Of a DNA stretch of 64,000 nucleotides, positions 1 to 64,000 are shown piece by piece; positions within the stretch are counted from its first letter, which is position 1; every line of letters starts with the position of its first letter. The stretch lies in the NCBI GenBank assembly GCA_021018995.1, contig CM037593.1:17264088-17328087 (forward strand), written 5' to 3'. Below the pieces are notes generated by a model. The model ran no database searches. It worked only from the letters and a program-made list of their open reading frames with translations, and was not told where the DNA came from. Both the position numbers and the translations under genes were made by a program. Source of the DNA: Chloranthus sessilifolius (lineage: Eukaryota; Streptophyta; Magnoliopsida; Chloranthales; Chloranthaceae).

Positions 1-665
1 TATTGATAATTCACCAAAAGATGTATAAATTAACAAAGAAAAGTACAAAATAGAATGAGCAAGGGGCTCATCCCAAAACAAAGGAAGACAAGAAAAAAAA
101 TCGAAGGACCAACACCAGTCAACTAGATCCCAGAAAAGAGAGTTCAACCACAAGGCAAAAGAAAAAGCAACTAGGACTACAACTAGAGATCTACTCTGAG
201 GCTCAGAGAGAAGAGAGCTATCCCTAACAAGTGACTATCCAATTTCTCAATCCATCCTAAATGGAGAAAGAACCAAGGAATTTGAGGCTCTTGGCCCATC
301 GTAATGATTTGATCTTGATGCGCTCCGCCCAAAAAGTAGGTGGACCCCCTTTGTTATGGAAAATTCTTCTATTCCTCTCCTTCCAAATCAACCAAAGAGT
401 AGCGAAAAGAATCAACTTCCAGCGAACTCTCTCTTCTAGATTCACCTTCGAAAGAGCCCACAAAGGAGCTAACCGATAAAGACGTAACCCAACTGCGATC
501 AAGCCACCTAAAGATGAGATTCCACACTCGGAAGAGTAGGTGCAATGAATCAAAAGATGACTGCCTGTTTCTTCGTTCCGACCGCATAAAGCACATCTAG
601 TCGCTAGATTAAAGATATTTATATGTGAAGAGTGGATTTCAAAGACTCCAATAGAAAATTTGACT
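1..665 (-). mobile_element. LINE 3' end (zf-RVT fragment), 5'-truncated
   Basis: Minus-strand reading from about 660 down to 257 gives a plant LINE zf-RVT region: a CALCGRNEETGSHLLIHC stretch (Cys-x2-Cys then His/Cys) followed by LWLIWKERNRRIFHNK, the usual tryptophan-rich segment after the zinc finger in plant L1-type proteins. It then runs into a 3' UTR that reads off the window at base 1 with a tail resembling other plant LINE ends (TTTTGGTGAATTATCAATA). The endonuclease and reverse transcriptase are absent, so it is a 5'-truncated copy. Frame is open through the finger, but there is no complete protein. Family assignment is good; element length unknown because the 3' end leaves the window. 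Confidence 0.8.
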
Positions 666-861
666 TTCATATTTCTCTGCCATGGATTCATTTTTAGGGT
701 AAGGGTAGTAATATAAAATTTAATTAAGTAGAAGGTCTCAAATTTAAACTTCAAGATACTAATCTCACTAGAAAGAAATAGATGTAGAAGATAACAACCC
801 ATGAGATGCATATGAAGCAAAATTAAATGTGAGAGATAGATGTTACAATTAAATTTTGGGT

Positions 862-1253
862 CGCTCTATTTATGCCTATCAAATTACTAAGGATGCCTTC
901 ACTAAGGAAACCATTGACTCTGTTAAATCAGATAATGGAAATCGATTTTCTTCTCAATCTTTCACAAAATGGATCTTGAGACCATCAGCTTACCATTAGA
1001 CAATTAATTTTATTTACACGTACCACAGATCCCCAAAAGAGATCCTAAAATTGCGTTTGAGTGTCAAGTGTGCCAAGTATTTTTACCCATCTCTTTGAGA
1101 TCTTGTGCCATGTAAAATAAAAAATTGACCCAACACCCATAATGTCAAGAACTATTGCATGGGGAGAATGGGATGAAAACCCATCACTATCGTATCATTC
1201 AACACATTCAATTATTTTCCTCAAAAATTAGAAAGGTGCGAATAGAGGTGGTG
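862..1253. mobile_element. Palindromic MITE family, copy 1
   Basis: The outer ends are roughly inverted (CTCTATTTATGCC at the left, GGTGCGAATAGAGG at the right). The core carries the family signature: CAATCTTTCACAAAATGGATCTTGAGACCAT-type sequence, then a GTACCAC..AAATTG region repeated in inverse on the other side (TGTGCCATGTAAAATAAAAAATTG). Diverged copy. Confidence 0.55.
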
Positions 1254-1506
1254 TTAAAATTTCTAAAGAAAAATAAAGAACAAGTTCATATTTAATAAAG
1301 AATTTCACACTTTTAAAATGAAATTAATTAAAGTTCTCATTTTAAGAGTGATCATTTTTAAAGTTGAAACTTCTCATGACCATAATGAAGAATTTTGTTT
1401 TCGACGATATTTCGTTGGGGGTCATATCGGATCAATTTTCACGAATTTCACCGAATTTTTTCGTTATTCACATCCCTTTGAAATGTGATCTCGCCCCATC
1501 TCTTCC

Positions 1507-1830
1507 AGCCAGAATGCATTGACCACCTTTGAGTCGATTGAGGTCATTTTCGTCCCAATCTTCCACATATATAATAGATCTTTAGATCACGGGAGTACCA
1601 TTAGACGGTCAGTTTTTAATTACATGTGGCACATACCTCAAAAGGTACCCTAAAATCATGCTTGAACTTTATGTGTGTCCCATGATTTTACTGCCACTTT
1701 TTTTAATATATGTGCCACGTGGAATAAAAAACTGATTGTCTGATGGAATGCCAATGATCTCAATATCCGATTCAAAGCCCGCTAAAGATGGGGTGAAATC
1801 ACTGTTCCACGGTGTGATAATAAATGGTAC
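1507..1830. mobile_element. Palindromic MITE family, copy 2 (diverged)
   Basis: Contains CCCAATCTTCCACATATATAATAG, ATTAGACGGTCAGTTTTTAATTACATGTGGCACA and its inverted partner TGTGCCACGTGGAATAAAAAACTGA..GTCTGATGG. The outer ends are eroded, so the limits are approximate. Confidence 0.5.
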
Positions 1831-2497
1831 CCTTTAAAACTGTACTATGCAATTAGGGCACGCTTGAATGCCCGTATCCAATAACACGTTAGAGGCACCT
1901 TAATGTGTAAGTAGGGTAAGATATGCATAACACATTATTGGTCAAAGTTTTGGACTTTTATGGTGTGTTTGAATGGCTCTTGTCAAACATGTATTCTCCT
2001 CTAAAAACGAGTAAGATTGTGCTTTTGTTCATCAACACGTTTGGGCTGGTGTGTCGATTAGAGGTGTATCACTTGCCAGCAAAGGAAGTAAACGTCAATT
2101 GCAATGGTAAATCAACCGATTGTTGAGTATAAATTAGGGAAAAATAAGATGGGTTGTAAAAAGGGCACACCTAAACCAGAACAAATGCAGCAAAAGTGAA
2201 AGGAACATATTTTACAGGCAAAGAAGAAAAAGATGGAGTTCTGGAGATCTTTATATGCTCATCAATTCTCTTCAAGCACTCGATAGTGGAAGGAGATCGA
2301 GCATATCTCAACTGCTTCTCAATTTTCTTCACTTCAAAAAGGAACCCTCCCAAACAGTGGAGATTCTCCTCCGTTTGCTCTACTGTATGGAGGATGAATA
2401 TACTCTTGAAGATCCTCTAGAACAAACCCTACACTAATTGCATCTACAAATTTTATGTGGCTTTTGGGGGAGGAGGAAGAAAGTGCACAATACCTTC
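1831..2497. other. Gene-free stretch before the LTR; short open frames only
   Basis: No recognised gene. Around 2196-2497 open frames exist on both strands. The minus-strand frame can be read up to the LTR insertion point and is also open on its far side (about 4128-4270), so a decayed host coding sequence may have been the LTR target. I cannot name it, and the composition does not decide between coding and chance. Confidence 0.3.
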
Positions 2498-4122
2498 TGA
2501 TGAGTAGTGAAATATGATGATATTTCACCCCTAAAGACCTACATTTAGCCACCCGATGAAAGCTATTTAATATGTTTTATATAGTTTTAGTGATTTACAG
2601 GTTTATTAAAGATAAGTTGATCAATAAATAGCCCAAGAGTTTCGAAAATAACGTCAAATTCGTGCAACCTTGGATCATCCAGAACTTATCTCGACTTGAA
2701 GCTTAATTTTGACCTTCAAAACATCGGATTCACGAAATTGCTAAAATACCAAAGTTATAGAGCTCGTCGTTTTCTTTCCAACTCCGTAAGAATCGCCTCA
2801 ATCCAACTTCGGGATAAAAAGTTATAACCGAAATACTGAGCCTTTGTCTATTGAAGAGTTAGGCCGAGTTTCACGAAAATCTAGGAAGCTCGATGGATCG
2901 ACCAACAAACTCAATCAATCGACTTTGGACCGAATCCTTATATTTTTTAAGCTCAAAATTAGGGGAAAAAGTTAGGGTTTCAAAATTAGACCCTATTTAA
3001 GGGAAAATTAGAATTAGGGTAAGGACTCTCTTCCTTTGGGAGCTTTTATTTTCCTTAGTATTGTTCTTTCCATTTACTAGTTTTAGGTCCTAGATTAGTT
3101 TAATTTCTACATTCAAAAAAGGATTGTACGCGTTGAATTAAAACTTTTATGAATTTTTTTGGATCATTCTTTACGGTATTTTAATATTATTTTTAATTTC
3201 TGTCTCTATTTTGTCATTTATTTCTATCATGTGTGGCTAGTTTCATTGGAGATGGGAATCTAATAAACCTCATCCAAGGTATTCATTCATAATAATATAA
3301 ATCTACAGGTTGAGATGCGAGATTGTTTTAATGACCCTGATATTATTATCGACATAGATATAATCAGGTTGCAATTTGAGATCTAGGAGCTAATCATGCC
3401 CTATGATTTCAAATCTGCAATGGTGATTCTAATCTAATTATTGTCTTATCTGGGTTAAGTTCTACCATTATTTGAGGTGTGAGTGTTAATCATACACTCA
3501 TGAGATATTAATCATATATCTCTGTGATCTTAGATCGGTAGTGTAAACTTTATCCCAAGAGTAAGTTTCAATTACCATCCGAGGTGTGAGTGCTAATCAT
3601 ACACTCATGAGATGTTAATCATATATCTCCTTAATCTTAGATCGGTAGTATGAAATTTACTTGGAGATTGGGTTCTGAATACTATCTGATGTGTGAGTGT
3701 TAATCATACACTCATGGGATGTTAATCATACATCTCTTTTATCTCAGATCTACACTTTAGAACTCATGTGTATTTGGGTCGAGTGCTTGTACATTGACAT
3801 CTTTTGATAATCTCATATCTTAATCACAGATTTGTATTGCATGAATGATAAACCTACGATGAGGGGAATTGGTATCCCAATCCTTATCTTTTATTAATTG
3901 TTTAGATTTTATTTTACTCCCTAGTATTTATCTCATCTATCAAACTCTCAGAATCTTTAAACTAGTTAAATACTGTGGTAGATCTGTGGTAATTTCTTTA
4001 TTAATTTCTGTTTCATCTTTTAAAATTTTCTAACCAATTCTCGTGGGAACGATCTCGTACTCTACACCCACTGACTACATTACGATTCGTGCACTTGTGA
4101 GTACAACTTAATTTTTACAACA
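2498..4122. mobile_element. Solo LTR A (LTR retrotransposon fossil)
   Basis: A 1625-bp block starts TGATGAGTAG and ends ACAACA, giving the TG...CA ends of an LTR. It is flanked by identical 5-bp target duplications CCTTC at 2493-2497 and 4123-4127, so it looks like a complete solo LTR. A second member of the family lies at 24712-26438 with the same head (TGATGAGTAG.GAAATATGA) and the same tail block (GATCTCGTAC.C..CACCCACT, ATTCGTGC.CTT). A minisatellite of about 105-bp period with core GTGTGAGTGTTAATCATACA occurs at about 3479, 3584 and 3691. No internal coding region is present. The superfamily cannot be decided from an LTR alone. The exact target duplication argues against great age. Confidence 0.85.
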
Positions 4123-4127
4123 CCTTC

Positions 4128-4515
4128 CATAATATTGTTGAGAATCCTCTGTGAAGAAGATGCCTCCGCAAAGCGCTGTGGAGAATCTCTTACAAAAAGC
4201 CCTTCTAGAGGAGACGTCTCCAAAGAAAGAGAAATCCAACTCCGAAAAAGAGAATGTTAGAAATAAACATATCGTCACCAGCCCTTAGGAGGGGATAGGC
4301 TCGTAACGCTTATCTCTTACGCGTTGTCCAAAAAGACTCCTAACTCGTTTTGTAATAATCAATATCAAACAACTTAAATTCTTCAATAGCAAGTGTGAAG
4401 GCTCGAAAACGCGTAACATGGCCCAAACACGTAATAAAAAGTATTTTCTCTCAAAATAGTTAGAAAATTTCAGGTCACTTCCTTAAGTGACCAATTTCCT
4501 TTATATATAGGAAAA
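4128..4515. other. Spacer right of solo LTR A
   Basis: Nothing is identified beyond the far half of the short open minus-strand frame noted left of the LTR. The rest is non-coding spacer. Confidence 0.3.
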
Positions 4516-4921
4516 GAGTACCATTAAACCCACCCACCGAATCTTTGAGTTCACCCACGCTGAAACACATTGATAGGGTTTAATCAAACAATGGAGCCCG
4601 TTTATCCTCCCAATCTTTCACGCAAAGGATCTTGAGATCATGGGAGACCATCAGACGGTCAGTGATTTATTTTACGTGGCACACATCTCATAAATGTGAC
4701 CTTAACATCACATGCACACTTAAGATTGATTTTAAGGTCATTTTTTTGGGTGTGTACCAGATAAAATAAAAAATTGGCTGTCTCATGGTACGCCCATGAT
4801 CTCAATATCCATCATGTGAAAGATTAGGACGATAAACAATCTCAATCGTCTGAATCAATGCAGTCAATGAGTTTTAGCGTGGGTGAATTCAAAGATTTGG
4901 TTAGTGGATTTAAAGGTACTC
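4516..4921. mobile_element. Palindromic MITE family, copy 3 (best preserved ends)
   Basis: A 406-bp element with long inverted repeats. GAGTACC..TTAAA opens it and the mirror image TTTAAAGGTACTC closes it; both arms carry CACCCACGCT / AGCGTGGGTG and then the family core (CAATCTTTCACGCAAAGGATCTTGAGATCATGGG...CAGACGGTCAG...ACGTGGCACAC and its inverse). The flanks AGGAAAA and AAGGAAAA suggest a target duplication of 7-8 bp. It has no coding capacity and could fold into a hairpin over nearly its full length. Confidence 0.7.
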
Positions 4922-6660
4922 AAGGAAAACCTCATGCGGTGCTCGAGAGAGAGAGAGCAAAGAGAAGAAAAATTAAATATAAAAATTAAGAAAAAAAAAT
5001 TGATTAAAAATAAAATAAAATAAAAATAAAGGAAAAAATAATTGAATAAAAATATAAAAATTAATTAACAAAAATAATTGATTATACCAATATGATTAAG
5101 TAAAAGTCATGGTGGAATTTTAAAATATTAAATTAAGAAAAGACAATATGAAAGCGATTAAATTAACAAGAAAAAATTTAATAACGAAATTATATGAAAG
5201 AGATTGAATTAAACTCATTATTTAAAACAAAAAACTCTGTCTAATCATCAAATGACATTCGATAGTGAAGAGTAAAAAAAATTAATATTAAAAATGATAA
5301 ATTGACATAAAATTTTTGAAGTAACTTAAATATACATATTTTAGTAAAATTTTTGTTAAAAGAAATGTAATAGTGAAAATATGGTAACCATCCAAGGTGA
5401 AGAATAAAATTTTTTTTATATATTATTATAATCTTTTTTAAATAAAGTATATATTTAGAAAAATAAATTATTAAAATATTTGTAGTGACTAAAATAATAT
5501 AGAAAAGTATAAGGAAGCTCCAACTTCCTACGATTAAAAAAATTAGGATAGATCAATTGACTGAATTGCTAGCACGAAATGTGAACCATGCACTTCATGG
5601 AATCTAAGACCTCTGTGGATCTCCATACTCAATTAGTCCACTCACATCCTAAAACCCACATGACAATGGTGCCTCAACAATCCAGTTAATTAATTGTGCT
5701 CTGCATCGGATCCATTTAAAAAGGATTTAGATATTTAAGGAAAAATTTTAAATAAATGAAATGATGTCTTTTAATTTATATTATAAATATAAAAAGAGTA
5801 AAAATAATAATTTATTTAAATAAATTATAAAGTATTTTAATTTCAAAAGGGTTCTAAAACTATTTTAGATTGCTTTGACAGTAGAAATGATATGACAATA
5901 TTAAAAATAAATTAAATTGATCTCAAATTAAAAATATTAAAACTAATTTTATAAAATGATAATTTATGGATATTAATACTTTTATTTAATAATAAAAAAA
6001 TTACTAATTTCTATAAATAATTTCACTATTAGTGTTTAGAGGTAAAAAAATTCATAATAAGTGCTCATACCCTTACCTATCCCAAAAAAAAAGTGGTTAG
6101 GTGAATTTAGGATAAGGGATTTTTACTAAAAGGCTGCCTGTACAGATTTTAATTACTAAAAGATAGAGGCTATTTCTTGAAGACCAAAAGATTGTAACAT
6201 GGGCTGAATACGGGTTACTTCGTGGTCAGCCTACAGAATTGTGTTTAGCCCAGTTTGGTTTGGTAAAAAGAAAGATCGAATAGTTCGGTTTCATTTCAGT
6301 TCCGGGCCTTCCCCAGCTGAAACCGACCGAACCAAACAGATTGTAAGTAAATTTTTTTAATATATATATATGTAAATTGATACTCTAGCATTTGGTCCGT
6401 GTTTTTTCAATTGGTACAATAGAACCCTTCATATTTACACATAATAAAGAAGTAATCTTTGGCAAATATAAAAATGAGAAGGACATTTAGTGGAATTCTA
6501 TTTTTAAATGTAGGTACTCATAACTGCCCCTATAATATTTCATTTTTCTTTTTATATTGGTGAGTGAATTTTATGTTTTTTGGGGGGTAGGGATGACATT
6601 TAATGAGAGATTGATTTAGTGAGATAGGTATGGTCTTTTCAAATGGGTATGGTCCTTCTC
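4922..6660. other. AT-rich intergenic spacer
   Basis: Very AT-rich sequence with A runs and no open frame of note. A GA run lies near 4950. At 6250-6340 there is a short run of TTCGGTTT/AACCGA(A) motifs of the kind found in many small non-autonomous plant elements. No gene seen. Confidence 0.5.
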
Positions 6661-6839
6661 TCTTTTGAGCATTAAATGAGCGAGCAAGCTAAAAAAATCC
6701 ATTACAAACTTGCTTCATTAGCAAGCAAGCTCCACTGCTCCACCGCCTATTCATCGAAAAAAAAACAAAAAAAAAACCCTATTTTAAACTTCCTTCGTTC
6801 GCAAGCAAGCTCAAAAAACCCACAAACCCACACCCGTTA

Positions 6840-6960
6840 CTTGGACCGAAATTTCAGTCGAAAACCGATAACTTGGCCGAAATTTCGGTCGAAAATTTGC
6901 GTCGCATATAAAATATGACCGAAATTTCGATCATTTCAGCCGAAATTTTGATCTTTGGTT
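6840..6960. repeat. Cluster of CCGAAATTTCGGTCGA palindromic motifs
   Basis: The near-palindrome GACCGAAATTTCGGTCGA and variants occur at least five times within about 115 bp. The open frame covering it (6676-6918) is low-complexity and not considered a gene. Confidence 0.5.
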
Positions 6961-6994
6961 AAACCTATGAAGAAAAACACGCATCTCCACCACC

Positions 6995-7090
6995 TTGAAT
7001 AAGATGATGGAGATCATTTTTTGTCTCAATCTTCAATAAAATAGATCTTACGATCTTGGCGCACTTGATTCCAGTTTGAGACCGTTGGAT
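6995..7090. mobile_element. Palindromic MITE family, fragment
   Basis: One arm only: GATGATGGAGATCATTTTTTGTC.CAATCTTCAATAAAATAGATCTTACGATCTT. Its partner arm is missing. Confidence 0.4.
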
Positions 7091-7480
7091 CGTTCTCGGC
7101 AGTACGATCGTCGAGAGGGAGGTCGGTCGGTCATGGCCGCCCAATCAAGCCTCGCTCTCCTCATCTTGACCCACCCGGAGAAGGAGTGAGCGACGCCTCT
7201 CCCTGTTTTATCGTCACATAGCAAACGCCATGGCTGTCGATATGCACGTAGCAGGCGCCATGGCTTGCCCCATCACGTACGAGCCCAGTCGGTGTGCTTG
7301 ATGTGGCAGCTTGCGCGAGCTACGACAAGCAAAAGTCGGCTCAAACGATTAATTTTAATAGCAACAATGTTCAAGAAGGAAATGAAGCTGTGCGGGTTGT
7401 TGATGGAGCCGAGCCATTGAAAAAGTGTCGAAAGGTCGGTGTGAGGTGATGTACAGTGAGTATAGATACGGGCAACGATG
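7091..7480. other. GC-richer island, no gene assigned
   Basis: Clearly higher G+C than the surroundings. It contains a degenerate repeat around two CGCCATGGCT words (near 7227 and 7256) and a short ATG frame at 7132 of fewer than 20 codons. It may be a remnant of host coding sequence or a captured gene fragment; no product recognised. Confidence 0.3.
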
Positions 7481-8616
7481 ATGAATGCCTCTAAGAGAGA
7501 TCAACACCCCTTTTTTGTCTTGAGATTAAAAAAAAAAAGGTTTTTTTTTATTAATTTTATTATTTATGAGGAACCAATTAAGGGCTTGATTTTTTTTTTT
7601 TTAATATTATATATTTCTTATATAGTTTATTATTAATGGAATAGAGTAAAAATGATTTCATTTTATATTTCTCAATTTTTTTTTTCATTTTTAATTAAAT
7701 ATATTTACCAAATGTGTTAATATGAAATTATTTAATAACTAAAAATAATTAAAAATTTTGGCGGGCTTACCTTTTGGGGATCTCATCAGTCATAATGTGT
7801 CAATTATCCATGCATCACTTCAATCATTTAGATGATTAATCACATTTCAAAATGGCTAAATTGCCCCTTTATAGATGAGGTTCGAACCGGACATCTATTA
7901 ATTACATTTCAATCTATCTATTCTTCCAAAAGACAACATACACTCCAATTGCAGGAGGAAATGTCTCAATGAAAAGAGAGAGCGTTCATTGGGTGAGATG
8001 TTTTCCATTTTAGTTTTGGATAGTAGTTAGTTGGGTCACCATGATCAATGCACATGCTTATTAAATTTTCATTATTTGGAAGGTCGTTGTTGTATTGCCT
8101 CTATAAAAACTTTAATTTTGCATCCATTTTTTTAAGTGTGTGCAATAACGTCAGCCCTAAAATCTACATTCATATAAATATAAAAGTTGGCCCAATATCG
8201 AAATTTTTTTATAGCACATAAAGTAGTATTGTTGGGGTTTACGGGATTTTGAATTCAGTTCGTTATAGCTCTTTTTTCTCGACTTGGTAGGCAGCCAAAA
8301 ATTTCGCTTGACTCTTCCTAAGTACGGATCAAACAATCGACCATAATCAACCTTTTTTCAATGAGAAAAATGCTCTCTACAAGCCTTAGGCTTTGTTCAA
8401 ATGATAATCTAAGAAGTTTGCTTTGCAAGCACGCTAATTACCCTTAAAAATTCTATTAGAGGGAAATAAGTTGAAAATTTGGAGGGAAACAATGAGAGAG
8501 GATATGAAGGATTGCAAGCTTACAAAAAGCCAAATATTGAAAAAAAAAATGGAAATAAAACTCACAAGTCAACCCCAAATAAATGAAATAAAACTATTTT
8601 AGGGATAATAGTTTAT
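7481..8616. other. Non-coding spacer
   Basis: AT-rich, with poly-T and poly-A runs near 7530-7610 and 7675. No gene, RNA gene or clear element ends seen. Confidence 0.45.
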
Positions 8617-9056
8617 GGGATAATGGCTCTTGACCGATATTTAAATGGTGTTTAAATGATCTTACACCATTAAAATTGCACTTTTAATCTCACACCATTG
8701 AAGATTGATTTATCATTGTAACATATACACACATCTATAATCAATCTAAATTTCCCAAGCAACAATCCATTGTTGAAACACGTACCAACTAAATGATAAT
8801 GCTTATAAGTGGATGTAAACCATCTGATCGGTGAACTTTAATATCATCCATCAAAATTAAGAACAAACGTTGCTATTGGAGTTCATAGATCGAATGGTTT
8901 GAATCTCCCAAAAAGTGTGAATTTTGGATCCGTAACCCTTCAATTGATGACATATCACTTTGACGGTTTGGATTTTCAAGATCGTAAGTCAATAAATGGT
9001 GTAAGATTGTTTGAGCACCATTTGGTGCTTAAATAACGGTCAGGAGAGTCGGTCCC
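8617..9056. mobile_element. MITE with GGGA..TCCC ends, about 55-bp inverted repeats
   Basis: The left end GGGATAATGGCTCTTGACCG continues to ATCTTACACCATT. The right end is its inverse (AATGGTGTAAGATTG ... CGGTCAGGAGAGTCGGTCCC). The flanks TAGTTTAT and TAATTTAT look like an 8-bp target duplication with one mismatch. It is 440 bp long with no coding capacity. The left end closely resembles sequence inside the MULE inverted repeats (near 23743 and, inverted, 13214). Confidence 0.6.
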
Positions 9057-9067
9057 TAATTTATAAG

Positions 9068-9473
9068 GTACTTCTATTCTTGCCAACATTTATGAAAGAC
9101 CCCCATATGCAAGTTAAAATCAAATGATGGGGATTGTTTGTCACATTGATCTTCCACACAGTGAATCTCGAGACTATGATCTTATCATCAGATTTTTTTT
9201 TTATTCCACATGTAATAGATACGAAACAAACGGACGTAAAATCACATTTGAGCGTGATTTGTGCCATGTGATTTTAGGCCACTTTTTGGAATTAATGTCA
9301 TGGCATGGAATAAAAAATTGACCGTCTAATGGTACACTTATAGTCTCAAGATCCATTGTGTAGAATATTAGGGCAAAAATTGATCTTTGTCATTTGATTT
9401 AAAGTAGTCAATGGGTTTGAAGAAGTTTCGAAAGTTGGCGCTTTCGGAAATCGTGTTGGTGCGAATAGAGGTA
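9068..9473. mobile_element. Palindromic MITE family, copy with GGTACC ends
   Basis: Opens GGTACTTCTATTCTTGCCAAC and closes with the inverse GTTGGTGCGAATAGAGGTACC. The core carries the family arms, including TGTGTAGAATATTAGGGC and GAATAAAAAATTGACCGTCTAATGGTAC. Length 406 bp, the same as the copy at 4516-4921. Confidence 0.65.
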
Positions 9474-9839
9474 CCCTCCTAATTCATATGCTCATCAATA
9501 GTTTTGCTTCAGTTGAGGCATGGTTATTTTGACATGTGATTACCTAAGAGTTGGGGATGAAAATGAAAACCAATCATCTCCCACGATAGTGAATTAGTGA
9601 TATCTCCTTTAGTGATTTTATTAAGATGATAGTAAATTTCATAGATTGCATAAAAGTATGAGGATACTCTTAAGATGGTCGTAAATTTTATAGATTGCAT
9701 AGAAAAATTGAGGAAACTAACGGGAAAAGTGTGCTGATGTATTGCTAGACACTTTTCGAATAATTTTGATCCTCTTTTTGAAAAGTGCCCAAAGATTAAT
9801 TTTGCCAAGGTTTGTATAGAAAAAATTCATCCTAAGCAT
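9474..9839. repeat. Spacer with a 49-bp tandem duplication
   Basis: Two imperfect units of AAGATG.T.GTAAATTT.ATAG type start near 9623 and 9672. Otherwise no feature; the minus-strand open frame here is considered chance. Confidence 0.4.
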
Positions 9840-12336
9840 ATCTGGTTAGGAAGGAGTAATTCCTTGGAATGTCGGCACCCGCAGGCGATTAAAAGACCTC
9901 AAAAGATGTTATAAACCTCTTTTCATTGGTATTCTAGAGCCTATGGGTAGGAGTTCTACTGGACTCTTTTCATTGGTATTCTAGAGCCTATGGCTAGGAG
10001 TTCTACTGGACTACATCTGCTGCATTATCGAACATGGGATCTATCTGGTTACTATGGTCTGGGAATCCAGACTCTATTTCTGTTATTCTTAGGCGCGTCG
10101 TCAATTTTTATTATGCCTAATTGAAGTTATGGGATCCAAAATTAAGTATTTGCTGGTTAGAGAGAACTGAACTATGGTCATCATTATCTGGACTATGTTA
10201 CCCGTCCGATATATTTCTCATTGCGGGCGATTTTAATGCGATTATTGAGGCTTCTGAAAAGTTAGGAGGCGATCCTCCTGATATCCACTCGATAAGAGAT
10301 TTTGGTGATTTTTAGGAATCAAATGCACTTGTTGATGTGGGCTTCTCCTCAAACAAGTTCACTTGGTGCAATAATCGACATGGGGATAGAAGAATTTGGG
10401 GCAGACTTGGCAGGGTGCTTTTTTCTAGTTCTTGGTTCTCAATATTCCCAAATCCGGAAATTATCCATAGTCCAAGACTATCCTCGGACCACTGCCCAGT
10501 AATCATTCGAATTGGGAATCAGGAAAATAAACCTATCCCATTCAGATTCTTCGAGGCATGGATCGGAAAACCTGGCTTTCATGATATAGTGCTCAGATCT
10601 TGGGGTGAATTTGCATTAGGTTCGCCATTGTATGGAGTCACAGTAAAGCTTAAAAGGCTTAAATCCACTCTTAAGTTATGGAATTCTACAAATTTAAATA
10701 ATATCAAAACTCAAATTGAAGAATCAGAAAAGAGGGTGGAAGAACTGGAACGTTACATTATTCAAAATGGTTGGGACTCGAGCACTAATCTAAGATGCAC
10801 GGAAGAAAAGACAAAATATCATAATCTCTTGCGAGAAGAAGAGTCAATGTGGCACCAGAAACAAGTGGTTGGATAAGGGAGGTCAGAACACAGCCCTTTT
10901 TCGGTCTTCAACTAGGATCAAAATTATTCGAAAAAGCATATCGAGAGTCAAAAATAAAGAGGGGCAGTGGTTTGAGAATGGGAAGGATATTGGTGCTGCT
11001 GCAATGGGGGAGTTCCAAGAACTCGTCAAATCTCAAGTAGCCCATTATGAAAAATCTCCGATTCTGGACCGCATCCCAATGCTTGTGACAGCAAGCGAAA
11101 ATGCCTTTATGGCAGCTATTCCCTCTATGGAGGAGGTACATGCTGCAGTGCTATATATTAATGCTTATAGTGCCTCGGACCCAGAAGAGTTCTCGGGCTC
11201 CTTTTACATATTAGCCTGGCAAATCATCAAGTTTGACATATTCTACGCGGTCAAGAACTTTTTCATTGGAGGTGTTATCCCTAAATCTGTAAACTCGAAC
11301 TTTATAGTTTTGATTCAAAAAACTGACAATCCTACTAATTTTGCAAATTTCAGGCCAATTAGTTTATGCAACTTCCTGCACAAAATTCTGTCTAAAATTC
11401 TTGCGAACAGGTTGAGCAGGATTTTGCCTCGGCTAATTTCTAAAGAACAAGGTGCTTTTGTTGAAAGAAGAAGCATATATGATAACATAGCGTTTTGCCG
11501 ATGAAATCATCAATTATATAGACATGAAGTCTCACTCGGGTAACATTGCTATGAAAATTGATATGGTGAAGGCATATGACAAAATGGAATGGGCGTTTAT
11601 ATTGGTTGTATTAACTAAATTCGGGTTTGATAGCCAAGTAATTAAGTTAATCAATGGCTTCATATCATCTTGCTCGTTCTCTTTGATTATTAATGGCACA
11701 TCTGGAGGTTACTTCCAAAGTTCTAAAGGTTTGCGTCAAGGCGACCCTTTGTCTCCTGCATTGTTTATATTGGCGGAAAAAGTGCTTAGCAGAGGCATAA
11801 AAGACATGTATGACGAGAGTTTAATCAGCAGGTTCTGGTCTCCTCGGGATTGCTCATGCCTCAGCCATATTTTATTTGCAGTTGATCTATTAGTGTTCTC
11901 TAATGCTTCAAAAAAATCACTTTTGAATCTTAAAGATTTCCTGTCTAAATATGAGAAAGCCTCGGGACAATTAGTGAAATTTCCAAGAGGCTCCTTTATC
12001 TCTGATTGGTAGGATAAAGAATATTACGGGGTTTAATCAGGGGTGTCTTCCAGCAAATTATCTAGGAGTTCCTCTATTCAAAGGTCGATTAACTCGTAAT
12101 GACTGTTGGGTACTGGTACAAAAAATTTCTAATCGAATTTCAGGTTGGAAATCAAGGAACCTATCAAAAGGGGGGAGAATTACTCTAATCAGGCACGTCC
12201 TCACTACTATGCTCATATGCTTGATATCAATGCTTCCTTTCCCAAAATATATCACTGAAGAATGGAAAGATGCTTTGCTAAGTTCTTTTGGGGATCGAGC
12301 TAAGTTCTTTTGGGGATCGAGCGATAATAAAAATAA
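9840..12336 (+). mobile_element. RNase H-type LINE, 5' half (endonuclease and RT), split by the MULE
   Basis: Plus-strand reading shows the apurinic-type endonuclease: a decayed N-terminus (WNVG..RRRLKDLKR near 9864), IAGDFNAI near 10225 and SSDHCPVII near 10480. After a charged linker (10700-11000) comes the reverse transcriptase: NFRPISLCN (about 11344), KIDMVKAYDKMEW (11554), GLRQGDPLSP (11730) and the catalytic box at 11878. That box reads FAVDLLVF instead of the usual ADD, so one catalytic Asp is lost. Frame changes and stops are also present, near 10313, 11504 and 12010. The reading reaches a GSSDNKNK motif exactly where the MULE begins and resumes with AHWLSWDE at 26973 and 32944. A short duplication precedes the break (12282-12320). 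A dead L1-clade plant LINE. Confidence 0.88.
9917..10010 (+). repeat. 47-bp tandem duplication inside the LINE endonuclease
   Basis: Two nearly identical units (9917-9963, 9964-10010), each containing CATTGGTATTCTAGAGCC. It disrupts the endonuclease N-terminus. Confidence 0.8.
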
Positions 12337-13242
12337 GGGCACTTTAGAAAAGCAACCATGAAAAAGAAACGTTTTAGCCTATTATCCAGGCTGCAAACGT
12401 TTCAGAGGATCAGGCATATGGTGTTTTCCGAACTTCAGATTTTCGTGAGATTGCTAAAATAGTCACAAGTGCGACGAATTAAATCCATACAAGTTTACTA
12501 AAATGCCCTTCTATAAAGGGTAGTTTAGAAAGCAGGCGGTGGGTTTTTTTCTAGATTTTCCTGCGCAGCTCCCTTCTCTACCTTGGGATGGTTTCTGAAG
12601 AACTTTGTGTTCGTGGTTATTGAAGAAGAAGACGGTTCATTCTTCTGAGTTTAGCGTGTTTAGACCCGTCTCCAAGGGTTGGTTTCGAAGCTCTCTTCTC
12701 CTGCGCAGCTCCCTTCTGAGTTTAGCGTGCTTATTGAAGAAGAAGAAGGTCCATTCTTCGTGGTTATTGAAGAAGAAGAAGGTCCATTCTTCGGAACTTC
12801 TAATTCTCTACCTAGGGTTGGTTTAGATCTGTCTCCGAGGTTCTCGTTCAACAACTGCGCAGCTTCTTCTCCATCATCTATGCATTCCATTATTAAGCAG
12901 GTATCTATATTTGATTTGGGTTTTATAAGATGATTTGGTTTTGGGTATTTTTAAAATTTTTTTAATTGTATCAAAGGGCTTGCTGTTTCTTTTCCTTGGT
13001 TTGTTCTTGATTTGGGTTTTGTTTTGGCTATATGGGCTGGTTAGGGTGATTTTAATGGGATTTTAAGAGATGGGTTTTCATCTCCGTCAGATTTTAACCG
13101 TATCAAAGGGATTTTAATTTTAATGATGTGAGATAAAAAGTCTAATTTTAATGGTATATGATCATTTAAACAAGATTTTGGTGTTTAAATGTCAGTCAGG
13201 AGCCATTATCCCATTGCCAAAATACTCAATACTGAATTGTTT
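12337..13242 (+). repeat. MULE 5' terminal inverted repeat
   Basis: About 906 bp. It matches the reverse complement of the 3' side once the two insertions there are set aside: AACCATGAAAAAGAAACG, GGATCAGGCATATG and CATACAAGTTTACTAAAATG all recur inverted. It ends at GAATTGTTT (13234-13242). It includes a 33-bp minisatellite at 12731-12792 and a possible splice donor (AAGCAG/GTATCT) near 12900, so it may hold a promoter and first exon. Confidence 0.85.
12731..12792 (+). repeat. 33-bp minisatellite in the MULE inverted repeat
   Basis: Two units containing TTATTGAAGAAGAAGAAGG followed by TCCATTCTTC. Similar units recur on the minus strand near 26450-26510 in the opposite inverted repeat. Open frames across it come from the GAAGAA codons. 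Confidence 0.75.
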
Positions 13243-14898
13243 GATAGTGATACTCTTTTTTATGTGCTCTATCAGATATTTACATCATGATGCATCTAGA
13301 AATGGACCCTGGTACACCCATAGCACATTGATTTTGGTCTTATGTTCTGTTTGAAAGGGATTTGGTTTTCTTTCAAATCTAAAGAACCATAAAGAGTTCT
13401 TTTGGCCCATTGATTGTGGACATCAACTTTCCTAAATGGCAGTGATTCAAAGTGGCTCTTATCATTCTCCGCTGCTGTATAAAAGAAAATCCCCAACGCC
13501 AAGATGGGAATGTGACTTTTGCACTTTTAAATGGTTGTTGTATATGGGAAGAACCTGTAAGCACTCACAATAATTTTTGTGTCTCTATTTAAGCATTCTC
13601 AACTATGGGAAGAACCTATAAGCGTTCTCTGTATATGGGAAGAACCTATAAGCATGCTCAACTACTGCATAAAACTACACCATCTAGTATAACTATAGTT
13701 GTTTTAAATGGCCATTCTGATGCACCTTCTAGTATAACAGTAGCTACATAAAACTACACCATCTAGTATCAGGTGGTGTTATTCCAATATGTTGTTGTAA
13801 AAATTTAAAATCAGTATAACATAAGCTGCATAAAATTACACCATCTGAGTATAATAGCAGCAGCTAGTATAACAACAGCAGCATAAAACTACACCATCTA
13901 GTATAACAGAAGCTATTTCAATATGTTGTTGTATTCTAGTATAATCAGTATAACAGCAGCTGCATAAGACTACACCATTTAGTATAACAGCAGTAGCTAG
14001 TATAACAGCTGCAGCTAGTATAACAACAGCTACTAGTATACACCATCTAGTATAAGAGAAGCTAGGATAACAATCGCTTCTAGCATACACCATCTAGTAT
14101 GATAGCAGCTTCTACAAATTTCTGAAAACTACAGTAATATCATAATTTCTTGTTCCATCTAGTATAACAGCAGCTGTTCCAAAGTACAGTAATCTCATAA
14201 TTTGCAATTCAATTATAATCAAAAACAATGATGAGGTCTTCCAAAATTAATCATTTTCTAAAAACCAGAGACCTGATCTGATGCAAAGAATTTGACAATT
14301 TTGAAAATTAAGGACCTCAATTCTGCGTACAACAAACTTAGATGGCCTACTACCAAGTGATTGTTGACATGAGCTGTTATAAATAGCTTTGATATCATCC
14401 TAATCTGTGTATAACAGCCAACTAAGTCCCTTTTTAAAAAAACTGCACCCATAGCACATGCAGTTTTTTTTCCTTAGTTTGTTCTTGATTTGGTTTTAGG
14501 TATTTTTCAATTTTTTCTGGGTTACAAAAGATGATTTGGGTATTTTTCAACTTTTTTTAATCGTATCAAAGGGCTTGCTGTTTCTTTTCCTTGGTTTGTT
14601 CTTGATTTGGTTTTTGTTTTGGCTATATGTGATGGTTGGGGTGATTTTAATCAGATTTTAATAGATGAGTTTTCATCTCCCTCAGATTTTAACCGTATCA
14701 AAGGGATTTTAATTTTAATGATGTGAGATAAAAAGTCTAATTTTAATGGTATATGATCATTTAAATATGATTTTGGTGTTTAAATGTCAGTCAGGAGCCA
14801 TTATCCCATTGCCAAAATACTCAATACTGAATTGTTTGGTGGTGATACTCTTTTTTATGTGCTCAATCAGATATCTATATCATGATGCATCTAGAAAC
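12927..14898 (+). repeat. Direct repeats bounding a 1.2 kb segment inside the MULE
   Basis: The block 12927-13302 (AAGATGATTTGG ... GATGCATCTAGAAA) recurs as 14528-14898 in the same orientation with a small amount of divergence. The left copy is mostly MULE inverted repeat, so the inner part of the terminal repeat was duplicated rightwards. The segment between holds the CATCTAGTATAACAGC array. Confidence 0.8.
13538..14190 (+). repeat. Degenerate interspersed array, core CATCTAGTATAACAGCAGC
   Basis: From about 13670 the words ACACCATCTAGTATAACA and GCAGCTGCATAAAACTAC recur roughly ten times with variable spacing and partial units (CTAGTATAACAGCAGC). Just left of it ATGGGAAGAACCTATAAGC occurs three times (13546, 13604, 13635). 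No coding potential; the minus-strand frame at 13836-14093 merely reads through the repeats. Confidence 0.75.
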
Positions 14899-16096
14899 CA
14901 ATAGTAAGTATGTTAAAAGCTCTATGAGCTTTTCTATTCTCCATGTAAATATAGCTTGCATAAATTTTTGAGTTGTAGTATATAACTGCCCAATCATTGT
15001 TTGTCTAATCTCCATAAGCTCCCACTCATTTCACTTTTAATAAAATATATAATCACTATTAAATATGTGCTAATCCTCTCTTCAAAGGATGCGTACTCTG
15101 TTTTCCCAACACGTGTAATTCTCTCGTTACAAATGTTTGTTCAATTATTTAGAGAATGCATCACTTGTAACACACATTTTCAAAAGATATATGTGGTGGT
15201 TATAATCATAAATTTTGGTGGATCACCAACATTGGAGATGAATGCTGCCCAAATATAATGCATACCCTGTTTTTCTAACTTGCCAAAATTTGATGCTATA
15301 ACCAATTACGAATCTTTCTCAATTCATTTTATGAATGAGTTTTTTAGCCTTTTTAAAATGAATCAATAATTTGTTGAAGTTTAGTCCCACATTGCGTAAA
15401 ATATAGCTTTGTCTCTCCCCTTATAAATGGTCGTTGGGCCCCTCCACTCATTGCCAATTAATTTTGAGTTCGATGCACATATTTATTAGAATCACCATGT
15501 TGATTGATTCTTATTTGCAAAGGATAAATCATAGCTGTTGTTATTTTTTCAATTACTTAATTTATATTCACACCGGGACTACCTAATATACTAGGCTTTT
15601 GCTAACTAATGCTAAGTACCTCATGTTTGTGTTAAAAACTAAATTACTTCCAATGAAACTACCAATTTATAGGATTGATGTGGAGACAGTGGCTTCGTAA
15701 GATTATCAAGCTTGTAAAGATCCTTTTATCCATCATTCCTGTCAAAAGTTGACATCTACTAGATGTCAGGGCCCTTGAATAATGTAAAGTCTAAGGTAAA
15801 GCAAATGGGTATGGCCAGCCATGCTCATCATTCCTTTACTCAAAGTATGAGGTTGGGGTATATATAGCTAGCTGGGCTTCGGATTTATTTAAAAGTCCTG
15901 ATAACGTCATAAGATTTATAGAGCTTATGAGCAGCTTTTCTAACCCATCGAATCTTCTCAAATGCTGGCTTTGCCAGATTTGTTGGGGTCCTCACATCTG
16001 TGAGAGACAGCTTTTGACATGTCTGACCGGATATAAGGTTCCTAAACTTTTGCTTTTGACATGATTAATTGGGTATGAAATTCTGGGAAATTTAAG
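14899..16096. other. MULE interior, nothing identified
   Basis: No recognised gene. The 85-codon plus-strand frame at 15001 has no recognisable motif. A GTCCCACATTG..TTATAAATGG word pair near 15385-15430 resembles promoter-like pieces of small plant elements, but no ends were found. Confidence 0.35.
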
Positions 16097-16700
16097 TTTT
16101 TTTTTTTTTTTTTTTTTATAATCTATTAAATTTATCAATTAAAATCTACTCACAATCATCATACAATCAAAATAAGTACGCAAGATATTTTTAACGTGAA
16201 AAATCCGTCACAGGCAAAAACCACGGGATCTATCTCAGATCCAAAAAGAAATCCACTATGAACAAAAAACTTTACAGTGCTTCTTTGGAATGATATGCCC
16301 TAGCACTCCAATCACCAAACATGACAGCCTTTCTCCATCATACTATCCATAGTGAACATTTCCATCAACCTACGTTCCTTGCGAAGGTTCACTTGTCTCA
16401 CACAAGTCTTACACTCTCAAACATGAAATCATAACGACCCATAAACATCAAAGAGATTAGAGAATGAAATCAAAAGATGTAAAGTAATCTCAATGACAAA
16501 ATTTTGGACAAACAAAAATTTTAGAAATAAGATTTTCGGATCAGTTATGAAACTGCCCGAACTTCCTAAAATTTATATGTTTTAGGATCACGGACGTCCG
16601 TGAATCACTCACGGTCGTCCGTGACAACAGACGTCCGTGAGTGTACTACGGACGATCGTGGGTTCAAAAAATGACAAACCAATTTGTCAAACTTAATTAC
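16097..16700. repeat. Unclassified element fragment: poly-T(21), then CACGGACGTCCGTG palindromes
   Basis: A 21-base T run (16097-16117) is followed by TACGCAAGATATTTTTAACGTG and CCACGGGATCTATCTC, words frequent in plant retroelement ends. At 16595-16665 come four variants of TCACGGACGTCCGTGA, the first being a perfect 14-bp palindrome (CACGGACGTCCGTG). Probably part of an old retroelement end; no boundaries or coding parts seen. Confidence 0.4.
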
Positions 16701-19218
16701 TTGGCAAAACTATTTCCTAAAGAAGCAATACTATTTTTTGAGTCATGATGGTGACAAAAAGTCTTACAGGGTAAATTGCTTTGATCCCTACAAATTGCCC
16801 TTGGATGTCCAGCACAACTTCTCAAACCTGACTGCTCTACATCCACTTTATTTTCTTGGGAAAAAGTTGGGGATTTCATGCATGGTTAAAATCAATCTCA
16901 GATCGGGTTCCACTGCTGGGCAGAACCGTTTCTGGTGTCATATAGGAAATACGGCCAGTGTTTTGAAAATACTGGCTGGTATAATTGCTCCAAATCCCTA
17001 AAAGGGATCAAACCGGGTGGTGTTAAGTGTTAACACTTTGGCATTTATACCGGCCGGTATTTACGAGCCGGTATTCTTTGGGGTATTTTGAACCACAATT
17101 TCACCTCTCTCACCTAGCAGCATTGCTAGCATGAGTTGGCAGTCTTGGTGTACTTGGAGGATCTTCTTAAACAAAGAAAGGAAATTGGTGGATTTTGTAC
17201 ATAAATGTTAATATCACGTTAGCTTTTAACTTGGTATCCACATGTAGATGTAGATGGTATAGGGTAATCACTCATTCACTTTCAAGTGTGAACAGGTCAA
17301 ACCTTGAGAAGTGGACAACTATTTTATGACTTATGAGCATGCAAATCACTAAAAGTACATATTTGATTGACTCATTTTCACTTGAGAGTTGAGACTTGAG
17401 AGTGAACTGTTCGGTTGTACCAGCCCAGGCTCGAGTTTCTCAAGCTTAGGTGGCTTATTTTAATGCTTTGTTTCATCAATGAACTTTATTTATGTGCATT
17501 CTCATTGATCTAGACCACACTATAGTCCCACAGATTAAAAGATTTATGATTCTAATCATTTGTCAAAATTTTGGATAGCCAACTTAATTTGAGATGTGTA
17601 TCATGTTAGAGAACACAATAATTGTATTTTTATATAATTAAATGTCAGATTAAAGATATGAACTATTAAATAGAGAAACTAGGATAGATGAACTTCAGTG
17701 ATTTGGCTTGCCAATCCCCATAAAATTGAAAACAAACATGGTTTTACATCTTAGAAAGATTCCAGGTAGCTCTCCCATATGTATAATATTAAAATCTGTA
17801 CAATAACTATAAAAAGGCAATGTATATATTTATAATTGCTTTAACCTCACCCCCACCAATATTCGCACACATCTTAACCGAGATGTAGATCTCAGTTATA
17901 TTAAGAACAGATTTTCTCAAAAAAAATAAATTTAAAAGATGTTTATATAGCGAACCAATCATTATGAGGAGTATGATTACCGTCCAGAGTCTCTGGTTTA
18001 ATCGCATGCACTTGGTTGTGTGAACAACTTGGGCATCTTTTATTTCGAAGGCGTTGACGGCATCCACATGATTTGTTGCATACTAGCCATATAAGACTAT
18101 GAGAGACGAAAGCAATTTTGTTTTTTCCAAGGAAGGAATGAATTAAATGAGTTATAAAGATACATACATACAATATATTCCTTTCCTTCTGCTTCGTGAA
18201 TTACAACTTTCCCTTTGAAAAACAAATTGTAATAAGCGTGCATGTTCTCAACTGTTTGATCGTAGGAGATACGATTCAGGACCAAACTCTCTTAAGTAGT
18301 TGATCCCTCTTCCGCTAAAATATCTAACATTGTTTTTTTTGTTTGCCCTGGTGGCGTCCACCATCTGAATATTGAAAAAGGTTTCGGAGGCGTTCTATTG
18401 TCAACAAAGTTGTAGGGATAAAGTGAACAATGAGTGAAGAAGTATGCCTCACTTGAATTTCTACCCACTCCTCTTTAAATAGGCGCCTCTCGGAGGGGCC
18501 ACAATCAAGCAATTGATGGGGCTCTTTTTTAGGGCTCCTGCGTTTAAGAAAAAAATTTATACTAACACCTTGTGATGACCGCAACAAGAAGACTATTAAA
18601 TAAGAAATAACAGTGAGTTACTGAAATATGTTGATATATTCTCTAGCATGTAGGATTAATAAGATATCACTTGCATCATAAGATTATCAAGCTTGTGATG
18701 GTTCTTTACCTGTCAGCCTTGTCAAAATACGATTTTTTTATATTTTTTTTATATTTTTTTAGATATCGGGTCGAGTTGAATGTGATTATGGGCTTTTCTT
18801 TGATGCCTAAAACTTGGTAAGAGGTTGGAATTTAGGTTACCGGGCAGGGTTAGGTCTCTAGATTTTTGGAAACATGAATGAGGGAATTTACGTTTAAAAG
18901 TTTGTGTTCAAATATTTAAAATGTGGGGAACTTGCTACTAACTGATGTGGGTGCAACAAAAAAGCTCGTGTCAGTAACACTTCTCAAGAATAAACAAGGT
19001 AGCATTCCTTAACAAATGGTATCATAGAGGAGCTGCTGCTTCTTGCATTAGGTACACAAATTAATGAAAAATCCATTCTTCCTAGAACATTTTCCACTAA
19101 CATTTTGTCTCCAACCACACACCTAATCTTTAAGTGTCATTTATTCGGACAATTCATATACATCCTTAGTCGGAACTTGGAAGATTCATGTACCTATTGA
19201 CCATCAAATACCAAAATA
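16701..19218. other. MULE interior, unidentified short frames
   Basis: No gene named. A plus-strand frame at 16684-17001 (105 codons) and minus-strand frames at 18324-18587 and 18097-18285 are open but match nothing I recognise. The latter pair, with a GT at 18171-18172 after GKEYIV, could be exons of a captured gene on the minus strand. GC-rich CCGGCCGGTA words occur near 17045-17080. Confidence 0.3.
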
Positions 19219-19226
19219 CTTAAATG

Positions 19227-19342
19227 TAGGGGTGGCAATGGGCTGGGTTTGGATTTTTATCATTTTTTTAATAAGGCTAGGCCCAAGCCCGGCCCGTTTA
19301 TAGTATAATTTGAGGCCCGAGCCCGGCCAATTTTCAGCCCTA
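19227..19342. mobile_element. hAT-type MITE, 116 bp
   Basis: Begins TAGGGGTGGCAATGGGC and ends CAGCCCTA, so the terminal TAGGG/CCCTA is inverted. An exact 8-bp target duplication CTTAAATG lies at 19219-19226 and 19343-19350, the size made by hAT transposases. The interior is a run of GGCCC/GCCCGG words. Nested inside the larger MULE. Confidence 0.85.
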
Positions 19343-19349
19343 CTTAAAT

Positions 19350-19803
19350 GGATACCTCTATTAGCGCCCACGGAATCTCTGAAAGCACCTTCATTGGAAA
19401 CCCCTTCAAAACAATCGATTGCTTTGAATCCTATGATGGAGATCGTGTTTTTCTCCGATCTTTCACACAATGGATTATGAGATCTTGCTGCACCTATCAT
19501 ATGGTTAGTTTTTCGTTCCGACGATTATTTATTATTATATGCGTTACATATCCCTAAAAAATACCCCTCAAGTCATATGACACGTTTCATGCTCAAACGC
19601 GAGTTTATGGCCTTCTTTTTAGAATTCGTGACATGTGTAATCATAAATTGACCATCCGATAGATGTGCCATGATCTGAAGATCTATTTTTTGATAATATC
19701 TTGAAGAAATACTACCCCGATCTATTGATTAGATGCAATCAATTGTTTTAATAGGTATGATATGTGGGTGTTACAATAAAGTCGTGAGTGCAATTAGAGG
19801 CAC
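19350..19803. mobile_element. Palindromic MITE family, copy inside the MULE
   Basis: Left end GATACCTCTATTAGCGCCCACGG, right end GTGCAATTAGAGGCACC. The core GATCTTTCACACAATGGATTATGAGATCTT and its inverse partners are recognisable though diverged. The hAT MITE sits at its left edge. Confidence 0.55.
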
Positions 19804-20125
19804 CATTACAAATTCATTGTAAGGATGCAATTAGAGTGTGGGCTAAGATAATCGGGTGTTCCAATTAAATGCTTTGAATCTAACAATAGAGGTACCTTAT
19901 CACATCGATATGTGAGTGTCTCTTCAAAGGTTATTACATGTTAGATCAAATCATAAATTGGGCAATGTTGTGCTTCAATAGTACATCACTGTATTATTTA
20001 TAGAGGGCTTTGCAACAAAAGAAAATCAAGCAAAGTTGTGTGTTTTGTTGTTAAGCTCAGTTCTTGCAATAAATTTGTAACCGTAATTTAGTTGAAAATC
20101 CTTCAATTTTTTCGTAATCGATCGG

Positions 20126-20744
20126 ATGGCTGGTGTTGATCCACATAATGAGGCACGCATGACTATCATGGTAGACATTTTGAGGGAGATGAGAGCCGTA
20201 AGATTTGAGATCTTAGTTCTTAATCGGCTTTCTCTTGGGTAGACGATCGAAAATGTTCACTCGCTTTCGTGTCTAGCTTATCAGGGTCAAGCAGCATTGA
20301 CGGTGAATGTGAGGAACAACATGACAGTCAGTACGTATTGTACAAATAAATGGTAGTTCAACATTTTAACTTGTTAGAGATTTTACTATGACGGCGTTCA
20401 CATGATTGTGCTAACTGTTTTGTAAGTCCAGCGGAACCTTCGACCGCGGAGGACTATCGTATCGGCCAAGCTGAAAACACATCGTTCATGTTGCGATTTG
20501 ATTATAATGATTAGATTGTAAGTGTAAAAATAATAACTTTTTATTAGGTTTTACATATGTTTATTTGTAAATGCAACTCCTAATCGTATTATTGATGGTT
20601 GCAGGCAATGACCAGTGTGGTTTCCCTTGGCAGAGAACTTATGTCATACAGGGCAGATGATGAGCACGTTAACGATAATAATGAAAACGCTAAGGAAAAC
20701 GATGATGAAGAGAATGACGCCGATAGCGATGACGGCGACGACTA
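20126..20744 (+). pseudogene. Spliced gene remnant with acidic tail (unknown)
   Basis: An ATG at 20126 opens MAGVDPHNEARMTIMVDIL, a helical, charged N-terminus, which hits an in-frame TAG after about 37 codons (20238-20240). Further exon-like pieces follow: PAEPST.EDY.IGQAENTS (about 20433-20519), then a putative intron (GTAAGTG ... GGTTGCAG), then a last exon from 20605 ending in a tail of Asp, Glu and Asn (NDDEENDADSDDGDD, stop at 20742-20744). The second and third pieces are duplicated at 28050-28366, where splice sites look cleaner. The N-terminus recalls ALP1/HARBI1-type transposase-derived proteins, but that is a guess. Function unknown; broken in both copies. Confidence 0.4.
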
Positions 20745-21837
20745 GGGATATGCCCACATCTTAATCTGTTTTCCCTCTTTCATTTTTTCTAATGCAACAT
20801 GTATTTTTATTTTTTTTTATAACAATGCAACGTGTATTTTTTATTGACACTTTATTAGAACTGGGTTAACAACAGTAGCCATCCACTTTTCCCTCACTAA
20901 TTAAGTATTGAGTAACCGTCCACTTTACACCATTCCAAAGTTAGATCATTTCCTCTATCCCTCTCTCTCTCTCTCTCTCTCTCTCCCTGTTGTTTTTTTT
21001 TTTTCTGTAGATTAGGGACTGTAATAGGTCTGGATGCCCAGATCTATAGATCTATCCATGAAAAAGAAGGTTGCTTGCATGAATTGATGATTAGGTTATT
21101 ATCCCCCCTTCTTTTCATTTTTAATCTAGTGTGATTGAACGGTGGTTTGGAAAAAATATGAAAATAGTGGGGGTGTGGAGATTCCTTCTGGATGCCCAGA
21201 TCTATTCCAAATGCTTTCTTCTTCACCTTCTTCTTTCGTTTTTAAAGAAGGAAAAATACATGAGTTTCTACAATTTTATAAACTTAAGAAAGATTCTAAC
21301 TCTATCTTGGACAAGAGAGAAGAGGAGAGAGAGGTTCATAAAATAATAATCAAGCATATTTAATCATGGAATAGCTGGAAACAGAGGGAGAAGACTTTTA
21401 GTCGTGAGTACCGACAGAGTTTGCTACTTTAGCCCGACCACTAAGGTTGGTGGGGCTGTCTCCATTGTAGCCTTGTACGTGGGTCTCATGACCCGTCAAA
21501 TTGAGAGTTATAAGGGACTTATCACCCATCTAATTACTCATGACACACGTCGCTTGTAAGAATTCCCGAAACGAGATGTCCCTTCTTATAGATTTTTTCT
21601 TTGTTTCCCCTGGTGATAGTTCGCCACATCTTTATCAATAGTGAGTGTCCCGTCAGAATGAAAAATGACCGATACTATATTAGTTTCCATCCTTTATATT
21701 GTACCTACATATTATATGTCACAAATAAAGAAGCTCATATACCAAATATAAAGATAAGTGGGGTTACTCATTAGCTATGCCCTAACAGAAGTTAACTACT
21801 TTAGTGTCGTGCAATTTACCAAACATATTTTCTTTTC
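20745..21837. other. Duplicated MULE interior with CT microsatellite
   Basis: No recognised gene. (CT)12 lies at 20961-20984. A 73-codon plus-strand frame at 21142-21363 recurs at 28790-29011 with few differences, but whole units are similar, so this is not evidence of coding. Confidence 0.45.
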
Positions 21838-22130
21838 ATCTAACGGATATCATTTTACGTCCAAATCATTGACACAATATTTCTTGAGATTATGCTCTTG
21901 TGATGATTTTGGTCAAATTTTGTTTTCCACGTGACACACAACATAAAAAGAGATCCAAGAATCATACTTGACGTACGCCACAATAAGTATGATTCTTTTG
22001 GGATATGTGCCATGTGGAATCAATGTTTCATCGTCTCATTGTAAAACATAATCTCTAGATCAATTGTGTCGAACATTGGGACCAAAAATGATCTCCATCG
22101 AATAATTTAATGGCCTACTACTCTGTTCAT
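21838..22130. mobile_element. Palindromic MITE family, copy in unit 1
   Basis: Core words ACACAATATTTCTTGAGATTATG and ATGTGCCATGTGGAATCAA with inverted partners; outer ends eroded. Present at the same place in unit 2, so it predates the duplication. Confidence 0.5.
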
Positions 22131-23710
22131 GATATCTAATTTCTAGAATATTTCATAAGTATCTAATTCTTATCTATTAATAACTGAGTTTCTCCTAAAT
22201 TTATATGGAGACCCTTCTATTAGGAGCTCTCTTGTTGTTTCTTCTCGCTTCAAAGATTTCTTTATCTTGGAAAATGTGAGACACGGGATTAAAATTAGAA
22301 GATTAGCGATAAAAAATGGTTGAATGAATGTGAGGAAAAAGACTCCAAAAGGTTGAGTGAATGTACTAACTTATTCATTTCCTTTGAAGTTTTCCTACAC
22401 CGATTATAAGCAATAAAACCAAATGAACATTACATAAAGAAAATCAAACATACCGAAGAGCATCAAGCAAACATTTCAAACATAACAAAACATGAAGCAT
22501 ACCAAGAACTAATCTGAAGACCGAGTCAAAGGACTAAAATTAAATAAAGAAATCAGAAGACTAGCCTAAAAAACCCCTAATCATATAACAGAAACCATCA
22601 CAAAAAGTCAAAACAAAGAAACCAAAGTAGACCATCGAAATAGAACATGAATAAACCATTCAAATAGAAACATAGGAAATATATAAAAATATAAATAACC
22701 TCCTGTCATAACTCAATGGTCAAATTTGACTTAATAATTCTCGAAAGCCAAAAACCCCCATCTTTAAAATCCCATTACAAATCACGATTGATCATCCCAG
22801 AAAGGCAAAATAAATAAAAAAAATTCAAATATAAAAAAATTAAAAAAAAATAAACACCAAACCCATTGAACCTGAATGCAAAAGTCCCAAAACAAATCTA
22901 TTACTTTTTTTTACACCGAACTCTTCGCCAAATAGAGAGAGAGTATCCAGGGAACCAAGAATCTGTAATCCAAAATGGAAAAATCTAATAACAAGGGACA
23001 CGAGAAAATGACCTCTTCTATTGTCGGAATTAACAAGACATGTCTCCGAGAAGACACGTCTGTCCTTTGGACCCTTCTGCAAACCCATCATTAAAAAAAT
23101 ATAATAAAACAAAAGCCTAAAAAAAATCACAAAAGATCCACCCACAACAAGCCCTGAATTTCAACAAAAAAAGACTTAAAACTCAAAATAGCTAACCAAA
23201 GAAGAAAAATGAAGACAAGGTACATGAGCACACATTAATCCATATAGTAGTCCACGAGAAATGGCAATTTGGAGACTGAAAATTGCATTGATAAAACAAT
23301 ACAACGTATCTAAGCACCTCCTCTACTGAAAACCCATTTAGTACAACCATTCATTTACATGAATTTGATTGGATTTTGAGGACTCTTTGCAACTTTTGGG
23401 TTGTGTGCAACCGCAAGAATATCTTCCATGTGGGCAACATGGATCAATGTACAATTGTACATTGATGATGTCATGTGTGGTATATAATATAGATGACCCA
23501 AACATCATCCTCAGTGCTCTACCCTGACCACAAAATTATTACCAGCCTTTTGTTTTGTGGGCTTCAGAAATTGCAGTTGTTTCCTCATCTTCCTTGACTA
23601 CTTTTACAAGAGTCTTACCCAGGTTGTAATTCAAATGGACAGTATAGCTTCAGACAACAATAGTAGGTAACCATGATACAACATGAAATAGTTCAATAGT
23701 ATTTTGGTAA
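22131..23710. other. AT-rich duplicated interior of the MULE
   Basis: Mostly A-rich plus strand. Open frames here are short and unrecognised. A possible small exon on the minus strand near 23560-23640 (reading GKTLVKVVKEDEETTAISEA) is too short to name; the same sequence appears in unit 2. Confidence 0.35.
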
Positions 23711-23967
23711 AAACAATTCAGTATTGAGTATTTTGGCAATGGGATAATGGCTCCTGACTGACATTTAAACACCAAAATCGTGTTTAAATGATTATATACC
23801 ATTAAAATTAGACTTTTTGATCTCACATCATTAAAATTAAAATCCCTTTGATATGGTTAAAATCTAAGGGAGATGAAAGCCCATCTCTTAAAATCCCATT
23901 AAAATCACCCTAACCATCCCATATAGCCAAAACAAAAACCAAATCAAGACAAACCAAGGAAAAGAAA

Positions 23968-24506
23968 GGGCACTTTAGAAAAACAAAGACACTAAAGCTT
24001 TTCACTCCTCAGCCAGCAAGAAAACAGATGCACTAACGCGCAACGGCTAGCGTGCTTGCCCTTGCTTCTTGTTGGCTATGCTACTAGCGCATCCATCTAA
24101 CTTTTCTTTCAACTGCCTATACTTGGCTGGCTGCTATTTCAAATTCTGATTGAAATCTTGAAATCAATAGCTCGAATCCTAACGTAGGTAAGATGAGCAT
24201 CGACTGCTGTAGGGGAATCCACCTGCGATCTCGGATCATATGTTGCTGGAGCGAGTTGGGTAACTTTGTTCCTGATGGCTTACTCCCCATCAAAGAAAGC
24301 AGATTATTCAGGAATCACAAAATTGAAAGGGAATGTGATATGTTTCTTCCAGGTCACCCACTGAACACTCGTTTCGGGCAGAGTTCATTTTAATTCCATA
24401 AAAAATCGACGGCATAGCCTTTAATTTAATTTGTATCTGTTTTGTTACATTTGTGGCAGTTGCAAGATGGTTTCTTCTTTCTTGAAATCTTTTAGTGTAT
24501 CCCTTT
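23968..24506. mobile_element. Unclassified 539-bp insertion in the MULE 3' inverted repeat
   Basis: Present in both duplicated units (also 31683-32260) but absent from the 5' inverted repeat, where the uninterrupted site reads TTTCTTTTCC (about 12986-12995). It is flanked by AGAAA on both sides (23963-23967 and 24507-24511), consistent with a 5-bp target duplication. It starts GGGCACTTTAG and ends GTGTATCCCTTT. It contains an ATG frame at 24193-24393 with NFVPDGLLPIKES and ERECDMFL, kept open in both copies. I do not recognise the product; possibly a captured gene fragment. Confidence 0.6.
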
Positions 24507-24711
24507 AGAAACAGCAAGCCCTTTGATACGATTAAAATTTTTTGAAAAATACCCAAAACCAAATCATCTTATAAAACCCAGATCAAATATAGATACCTGC
24601 CGAATAATGGAATCCGTAGATGATGGAGAAGAAGTTGCGCAATTGTTGAACAAGAACCTTGGAGACAGATCTAAACCAACCCTAGGTAGAGAATTAGAAA
24701 TTTGGAACAAT

Positions 24712-26438
24712 TGATGAGTAGCGAAATATGAGGATATTTCGTCCCTAAATACCTACATTTGCTACCCGATGAAGGCTATCTGATGAGAATTACTAGATTT
24801 GAAGTGTTTCAGGTAAATATAATCCAAGTGCAGAAAACAGCCCAAGAATTCCGAAAATAATGTCAAAACACTGCAACTTTGGGTCATCGGGAACTTGGTG
24901 CTACTTGCAGATAAATTTGGACCTTCAAGACGTCTGATTCAGGAAATTACTAAAACACAAAAGTTGTAGAGCTCGTCGTTAGCTTTTCAACGCCGTAAGA
25001 ATCTCCTCAATCCGAGTTTTAGACAGAAAGTTATGACAAAAATATCGAGGCAGTGTCTGATGCAAAGTTTGGCGGGAGTTCACGGAAATAGCTTTTAGAC
25101 CTCAATCGATTGAGAATTAGGTCTCAATCGATTGACAGGAGAGAACAACTTGTTCCAACTTAAGAGTCAATCGATTGAGATTTAAATCTCAATCGATTGA
25201 GGTATTAGGGATTAGGGTTGGCCGACCTTATAAAAAGGACGCTACGAGTTGTGAAAAAGGAGAATTTTGGTTTTAAGGAATTTTAGTTTAGAAGAGTTTT
25301 ATTTTTTTAGAATAGAGGTAGAGATAGAGAGATTTTTTATTATTCTTTTCCCTTTTGAGAGCTTTGTTCCTTTAATTTTCAGTATTCATTCCTTCAGTTT
25401 ATTATTTTTGTTCAAGTGATTTCTGCATTAATTTCGTTTCTGAAGATCATCGTACTTTTGGATCAAAGTAATTTCTATTGAAGTTTGAGGTATTTTTAAT
25501 TCATTAAATTAATGTTATTTTCCCTTCCTTATTTATTTATGTCATTTAATTACAACATGTGTGGCTAAATTCATAGGGATGTACTTTTAATAATATAAAT
25601 CTAGGATTAAAATATGAGATCTTATTTCATGGTTGTTGTGTTATCATGAACGGATGAAATCCTTGCCACTAACTGGGATCGCGTGTGCCGAGCCATGCCC
25701 GGGATATCAGATCTGTGACGGTAATTCTATTTCAATCATTGTTATATGATCTCTTTGCTTTCATCGTGTGGATTTAATTACGATTATGATCCGGGATCGA
25801 GTGTGCCGAGCCATGCCCTGGATCTTGGATCTGTAATAGTAAGTTTATCTTAATTACTCCCTAATCTGAAATCAAGTGTGCCGAGCCATGCCCTTAATTT
25901 CAGATCTATGGTGGTATTCTTATTAGAATTTTTACCCACTTTGGGGATGATTTTTATTTGAACCTGAGATCATGTGAGCCGAGCCATGCCCTTGATCCCA
26001 GATCTATATATGAAAATTATCTCTGAAGTTAAGTCCTGATTGCAGGGATGCAACGTGGAACCTATTAGGGTTTTGACCATTTATCTTCCATAAAAGATGT
26101 TAGTTTTGAATGGTATATCTTATAATTTAATCCGTAGATTTATATTACGGGAAGAACATACCAAAGATGGGAGGATTTAGTATCTTCATCTTTTCCTTTA
26201 TTTTTGAATCATTAATTAAATTTTAGTTTGTAGTCAGTAGTTATCATCTCATCAAACCACCTAAATCATAATATTGGTAGGGTACTATTAAATCTTAGTG
26301 AATTTCTTGAATTACTGTCTTGTTTTTTTAGATCTTTCAAAATAGTCCTCGTGGCAACGATCTCGTACCCCGCACCCACTATATACAATCTGATTCGTGC
26401 GCTTGCGAATAAAACATTACAATAAAAATATCACATCA
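24712..26438. mobile_element. Solo LTR B (LTR retrotransposon fossil), in unit 1 only
   Basis: A 1727-bp block TGATGAGTAG...TCACATCA, flanked by identical 5-bp target duplications ACAAT (24707-24711 and 26439-26443). Unit 2 has the unoccupied site (GGAACAATGGACC at 32459-32471), so insertion followed the tandem duplication. Same family as solo LTR A. It contains a TATA-like CTTATAAAAAGG near 25228, several TCAATCGATTGA palindromes (25110-25202), and a minisatellite with core GTGTGCCGAGCCATGCCC at 25683, 25801, 25876 and (variant) 25973. It looks whole as an LTR, with no internal region. Young relative to its surroundings. Confidence 0.9.
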
Positions 26439-26972
26439 ACAATGGACCTTCTTCTTCTTCAATAACCACGAAGAATGGACCTTCTTCTTCTTCAATAACC
26501 ACGCTAAACTCAGAAGGGAGCTGCACAAGAGAAGGGAGCTTCTAAACCAACCTTTGGAGACAGATCTAAACCAACCTCTGAACAGATCTAAAAAAAACCT
26601 TGTAGCCAGATCTAAACACGCTAAACTCAGAAGAATGGACCATCTTCTTCTTCAATAACGACCGTCTTCTTCTTCAATAACCACGAACACAAAGTTCTTC
26701 AGAAACCATCCCAAGGCAGAGAAGGAGGGAGCTTCACAGGAAAATCTAGGAAAAAAATCGACTATATGCTTCTAAACTACCCTTTACAGAAGGGCATTTT
26801 AGTAAACTTGTATGGATTTAATTCGTTGCACATGTGACTATTTTAGCAATCTCACAAAAATCTGAAGTTCGGAAAACAGCATATGCCTGATCCTCTAAAA
26901 TGTTTGCAGCCTGGATAACAGGCTAAAACGTTTCTTTTTCATGGTTGTTTTTCAAATTTTCCCTAAAAATAA

Positions 26973-27926
26973 AGCCCATTGGTTAAGTTGGGATGAAATA
27001 GCAAAGCCCAAACTCGAAGGTGGATTGGGTATAAGGAAACTTGCAGACATTCAAAAATCTGGTATGGTGAAGTTAGTTTGGAAGTTGCAGACAGAAAATT
27101 CACTATGGTCGAAGCTTTTCTATGAGAAGTATTTGCACTCCAACTGCGCTTACAATGCTCCAAAATCATCAGTGGATTCAAAATTTTGGAAAGCGGTGAG
27201 ACCATGGCTAAAGCCAACCATAGATAATATGGTTTGGAAAGTGAATCATGGAGAACACACGATGCTACTACAACATAACTGGACTGGTCATGACCCACTT
27301 ATAAACAAGTTCCACTTACCAGTCAAACATGGTATGTTGGTATGTTTTTGATAAATTAGCTAATGAATTAGCCAATATACAAGTTCCCCACCATGTTTCT
27401 GAAACAATAATATGGAAGGGCTCTAAATCAGGATCTTTTTCATTTGCTTCAGCTTGGGATATGGTTAGAGTGAAGTCAATGGAAAACAAAAAAGTGGAAT
27501 TGGGTTTGGAAGAGTAATTGTCCCACAAGAATCCAAAGTTTTACATGGAAATTCTTAAGGTCGGCTATACACGGTCGACTCTGTAGTAAGAACATGAAAG
27601 ATTCCTATAGTTCCCCAATGCCTTCTTTGCAAGAGGGAGGAGGAAACCATTCATCATTTATTTTTGGACTGCACTTTTGCTAAACGTTGTTGGGGCTTTC
27701 TAGCGGTTAAGTTTGATGTTACAATGATAGGTTGGCATTACCTCCATCGATTGGCTAAATGGTTTCAAAGTATAGTGGCTACTCAAATAAATATGATTCG
27801 AAGAATGATCCCATGGCTCCTAATATGAGAAATCTGGCTTCTAAGAAACAAAATAAGGCTTGGGCTTAACAGGTGGCACTATCAAGAAGTTACTCAAAAG
27901 GTTCTAAGGTGGGTATTTGAAATACA
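26973..27926 (+). mobile_element. LINE 3' half, unit 1 copy (ends at the duplication junction)
   Basis: Continues the LINE of 9840-12336 after the MULE: AHWLSWDEIAKPKLEGGLGI, then a typical region downstream of RT, then a zf-RVT finger (CKREEETIHHLFLDC near 27634-27675) and W.LI-type tail. Frame changes and a stop (TGA in place of TGG, near 27826) make it non-functional. Cut at 27926 by the start of unit 2. Confidence 0.85.
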
Positions 27927-28049
27927 ATGAATGCGAGGAACATCATGACAGTCAGTACGTATCGTACAAATAAATGGTCGTTCAACCTTTTAACTTGTTA
28001 GAGATTTTACCATGACGGCGTTCACATGATTGTGCTAACTGTTTTGTAG

Positions 28050-28366
28050 GTCCGGCGGAACCTTCGACCATGGAGGATTATCATATCGGCCAAGCTGAAA
28101 ACACATCGTTCGTGTTGCGATTCGATTATAGTGATTGGATTGTAAGCGTGCAAATAATCATTTTTTATTAGGTTTTAAATATATTTATTTGTAAATGCAA
28201 CTCCTGATCGTATTATTGATGGTTGCAGGCAATGACCGGTATGGTGATTGGCAGAGAACTTATGTCACACAGGGCAGATGATGAGCACGTTAACAATAAT
28301 AACGGAGACACCGAGGAAAACGATGATGAAGAGAATGACGCCGGTAGCGATGACGACGACGACTAG
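28050..28366 (+). pseudogene. Acidic-tail gene remnant, unit 2 copy (last two exons)
   Basis: Exon-like PAEPSTMEDYHIGQAENTS.VLRFDYSDWI (about 28051-28142, quoted loosely) is preceded by TTTTGTAG/GTCCGG and followed by GTAAGC. The last exon after GGTTGCAG (28228) reads AMTGMVIGRELMSHRADDE and ends NDDEENDAGSDDDDD with a stop at 28364-28366. The first exon is missing because the duplication began within it. Unknown function. Confidence 0.4.
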
Positions 28367-29487
28367 GGATACACCCACATCTTAATCCGTTTTCCCTAAT
28401 TTTTTTTTCTAATGCAACATGTATTTTATTTTTTTTTATAACAATGCAACGTGTATTTTTGATTGACACTTTATTAGAACCGGGTTAACAATAGTAGCCG
28501 TCCACTTTTCCCTCACTAATTAAGTATTTAGTAGTCGTCCACTTTACACCATTTCAAAGCTGGCTCATTTCCTCTGTCCCCCTCTCTCTCTCTCTCTCCC
28601 ACTTGTTTATTTTTTTTCCTGTAGATTACGGACTGTAATAGGTCTGGATGCCCAGATCTATTGATCTCCGGCTCTGAAAATCGCAAAAAACGCCCAGATC
28701 TGTCCATGAAAAAGAAGGTTGCTTGCATGAATTGATGATTAGGTTATTCTTCGCCCTTCTTTTCATTTTTAATTCGGTGTGATTGAACGGTGGTTTGGAA
28801 AAAATATGGAAATAGTGTAGCTGTGGAGATTCCTTCTGGATGCCTAGATCTATTCCAAATGCTTCCTTCTTCACCTTCTTCTTTCGTTTTTAAAGAAGGA
28901 AAAATACATGAGTTTCTACAATTTTATAAACTTAAGAAAGATTCTAACTCTATCTTGGACAAGAGAGAAGAGGAGAGAGAGGTTCATAAAATAATAATCA
29001 AGCATATTTAATCATGGAATAGCTGGAAACAAAGGGAGAAGATTTTTAGTCGTTAGTACCGATAGGGTTTGCTACTTTAGCCCGACCACTAAGGTTGGTG
29101 GGGCTGTCTCCATTGTAGCCTTGTACGTGGGTCTCATGACCCATCAAATTGAGAGTTATAAGGGACTTATCGCCCATCTAATTGCTCATGACACACGTCG
29201 CTTGTAAGAATTTCCGAAACGAGATGTCCCTTCTTATAGATTTTTTTCTTTGTTTCCCCTCGTGATAGTTTGCCACATTTTGATCAATAGTGGGTGTCCC
29301 GTCATAATGAAAAATGACCGATACTATATCAGTTTCCATCATTTATATTGTACCTACATATTACATGTTACAAATAAAGAAGCTCATATACCAAATATAA
29401 AGATAAGCGAGGTTACTCATTAGCTATGCCCTAACAGAAGTTAACTACTTTAGTACCGTGCAATTTACCAAACATTTTTTCTTTTCA

Positions 29488-29780
29488 TCTAACGGATATC
29501 ATTTTACTTTCAAATCATCGACACAATATTTCTTGAGATTATGCTCTTGTGATGGTTTTGGTCAGATTTTGTTTTCCACGTGACACAACATGAAAAGAGA
29601 TCCAAGAATCATACTTGACGTACGCCACAATAAGTATAATTCTTTTGGGATATGTGCAATGTGGAATCAATGTTTCATCATCTTATTGTAATACATAATC
29701 TCTAGATCAATTGTTTCGAATATTTGGACTAAAAACGATCTCCATCGAATAATTTAATGGCCTACTACTCTATTCATGAT
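29488..29780. mobile_element. Palindromic MITE family, copy in unit 2
   Basis: Duplicate of the copy at 21838-22130, with the same eroded ends. Confidence 0.5.
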
Positions 29781-31425
29781 ATCTAATTTCTAAAATATTT
29801 CATAAGTATCTAATTCTCATCTATTAATAGTTGAGTTTCTCCTAAATTTATATAGAGACCCTTCTATTAGGAGTTCTCTTGTTGTTTCTTCTCGCTTCAA
29901 AGATTTCTTTATTTTTGAAAATGTGAGACACGGGATTAAAATTAGAAGACTAACCATAAAAAATGGTTGAATGAATGTGAGTTAAAAAGACTCCAAAAGG
30001 GTGAATGAATTCTAACTTATTCATTTCCTTTGAAGTTTTCCTACACCGATTGTAAGCAATAAAACCAAAGGAACATCAAATAAAAAAAATCAAACATACC
30101 GAAGAGCATCAAGCAAACAATTCAAACATAACAAAACATGAAATATACCAAGAATTAATCTGAAGACTGAGTCAAAGGACTAAAATTAAATAAAGAAATC
30201 AGACGACTAGTTTAAAAACCCCCCAATCATATAACAGAAACCATCACAAAAAGCCAAAATAAAGAAACCGAAGTAGACCAAAAAATATATATACAATCAA
30301 AAGGAACCCTAAATAAACATTTCATACAGAAATCCTAAGACACACGAGTAACCATCAAAATAGAACATGAATAAACCTTTCAAATAGAAACATAGGAAAT
30401 ATATAAATATAAAGAACCTACTATCATAACTCAATTGTCAAATTCGACTTAATAATTCTCGAAAGCCAAAAACTCCCATCTTTAAAATCTCATTATAAAT
30501 CACGATTGATCATCCCAGAAAGGCAAAATTTAAAAAAAAAATCAAATATAAAAAATAAAATAAATAAATAAACACCAAACCCATTGAAACAGAATGCAAA
30601 AGTCCCAAAACAAATCTATCACTTTGTTTTACACCGAGCCCTTTCGCCAAATAGAGAGAGAGTATCCAGGAAACCAAGAACCTGTAATCCAAAATGGCAA
30701 AATCTAATAACAAGGGACATGAGAAAAAGACCTCTTCTATCGTCGGAATTAACAAGACATGTCTCCAAGAAGACACCTCTGTCCTTTGGACCCTTTTGCA
30801 AACCCATCATTAAAAAAATATAATAAAACAAAAGAAAAAAAAATCACAAAAGATCCACCCACAACAAGCCCTGCATTTCAATAAAAAAAGACTTAAAACT
30901 CAAAATAGCTAACCAAAGAAGAAAAAGGAAGACAAGGTACATGAGCACACATTAATCCATATAGGTCCACGAGAAATGGCAATTTGGAGACTGAAAATTG
31001 CATTGATAAAACAATACAACCTATCTAAGCACCTCCTCTACTGAAAATCCATTTAGTACAACCCTTCATTTACATGAATTTGATTGGATTTTGAGGACTC
31101 TTTGCAACTTTTGGGTTGTGTGCAACCGCAAGAATATCTTCCATGTGGGCAACATGGATCAATGTACAATTGTACATTGATGATGTCATGTGTGGTATAT
31201 AATATAGATGACCCAAACGTCATCCTCAGTGCTCTACCCTGACCACAAGATTATTACAAGCCTTCTGTTATATGGGCTTCAGAAATTGCAGTTGTTTCCT
31301 CATCTTCCTCGACTAATTTTACAGGAGTCTTACCCAGGTTGTAATTCAAATGGACAGTATAGCTTCAGACAACAATAGTAGGTAACCATGATACAGCATG
31401 AAACAGTTCATTAGTATTTTGGTAA

Positions 31426-32934
31426 AAACAATTCAGTATTGAGTATTTTGGCAATGGGATAATGGCTTCTGACTGACATTTAAACACCAAAATCGTGTTT
31501 AAATGATCATATACCATTAAAATTAGACTTTTGATCTCACATCATTAAAATTAAAATCCCTTTGATACAGTTAAAATCTGAGGGAGATGAAAACCCATCT
31601 CTTAAAATCCCATTAAAATCACCCTAACCATCCCATATAAGCAAAACAAAAACCAAATCAAGAACAAACCAAGGAAAAGAAAGGGCACTTTAGAAAAACA
31701 AAGATACTAAATCTTCGCACTCTTCAGCCAGCAAGAAAACGGATGCACTAACGCGCAACTGCTTTTGTGCTAGCGTGCTAGCCCTTGCTTGTTGTTGGCT
31801 ATGCTACTAGCACGTCCATCTAACTTTTCTTTCAACCGCCTATATTTGGTTGGCTGCTATTTCAAATTCTGATTGAAATCTTGAAATCAATAGCTCGAAT
31901 CCTAACGTAGGTAAGATGAGCACCGCCCGCTATAGGGGAATCCACCCGCGATCTCGGATCATATGTTACTGGAGCGAGTTGGGTAACTTTGTTCCTGATG
32001 GCTTACTCCCCATCAAAGAAAGCAGTTTGTGCAAGAATCACCAAATTGAAAGGGAATGTGATATGTTTCTTCGAGGTCACCCATTGAACACTCGTTTCGG
32101 GCAGAGTTCATTTTAATTCCATAAAAAATCGATGGCATAACCTTTAATTTAATTTGTATCTGTTTTGTTACTTTTGTGGCAGTTGCAAGATGGTTTCTTC
32201 TTTCTTGAAATCTTTTACATCTAAGAACAGAAATTTGACAAAATTTTAGTGTATCCCTTTAGAAACAGCAAGCCCTTTGATACGATTAAAAAAAATTGAA
32301 AAATACCCAAAACCAAATCATCTTATAAAACCTAGATCAAATATAGATACCTGCTGAATAATGGAATGCGTAGATGATGGAGAAGAAGTTGCGCAGTTGT
32401 TGAACAAGAACCTTGGAGACAGATCTAAACCAACCCTAGGTAGAGAATTAGAAGTTTGGAACAATGGACCTTATTCTTCTTCAATAACCACGCTAAACTC
32501 AGAAGGGAGCTGCGCAGGAGAAGGGAGCTTCTAAACCAACCTTTGGAGACAGATCTAAACCAACCTCTGAACAGATCTAAAAAAAACCTTGTAGCCAGAT
32601 CTAAACACGCTAAACTCAGAAGAATGGACCATCTTCTTCTTCAATAACGGCCGTCTTCTTCTTCAATAACCACGAACACAAAGTTCTTCAGAAACCATCC
32701 CAAGGCAGAGAAGGAGGGAGCTTCGCAGGAAAATCTAGGAAAAAAATCGACTGTATGCTTCTAAACTACCCTTTACAGAAGGGCATTTTAGTAAACTTGT
32801 ATGGATTTAATTCATCGCACATGTGACTATTTTAGCAATCTCACGAAAATCTGGATTTAATTCCTCTAAAACGTTTGCAGCCTGGATAACAGGCTAAAAC
32901 GTTTCTTTTTCATGGTTGTTTTTCAAATTTTCCC
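31426..32934 (-). repeat. MULE 3' terminal inverted repeat, unit 2 copy
   Basis: Second copy of the MULE right end, containing the 5-bp-TSD module (31683-32260) but not the solo LTR. It ends TTTTCCC at 32934, followed by TAAAAATAA (32935-32943) and the LINE. A 36-codon stretch around 32361-32460 (GEEVAQLLNKNLGDRSKPT) also occurs at 24607 and, on the minus strand, near 12890, because it lies in the inverted repeat. Confidence 0.85.
31683..32260. mobile_element. Unclassified insertion module, unit 2 copy
   Basis: Copy of 23968-24506 produced by the tandem duplication. It is longer by about 35 bp, mainly at 32215-32247, which unit 1 lacks. The open frame at 31916-32116 is retained. Confidence 0.6.
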
Positions 32935-32943
32935 TAAAAATAA

Positions 32944-34640
32944 AGCCCATTGGTTAAGTTGGGATGAAATAGCAAAGCCCAAACTCGAAGGTGGATTGGG
33001 TATAAGGAAACTTGCAGACATTCAAAAATCTGGTATGGTGAAGTTAGTTTGGAAGTTGCAGACAGAAAATTCACTATGGTCGAAGCTTTGCTATGAGAAG
33101 TATTTGCACTCCAACTGCGCTTACAATGCTCCAAAATCATCAGTGGATTCCAAAATTTGGAAAGCGGTGAGGCCATGGCTAAAGCCAACCATAGATAATA
33201 TGGTTTGGAAAGTGAATCATGGAGAACACACGATGCCACTACAACATAACTGGACTGGTCATGACCCACTTATAAACAAGTTCCACTTTCCAGTCAAACA
33301 TGGTATGTTGTTATGTTTCTGATAAATTAGCTAATGAATTAGTCAATAAACAAGTTCCCCACCATGTTTCTGAAACAACAATATGGAAGGGCTCTAAATC
33401 AGGATCTTTTCATTTGCTTCAGCTTGGGATATGGTTAGAGTGAAGTCAATGGAAAACAAAAAAGTGGAATTGGGTTTGGAAGAGTAATTGTCCCACAAGA
33501 ATCCAAAGTTTTGCCTGGAAATTCTTAAGGTCAGCTATATACGGTCGACTCTGTAGTAAGAACATGAAAGATTCCTATAGTTCCCCAATGCCTTCTTTGC
33601 AAGAGGGAGGAGGAAACCATTCATCATTTATTTTTGGAATGCGCTTTTGCTAAACGTTGTTGGGGCTTTCTAGCGGTTAAATTTGATGTTACAATGATAG
33701 GTAGGCATTACCTCCATCGATTGGCTAAATGGTTTCAAAGTATAGTGGCTACTCAAATAAATATGATTCGAAGAATGATCCCATGGCTCCTAATATGGGA
33801 AATCTGGCTTCTAAGAAACAGAATAAGGCATGGGCTTAACAGGTGGCACTATCAAGAAGTTACTCAAACGGTTCTAAGGTGGGTATTTGAAATACAGGAG
33901 AGAATTTCAGTTAAAATGAAAGGCTTCAAATAAGGAAGGCCAGCTTCTCAGTGAAGCTGGTATTAATATTATTCATATACCTCGGAAACGAATGCAAGCT
34001 ATAGAGTGGTCTAAGCCTCCGAGATCGGCAGTGAAACTCAATTCATTGGGATACTTTAATCCGAGAACAAAAATTGGGAATAGTAAGGGCCAAATCATTA
34101 CAGCATTTAGCTCAAACTATCGTGTTTCATTGAATAATGAAGCTGATGTGTTAGCATCATCGGTTAACATATCACTATTGAATTAGATTCAAGTGATTTT
34201 GTCAGAGCACTGATTAACAAACAGTATTCATGGTCCCTCGATAGACACTTTCAACGTTGTTTCAAGCTCCTAGAAGGAATTCAATGGTCTACTATTGTTT
34301 CTTCTGTAGAAGCTAATGCCTTAGCTAAGGAGTTAGCAGTCTATGCCATAGATTCACCTTCCTCTCATGTCTTTCGAAATTTTGAAGACCTTCCTGCTAA
34401 AGCCAGAGGAAGATTTATGGAGGATTTTCTGGAACTTGCTAGGATTAGATTAGTTTAATTTTGGTCCTTAGATTAGTTTTGTCTGGCCAACAATTTATGG
34501 TTCTTGTTGGGGTGATGGCGATGCCCAAGCTCTGCTTGAATCTCTCAATTTGTTGGATTTGTACTCTATTCCTTTTTTTCTTATGTTCTTATGAAAACTT
34601 GATTAATTTCCAATATATATACAGTCAACTTGAGTCAAGC
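32944..34640 (+). mobile_element. LINE 3' half with zf-RVT, RNase H and 3' UTR
   Basis: Begins AHWLSWDEIAKPKLEGG, continuing the LINE interrupted at 12336. The zf-RVT finger (CKREEETIHHLFLECAF) lies near 33600-33650, followed by WLLIWEIWLLRNRIRHGLNR. An RNase H-like region is decayed between 33990 and 34440, where the C-terminal signature EANALAKELAVYAIDSPSSH is clear, ending with a stop at 34456-34458. The 3' UTR runs to about 34640 (AATTTCCAATATATATACAG). Several frame changes; dead. Together with 9840-12336 this is one original LINE of about 4.2 kb. Confidence 0.85.
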
Positions 34641-35154
34641 ACAATTGGGCCTCGGATTTTCGGTCCAAAATTTGGGCCCAAATTTAGTGCTTCACAACCT
34701 TACTTAAGAAGAGTGAATAGATTATCAAAGTAAAACGACTCCGGAAAAAATGAAAATAGTAAAAGTGTAAAACAGATTGAGAAATTTGGAAATTTTTTAT
34801 ATGCAAGTAGAACTTATAAGAAAACCAAAGCTGACCGAATCGAATCGAGTTGATTTGGTTCAACGGTTGGACAGTTTGGGTTGGTTTGAACATTTAGAAA
34901 CCGATTAGAACCAGTTTGGTTTGTGGTTTTGGTCCAAAACCGACCAAACCGAACCGAATACACCCCTAGTAGCATATTTAAACTACCTGTGTAAAAATTA
35001 ACAGCATCTAATTAGGATCATTTGATAACAACAGTAGGAAATCTAAAGTGCTAAAAAAAATAAATTATTCTTTGATTCTGAAAGTAGGAACTCTAGTAGG
35101 ATCTGAATCGGGTTAGTTGCTTCATTCCCAGCCTAATCCGGAATTAAGAAAAAC
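34641..35154. other. Spacer with AACCGAACC-type motifs
   Basis: No gene. At 34830-34970 runs of GGTTTGG / CCAAACCGAACCGAA end in TACACCCCTAG, as at the edge of hAT-type MITEs, but no partner end was found. Confidence 0.4.
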
Positions 35155-35279
35155 CTCATTTTTGGAGATGCGTACCACATGGAATCAACAACTAACAGTT
35201 GGATTGGTTGAGATCAAATATATGAAAGATTGGGGCAAAAAATGATCTTCATCATCTGATTCAAGGAAGTGAATGATGT
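35155..35279. mobile_element. Palindromic MITE family, half copy
   Basis: Right arm only: TGGAGATGCGTACCACATGGAATCAAC ... GAAAGATTGGGGCAAAAAATG ... CATCTGATTCAAGGAAGTGAATG. Abuts the Harbinger-like element. Confidence 0.5.
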
Positions 35280-35617
35280 TAAGGGCCTGTTTGGATAAAA
35301 ACACAAGCAATGTAAGAAAGTAAAATAATATTCCTACATTTTCCCATGAATACTCGAGTTATAGAAAACCATGGGATTCCTTTGTTTCTCTTTATTGTTC
35401 ATTGTTTGGATAACCACATTGCTAGCCAAGAAAACTCAGGATTAAGGAAATCATTTGTTTGGATATATATGCAGGAAATTCTAGGAAAATAAAATATCCT
35501 AATAAAAAAATTGTAATACCACAAAAGATCTTCCAAACTAAAAAATAACTGTAATATCATACAAACGATCATCCACAAGAATGATCCACAAAAATGACCA
35601 TCCACATAAATGATTGA

Positions 35618-35830
35618 TCATGGGCGTGGACCTGTCATCAAACGATCAAATTTTGATTATGCGTGGAGATCTGGGGTCACTTTTGGGATATGTTCCACTT
35701 GAAAATAACATCTGGTCGTCCGTCTGATAGGTGGGTCATAATCTAAAGATCAATTCAATGAAATATTGGGAAAAAAATGATTTTCATGTGTCTATTCAAG
35801 GTAGTCAATGGTGTTAAAGGTGGAAACCAT
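35618..35830. mobile_element. Palindromic MITE family, copy nested in the Harbinger-like element
   Basis: CTGTCATCAAACGATCAAATTTTGATTATG, TTTGGGATATGTTCCACTTG and CATAATCTAAAGATCAATTCAATGAAATATTGGG mark the two arms, both diverged. Confidence 0.5.
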
Positions 35831-35924
35831 GGGTTGCAGACATTAATTTTCGATTGTTAATACCCGTATACACGTAACATAAAATAATTGAACACCTCGT
35901 TGTCGCCGCGAATACCATTTCAAA

Positions 35925-36190
35925 CCCCCAGATCTTCGACACAATAGATCTTGAGATTATGGTCCAATCATTAGACAGATGTTGATTTCACATGACACAC
36001 CTCTCGAATAAAATATCCGAGAAATATATTCGATATATGCTCATAATCACATTCATTTTTTGGAATGTAAACATGTGAAATGAAAATCTGATTGCTTGAT
36101 GGAAGTCCCATGATTTGAAGATCTAATGTGTCGAAGATTGAGCTGAAAAATAATATTTATCCCTTGATTAAAAAAGTCTACTATTTAAGC
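35925..36190. mobile_element. Palindromic MITE family, second nested copy
   Basis: CTTCGACACAATAGATCTTGAG ... TCACATGACACACCTCTCG and inverted partner TGAAATGAAAATCTGATTGCTTGATGG ... GATCTAATGTGTCGAAGATTG. Moderately preserved. Confidence 0.55.
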
Positions 36191-36364
36191 ACATTAAACT
36201 CAAGTTGAGAACAAAGAATTTTGAATTGTAATCATAGATACCCTATTGCTTGTAGATATGGATGATGAAAATATTTGCGATAATCACAAAATATATGAGG
36301 ATGCTTTCACTTGCATCTTACCGTTCTTTCTTCTCAACTCGGACTCCGCATGCTTAAACTATGA

Positions 36365-36675
36365 CTATTTCAAACCACATGATGGAGATTGTTTTTCGCC
36401 CCAATCTTCAATACAAATGATCTTGAGATCATGGAGTTGCTATCAAATGATCAAGTTTTGATTCTTTATGGCACACGTCCCAAAAATTACACAATCATGG
36501 TATATATCGAAAGTGATTTTTATATCACTTTTTGAGATATGTATCAAGTGGAATAAAAAATTGATTGTTTGATGACAGGCACATGAGCACGAGATCTATT
36601 GTATAAAAGATTAAGGTGAAGTACAATCTATCATCATCATCTGATTCAAAGCAATCAACAATTCAAATCAGTCAA
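36365..36675. mobile_element. Palindromic MITE family, third nested copy
   Basis: CACATGATGGAGATTGTTTTTCGCCCCAATCTTC ... GGCACACGTCCC, inverted as GGAATAAAAAATTGATTGTTTGATG ... GATCTATTGTATAAAAGATTAAGG. Confidence 0.55.
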
Positions 36676-37059
36676 TGGTTTTCGTCCGCAAAAAAATTGT
36701 GTGGTATTATTAATAAACGGGTGAGAAGAGTCGTACCATTATCTTTTTCTTCTCCACTCGTTCTATCATCTTTCCGAGGTCTCGGCAAATTGAAATGCCG
36801 AGGGGAACCCTCGAACTCTTCACTTGGACATGAGCAGAAAGCTTGTGTTTTGTATTCTGACCCTTAAGTTGCTTCCAAACAACAGAAACCACGAAAAATA
36901 GAATCAAAGTCTAAGTATTCCTCTGTTACCCCCATATCCAAATAGGCCCTAAGGGAATCATTAGTTAGAGACATTGAATATTCGGTTGCAGGTGTAATTT
37001 TAAAAAGAAAGGGCATGAAGCGATAGAGAGAGATGTAACTGAAGATTTAATTGTCGCAA

Positions 37060-37400
37060 TTGATAGTTCCACTGTTAAAACAGTTGATTTACTTGAATCA
37101 AATGAAGGAGATAATTTCTCTTCCCAATCTTTAACATAATAGATCTTGAGACCATGGCTCACATATCAAATGGTCGGATGTTGATTCCACTTGTCCCACA
37201 TTCCCATAGCGATGTGAGCACAGTTTATTATGAAAATAGTTCCCATAGCACGTTTGGGGGATGTGTTCCATGTGAAATCTACATTTGATCTTCTGATAGG
37301 GGGCCACGATCTTAAGATATATTAGGTGAAAGATTGGGAAGAAAAACGATCTCCACCGTTTGATCCAAAGCAGTCAACTATGTTAATTGTAAAACCATCA
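37060..37400. mobile_element. Palindromic MITE family, copy left of the third LINE
   Basis: CAAATGAAGGAGATAATTTCTC..CCCAATCTTTAACATAATAGATCTTGAGACCATGG on the left and GATATATTAGGTGAAAGATTGGGAAG ... CTCCACCGTTTGATCCAAAGCAGTCAAC on the right. Confidence 0.6.
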
Positions 37401-37414
37401 GTTACATAGATCGA

Positions 37415-38925
37415 ATCGTTGGCTACAAAAACCCACGTCCTTTCAAAAACAAAAAATCCCAACACTTTATGGTCTAAATGGATCCTCTCTAATTACATTG
37501 GAGTTAGTGAAATTTGGACTTGTTGCCTCCTAAAATACTCTTCATGGGTTGGGAAAAGTGTTCTTAAAATAAGGGATGAAGCTAAGAAATCCATCAAGGT
37601 TATTATTGGCAATGGCACGAAAGTCGGATTATGGAAGGATCCTTGGTTGGAGGACTCTCCTCTCATGACCAGATTTGTCCTTCAAACTGAGATTGGTGAA
37701 GACGTGCTTGTGTCAGATATTATTCAAAATGGTGTTTAACATCTTCCTGACCCTACTACATTAAGAATGCAACAAGTTTGAGATCTTATTCAGTCACATG
37801 AATTGCCTTTAATTCCTTTTGATGATGAAGTTGTTTGGTCGGCTAGTGCCTCTGGGGAATTTTCAATTAAATCATCTTGGAACTCTATCAGAAACTCAAA
37901 TGCTAAAATTGGGTGGGATAAATTTAAATGGAATAAATTGATAATCCCTAGGCATAGTTTTATTGCTTGGATGGCCATTAACAATAAACTCATGACCATT
38001 GAAAATCTCAATAAAATAAGGATGAATATTGTCTTCGGATGTGTTTTATGTTGGAAAGAAGTTGAAGATAATGATCACCTATTCTTCAAATGCATATTCA
38101 CTAGTTGGATTTGGCGTTTGACTAGAGCTAGAATCTGATGTAGTAAAACTGAGTTGGGTAATTCCCATGAGGAGGTAGAGGACCTTATGGAATGATACAA
38201 GGGAAACAACCTATTGAGTTGTTCTGCTAAGATTTTATTCTCTTCAGTTACATGGCACTGTTGGCAGGAACGAAATAGTAGGGCCTTTGAAGGAACTTAC
38301 GCTCCCTAAAAATCTTTACTTAGCAAGATTATAGAAGAGTTTCAATTAACACTTGATGAGGTTCAGTTCACCAAATAAATCAAATCCGTTTGAATGAAGT
38401 CGATACGTCTTGCACGTGGTCGGCTAAGCTCAATGTTGCTTCTTCATATTGCACGTGGTTGGCATTGGTGGTTTGATCCGGGACCATGATGGCATATTTC
38501 TTGGTGGTTATTTCTCTCCTTTTAACAAAGGAAATGCTATTTCAAATCATCTTAATGCTATTTTATAAGGCATTCTTTTGACGATTGATTTGCACTTCAT
38601 GAGACTTCAGGTGGAGACGACTTCAAAACTTGCTATACACTCTATTAAGAGTGAATTAATGATCCCTTGGCAACATGTGGGTCTGATCAGAGATATCAGA
38701 GGATTATCTAAAGGCTTTAATCAAATCTCATTTTCTAATATTAGTAAAAAACGTAACAAGTGTGTTGATTTTATTTATGTTTTACGCATAGATACTAGCA
38801 ATGTTAGATGGAATAGCGTAGATGTCCTTCCTCCTTCTTTTACCTCGCTCTTGAGAGATGATTCTACGATTTCTAGTCAATTGTAATCTCTAATTTAATT
38901 TTTTAATATAGGGTGATGCCCCATC
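37415..38925 (+). mobile_element. LINE 3' half (post-RT region, zf-RVT, RNase H)
   Basis: The first frame (37419-37739) reads NPNTLWSKWILSNYIG, SSWVGKSVLKIRDEA and GNGTKVGLWKDPWL, typical of the segment after RT in plant LINEs. The second (37803-38138) carries the zf-RVT domain with SGEFSIKSSWNSIR, PRHSFIAWMAINNKL and CVLCWKEVEDNDHLFFKC. From about 38390 an RNase H-like region follows (KLNVASSYC, GGLIRDHDGIFLGGYFS), ending near 38886 with RDDSTISSQL. Stops and frame changes separate the three parts. 5'-truncated and dead. It ends just before TGTAACACTTGCCCC at 38926. Confidence 0.85.
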
Positions 38926-40154
38926 TGTAACACTTGCCCCTCGAATTCTGTGTTGGTCAACCTATTGACTGAGACCTTATGAGACTTGACTATGCCAAGT
39001 GATTGCCTGAGGCCAAGTCCATCCATATTTGTTTAGCACCTACCTCTGATTGATGGGATATTGTCTATTTCTAGTGGCACCTATAGGGCACCATTTTTAT
39101 TTGAATGGGTGTGTTAGTAATTAAATAAAACACACACCATATCTCACACTATATGAGAAGTCCAGACTGATTTTTTATGGATCCTGACCCGATAATTGAC
39201 CCGAATTGGGGTTGAGCCTTGGTATTAATGAGGAGATCTCATCGGCAACGGATTAGATTTCGATGATCATCATGATATTGCTCAATGGCTTGGGTCAAAC
39301 CTAGACTCATAAATCTTAGAGGATTAGATACACTAACATTCCAAGTTATGGGTATGTGCCTTACATAGAACAATGACATTTCTTGTAAATTTAAATTAAG
39401 CCTAAGGGCATTCATAAATTAATTTTCTAATTTTTCTAATTACAAATTGGATTTTTGATAATCTTTAGCAAATCCTAGCCACTCATCTCATTGACCCATC
39501 TTAGACCCTCTAAAAACTTTGGAAAAATCTATGGTGAGAGATGGACACTCACACATGCACCATAAGATGTGTTGGAAACGTAAAAATTCATAAATTTTGA
39601 GGGCCAAGAAGTGCACAAAAGACAAGATTTAACCTTGTGTGTGGTGGCAATGGAACCCCAGTGAGATTCACTTCTCCCATGCGCAAGTGATCTTTGGAGG
39701 AGAGAGGAGAGAGAAGGTAGCTTAGGGAAGTGAAGAAAGGACACTAGTCCTAAATTTTCAAATGCTTATCCCCCGCTCGCATTGCAAAAATTGAATTCCA
39801 AAGGGGACTCCTCCATTCACTCCATTTTCATCTTCTTCCTTCTCCAGAAACTCCATTAGAGGTCCTACTTCTTCCATAACTTTACCCTCTAAATCCAACC
39901 ATCCAATTTGAAATCTAAGACCACCAATCAAGTCCCCATACTCTTTAGACCCACATATCTAAAACTCAACCCAATTCCAGCCCCATTCACCACAAAACTA
40001 AAGGCAAACCAGCAAGCTCTAGAGACCAAGCTAAGGTAATGTCTTAGTTATATTTTGGTGTTTGTAGTATAATAGTGTAGTATTTTTGTCCATAAATTTG
40101 ATTTTTCTTGGTATTTTTTTTATTTAAAGTCTACAATTTCTGTAGCATAGTTGA

Positions 40155-40760
40155 GTTTGATCCATGGGATGTCATGCATGTGATCCTAATGATCATGCAA
40201 GACCATCCAAAGGTCTACATTTGTCAAATGGATTATGACCATTCTAGTGTAGGATTCTTTTGAAATTTTAAAAAAGTTTGATTTTTTAAAAAATTTGTAA
40301 AGATTTCTGGGATATTGGTTAGACTAGAACATTGGGATGCCATGCATGTGATCTTGATGATCATGCAAGGTCATCCAATGGTCTAGATTAGTTAAGGATG
40401 GACTATGTTCATCATAGTGTAGGAAAATTTTGATTTATCTTAGAAGATATGGATTTTTGTTTGAAATCTTTTTTAAAAATTATGGAACATGGCTAGACCA
40501 GAACTATAAGATGCCATTTATGTGAATTTAGTGATCATGCAAGGCCATCCAATGGTCCAAATTGGTCAAACTTGGACTATGTCCATCAATAGCCTAAACT
40601 AGTGCAAAAATGCTTTGAAAAATGTGATTTCTATAGAGTTTTCTTTAGAATTTCGGTTCTGATTTTTGAACTTCTGTTTTGATGCCTGAGATGCGGAGTA
40701 ATGTGTGTGATCTTAATGGTCACACATTTCTTCTTTTGATGATCAAATGGCCTATGATTG
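40155..40760 (+). repeat. Tandem repeat, unit about 170-175 bp, 3-4 units
   Basis: Units begin with GGGATG(T/C)CATGCATGTGATC and contain ATGATCATGCAAG.CCATCCAA(T/A)GG and a CATAGTGTAGGA-like word. They start near 40166, 40334, 40508 and, degenerate, 40686. Confidence 0.75.
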
Positions 40761-41094
40761 CTTTTGGAGCAATCATGGTAAAATTGGAGTTTGAGTAGAG
40801 ATAATGTACCTTTAAGGCTTAGCATGACTCCTCCTCCATATGATACCACCATTAGGACTATATGATCTCAGAAATAATAGAGAACCTCTAAGTTGTGATC
40901 AGATTTTGAGAGAAAATGAATGGTTTTGCTCCAATCGATTCACCTTAGCATTGTTCTTTACATTTTTAGCTATAAATTTTTATGCTATTTTATTTAGATA
41001 AAGTGGACCATATAGATGACATTTGTTGGTTATGTTAGTTATATAGTTTAGTTTAGATCCCAGAATTTCAGATTTTCTATCACTGTTATAGATT

Positions 41095-41345
41095 AAAATG
41101 AATGATTATAAATGCATAATGATAGTTAGGACACTGTGTGTAGTGTAGTTTCAAATGTTGTCATTTCATTTCCTCAGTATAAAAATGAAATCATGGCATG
41201 ATATTGGCTGAGTTTAGATGAAATTCTGAAGTGAATTCTCAAAAAAAATTATTGTAATTTATTGTTTTGATGATGAAGAAAGTGAATAATTATAGATGCA
41301 TGATGATAGTTAGGACTATGTGTAGTGTAGTCTTAAATTTTGTCA
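41095..41345 (+). repeat. Tandem repeat, unit about 185 bp, two units
   Basis: TGATGATAGTTAGGAC(AC)TATGTGTAGTGTAGT-type block at about 41118 and 41305, each preceded by GAATGATTATA / GAATAATTATA and GATGCAT. Adjacent to, but distinct from, the 170-bp array. Confidence 0.65.
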
Positions 41346-44169
41346 TATTTTCCATGAAAATAATATTATAATCTGAGCATATTAGTGATTTTGTGAGATA
41401 ATATCTCAGAAAAATTATTTTTAATGATGGTGCGATCGAATAGCTAAGGTTGTTCGAATTTAAAATTTGCTAGAATTGTTTACTATGCTTAGTGTAGTTG
41501 CCTAGAATTTATGGAATAATCTGATTTTGATCGTGTAATTTAGACTTACTGGTGTGATTGGATAGATTATGGATTTCCAAAAATATGAGTGTTTGAATTA
41601 TGAGAATTGATCATAGGAAATTTGATTGGTGATAAATGCTTGTGTAGGAATTTTGGAATATGACTACTATTATAGTGTAGTAAAGTGTAGGACTATTAAT
41701 GATTGGAGTTTGAACATTTTCATTGACATGTGGCCTACTGAGATCACAGGCCTTGGGATCTCATGACCATTGTTGATCATGAATGATCAACGGTGATCGA
41801 TCGCTTATCGATGAAATCCTAGAGATTCGGGTAATTTAGGTCGTAGTATATGTAGTACATTGATTTTTGAAATTTGATCGAAACTTGATTTGAAAAGCCT
41901 GATTTTTGTAAAATCGTTTTTCGAAAAGATGATGAATTGAAATTTGAATCATACCCAAAAAATTAGAATTGATTGGTTGGCTCGCAAAGTTAACCCGAAA
42001 TTGCCCGATATAAGCTTAGAATAGTACCCGACGAATAGGATAGCACCGACAAACTATTCATACCGTTAAATCGATAGGAAGGACCCGAAAAGGGATATCG
42101 ATTGATCTAGTATCAATATGGAGTCATCCTAGGTTGAAATCCGAAAGGTTGTGGCATTAGATAGACCATTAAGTGGACTTCATCGATGGCCAAGTCCGTA
42201 GGCCCTACAGTCCACAGCAGGATAATCTCAAACCCGAGAGCGAAATGATTTGAAATATTATTAAAAAAAATTCTGAATAATTACGTTAAATAAATTAACG
42301 GGTTCTCGATACCCAGTTAAAATCTTAGATCCAGACTTCCCATATTTTGAATTTTACGGAACTTGGAGCACAAGGCAGCGGATATGCCCTATTGCACCAG
42401 AAATCTAAGCCCCCGAAGAGCTATGATTTCCGTACCGAAGACCCTTTATAAAAACTTGGGATAAATCAAGGTCAAACCTTAACTTGTCCTTAAGACTTGG
42501 TTGAAATTTCAAGTGATAATTTCACAAGAATTATCGGCTAAAAAATCTGGAACTTCATGACACAAAACTATGCCGTGTGGTACCTAGCTTGTAACTAGAA
42601 TTGACCTCCGATCAGATGGACCCAATTCCATCAGGATCCTTAGACTTTTGACGTGTGGCTAAAAAACAAATTAAAGATAACTCTCTGAGCTTTCCAGAAA
42701 GCCACTGAGTGTGCTATTTCGATATCGGCACTAAAAGGTACGGACCCTACTTTGAGGACCAATAAATCTGGCCCAATAACCTGATAAAGGAGGACAGAAC
42801 TTAGCAATCTGTCAACCGTGATTACTTCTGATCATATTTTCGATTTCCATCACCTGATAAAGATGTGGGTATCGATATTCTTTCACCCACTTTTCATAGG
42901 ACTCGAAAATTAGATCGGAGTTGAAAATGACAAGTGATTTACTACAAAGTGTTCGGTACACTTGTGAAAAAATCTGTAATTTAAAAGAATATGGTCAAAA
43001 CCTTAACTTTTCTGGAGACCCGTGACCGTATGGGCAATACCATATCACAATGACTGCTGCAAGGATATTTTTTAATGGGACTTGAGTTGACTTGGTCAAC
43101 TAAGTTATTGGACAAGACCTTTAGATGGCCCAAAAGCCAAAAGCCATGATACTAAGAATTTGTAAAATTTGTAAGGACACAACCACCTGGCCCAAGGCCC
43201 AGTGAGCCTTAGATGAATTTCTAAAGCTATGACCCAACCCAAAATGTTTCGAAAGAACTTAATAAAGGCACCCCTTGAAGAATGATTACACCCGTTTATT
43301 GGCTGGGACCTTGAAAAGTCCCATATACTTAGAATTGGATCTAGTAGAGACCGAAAACACGTAGGAAATGACCCATGGACCTTGAACTTGTATGTTTGGA
43401 TTTGCCTAAGTCCAAATACCCAGCCCGAAGACCCAGCATAGACACATGGTTGGCATCCTTATGCCCAATCACTACAAACTTGCATAAGGCTACAACCCAT
43501 TGGACCCGCGACCCAAGGTGAGTCTTTAATAAGAAAGAGTGGACCCAAGGCCCATATCCAAAAAAATATAAATAAATGAATACCTCTTAATCCTTTGATG
43601 AGCTTTATGATGCTCAAATGAGAAAACTGATTGAAACCTTAGGATATGACCTGAACCTAGACCGATAGATCGGATAATCTGAAACGAAGGAGTGAGAATC
43701 CTAAGAGGGGAATGAGAAAACTGATCGAAACCTTAAGATGTTCATTTAAGGGATATCCATGTAGGAATCGTCCCCAAATAAGTAAGAAGAATATTGGTCT
43801 ATCGATAAGCAATCAAATAGTTGACTCGACTCAGGAAAATTCGTAGAATCATTAGAAAACGGACACCTCGATGCTTTAAATTGTGATTAGAGATGATCAA
43901 TTTTCTTTTATTGGCGACAATAAATATAAGTCTCTATTGGACTCTAAACTGAGATAACACTTAGTATAAGTGTGAACCGATGAGGATCAAGTCTTGAAAA
44001 TTTGAAGACTCGGACTTCGATTTATGATTTGAACAAAATTATTTGATTTGACTAATCGATTGATTGATGAAACTGACTTATGATATGTGATGTTTGATAT
44101 TGATGATTGAAATACTTGAGAATGCATTGAAGAATGATTAATAAACTTTAGAGATAAAGTCATATGAAA

Positions 44170-44470
44170 CCGTGAATTGAATAGAATATGAACCTTGAAT
44201 ATGAAATGCATGGAATGAAATCGAATGGAATATGGTAATTAGATTACCGAATATTTGAATTTGAATATGAGCCCTTGACAATGGGATTATTGAGTACTGA
44301 ACTTTGAATATAGAATATCGAATATTGAATATTGATTTTGAATCTCGAACTGAATGTAAAACATGAAATACTGAATACTGAATTGGAATATTGAATATAT
44401 GTTTGAACATCGAACCTTGAACATGAAAGTTATTTGAATATGAACTTTGAATATTGATAACGAATCATGA
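44170..44470 (+). repeat. Degenerate GAATATTGAAT-type simple repeat
   Basis: Short words GAATAT, TTGAAT and GAACTTTGAATA recur throughout. The open minus-strand frames here (43987-44410) are low-complexity shadows. Confidence 0.65.
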
Positions 44471-45448
44471 AACTTTAAAAGTGAAAAGATGATATTGTAT
44501 CAAACTTAAAATCTCGTGTAGATGACTGTTGTTCTTGCGAATAAGCTCGTATGAGCACCTCATATTTCATACGAGTTATTGAAATATCAACTGAGGATTG
44601 GGTCTCGTTAGACCAACATGGTTATTGATCCTTATCTTGATTGACTAAATGGCGAAGAGTGTCAGCCTATGTTTGCGCGATATTGACAATCGAATATTAA
44701 ATATTGGACCATGGTTGGTGTTTAGTATCGCACCGAAATTAATTAAAAGACATTAATAATAAATAAATGAAGGAATAAGATTTAATGTTTTAGCAATCGA
44801 CATTTAAATAACTTATAAAATTTAATGTACCTTGTAAATCTTGTGAATGATTATTGTTATAATTGCAAGTCTTTGTGTATGTTAATGTTATAATTGTCAC
44901 CTATAGAATAATATTTTCATGCTTTAGTTATTAATATTACCTGAGAATTGGTATGCTTATGTTGTATTGTGAATGTTTACCTCATGATTAGATATTGTTT
45001 TAATGTGAATTATGTTTAGAATTTTCTGCTAGCATTAGTTAAATTTTAATTACTTGCATGATATTACAATTGTTGAAAACCTTACTTGCACGTATGGAAT
45101 TCTCTTACATTACTTGTACTAAAACCCATAATATAATTAACTAAAACTTTATTAAGTTTCATGGCTTATGGTCATTTTATGGCCCAAAAATTCCAAAGGT
45201 CGGCTAGCAACCACCCAGTCAAAGCTAGAGAAGTTGGACAGGGAGAGATCCAGGAGCAATCACCGAGCTGATAGTTTTAAGCTCATTTTGCCTATAGAGC
45301 TACCAGCATTTGCACATGTGTGACCTGTTCACACCGAATTTTGACAGAATCTATTCCTTTCTTTTGTTTTTGTGTTAGTCCAGTACTTTTGAAAAATCAT
45401 CGATGTATCTTTGTATTTGGACTTTTGTAAATATTGGCTTTTTAAAGT

Positions 45449-46480
45449 TTTTTTTTTTTTAAGAGGAAATAGGCAAATGTATTAATCTAAATCATTTACT
45501 ACAGAGATTTTGATTTGGTTGGGGGCATCGTCACCACACCAGATGTTACATTGCTCAACATTTAGACCTATTTTAGACAAGCAATCAGCCACAGAATTGG
45601 AACATTTGTTAATTAAGTTCCACTTAAGAGATCTAAACTCCTTGGTCCGATCATAAATCTCTTTGAAAATGGGTCCCAAGAGCGAGGAATCCATGTCTTC
45701 TCTAGTGATGGATTTTAGAAAGTTTGTTGAATATCATTCGATAGTAATATCCTGCAAGTTATGGCTCGAGGCTAGTTGAATACCATGGAGAATGGCTAGG
45801 GCTTCAGCATGATCTGGAGAAGACACATGAGGATGTCGTTTGACCAATAAAGATACCCGAGAACCCTTATCACTTATGATGGCCACTCCAATGCCTTCCG
45901 ACTTAGATTTACTCCACCAAGCCCCATCACAATTCACTTTAAATGAGTTAATTGGAAGTGGATTCCACCTATTAGGCGAATTGGCATTGACTGCCATGTT
46001 GTTGTGGACAGGTATAGAGCTGGCTCTTCGGAAATCGCTTAAGTAGTTTTCAGCTTCCTTCACTGTAAGAGAAATATTAGGCCCGCTTTTTCCCCAATTG
46101 ATATGGTTTTTAGAATTTCAGATGGCCCATACAATCATAAAAAAGTATTTGATTGTTTCATTGCCTAGCAAAGAGTGAATTTGGAGCTTCCATCCGTGCA
46201 ACCCAAAAATACTAAACCACATTCTCAACCACAGGCGGCTCATAACTCCCCCAATACCCACGTTGAACCCATCTACAATGGAGTCGAGTTTGATGGAGAT
46301 AACAGGTCCCAACCTGTAAAAGATCCAACTGAGCAGTCAAAATATCAACCCAGTGTCCTTTGGGAAAGAGCTCACCTTTTTGTTAACACCTTCATCAAGA
46401 TTTGACGAAGTTGGCGAACTGTTCTGGTTATTGAGGGAGTTATGAACCGCCTATGGTTGAGAACATGGTTTCGTATTTTT
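45449..46480 (-). mobile_element. LINE 3' end with RNase H, left of the caulimovirid pair
   Basis: Minus-strand reading gives the tail of a zf-RVT region (46118-46312; HSLLGNETIKYFFMIVWAI) and then an RNase H-like domain. The domain shows FKVNCDGAW (about 45930), GIGVAIISDKGSRVSLL, SPDHAEALAILHGIQLA and NSVADCLSKIGLNVEQC, with acidic catalytic-type residues in CDGAW and AEALA. It is read in two frames, 45734-46063 and 45482-45694, separated by a stop at about 45734. The 3' UTR ends in a 12-13-base A tract (T run at 45449-45461), as expected for a retroposed LINE. Dead and 5'-truncated. The same family lies at 58064-58920 in the opposite orientation. Confidence 0.82.
46203..46477. repeat. Short inverted repeat inside the LINE 5' edge (arms about 50 bp)
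   Basis: 46203-46253 (CCCAAAAATACTAAACCAC ... AACTCCCCCAAT) is the inverse of 46427-46477 (ATTGAGGGAGTTATGAACC ... GTATTTTTGGG), with a spacer of about 170 bp. Both read as the same LINE peptide (GVM.RLWLR.WF.IFG), on opposite strands. This fits a 5' inversion of the type seen when LINE insertion proceeds from two primers. Confidence 0.7.
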
Positions 46481-46804
46481 GGGTCAGAGTAAGGGGAAGA
46501 CGTGGTTGCGGAAGAAAAGAGGAGCTAAATACAGAAACTCTAGTGCATAAACAATGACTAATAAAACAGAAATATATTAAACAACTTAAAACATAAGGAA
46601 TATTACACTATGCAACTACTATGCTGCTACTATGCATGCATTAAACAAATATATACAGATGCCAAGAGAAGTCTTACCGATATGGAAAGCTTCTCCGATA
46701 CACACTTAAACTAAAGAAAGAAAGAGAGGAAGCTATGGAAATTGCTCAATCTAAAATTTTCGGTGTGAATTTTTCGGTGTCCTGGACAATCCCCAGGCTA
46801 ACCC

Positions 46805-46943
46805 TTTTATAGATGAATGCGGACTTGAAGAGGTTTGAACCGGAATTGAAATCCTACCGAAAGTGGGACACGTGTGCTGGGTGGATTGGTTGCAGTCGCT
46901 TCGTCCCTTGATAATTGTGTTCTGACGTAAGGGCATGCGTCAG
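46805..46943 (-). promoter_or_regulatory. Caulimovirid 35S-like promoter, left copy
   Basis: Minus strand: TGACGTAAGGGCATGCGTCA (46943-46924 read from the other strand), an as-1-like pair of TGACG boxes much like that of the cauliflower mosaic virus 35S promoter, then TATAAAA (46811-46805) about 115 bp downstream. It points leftwards towards the LINE RNase H fragment. Confidence 0.75.
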
Positions 46944-47055
46944 TGCTTCATAATTGGAATGATGACTTCATGGACAGCTGGTGAGTATATTGGCCGACAA
47001 TAATTAGTTGGATAACAGCTGTTTTATTGACTGATTTGTCTTTTGTGGCCGAACT

Positions 47056-48447
47056 TCATGGTTCTCTGTGATTGTCAAGATTCTGGTAAAATATTGAATC
47101 GCCAGATAGGGAGCTATCCGAATCAGAGTTGTAAAGCTGATCTTCTTCTTGGATAGATGCTTCAATTTCTAAATTAGCAGGAAAATGGAGATTATTCCTG
47201 CTGATCATTTGTTGGAGAAATTTTTCTGCTTCTTCTTCTTGTTGAGGAGTCGTCATATATTCCATGGGAAAATCGGTGAGGAAAATTCTTCGACCATCAG
47301 AAATTTTGAAAGCATAATGGTCCTTAGAAATTTCTCTCGCTCTGTGAGAAAATTGTATTAGGGAATGAATCCAATAGGATTTGGGAGAGATTGACAGAGC
47401 ACTCGACTGTGCTAAAGGATCTGCTTGGTTGATATATTCCATCTCATACATTTGAGTTTTACGAAGAATCCAAATTTGATATGGTTGGAAAAATTGTTCT
47501 CTAGATCGCCAGCCAAGAGTGCTAGTGATCCAAAAAGTAAGATAAATGCCTTTATGTAACATTTAGAGGCATGGCAAACCATGGATTTAATCATTCGGGA
47601 AAATTTGGAATATTGGACTGGGGAAAATAATTTGGTTGACCAATCCCCAATCAAGACCTTGGGAAAGATTATGAGGATAATCAGACGTGAACAAAGAAAT
47701 TTTTGGGAGATAGTAACCCTGAAGGTGGTTGATAAATTGACAATTCTGTAATAAGATTTGTTTGATCTGAGCAGCCGAATCCTCGATTTGGGATACAATA
47801 TTTTGGGAAATATCAATTGGAAGAATATGTTTGGCTTTTTCAAACATACAGATTCTTTTAAGACGATGCAGAATTGGATCATTTTGTTTTACCAATTCAA
47901 TGAGGTTGAGGAAATAGGAAATTTTCTCAATGGAAAAGGTTTCTTCTTCCCAATTGAAGTTCTTGAGTAATGAGGTTAGGCCTTCATAAAGTTGTTGGGT
48001 ATGGGCTTCTTGAGCCTGAATTTTGGATGCCAGAATACTCAAATGTTGTCTGACTTTTCTTTTATTATTGGCAACATGATTTCTCCATACGCCATTAATT
48101 TCTTGGTACATGGAGGACTCAATACGTGGGCTAATAAAATTGGGTATATGGCTAATGTTAAACATTTCTGATTTGGAGTAGTCTTTGATTTCCATAATAG
48201 GAGATTGGGCAAGGAGATTCATGGTTTGATAGGTTTGAAAAGCAAATTTGCCTTCTCTGATGGAATTATACATTTGGTATAATGGGCTAGGAAAGTTATA
48301 AATTTGGCTATGGCAGGATTGCCATGAAGTGTATAATCCTGGTTGGTGTCCTCTGAGGACAACATAAACTTTTCTTTGTGGCGAGAAATTGTCCTCTGTT
48401 GAATTGGCTGTAGAAGAGCTTCCAGCAAGACTAGTCATCAGCTGCAC
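47056..48447 (-). pseudogene. Caulimovirid transactivator/viroplasmin region, left copy
   Basis: From MQLMTSLAGSS, the N-terminal part contains KVYVVLRGHQPGLYTSWQSC, the RNase H1-N/viroplasmin fold typical of caulimovirid inclusion-body (TAV) proteins. A long helical body (QHLSILASKIQAQEAHTQQL) and an acidic, serine-rich C-terminus follow. In the family this protein forms virus factories and promotes translation re-initiation on polycistronic RNA. It overlaps the end of the protease frame by 17 nt. Fossil, broken. Confidence 0.75.
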
Positions 48448-49237
48448 AACAAGTCGTGGTGATCTGGTGATTTCCTAATGTAGGATCACCGCATAAGTAG
48501 AAAACCACTGGATTAGTGGTATGCGAATGCTCATGCAAATAACCAATTCGATTAGTGTGAGTAGTGTGAGTAGGATGATGACCCCCCCAGAATTGGGTAT
48601 TGCGTGTAAGGGAGACACAACAAAGATGAAGAAGGGAGCCCTCGGAAGGAGAGGAGAGAAAGTGGAATCGAAGGGGATGACCCTGAAATTGAGCAGAAAT
48701 GTCGTGAGAATCAACCCTAGTAAAAGGAAAAATGGAAGAAATAAAAGGGACCCCTAAGATAAGGGTTTGAGTGATATTTGGGAGAATCACAAAGGAAGTG
48801 GGAATGGTTATATCATGATGCTGAATAGCAGCATGGTTAAGTTTGTTGTGGATAGGTATGGGATATCCACTAGCATTGGTGAGACTTTGACAAGTGGAGG
48901 TTAAATAAAAGGAAGGAACTAATCCTTCTTGAAGACAATTCATGTCAGCACCACTATCAATAAGGGCGATGATGTCATAAATTGTATAATTGGAACTAAT
49001 TAATAAATTGACCTTGATATACCATTTTGGGTAGGAGACCTGTTGGAGAGTATTCAGGTAAGAATGTGATGGAGAACTAGAAGAGACTTCTTTGTTTTCC
49101 AAATGATGGAGGCGATTATTAATAGTGGAAATTTCGTTAGCAAATTGTTGCTTTAAAATTATTAATGCATTGTTGAGAGATTCTATTTGTTGTTGGAAAT
49201 TGGCAACCATAGAAGAAGTATGGGTAGAATTGGTCAT
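48431..49237 (-). pseudogene. Caulimovirid aspartic protease region, left copy
   Basis: The open stretch contains IIALIDSGADMNCLQEGLVP, a retropepsin-type active site (DSGA), and later LILGVPFISSIFPF, the usual hydrophobic-Gly partner motif. A helical N-terminal part (NNALIILKQQFANEISTINN) precedes it. In this family the enzyme cuts the coat-pol polyprotein. It is followed directly by the transactivator frame. Confidence 0.8.
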
Positions 49238-49639
49238 CTGGTTAGAAGAATTATGGGATTCTAGCCGATGAAAGAGTTCTCTAATAGAGTAAGGATTTTC
49301 TACTATTAGAGACTTTCTAGTTTCTTTGTGAGCTGTAGATATCTGAGTGCTTCAATCAATTTGGATTTCATTATTGGGTCTTCGCTTTTATCAACTAAGT
49401 CCAAAGAACGATTGTTGGGATTCGTAAGAACATTAATACTAAGATTATTCATGGCGAAATGCTTGCCAAGAATCATTCAAGTATGAATATGATTAAATTG
49501 CAATTTGGTGGTGGTCACCGCAGAAGAGGAAGATGACGAAGTGGAATGAATGTCATTATCGCACTCGTAAAGTTCAATATTCGTGGACTGAATCTAAATG
49601 ATTTTGAAAGGGTTAATTTTAGTCCTTCATCATGAATTT

Positions 49640-51455
49640 GATTTATTCTTTGTTCTTTGTGCCAGTATTATTGGCATAATGACCAAATCGATGACATTTG
49701 TAACATTTAATTTCTCTTTGGGGTCGATTTGTTGAGTTTCTTCTTTTCTCACGATATTTTGCGTGAAAAGAAGGATTCTGAGTTCTCGATGATGTCGAGT
49801 AGGATGTCCTTTTCGCGACGTTGTGAAGGATTATTAGTTTGTTTGACAATAATACGGCGCTGCTTCAAAGGGATGATGGTATTTTGAGAATTCTCTATTA
49901 TTTCGTCCTTTGAAGGATAATTGATTTTGTGTCATAAGCAAATTGGTCACAAAATTCTCCCAATTCCTTCGACCAAAGAAGTTGTTGTTGTTTTAATTGT
50001 TGGTGTAATTTTAAATCATTACACAAAGTTAATCCTTCACGCAATGATACTTTGGAGTTGTCCATAAGTATATTGATTGTAAGTGATACTTTGATCATCG
50101 TGATTACGGAGTTTATTACGGACCTTCTCAAAGAAATAAACTGGAAGTCCATCAATGAATTTGGCTTTCCAATATTCAAGATTGGCATCACTACGCTGCA
50201 TGACCTTGGTCATAAACACATCTTTATACCATCCGAAGTGGGTTAAAGATGGACAACGGAGATTTTGAAGTAGCTCTCTACTTCTTTCATATTGAAGATT
50301 CCAAGAGCCAACAAAATGAAAATGATGGTTTGGGTCAACGATAAACAAAGATCTTCCTAGTTTCCATTAAGCCGAGCCTCATTTTGACCGGTTTAGTTGA
50401 AGTTAGGATTTCTTCACGTGAGTGGTGAGAACATTATCCCACCATCCTTTCAACATACCGTAAAATCGAGTAATGTATCTAGCAATGGTTTGATCGAATT
50501 TTGATGTTGTTTTAAGATGGTGCCGTATAAAAATTTTATGTAGAACAGTAAAAATCCCATATTCGGATTTACCATCAATGTTCCACTCATATATGGATCG
50601 ATAATCATAAGAATTTTGAATATCGATATGATCTTCTTCATAAAGAAGATCCTGAGGTGTAGGTCTATGGTAGTAATATCGAGTATTACCACCACCATCC
50701 CAATTATATTGGAGTTTATTAAGCTCCATGCTATTTTGTAAGGATTCGAAATTATTTTGAATTTCTTGTATTTCTGCTAAATTGGCATTTTCCCTGTCAG
50801 TCAATACATTAATTTGAAAATTATTAATTTTCTTTTCTGGATTGAGTGATAAAAAGTGTAACCTGGAGGTTAGTTTATCAATGAATTCCTCTTGTTTAAT
50901 CATATAAGATTTTGATGACAGATTTAGTCCAGAAACTTCTAGAGGAGGTTTGATGTTTGGTTGTTCGACCTTTAAGGTTGATATTTTGTTTATTGGTGGA
51001 GAAGAAAGAATATTTTCAATCCTATTTAATTGCATACTAATTGTCTGTAAATTTAAATTAGTAAAATTATTTTGCTTATATAGATGGGATAAATCAACTT
51101 TTGTTGAATGAGGGATCGGTTCAACAGGTTTGATGAAAGCAGTGGCTTCCAAAGTAGCTGTTGTATTAGGTTGAGTAAGTTTGAGGGCTTCAACAGGAGG
51201 ATGAATCGACTGAATGATTGAACCATCAAGCTTCTGCCATTCCTTTTGAAAGTCCTCAAGGAGAAATATTCTCCTTTCCTCTTGATTCATTTCAAGATAA
51301 TTTGTTGCTTTGAACCAAGTAACAAATGGAATTACTTGGTAAAAAGTTTCAATATATTGATAAAATTGTTCTTGAATTTTGCAATTCTGATGCACACAAT
51401 TTTTTAAAATACCATTCACGGAATGGTGCATATTTATCTTGCTGAAATTCAGCAT
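49640..51455 (-). pseudogene. Caulimovirid coat-protein region with CCHC finger, left copy
   Basis: The start region reads QFYQYIETFYQVIPFVTWFK and RRIFLLEDFQKEWQKLDGS, as in caulimovirid virion/coat polyproteins. The C-terminal end has an Arg/Lys-rich stretch and a zinc knuckle (CYKCHRFGHYANN), the RNA-binding CCHC of the coat protein. The region is broken in several places. Confidence 0.78.
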
Positions 51456-51773
51456 TGATTTCTTGTCTATTGATTACAAAGTTTTCTGGTTTTATAAAAG
51501 CCATAAAACTTTTATTAATGGATTGAGAAATTCATCTCGCTAGCAGTAGGGGATTCCCTCTGCTGTTGGGTATATATCCCATGAGGAATCTGTTGTTCAG
51601 AAACTTGGATTCCTTCCAGATTTGGTTGATTAAATTCGTATGAAAGATGAGTTAGCTTCGAATAAGATGATCGAGCAATGGGGTATAGATACTCTATAAA
51701 GACCTCGAGACCTCAGACGTAATAAGAACTCCTATAAGAAGTTCGTGAGATGTAGATCTATCAAATTTTAAGA

Positions 51774-52568
51774 TTACATCTGGGTATTTTGAACAATTTG
51801 TTCAATTCCTTGATTTAAAATTGGTCTATGAGGGACACTTTGAGGTATACTCCAAGCATCAGGAAAAGTAATATTTTCCCATTCACATAATTTTCTTGTA
51901 GCAACATTAGTGGTTGCACTATTAGTCTCAATTAAGACTGTTCTTCCTGGTTCATTTTGATAATTAATTTTAGGAACCAGAGAAGTCATCACCTTATAAT
52001 GAAGGCGATAGATCAGAGCAATGGTCTCTGATCCAGGCATAAAGTTGTATCCCTCAGTTTGGAGATGAAGGGTACAAGCATGGAAAATATTTTTATCTGT
52101 TAAAGATAAAGTTAAATTTGGGAAAACATTGTAGTATACTGGACCAAGGCATAAGCTGGTCTCAATAGCGGCCATCAGAGAGGATTGCCAATCAAGGCAT
52201 CTAGCATCTCTGAGAGTGCTAAGTATACTAGTGTTTTCAAGACCTAATAAGGTCAAAGGTTTGAATGCAACTTGAATGCATCCTAAATGAAGAAATTTGA
52301 AACGTTGAAGGTCATGTAAAAGATCTTCGTTGGAAAGTAATTGAAAACCTTCATTTTGACTTTCTTCATTGATACTGAGAGTTTGCTCAGTAGTTTTGAT
52401 TGACATGTCGGTGGACCAATCTTTCCATCCATATTGATAGATTGTTTTAGGATTGATGGAAGGAATTGTCCATCGATTTAATTGGTTTTGTTGGTCATCA
52501 ATTTGAGACCATTTATCTAATTGTTTGTTTTTGATTAATTTTTTAGAGGGAAAATTAAAAAGAGACAT
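51774..52568 (-). pseudogene. Caulimovirid movement protein (30K superfamily), left copy only
   Basis: A 264-residue open frame starting MSLFNFPSKKLIKNK. The central part (residues about 85-200) has FLHLGCIQVAFKPLTLLGLE, SILSTLRDARCLDW, SLCLGPVYYNVFPNLTLSL and LHLQTEGYNFMPG, matching the caulimovirid branch of 30K movement proteins that build tubules through plasmodesmata. This open frame has no counterpart in the right copy, which begins further downstream. The ATG at 52568 is chosen because the frame upstream is A-tract leader. Confidence 0.85.
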
Positions 52569-52593
52569 AAAATAAAATTGATGATTTTTAATT

Positions 52594-52596
<3 letters not shown>

Positions 52597-52630
<34 letters not shown>
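52597..52630 (-). repeat. 34-base A tract (minus) in the caulimovirid leader
   Basis: An uninterrupted T run on the plus strand, lying about 30 nt upstream of the movement-protein ATG. Probably expanded by slippage. Confidence 0.9.
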
Positions 52631-52635
<5 letters not shown>

Positions 52636-53122
52636 AGTAAAAAAGAAAGGGTAAAAGAGCTTTTTGTAAAATCAATAAGACTGTAATTACATATGGGAAT
52701 AGTAATGTTGGAATAGTTTTACTATAGTGAATAGTGATTCGGAATACTATTCATCAGCATAGTAAATTACTATTTACCTTCTTCTCCATAAATTTTTATG
52801 AACTTCTTACAAAAATTCATTTAGATTTACTACTAGATTGCTGTTGCAAAACTGCGTCCGTCCACGACTTTTACGGGGAATCAACCGGCAACAACGCAAT
52901 CCCTGCTACAATGCCATCAAATCATCCCAACGCGACTTCCCACGCTACCACAGCATAGTAGTAAATCTAAACAAACCATTATAAGTCATCCATAAAAACC
53001 ACTGAAGAAGACGATGAACAGTAGTTCATACGCCCATGATTAGCCATCCTAATCACGACTCACCACCTCTCAAGATTCCAACACTAGCTACCCGCCATAT
53101 GTAATTACCACGGGCTTAGCCG

Positions 53123-53140
53123 GACATGGCTCTGATACCA
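53123..53140 (-). promoter_or_regulatory. tRNA-iMet primer-binding site of the left caulimovirid copy
   Basis: Minus strand TGGTATCAGAGCCATGTC; its first 12 bases are complementary to the 3' end of plant initiator tRNA-Met, the primer used by Caulimoviridae. It marks the conventional start of the viral genome and lies directly beside the inner end of the right copy. Confidence 0.85.
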
Positions 53141-53150
53141 AATGTCCGAA

Positions 53151-55140
53151 GAACAATTTTATCAATATATTGAAACTTTTTACCAAGTAATTCCATTTGT
53201 TACTTGGTTCAAAGCAACAAATTATCTTGAAATGAATCAAGAGGAAAGGAGAATATTTCTCCTTGAGGACTTTCAAAAGGAATGGCAGAAGCTTGATGGT
53301 TCAATCATTCAGTCGATTCATACTCCTGTTGAAGCCCTCAAACTTACTCAACCTAATACAACAGCTACTTTGGAAGCCACTGCTTTCATCAAACCTGTTG
53401 AACCGATCCCTCATTCAACAAAAGTTGATTTATCCCATCTATATAAGCAAAATAATTTTACTAATTTAAATTTACAGACAATTAGTATGCAATTAAATAG
53501 GATTGAAAATATTCTTTCTTCTCCACCAATAAACAAAATATCAACCTTAAAGGTCGAACAACCAAACATCAAACCTCCTCTAGAAGTTTCGGACTAAATC
53601 ATCAAAATCTTATATGATTAAACAAGAGGAATTCATTGATAAACTAACCTCCGTGTTACACTTTTATCACTCAATCCGTAAAAGAAAATTAATAATTTTC
53701 AAATTAATGTATTGGTGACAGGAAAATGCCAATTTAGCAGAAATACAAGAAATTCAAAATAATTTCGAATCCTTACAAAATAGCATGGAGCTTAATAAAC
53801 TCCAATATAATTGGGATGGTGGTGGTAATACTCGATATTATTACCATAGACCTACACCTCAGGATCTTCTTTATGAAGAAGATCATATCGATATTCAAAA
53901 TTCTTATGATTATCGATCCATATATGAGTGGAACATTGATGGTAAATCCGAATATGGGATTTTTTTTCGTTTCTACATAAAATTTTATGTACAGACCATC
54001 TTAAAACAACATCAAAATTCGATCAAACCATTGCTAGATACATTACTACCGGATTTTCGGTATGTTGAAAGGATGGTGGGATAATGTTCTCACAGCCACT
54101 CAACGTGGAGAAATCCTAACTTCAACTAAACCAGTCAAAAATGAGGCTACTGGCTTAATGGAAACTAGGCAAGATGCTGTTTATACGCTGAGCCACACCA
54201 TCATTTTTCATTTTGTTGGCTCTTGAATCTTCAATATGAAAGAAGTAGAGAGCTACTTCAAAATCTCCGTTGTCCATCTTTAACCCACTTCAGATGGTAT
54301 AAAGATGTGTTTATGACCAAGGTCATGCAACGTAGTGATGCCAATACTGAATATTGGAAAGCCAAATTCATTGATGGACTTCCCAGTTTATTTGCTGAGA
54401 AGGTCCGTAATAAACTCCGTAATCCTGATGATCAAAGTATCACTTACAATCAATATACTTATGGACAACTCCAAAGTATCATTGTACGTGAAGGATTAAC
54501 TTTGTGTAATGATTTAAAATTACACCAACAATTAAAACAACAACAACTTACTGGTCGAAAGGAATTGGGAGAATTTTGTGACCAATTTGCTTATGACACA
54601 AAAATCAATTATCCTTCAAAAGGACGAAATAATAGAGAATTCTCAAAATACCATCATCCCTTTGAACGACGCCGTCGTATTGTCAAACAAACTAATAATC
54701 CTTCACAACGTCGCGAAAAAGGACATCCTACTCGACATCATCGAGAACCCAGGAATCCTTCTTTTTCACGCAAATATCGTGAGAAAAGAAGAAACTCAAC
54801 AAATCGACCCCAAAGAGAAATTAAATGTTACAAATGTCATCGATTTGGTCATTATGCCAATAATTGCACAACTGAACAAAGAATAAATCAAATTCATGAT
54901 GAAGGACTAAAATTAACCCTTTCAAAAATCTGTTTAGATTCGAGTCCTGAATATTCAGAACTTTCTGAGTCTGATAATGACATTCATTCCACTTCGTCAT
55001 CTTCCTCTTCTGCAGGTGACCACCCTGCAAATTGCAATTGTAATCATATTCATACTTCGAATGATTCTTGGCAAGCATTTGCTGCCATGAATAATCTTAG
55101 TATTAATGTTCTTCAATCCCAACAATCGCATCGGACTTAG
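53151..55140 (+). pseudogene. Caulimovirid coat-protein region with CCHC finger, right copy
   Basis: Same motifs as the left copy (QFYQYIETFYQ, FLLEDFQKEWQKLDGS), with a well-preserved 3' part containing the basic region and the zinc knuckle CYKCHRFGHYANNC near 54830-54870, followed by an acidic, serine-rich tail. Broken in the 5' part. Confidence 0.78.
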
Positions 55141-55177
55141 TTGATAAACGAAGACCCAATAATGAAATCCAAATTGA

Positions 55178-56095
55178 TTGAAGCTCAGATATCTACAAAC
55201 TCACAAAGAAACTAGAAAGTCTCTAATAGTAGAAAATCCTTACTCTATTAGAGAACACTTTCATCGGCTAGAATCCCATAATTCTTCTAACCAGATGACC
55301 AATTCTACCCATACTTCTTCTATGGTTGCCAATTTCCAACAAATAGAATCTCTCAACAATGCATTAATAATTTTAAAGCAACAATTTGCTAACGAAATTT
55401 CCACTATTAATAATCGCCTCCATCATTTGGAAAGCAAAGAAGTCTCTTCTAGTTCTCCATCACATTCTTACCTGAATACTCTCCAACAGGTCTCCTACCC
55501 AAAATGGTATATCAAGGTCAATTTATTAATTAGTTCCAATTATACAATTTATGACATCATCGCCCTTATTGATAATGGTGCTGACATGAATTGTCTTCAA
55601 GAAGGATTAGTTCCTTCCTTTTATTTAACCTCCACTTGTCAAAGTCTCACCAATGCTAGTGGATATCCCATACCTATCCACAACAAACTTAACCATGTTG
55701 CTATTCAGCATCATGATATAACCATTCCCACTTCCTTTGTGATTCTCCCAAATATCACTCAAACCCTTATCTTAGGGGTCCCTTTTATTTCTTCCATTTT
55801 TCCTTTTACTAGGGTTGATTCTCACGGCATTTCTGCTCAATTTCAGGGTCATCCCCTTCGATTCCACTTTCTCTCCTCTCCTTCCAAGGGCTCCCTTCTT
55901 CATCTTTGTTGTGTCTCCCTTACACGTAATACCCAATTCTGGGGGGATCATCACACTACTCACACTAATCGAATTGGTTATTTGCATGAGCATTCGCATT
56001 CGCATACCACTAATCCAGTGGTTTTCTACTTATGCGGTGATCCTACATTAGGAAATCACCAGATCACCACGACTTGTTGTGCAGCTGATGACTAG
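55178..56095 (+). pseudogene. Caulimovirid aspartic protease region, right copy
   Basis: Matches the left copy along its length, with a short extension at the start (305 residues). The active-site position reads ALIDNGAD where the left copy reads ALIDSGAD. It ends in the same CAADD stop context and overlaps the transactivator frame. Confidence 0.78.
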
Positions 56096-57462
56096 TCTTG
56101 CTGGAAGCTCTTCTACAGCCAATTCAACAGAGGACAATTTCTCGCCACAAAGAAAAGTTTATGTTGTCCTCAGAGGACACCAACCAGGATTATACACTTC
56201 ATGGCAATCCTGCCATAGCCAAATTTATAACTTTCCTAGCCCATTATACCAAATGTATAATTCCATCAGAGAAGGCAAATTTGCTTTTCAAACCTATCAA
56301 ACCATGAATCTCCTTGCCCAATCTCCTATTATGGAAATCAAAGACTACTCCAAATCAGAAATGTTTAACATTAGCCATATACCCAATTTTATTAGCCCAC
56401 GTATTGAGTCCTCCATGTACCATGAAATTAATGGCTTATGGAAAAATCATGTTGCCAATAATAAAAGAAAAGTCAGACAACATTTGAGCATTCTGGCATC
56501 CAAAATTCAGGCTCAAGAAGCCCATACCCAACAACTTTATGAAGGCCTAACCTCATTACTCAAGAACTTCAATTGGGAAGAAGAAACCTTTTCCATTGAG
56601 AAAATTTCCTATTTCTTCAACCTCATTGAATTGGTAAAACAAAATGATCCAATTCTGCATCGTCTTAAAAGAATCTGTATGTTTGAAAAAGCCAAACATG
56701 TTCTTCCAATTGATATTTCCCAAAATATTGTATCTCAAGTCGAGGATTCGGCTACTCAAATCAAACAAATCCTCTTGCAGAATTGTCAATTTATCAACCA
56801 CCTTCAGGGTTACTATCTCCCAAAAATTTCTTTGTTCACACCTGATTATCCTCATAATCTTTCCCAAGGTCTTGATTGGGGATTGATCAATCAAATTATT
56901 TTCCTACTTTCTAATATTCCAAATTTTCCCCGAATGATTAAATCCATGGTTTTTCATGCCTCTAAATGTTTACGCAAAGGCATTTATCTTACTTTTCTGA
57001 TCACTAGCACTCTTGGCTGGCGATCTAGAGAACAATTCTTCCAACCATATCAAATTTGGATTCTTCGTAAAGCCCAGATATATGAAATGGAATATATCAA
57101 CCAAGCAGATCCTTTAGTACAGTCAAGTGCTCTGTCAATCTCTCCCAAATCCTACTGGATTCATTCCCTAATACAATTTTCTCACAGAGCAAGAGAAATT
57201 TCTAAGGACCATTATGCTTTCAAAATTTCTGATGGTCAAAGAATTTTCCTCACCGATTTTCCTATGGACTACTCCTCAACAAGAAGAAGCAGAAAAATTT
57301 CTCCAACAAATGATCAGCAGGAATAATCTCCATTTACCTGCTAATTTAGAAATTGAAGCATCTATCCAAGAAGAAGATCAGCTTTACAACTCTGATTCGG
57401 ATAGCTCCCTATCTGGCGATTCAATATTTTACCAGAACCTTGACAATCACAGAGAACCATGA
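56079..57462 (+). pseudogene. Caulimovirid transactivator/viroplasmin region, right copy
   Basis: Starts MQLMTSLAGSS, has VYVVLRGHQPGLYTSW, and stays open for about 415 residues, longer than in the left copy. The acidic C-terminal segment (QLYNSDSDSSLSGDS) lies near 57380-57430. Fossil. Confidence 0.75.
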
Positions 57463-57574
57463 AGTTCAGCCACAAAAGACAAATCAGTTATAAAGCAGCT
57501 GTCATCCAACTAATTATTGTCGGCCAATATACTCTCCAGCTGTCCATGAAGTCATCATTCCACTTATGAAGCAC

Positions 57575-57743
57575 TGACGCATGCCCTTACGTCAGAATAC
57601 AATTATCAAGGGACGAAGCGACTGCAACCAATCCACCCAGCACACGTGTCCCACTCAGCGGCGGATTTCAATTCACTTCAAGTCCGCATTCATCAATCAA
57701 TAGCGGATTCCAAACCACCTCAAGTCCGCATCCATCTATAAAA
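57575..57743 (+). promoter_or_regulatory. Caulimovirid 35S-like promoter, right copy
   Basis: As-1-like TGACGCATGCCCTTACGTCA at 57575-57594 and TATAAAA at 57737-57743. Between them a GCGGATT...CAAGTCCGCAT block occurs twice, making this copy longer than the left one. It points right, towards the LINE RNase H fragment. Confidence 0.75.
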
Positions 57744-58063
57744 GGGTTAGCCTGGGGATTGTCCAGGACACCGAAAAATTCACACCGAAAATTTTAGATT
57801 GAGCAATTTCCATAGCTTCCTCTCTTTCTTTCTTTAGTTTAAGTGTGTATCGGAGAAGCTTTCCATATCGGTAAGACTTCTCTTGGCATTTGTATATATT
57901 TGTTTAATGCATGCATAGTAGCAGCATAGTAGTTGCATAGTGTAATATTCCTTATGTTTTAAGTTGTTTAATATATTTCTGTTTTATTAGTCATTGTTTA
58001 TGCACTAGAGTTTCTGTATTTAGCTTCTCTTTTCTTCCGCAACCACGTCTTCCCCTTACTCTG

Positions 58064-58920
58064 AGTTTGGTGTGGAATCCTCCTCTAATTAACTCATTCA
58101 AAGTGAATTATGATGGGGCTTGGTGCAGTAAATCTAAGTCGGGAGGCATTGGAGTGGCCATTAGAAATTATAAGGGTTCTCATGTATCTTTATTGGCCAA
58201 ATGACATCCTCATGCGTCTTCTCCAGATCATGCTAAAGCCCTAGCCATTCTCCATGGTATTCAACTAGCCTCAAGCCATAACCTGCAAGATATTACCATC
58301 GAATGATATTCGACAAACATTCTAAACTCCATCACTAGAGAAGACATGGATTTCTGGCTTCTGTGGCCGATTTTCAAGAGATTTATGATCGGACCAAGGA
58401 CTACATCTCTTCAGTGGAGCTTAGTTAACAGAGGTTCCAAGTTTGTAGTTGATCGCTTGTCTAAAATCCTTACTACTATATAAAAGAAAAAATAGTTTCT
58501 ATCAATTTTTGTTTCCACACGTGCATGCCTAAATTGCCCATAAATATCTCATATCTCATATATAGTAAGAGTCCAAATCTAAATTACTCTTAAATATCTC
58601 ATATCTCATATATAGCAAAAGTCCTAATCTAACTTTTTTTGCCACCTAACCTAACTCTCGTCGATGAGAATCTCCGAGAAGATTGAAAGTTGGAATTAAA
58701 TTATGAATCCCAATAAAATGGGTTTTAGAGTTTCTTAAATTGGCAGAGGCTCCTAGCTCCTATGCACTCTAATGGATTGATTTGTTCTTGTGCTTTTGCA
58801 CATGCTTTTTTATTAGTATGTCTAAATATTGAGCAATGTAACATCTGGTGTGATGACGATATTCTCAACCAAATCAAAATCTCTGTAGTAAATGATTTAG
58901 ATATTCCCTCTAAAAAAAAT
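58064..58920 (+). mobile_element. LINE 3' end with RNase H, right of the caulimovirid pair
   Basis: Plus strand: FKVNYDGAWCSKSKSGGIGV, HPHASSPDHAKALAILHGIQ and HNLQDITIE mark the RNase H-like domain. The catalytic-type CDGAW reads YDGAW, and an in-frame TGA occurs within KRHPH-type sequence near 58200. After a 350-bp insertion the frame remnant LNIEQCNIWC and QIKISVVNDLD follow, then CCCTCT and an A8 tail at about 58913-58920. Same family as 45449-46480 but clearly more diverged from it than the viral arms are from each other. Dead. Confidence 0.8.
58467..58816 (+). mobile_element. Helitron-like non-autonomous insertion, 350 bp
   Basis: Starts TCCTTACTACTATATAAAAG, like many plant Helitron 5' ends (TC..TACTA.TATAAAAG). 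It ends with a small hairpin TGTGCTTTTGCACA followed 14 bases later by TTAG (consensus CTRR). It lies exactly between A and T: removing it leaves CTAAAA/TATGTCTAAAT against CTAAAATAGGTCTAAAT in the left LINE. No target duplication. Internal tandem words ATATCTCATATCTCATATATAG occur twice. No coding capacity. Confidence 0.6.
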
Positions 58921-59219
58921 CGACTAAGGGAGAGAGAATGAGAGATGATAATTGTTAGACTTATATACCGGTACGGTTGTTTAAGAGAGAGAGAGAGAGA
59001 GGGTACCTATCTCATGTAACTTTCACCCCTGCTTTCGCTCTCTGCATCTCGTATCCCTATAAAATTTTTCTATCTGCACGTGAGTAGCACATGCGGCTTA
59101 CTATTAGGTCTTTCAGTTTTAAAAAATAATCCTCCAATTACGGGCCAAGATTCGGCCGACTTAATTGATGTTTCATATTCTTAAATTATTGATAATTTTA
59201 AATTTGACAAAGGAAATTA
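58921..59219. repeat. Spacer with GA microsatellite
   Basis: (AG)9 at 58984-59001; otherwise nothing. Confidence 0.6.
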
Positions 59220-59400
59220 ATTTTCGTCCCAATCTTTTCGTCTTAATCTTTTACACAATAGGTCATGAGATCATGAGATGATCAAATTTTGATTTCACAT
59301 ACTATGGACTACGATCAAAGAAATCATTATTTCGAAAATGGGGACAAAAAGCAATTTTCACCATCAGATTAAACAAGTCAACGAATTATGCACATACAAG
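59220..59400. mobile_element. Palindromic MITE family, shortened copy
   Basis: TTTTCGTCCCAATCTTTTCG, TTTTACACAATAGGTCATGAGATCATG and the right arm GGGGACAAAAAGCAATTTTCACCATCAGATTAAACAAGTCAACG. The middle is missing. Confidence 0.5.
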
Positions 59401-59416
59401 AAAAGCCTTGGCAGGG

Positions 59417-59761
59417 CTGCAACTTGCCAGGTTAGGCTACACCTATATTTTGGCTGTCCAATAAAAAAATAAATGACATATGCCTAATCCGACCACTAAA
59501 AAAACAATAAAGAAATAAATAAGTAAAATTGCATATGCAGGCCTAACCCGACCCGACGCCTGATCTGCTGCCCAACATAAAAATCAGACCCAACCGGATA
59601 AAAAAATCCCTATTTTCCATGTTTATTATAAAAGATATCGGTTTGGTCGAATGCATGTCCCATGCACGACTTGACCCTACGGCTCAAGTTGGCCTGACTT
59701 GGGCCCTATGGCTCAAGATATCGGTCCAGACATCAAATTGGCCCGACTTGTTCACAGCCTT
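59417..59761. mobile_element. Possible hAT-type MITE
   Basis: The left end AGGGCTGCAACTTGCCAGG and the inverted right end AAGGCTGTGAACAAGTCGGG are loosely matched. The interior is rich in GGCCC, AACCCGACCCGA words like the clear hAT MITE at 19227-19342. No target duplication found. Confidence 0.35.
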
Positions 59762-59863
59762 AAACCTTCATCAAAAATAACGATACCCCAAAAAAAAAAA
59801 AAATTTATAATTACCCAAAAAACTTGTTACAATTCTCCCTCTACGTTCATAGCACACAGTAGT

Positions 59864-60103
59864 GTTGTGTTTGGGTTAGCTCTTATAAGAGCAGAAGTAG
59901 CTCTTTGCCTACTCTCTGTTAGAGCAAAAAAAATCTGCTCTGATATAGAGCAGGTATGGAGCAATTTTATCACTTAAAATAGCTCCATATTAGAGTAAAT
60001 AAGGCAAGAAGCTGTGTTACCAAATATAAAAGTAATTTTTTGTCGGAGCCAAAAAAATGAAAGAGCTATTCTTTGGCTCAAAGGAGCTAACCCAAACGAC
60101 ACA
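59864..60103. mobile_element. MITE with GTTTGGGTTAGCTC inverted ends
   Basis: GTTTGGGTTAGCTC at 59869-59882 is repeated inverted (GAGCTAACCCAAAC) at 60084-60097, each preceded by GTGT-like bases. The interior is rich in AGAGC/GCTCT words. About 240 bp, no coding; family probably hAT, not proven. Confidence 0.55.
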
Positions 60104-60267
60104 CAATGTTACAAGTGGGAGTTGGGACCGAGATGAATATATTAGTAGCATTCTTATGCCCTCTTTCATTCTTAAATGCTAACTGTCAACTCTCATGTGC
60201 GGAGCACGTGTCACCCATGTGGCTTAACTTGATGATTTATAGAAATTTTGACATTTTAAAATTAAAA

Positions 60268-60306
<39 letters not shown>

Positions 60307-60724
60307 ACGTCTTACGATTTGTACATTATTTTATGTTTTAAGTACAAAGCCGAAAGGACCTTCCAAAAAAAAAAAGTAAAAAGCCATAAGCATAGTGACA
60401 AATTTCGTTTTCGAGAATTGTTCGGTAGGAGTCTTTTCGGTATATTTCGGATTAATTTTGATATCTTTTGTGAAACTTTCGAAAAAATTTCAGAGATTAA
60501 AAATATAAAAGTACATATATTTAAAAAAACCTTACTAAAATTTAACAAAATTTTCGTTTGACCCCCATTTTGCAAAATTCGGCAAACTTTGTTACTATGG
60601 TTCAAAAAATGGAACGGTGCAAAATGTGAGGTTTTCATTATTGAAATCATTTTATTATTATAACTTGTAAAATAAAAATTAACTCTAATTCTTATGCGTC
60701 CCGGATAGATGAAAATCATGGATC
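60104..60724. other. Spacer with TA microsatellite
   Basis: (TA)n at 60272-60303. The 151-codon frame running through it is not considered real. Words such as TTTCGGTATATTTCGG at 60430-60460 are low-complexity. No gene. Confidence 0.5.
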
Positions 60725-61105
60725 TGCCCTTAGACTACCGTACCACACCATCTTATGTTACAGTGTTCTTAAGCAAAGAAACAGTTAGATGTTGATCCTT
60801 ATAGCACACATCTCAAAAAATGAACATGAGTCATGTTTGATAATATGGCCAATATTTGCCGAAACTGATATGTATCGTCCGGTATCGATATCAGCCGATC
60901 CCGGCTTTGACACCTTGGATATGGCAACACGAGAACCCCCGGTCATCATGATGCACAATGATCACAATCATTTTTAGGGATGTGTGTCAACATCTGATCG
61001 TCTTATAGGTGAGACATAATCTAACAATCAGTCATGTGGAAGATTGGGCCGAAAAGAGGACATCCATCATCGATTTCCAGGCAGTCAACGGTTTTCACGT
61101 GTGGA
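60725..61105. mobile_element. Palindromic MITE family, copy with an internal insertion
   Basis: Left arm GTTAGATGTTGATCCTTATAGCACACATCTC, right arm GGGATGTGTGTCAACATCTGATCGTCTTATAGG ... ATGTGGAAGATTGGGCCG ... CAGGCAGTCAACGG. Between them (about 60840-60935) is a GATATCAGCCGATCCCGGC-type stretch not seen in other copies. Confidence 0.55.
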
Positions 61106-61330
61106 ATCTTAGTGGCAGAGTCCAAATTTTGAGTTGCAGATACAGGTTGCCCTTCTTAAATCGAATTCATTTTAAGAACACAATATTCGACTGCCACGAT
61201 TACCATTCGTAAGGATTTTTCTGATTCTATGAAGTAGGGACGCTTACATAGTACCGCAACACACGCTATTAGAAGAATAGATAAGATGGAGAGTAGATTT
61301 AGATCCTGTACTGCCCCTTAACATAGAAGC
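61106..61330. other. 3' flank of the dioxygenase gene
   Basis: Downstream sequence of the minus-strand gene, presumably its 3' UTR; no clear polyadenylation signal chosen. Confidence 0.4.
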
Positions 61331-63213
61331 TTATGGTGTAATCCCAGCATGTTCCTTAAGGGAAACTTGGGCACCCTTAGAAGGGTCAGCATAGAAGAAC
61401 TTGAGGAAGTCAAAGTGGTCAAAGGGCTTGTAGAGAAGTGGGTGTTCTTCATCAACTAGCTCTTCAGGAGACTTGATCTTCCACCCTGCCTTTGGAATCA
61501 TGAACAATCCAACGGAGAATCGCTCTTTGTTTCCGCTAAGCACACGATGAAGCGGTGATCTAACTCTACCATTACTCCATGCCTGCGACAAACACCAGAT
61601 CCTTAGAATTTGCAGATACGTTACAGAATATAAATCATAGTGGCACGATCCAGTGGTTGATAGTGGTTAGCTTGAGATCCGTGATTGTAATTGAGCACCG
61701 GTCCTGTGAGCAACACAGATCAATGGTTCCTATTTAATGTGCAAATTTGGTATGATTGGACGGATTGCGACGTGTACCACACTAACCGATGATCATTCCC
61801 CACCCTTCCATATTTATTTTCAAAATTGCTACAATCAGACGGTTAGGGTTATCCAACCAGAATGATTTTTGGGTGGTTCCCATCAAGTAGGTATTAGGTG
61901 TCTCACATGTGCACCGAGCGTTGTGTATGAGTCAATCTCTCTACTCAAATTGCACAAATCTCTAGAGATGCACAGATATTTATATGCCCCTCTCTAGTGC
62001 TCATTAATTATCTATGCATCTCCCGAGCTTTGGCTAATACTACTATGTGGCTCATCATAAGGCCAGATCGAGGTGGATAAACTATCAACGACCCACATTT
62101 ACTGTGAAATATTGGTACGATCAGATGATTACGATCATCCGATCATTGAACCAACGGCTAGAAAAATTTACCATGAATGAATCAGCAACGAACACAAGTA
62201 GGGAGTTTGGTGATGGTATCATGGGTACGTAATTGCCCTCTTTTGTGAGAACTTCCAAACCGTTGACGTCATCTTGGCAAATTATGGTCATAAAATTCAT
62301 GTCGGTGTGCGGGCTGAGTCCAATCGCTGACTCGGTCCCAGTGGCAGGTTTGTAATTCATAACACGGAGGAGACACTTCAAGGAACTGGTCAAAGAGTCA
62401 AAGTATTTGTCCACTCCGTAGCTCTCCAAGACCATCCTCCTGACAACACTTTCTACTGCAAGTAACTTGTTGGCAAAAGAGTTCACTGTTTCACTGTAAA
62501 GACAGGAAAAGATCAAATGATTCATCAGACGGTTTAGACCTTTAGATAATTTGATTGGAGATGGTGTATCATTTGAACGCGAACGGTGTTAGATTAGACA
62601 GATGTGATATTTATGTAAATAACTAATTTACAAATAAAATTAGACATTAGGGGTCTGGTCTGCTGGTCAGGTCAACCCAAGTGAGCGCCATATATAAGGT
62701 TCTCCAGGTCAAGGTTTCAAATATCGGTATCGGCGACCGATCCAGATCAGGATTGGCAGATCGGATTGGGCTATCCCAATGCCAAAAGAGTTTGAGATAA
62801 AAATTGTAATAATTAAACATTTTTTTCGTTTAAGCTGCCAAATAAATTATTTAAATCAATTGCCATAGTTTTATATTTACAACACTCACATTAAAAAAAA
62901 GCTCCCCAATTACTATGATTCAAATGTTGGATATCATTTTTCGCCCCAATTAATATGATTCAAATGTTGGATATCATTTTTTTTTAATACCACACAACAC
63001 AAATTCCAAAAGAGTGGCCCTAAACCCTCACGGCACGTATCATGCTAAAACTTATATTTTGGGCTACTATTTAAAATATATGCCACTTGAAATAAAAAAT
63101 GATAATTTAATGATAGGCCATGATATCAAGATCCCTTGTGTAGAAGATTTGGGCAAAACATAATTTCCATCACTTGATTTAAAGCACTCAATATTTTTTT
63201 TACATAATAAATA

Positions 63214-63285
<72 letters not shown>

Positions 63286-64000
63286 AGAGAGAGAGCATAT
63301 ATTACTAATGTCAACAAAGGCGTTGAAAAATCACTGGCATATAAAAAAAAGCCATGCTCAACATCCCATTGTGTGAACCAATGAACCACCCAAAGACCTT
63401 CCAGATTCAGAAAAACGAGCCCAATGTAAGAGGAAGACAGAAGAAACCTAGCATTAGATGTTAGGGAATTTAGAAAGTTTGGTTATTTTGCGCGAAGATT
63501 AGTATAATTGTATTATTTTATTTATTTTGTAATTTATATTCAGTGTAGAGTTTAATATATTTTTTATATGTATAAGTTTATGGGATCAGTGGATCGGTGA
63601 TCCAACTTAAATATCGGTTCTGAGCAGCCACTCCAGAGCGATTCGACCGGGATCGGCTGATTTTTGAAACCATGCGGCAGGTTTCTCCTGTGTTCCAGTT
63701 GACCTGCTTTTGAAACCATTGGATATAATAAGAAAACACAGGCGACGGAGCAGTGTGTGAAAAAGTTGACCTGAAGCCTGGGTTTCCCTCGGGCCACATA
63801 AGCTGAGAAAAGCTCTCGACGTCCTGGAGCTTGTCAACTCCGTCGATTCCGAGGCTCTCGAACAGCGGAATCTGCGGCCGTGGACCAGTGTAACCATGAA
63901 ACGGCTTCTTGTATGCATTCTTCCGCTTCGTTTCGACAGGGAGAGCGAAGAGGTCTCTGAGCTTAGAGAATAGTGCTTCGCGCTCGCTGGCTGTGATCGT
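61331..64000 (-). CDS. 2-oxoglutarate/Fe(II)-dependent dioxygenase, AOP-like (partial, 3 exons)
   Basis: Minus-strand exons at 64000-63771 (5' end beyond the window), 62493-62172 and 61582-61331. Splice sites are GT-AG (TTCAG/GTCAAC..TTTACAG/TGAAAC and CATG/GTAAAT..GTCGCAG/GCATGG), and the frame is continuous across both. Exon 1 reads ALPVETKRKNAYKKPFHGYT and SQLMWPEGNPGF; exon 2 has the iron-binding HxD in GLSPHTDMNF and NGLEVLTKEGNYVP; exon 3 has AWSNGRVRSPLHRV with the distal His and RFS, the RxS pair that holds 2-oxoglutarate. Wording and exon order match plant AOP1-type enzymes (soluble, cytosolic oxidative tailoring of small metabolites; AOP2/AOP3 modify glucosinolates in Brassicaceae). 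The substrate here is unknown. All catalytic residues in view are present and no stop interrupts the exons, so the gene is probably functional. Intron 1 is 1277 bp and carries a MITE and microsatellites; intron 2 is 589 bp. Confidence 0.93.
62919..63192. mobile_element. Palindromic MITE family, copy in intron 1 of the dioxygenase gene
   Basis: ATTCAAATGTTGGATATCATTTTTCGCCCC on the left, GAAATAAAAAATGATAATTTAATGATAGGCCATGATATCAAG and CATCACTTGATTTAAAGCACTCAAT on the right. A 38-40-bp piece (CCCCAATTA.TATGATTCAAA) is duplicated at the left end (62905 and 62944). Confidence 0.55.
63216..63295. repeat. TA then GA microsatellite in intron 1
   Basis: An unbroken TA run of about 67 bp (63216-63282) followed by AGAGAGAGAGAG to 63295. 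The open frame with repeated IY codons here is an artefact. Confidence 0.9.

Follow-up and report, generated by a model that had tools for sequence, protein, structure and literature searches.

We found that positions 12337-26963 of the window, the 64,000-nucleotide stretch of DNA analysed here and located on contig C10 of the 2.17-Gb genome that was searched, are very probably a non-autonomous long-arm Mutator-like element (MULE), an internal-deletion derivative that inserted in a LINE and whose right half was later duplicated. This reading builds on direct observation of the ends, duplication, empty sites, arms, transposase-bearing relatives and deletion break. It agrees with the original prediction of a non-autonomous MULE inside a LINE, which is supported by the target duplication, the termini, the arms and the transposase domains of the relatives. 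The element fits a known, published kind of plant MULE, and we read the elements of the window as plant-like.

The inserted element is 14,627 bp long, starts with GGGCACTTTAG, ends with ...AAATTTTCCC and is flanked on either side by an exact TAAAAATAA; both the exact 9-bp target duplication and the GGG...CCC ends had been predicted and were confirmed at these positions. Considering the base composition of the window, the chance of a 9-bp match at fixed ends is about 8e-6. The insertion and its host comprise the following features.

12328-12336, plus strand: target duplication, left copy, TAAAAATAA (exact match).
26964-26972, plus strand: target duplication, right copy, TAAAAATAA (exact match).
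10316-12336, plus strand: host LINE, upstream part with reverse transcriptase (frame and Pfam).
26973-27926, plus strand: host LINE, downstream part, cut by a duplication join (frame and alignment to LINE copies).

Both flanks belong to one LINE reading frame, which runs from ...GSSDNKNK on the left directly to AHWLSWDE... on the right, as had been read previously (NKNK to AHWLSW). A reverse transcriptase domain (PF00078, E 6.3e-16) lies upstream of the insertion at 11491-12012, and the zf-RVT downstream part of the LINE was found past the last of the duplicated copies described below (copy C), at 33568-33933 (E 2.5e-8). When the joined flanks (294 bp) were used to query the genome, 20 matches were obtained, six of which spanned the whole query, and five of these six entered the empty-site alignment. 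Results showed that the LINE is contiguous at the site, without the insertion, in all five aligned copies; four have a single TAAAAATAA, and in the fifth (L044) 6 bp are deleted at the site. LINE copies interrupted at the junction would have spoken against the predicted insertion, and the five aligned copies are contiguous there. Close to the insertion site, 14 bp away, a 22-bp tandem duplication occupies 12277-12322; it is absent in 5/5 aligned LINE copies. The window contained no Rfam match above the gathering scores.

We then compared the two arms, which are laid out as follows.

12337-13242, plus strand: terminal inverted repeat of the left end, 906 bp, starting with GGGCACTTTAG (self-comparison of arms).
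23711-26963, minus strand: right terminal inverted repeat, interrupted, ends ...TTTTCCC (segments 26438-26963, 24507-24714 and 23711-23967).

From the tip inwards, 12337-12791 matches 26438-26963 with 91.6% identity (455 aligned positions, 71 gap columns; maximum of 46% in 20 shuffling trials with this first left-arm piece), 12783-12990 matches 24507-24714 with 90.9% identity, and 12986-13242 matches 23711-23967 with 96.9% identity. The right arm is stretched across 23711-26963 because two insertions sit in it. Therefore, the predicted inverted repeats of about 0.9 kb hold for the left arm, while the right arm carries this sequence split in pieces. Long inverted repeats are thus present here, and their GGG...CCC tips are like those of the Abermu elements of barley.

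The original prediction had proposed a search for other copies flanked by 9-bp duplications, and named copies whose ends fall elsewhere as evidence against it. Searching the genome with the left arm gave at least 67 matches, with the best 40 of 3767 candidates scored. In the relatives that were fetched, the 16 matched termini fall at the same tip, with GGG/CCC in 14 and a one-base sequence difference in two. Both termini were matched in four relatives, of which three carry an exact 9-bp duplication and one a 10-bp repeat with one mismatch; for the remaining relatives, the fetched stretch contained one end only.

Relative C3: 2,470 bp, target duplication TAAAAAATA, exact.
Relative C11a: 10,178 bp, target duplication TAAAAATTA, exact.
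Relative C11b: 10,104 bp, target duplication TAGTTTTAA, exact.
Relative C16: 32,306 bp, 10-bp flanking repeat with one mismatch.

MULEs are described in the extracts of PMC6446971 as having long arms and target duplications of 8-11 bp. The usual length is 9 bp; the exact TAAAAATAA and the repeats of its relatives (three exact, 9/10 positions in C16) fall in this range. C2:43358934 was dropped as a complete relative, as no far terminus was matched and its 9-bp flank did not recur exactly within the stretch that was fetched. On the C6 contig, two left termini in the same orientation, at 22435750 and 22438746 (L023:501 and L023:3497), lie 3.0 kb apart with separate flanks; this pair may be either a nested insertion or a tandem-arm MULE.

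We asked whether relatives with matching ends encode a MURA-type transposase, as the original prediction had suggested looking for, and two of them indeed carry such domains. The frames of the C5 relative contain DBD_Tnp_Mut (PF03108, E 4.1e-11) and MULE (PF10551, E 9.3e-13) domains by Pfam, and the C16 relative, whose matches to the C5 frames are at 70-90%, has a frame with a SWIM domain (PF04434, E 1.4e-7). The matched stretch in C16 contains two stops, and the matched transposase in C5 lies in separate frames, readable as introns or frameshifts. The orientation of the C5 frames with respect to the matched end is unlike that in C16, which indicates that subfamilies exist; these observations on C5 and C16 weigh against our main reading.

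To place the transposases relative to the ends, we merged 33 of the 67 left-arm matches into 28 end-bearing loci, leaving aside those of the window array and repeated matches of the same loci. A generic MULE profile search of the genome, which listed 150 transposases, was replaced by a search with the family's own transposase piece, from which 68 of 150 matches with at least 75% identity were kept. Considering the loci and transposases among the matches listed, a family transposase lies within 20 kb of 8 of the 28 end-bearing loci, with 0.035 expected; a MURA/MULE transposase is therefore present in the family through the C5 and C16 frames and these eight loci. In the other 20 loci the family transposase was not found within 20 kb, among the best candidates scored, which counts against our preferred explanation.

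The element itself keeps a trace of the gene, at the features below.

21501-22911, minus strand: DNA that adjoins the transposase gene in relatives, with an abrupt break at 21501 (homologues).
21488-21693, minus strand: frame-shifted relic of an ORF upstream of the transposase domains (matches the ORF that lies ahead of the C5 and C16 transposase frames).
29151-29339, minus strand: the same relic in copy C.

Among the 50 matches listed for 21501-22634, 35 homologues lie outside the window array; 30 of these are within 6 kb of a family transposase, with 0.013 expected, and for 28 the distance is 2.6-3.5 kb. As 31 of the 35 start exactly at 21501, where the element departs from the gene, we read this position as a deletion break. 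The relic ORF, which gave no Pfam match above cut-off, is probably the first exon of the transposase gene. The window had no match to the three later transposase pieces or to the DUF1985 piece. The element thus encodes no transposase of its own beyond this relic of the upstream ORF: it had been called non-autonomous and without a recognised transposase, and the first part stands, while the second was incomplete since the relic remains. DUF1985 is found in relatives instead, as a Pfam frame in C4 (PF09331, E 1.6e-14, L025:3873-4535) and by tblastn in C16 (18302-18964) and C7 (L027:5094-5754).

The rest of the interior is also shared with the family.

14498-15671, plus strand: family interior, 93% identical to the C4 relative (L025:1101-2275).
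15922-19791, plus strand: interior mostly common to C4:8904486-8920556, in smaller parts to C6:18709928-18711270, a solo LTR excepted.
19792-21183, plus strand: interior common to C4 (19589-21183, 84%) and, as far as 21053, to the C16 element (78%).

The interior order is the same as in C4 and partly as in C16. Two family ends, C4:8877953 and C6:18734693, rank among the best arm matches and, judging from the order of the parts, these ends and the interior blocks on the same contigs may represent single large elements. A Pack-MULE, with an interior captured from host genes, would be suggested by the large size of the interior, whose longest stop-to-stop frames lying wholly within it have about 108 codons; we consider it very unlikely, since eight interior frames gave no Pfam match above the curated cut-off (one was sub-threshold, TetR_C_10, E 0.024), and much of 15922-22911 is common to MULE relatives. 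The internal-deletion derivative of a MULE remains our reading of the interior.

Several insertions and one duplication enlarge the element (copies A, B and C of its right end are described further below).

24712-26438, plus strand: solo LTR in the right arm (TGATG...CATCA), with 5-bp duplication ACAAT at 24707-24711 and 26439-26443 (ends, duplication, family copies).
16076-16768, plus strand: solo LTR in the interior (TG...CA), 693 bp, with 5-bp duplication GGGTA at 16071-16075 and 16769-16773 (ends, duplication).
23968-24506, no strand assigned: 539-bp insertion in the right arm, opening with the terminus of the family, GGGCACTTTAGAAAAACAA, and present in copy C as well (sequence comparison).
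13303-14497, no strand assigned: 1195-bp block, of which 13304-14447 is a dispersed repeat.
14498-14897, plus strand: 0.4-kb direct duplicate (91%) of 12899-13302, the inner left arm and beyond (self-comparison).

The solo LTR of the right arm is present in copy B, with its 3' part in copy A, and absent from copy C; 25 other full-length matches were listed, including four pairs 7-10 kb apart. An insertion at about 24715-26437 had at first been taken as carrying a 9-bp duplication, and this was rejected once the ends and the 5-bp ACAAT identified the solo LTR. The interior solo LTR is missing from the C4 relative and has family copies elsewhere. The 539-bp insertion opens with the outermost 19 bases of this terminus and ends with ...GTGTATCCC; a 5-bp AGAAA repeat was seen, and a 9-bp duplication was not. 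Without the solo LTRs, the 539-bp insertion, the 1.2-kb block and the 0.4-kb duplicate, the element measures about 10,063 bp, near the 10.1-10.2 kb of C11a and C11b, when lengths and arms are compared. Its size had thus been overstated, because about 4.6 kb belongs to other insertions and a duplication; the description as unusually large is not supported, and MULEs of 17.7 kb have been published, as extracts of PMC2528002 report.

Three right junctions, a feature that the original prediction had not described, share one LINE flank: at window positions 26963 and 32934, and at L009:8744, about 11.3 kb upstream of the window, where the right end and LINE flank form copy A.

20304-27926, plus strand: copy B of the tandem duplication, MULE right half and LINE flank.
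27928-33896, plus strand: copy C, the second unit of the tandem array, which lacks the 1.7-kb solo LTR; the LINE runs on beyond.
32935-32943, plus strand: TAAAAATAA at the duplicated right junction (exact).

The right end at 32934 was rejected as a second element, as its LINE flank is part of the duplication. In a shared 1.1-kb piece, copies A and B diverge by 1.7%, and copy C by 2.8% from each of them, and the closeness of A and B agrees with the presence of the 1.7-kb solo LTR in these two only. B and C diverge unevenly: the MULE interior differs by 6.6 and 5.1%, the arm and LINE part by 2.7%. This is not simply explained by one duplication and counts against a simple history. Copy A turns B-like inside the LTR, the preceding piece being just 78% like the LTR of B. 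We also noticed that the points where copies A and B exit the LINE are no more than 6 bp apart (window 27920-27926; L009 near 9521), which likewise does not fit a simple history. That the three right junctions arose from transposition itself, alternative or one-ended and acting on mixed arms, would be consistent with all three copies, within about 45 kb, having one right terminus and one LINE flank in common, and MULEs with extra arms are known from extracts of PMC3310237; yet the joins lie at 20304/27926, in interior and LINE, and for copy A inside the LTR and in the LINE, none of them at the MULE terminus, so that aberrant transposition is not needed and ordinary duplication is preferred, the transpositional origin being highly improbable. 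Two unrelated insertions or a mis-assembly mimicking one element can hardly be credited, even in a region rich in repeats and with a tandem duplication, considering that both ends, the target duplication and the contiguous LINE all agree and that the interior is collinear with C4 and partly with C16.

Taken as an internal-deletion derivative, the element may have the following history. An ancestor would have carried a MURA-type transposase gene beside one arm, reading inward, as in the C16 relative; the gene body would have been lost through an internal deletion, with its break at 21501, both arms being retained. From what is generally known of MULEs, the family transposase presumably binds the arms, and the shortened element would have been mobilised in trans by a transposase that a related copy supplied, the deletion probably preceding the movement, into an AT-rich target in the LINE, where insertion would have produced the 9-bp duplication. 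The element also contains the two solo LTRs, the 539-bp insertion, the 1.2-kb block and the duplicated piece of arm. After the LINE insertion, the right half and LINE flank were duplicated in tandem and a B-like right end was copied upstream; in the simplest order of events, the MULE entered the LINE, the tandem duplication followed, an LTR element then inserted in B, and last the end of B was copied to A.

The insertion site had been called self-dating, a claim that we could not sustain. Insertion does not homogenise the arms of a DNA transposon, for which reason dating from arm divergence was rejected, and a duplication of 9 bp provides no clock. As judged from the copies themselves, the insertion must be older than the divergence of 2.8% between the duplicates, which gives a minimum relative age only.

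Among known systems, likenesses and differences were taken from extracts of the cited papers. The grapevine MULE families are described with lengths up to 17.7 kb, arms up to 710 bp and duplications that, when present, are of 9 nt (PMC2528002). In particular, the Mutavine elements (TIR-MULE, MuDR-like) share 9-bp duplications, long arms (710 bp in Mutavine-7), large size (17.7 kb in Mutavine-1) and many deleted copies (PMC2528002), whereas the arm here is of 906 bp, a comparison made with the published description. Barley Abermu resembles the element by its GGG...CCC ends and 9-bp duplications, and the likely autonomous Abermu of 8,176 bp has deletion derivatives; the Abermu arms are, in contrast, of 138-145 bp (PMC9168764). 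Nested insertions are reported in over a third of transposase-bearing maize and rice MULEs (PMC3903597). MULEs with multiple or tandem TIRs have also been described and are similar in having extra arm sequence, here at 14498-14837 and in the two C6 left ends (PMC3310237). Unlike them, the extra right ends in this region carry LINE flank and thus arose by duplication after insertion.

DUF1985 is marked as a VANC domain in PMC5735166, and Ulp1-bearing VANDALs are reviewed in PMC13317346. A DUF1985 frame in relatives of the window element recalls the Arabidopsis VANDAL and KAONASHI MULEs, but the window element itself had no DUF1985 match, and its arms are long, where VANDAL arms are described as absent or short and degenerate (PMC5735166, PMC13317346, PMC6446971). 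We regard it as rather improbable that a long-arm MULE lineage with a DUF1985 gene like that of the VANC anti-silencing proteins runs its own anti-silencing, from which deleted passengers would profit in trans.

The element settles no open question. It offers a checkable case of how a large non-autonomous MULE originates, with its transposase gene lost, its movement provided by relatives and its length increased by nested insertions; a single genome suffices to read the empty site, the family of the parent and the succession of later events. Elsewhere in the window, we observed a large inverted repeat formed by 45485-51373 and 53149-58902, about 1.8 kb apart, with 4.9-kb arms that are 95% identical (46484-51373 versus 58064-53149) and shorter extensions of 88-92%.
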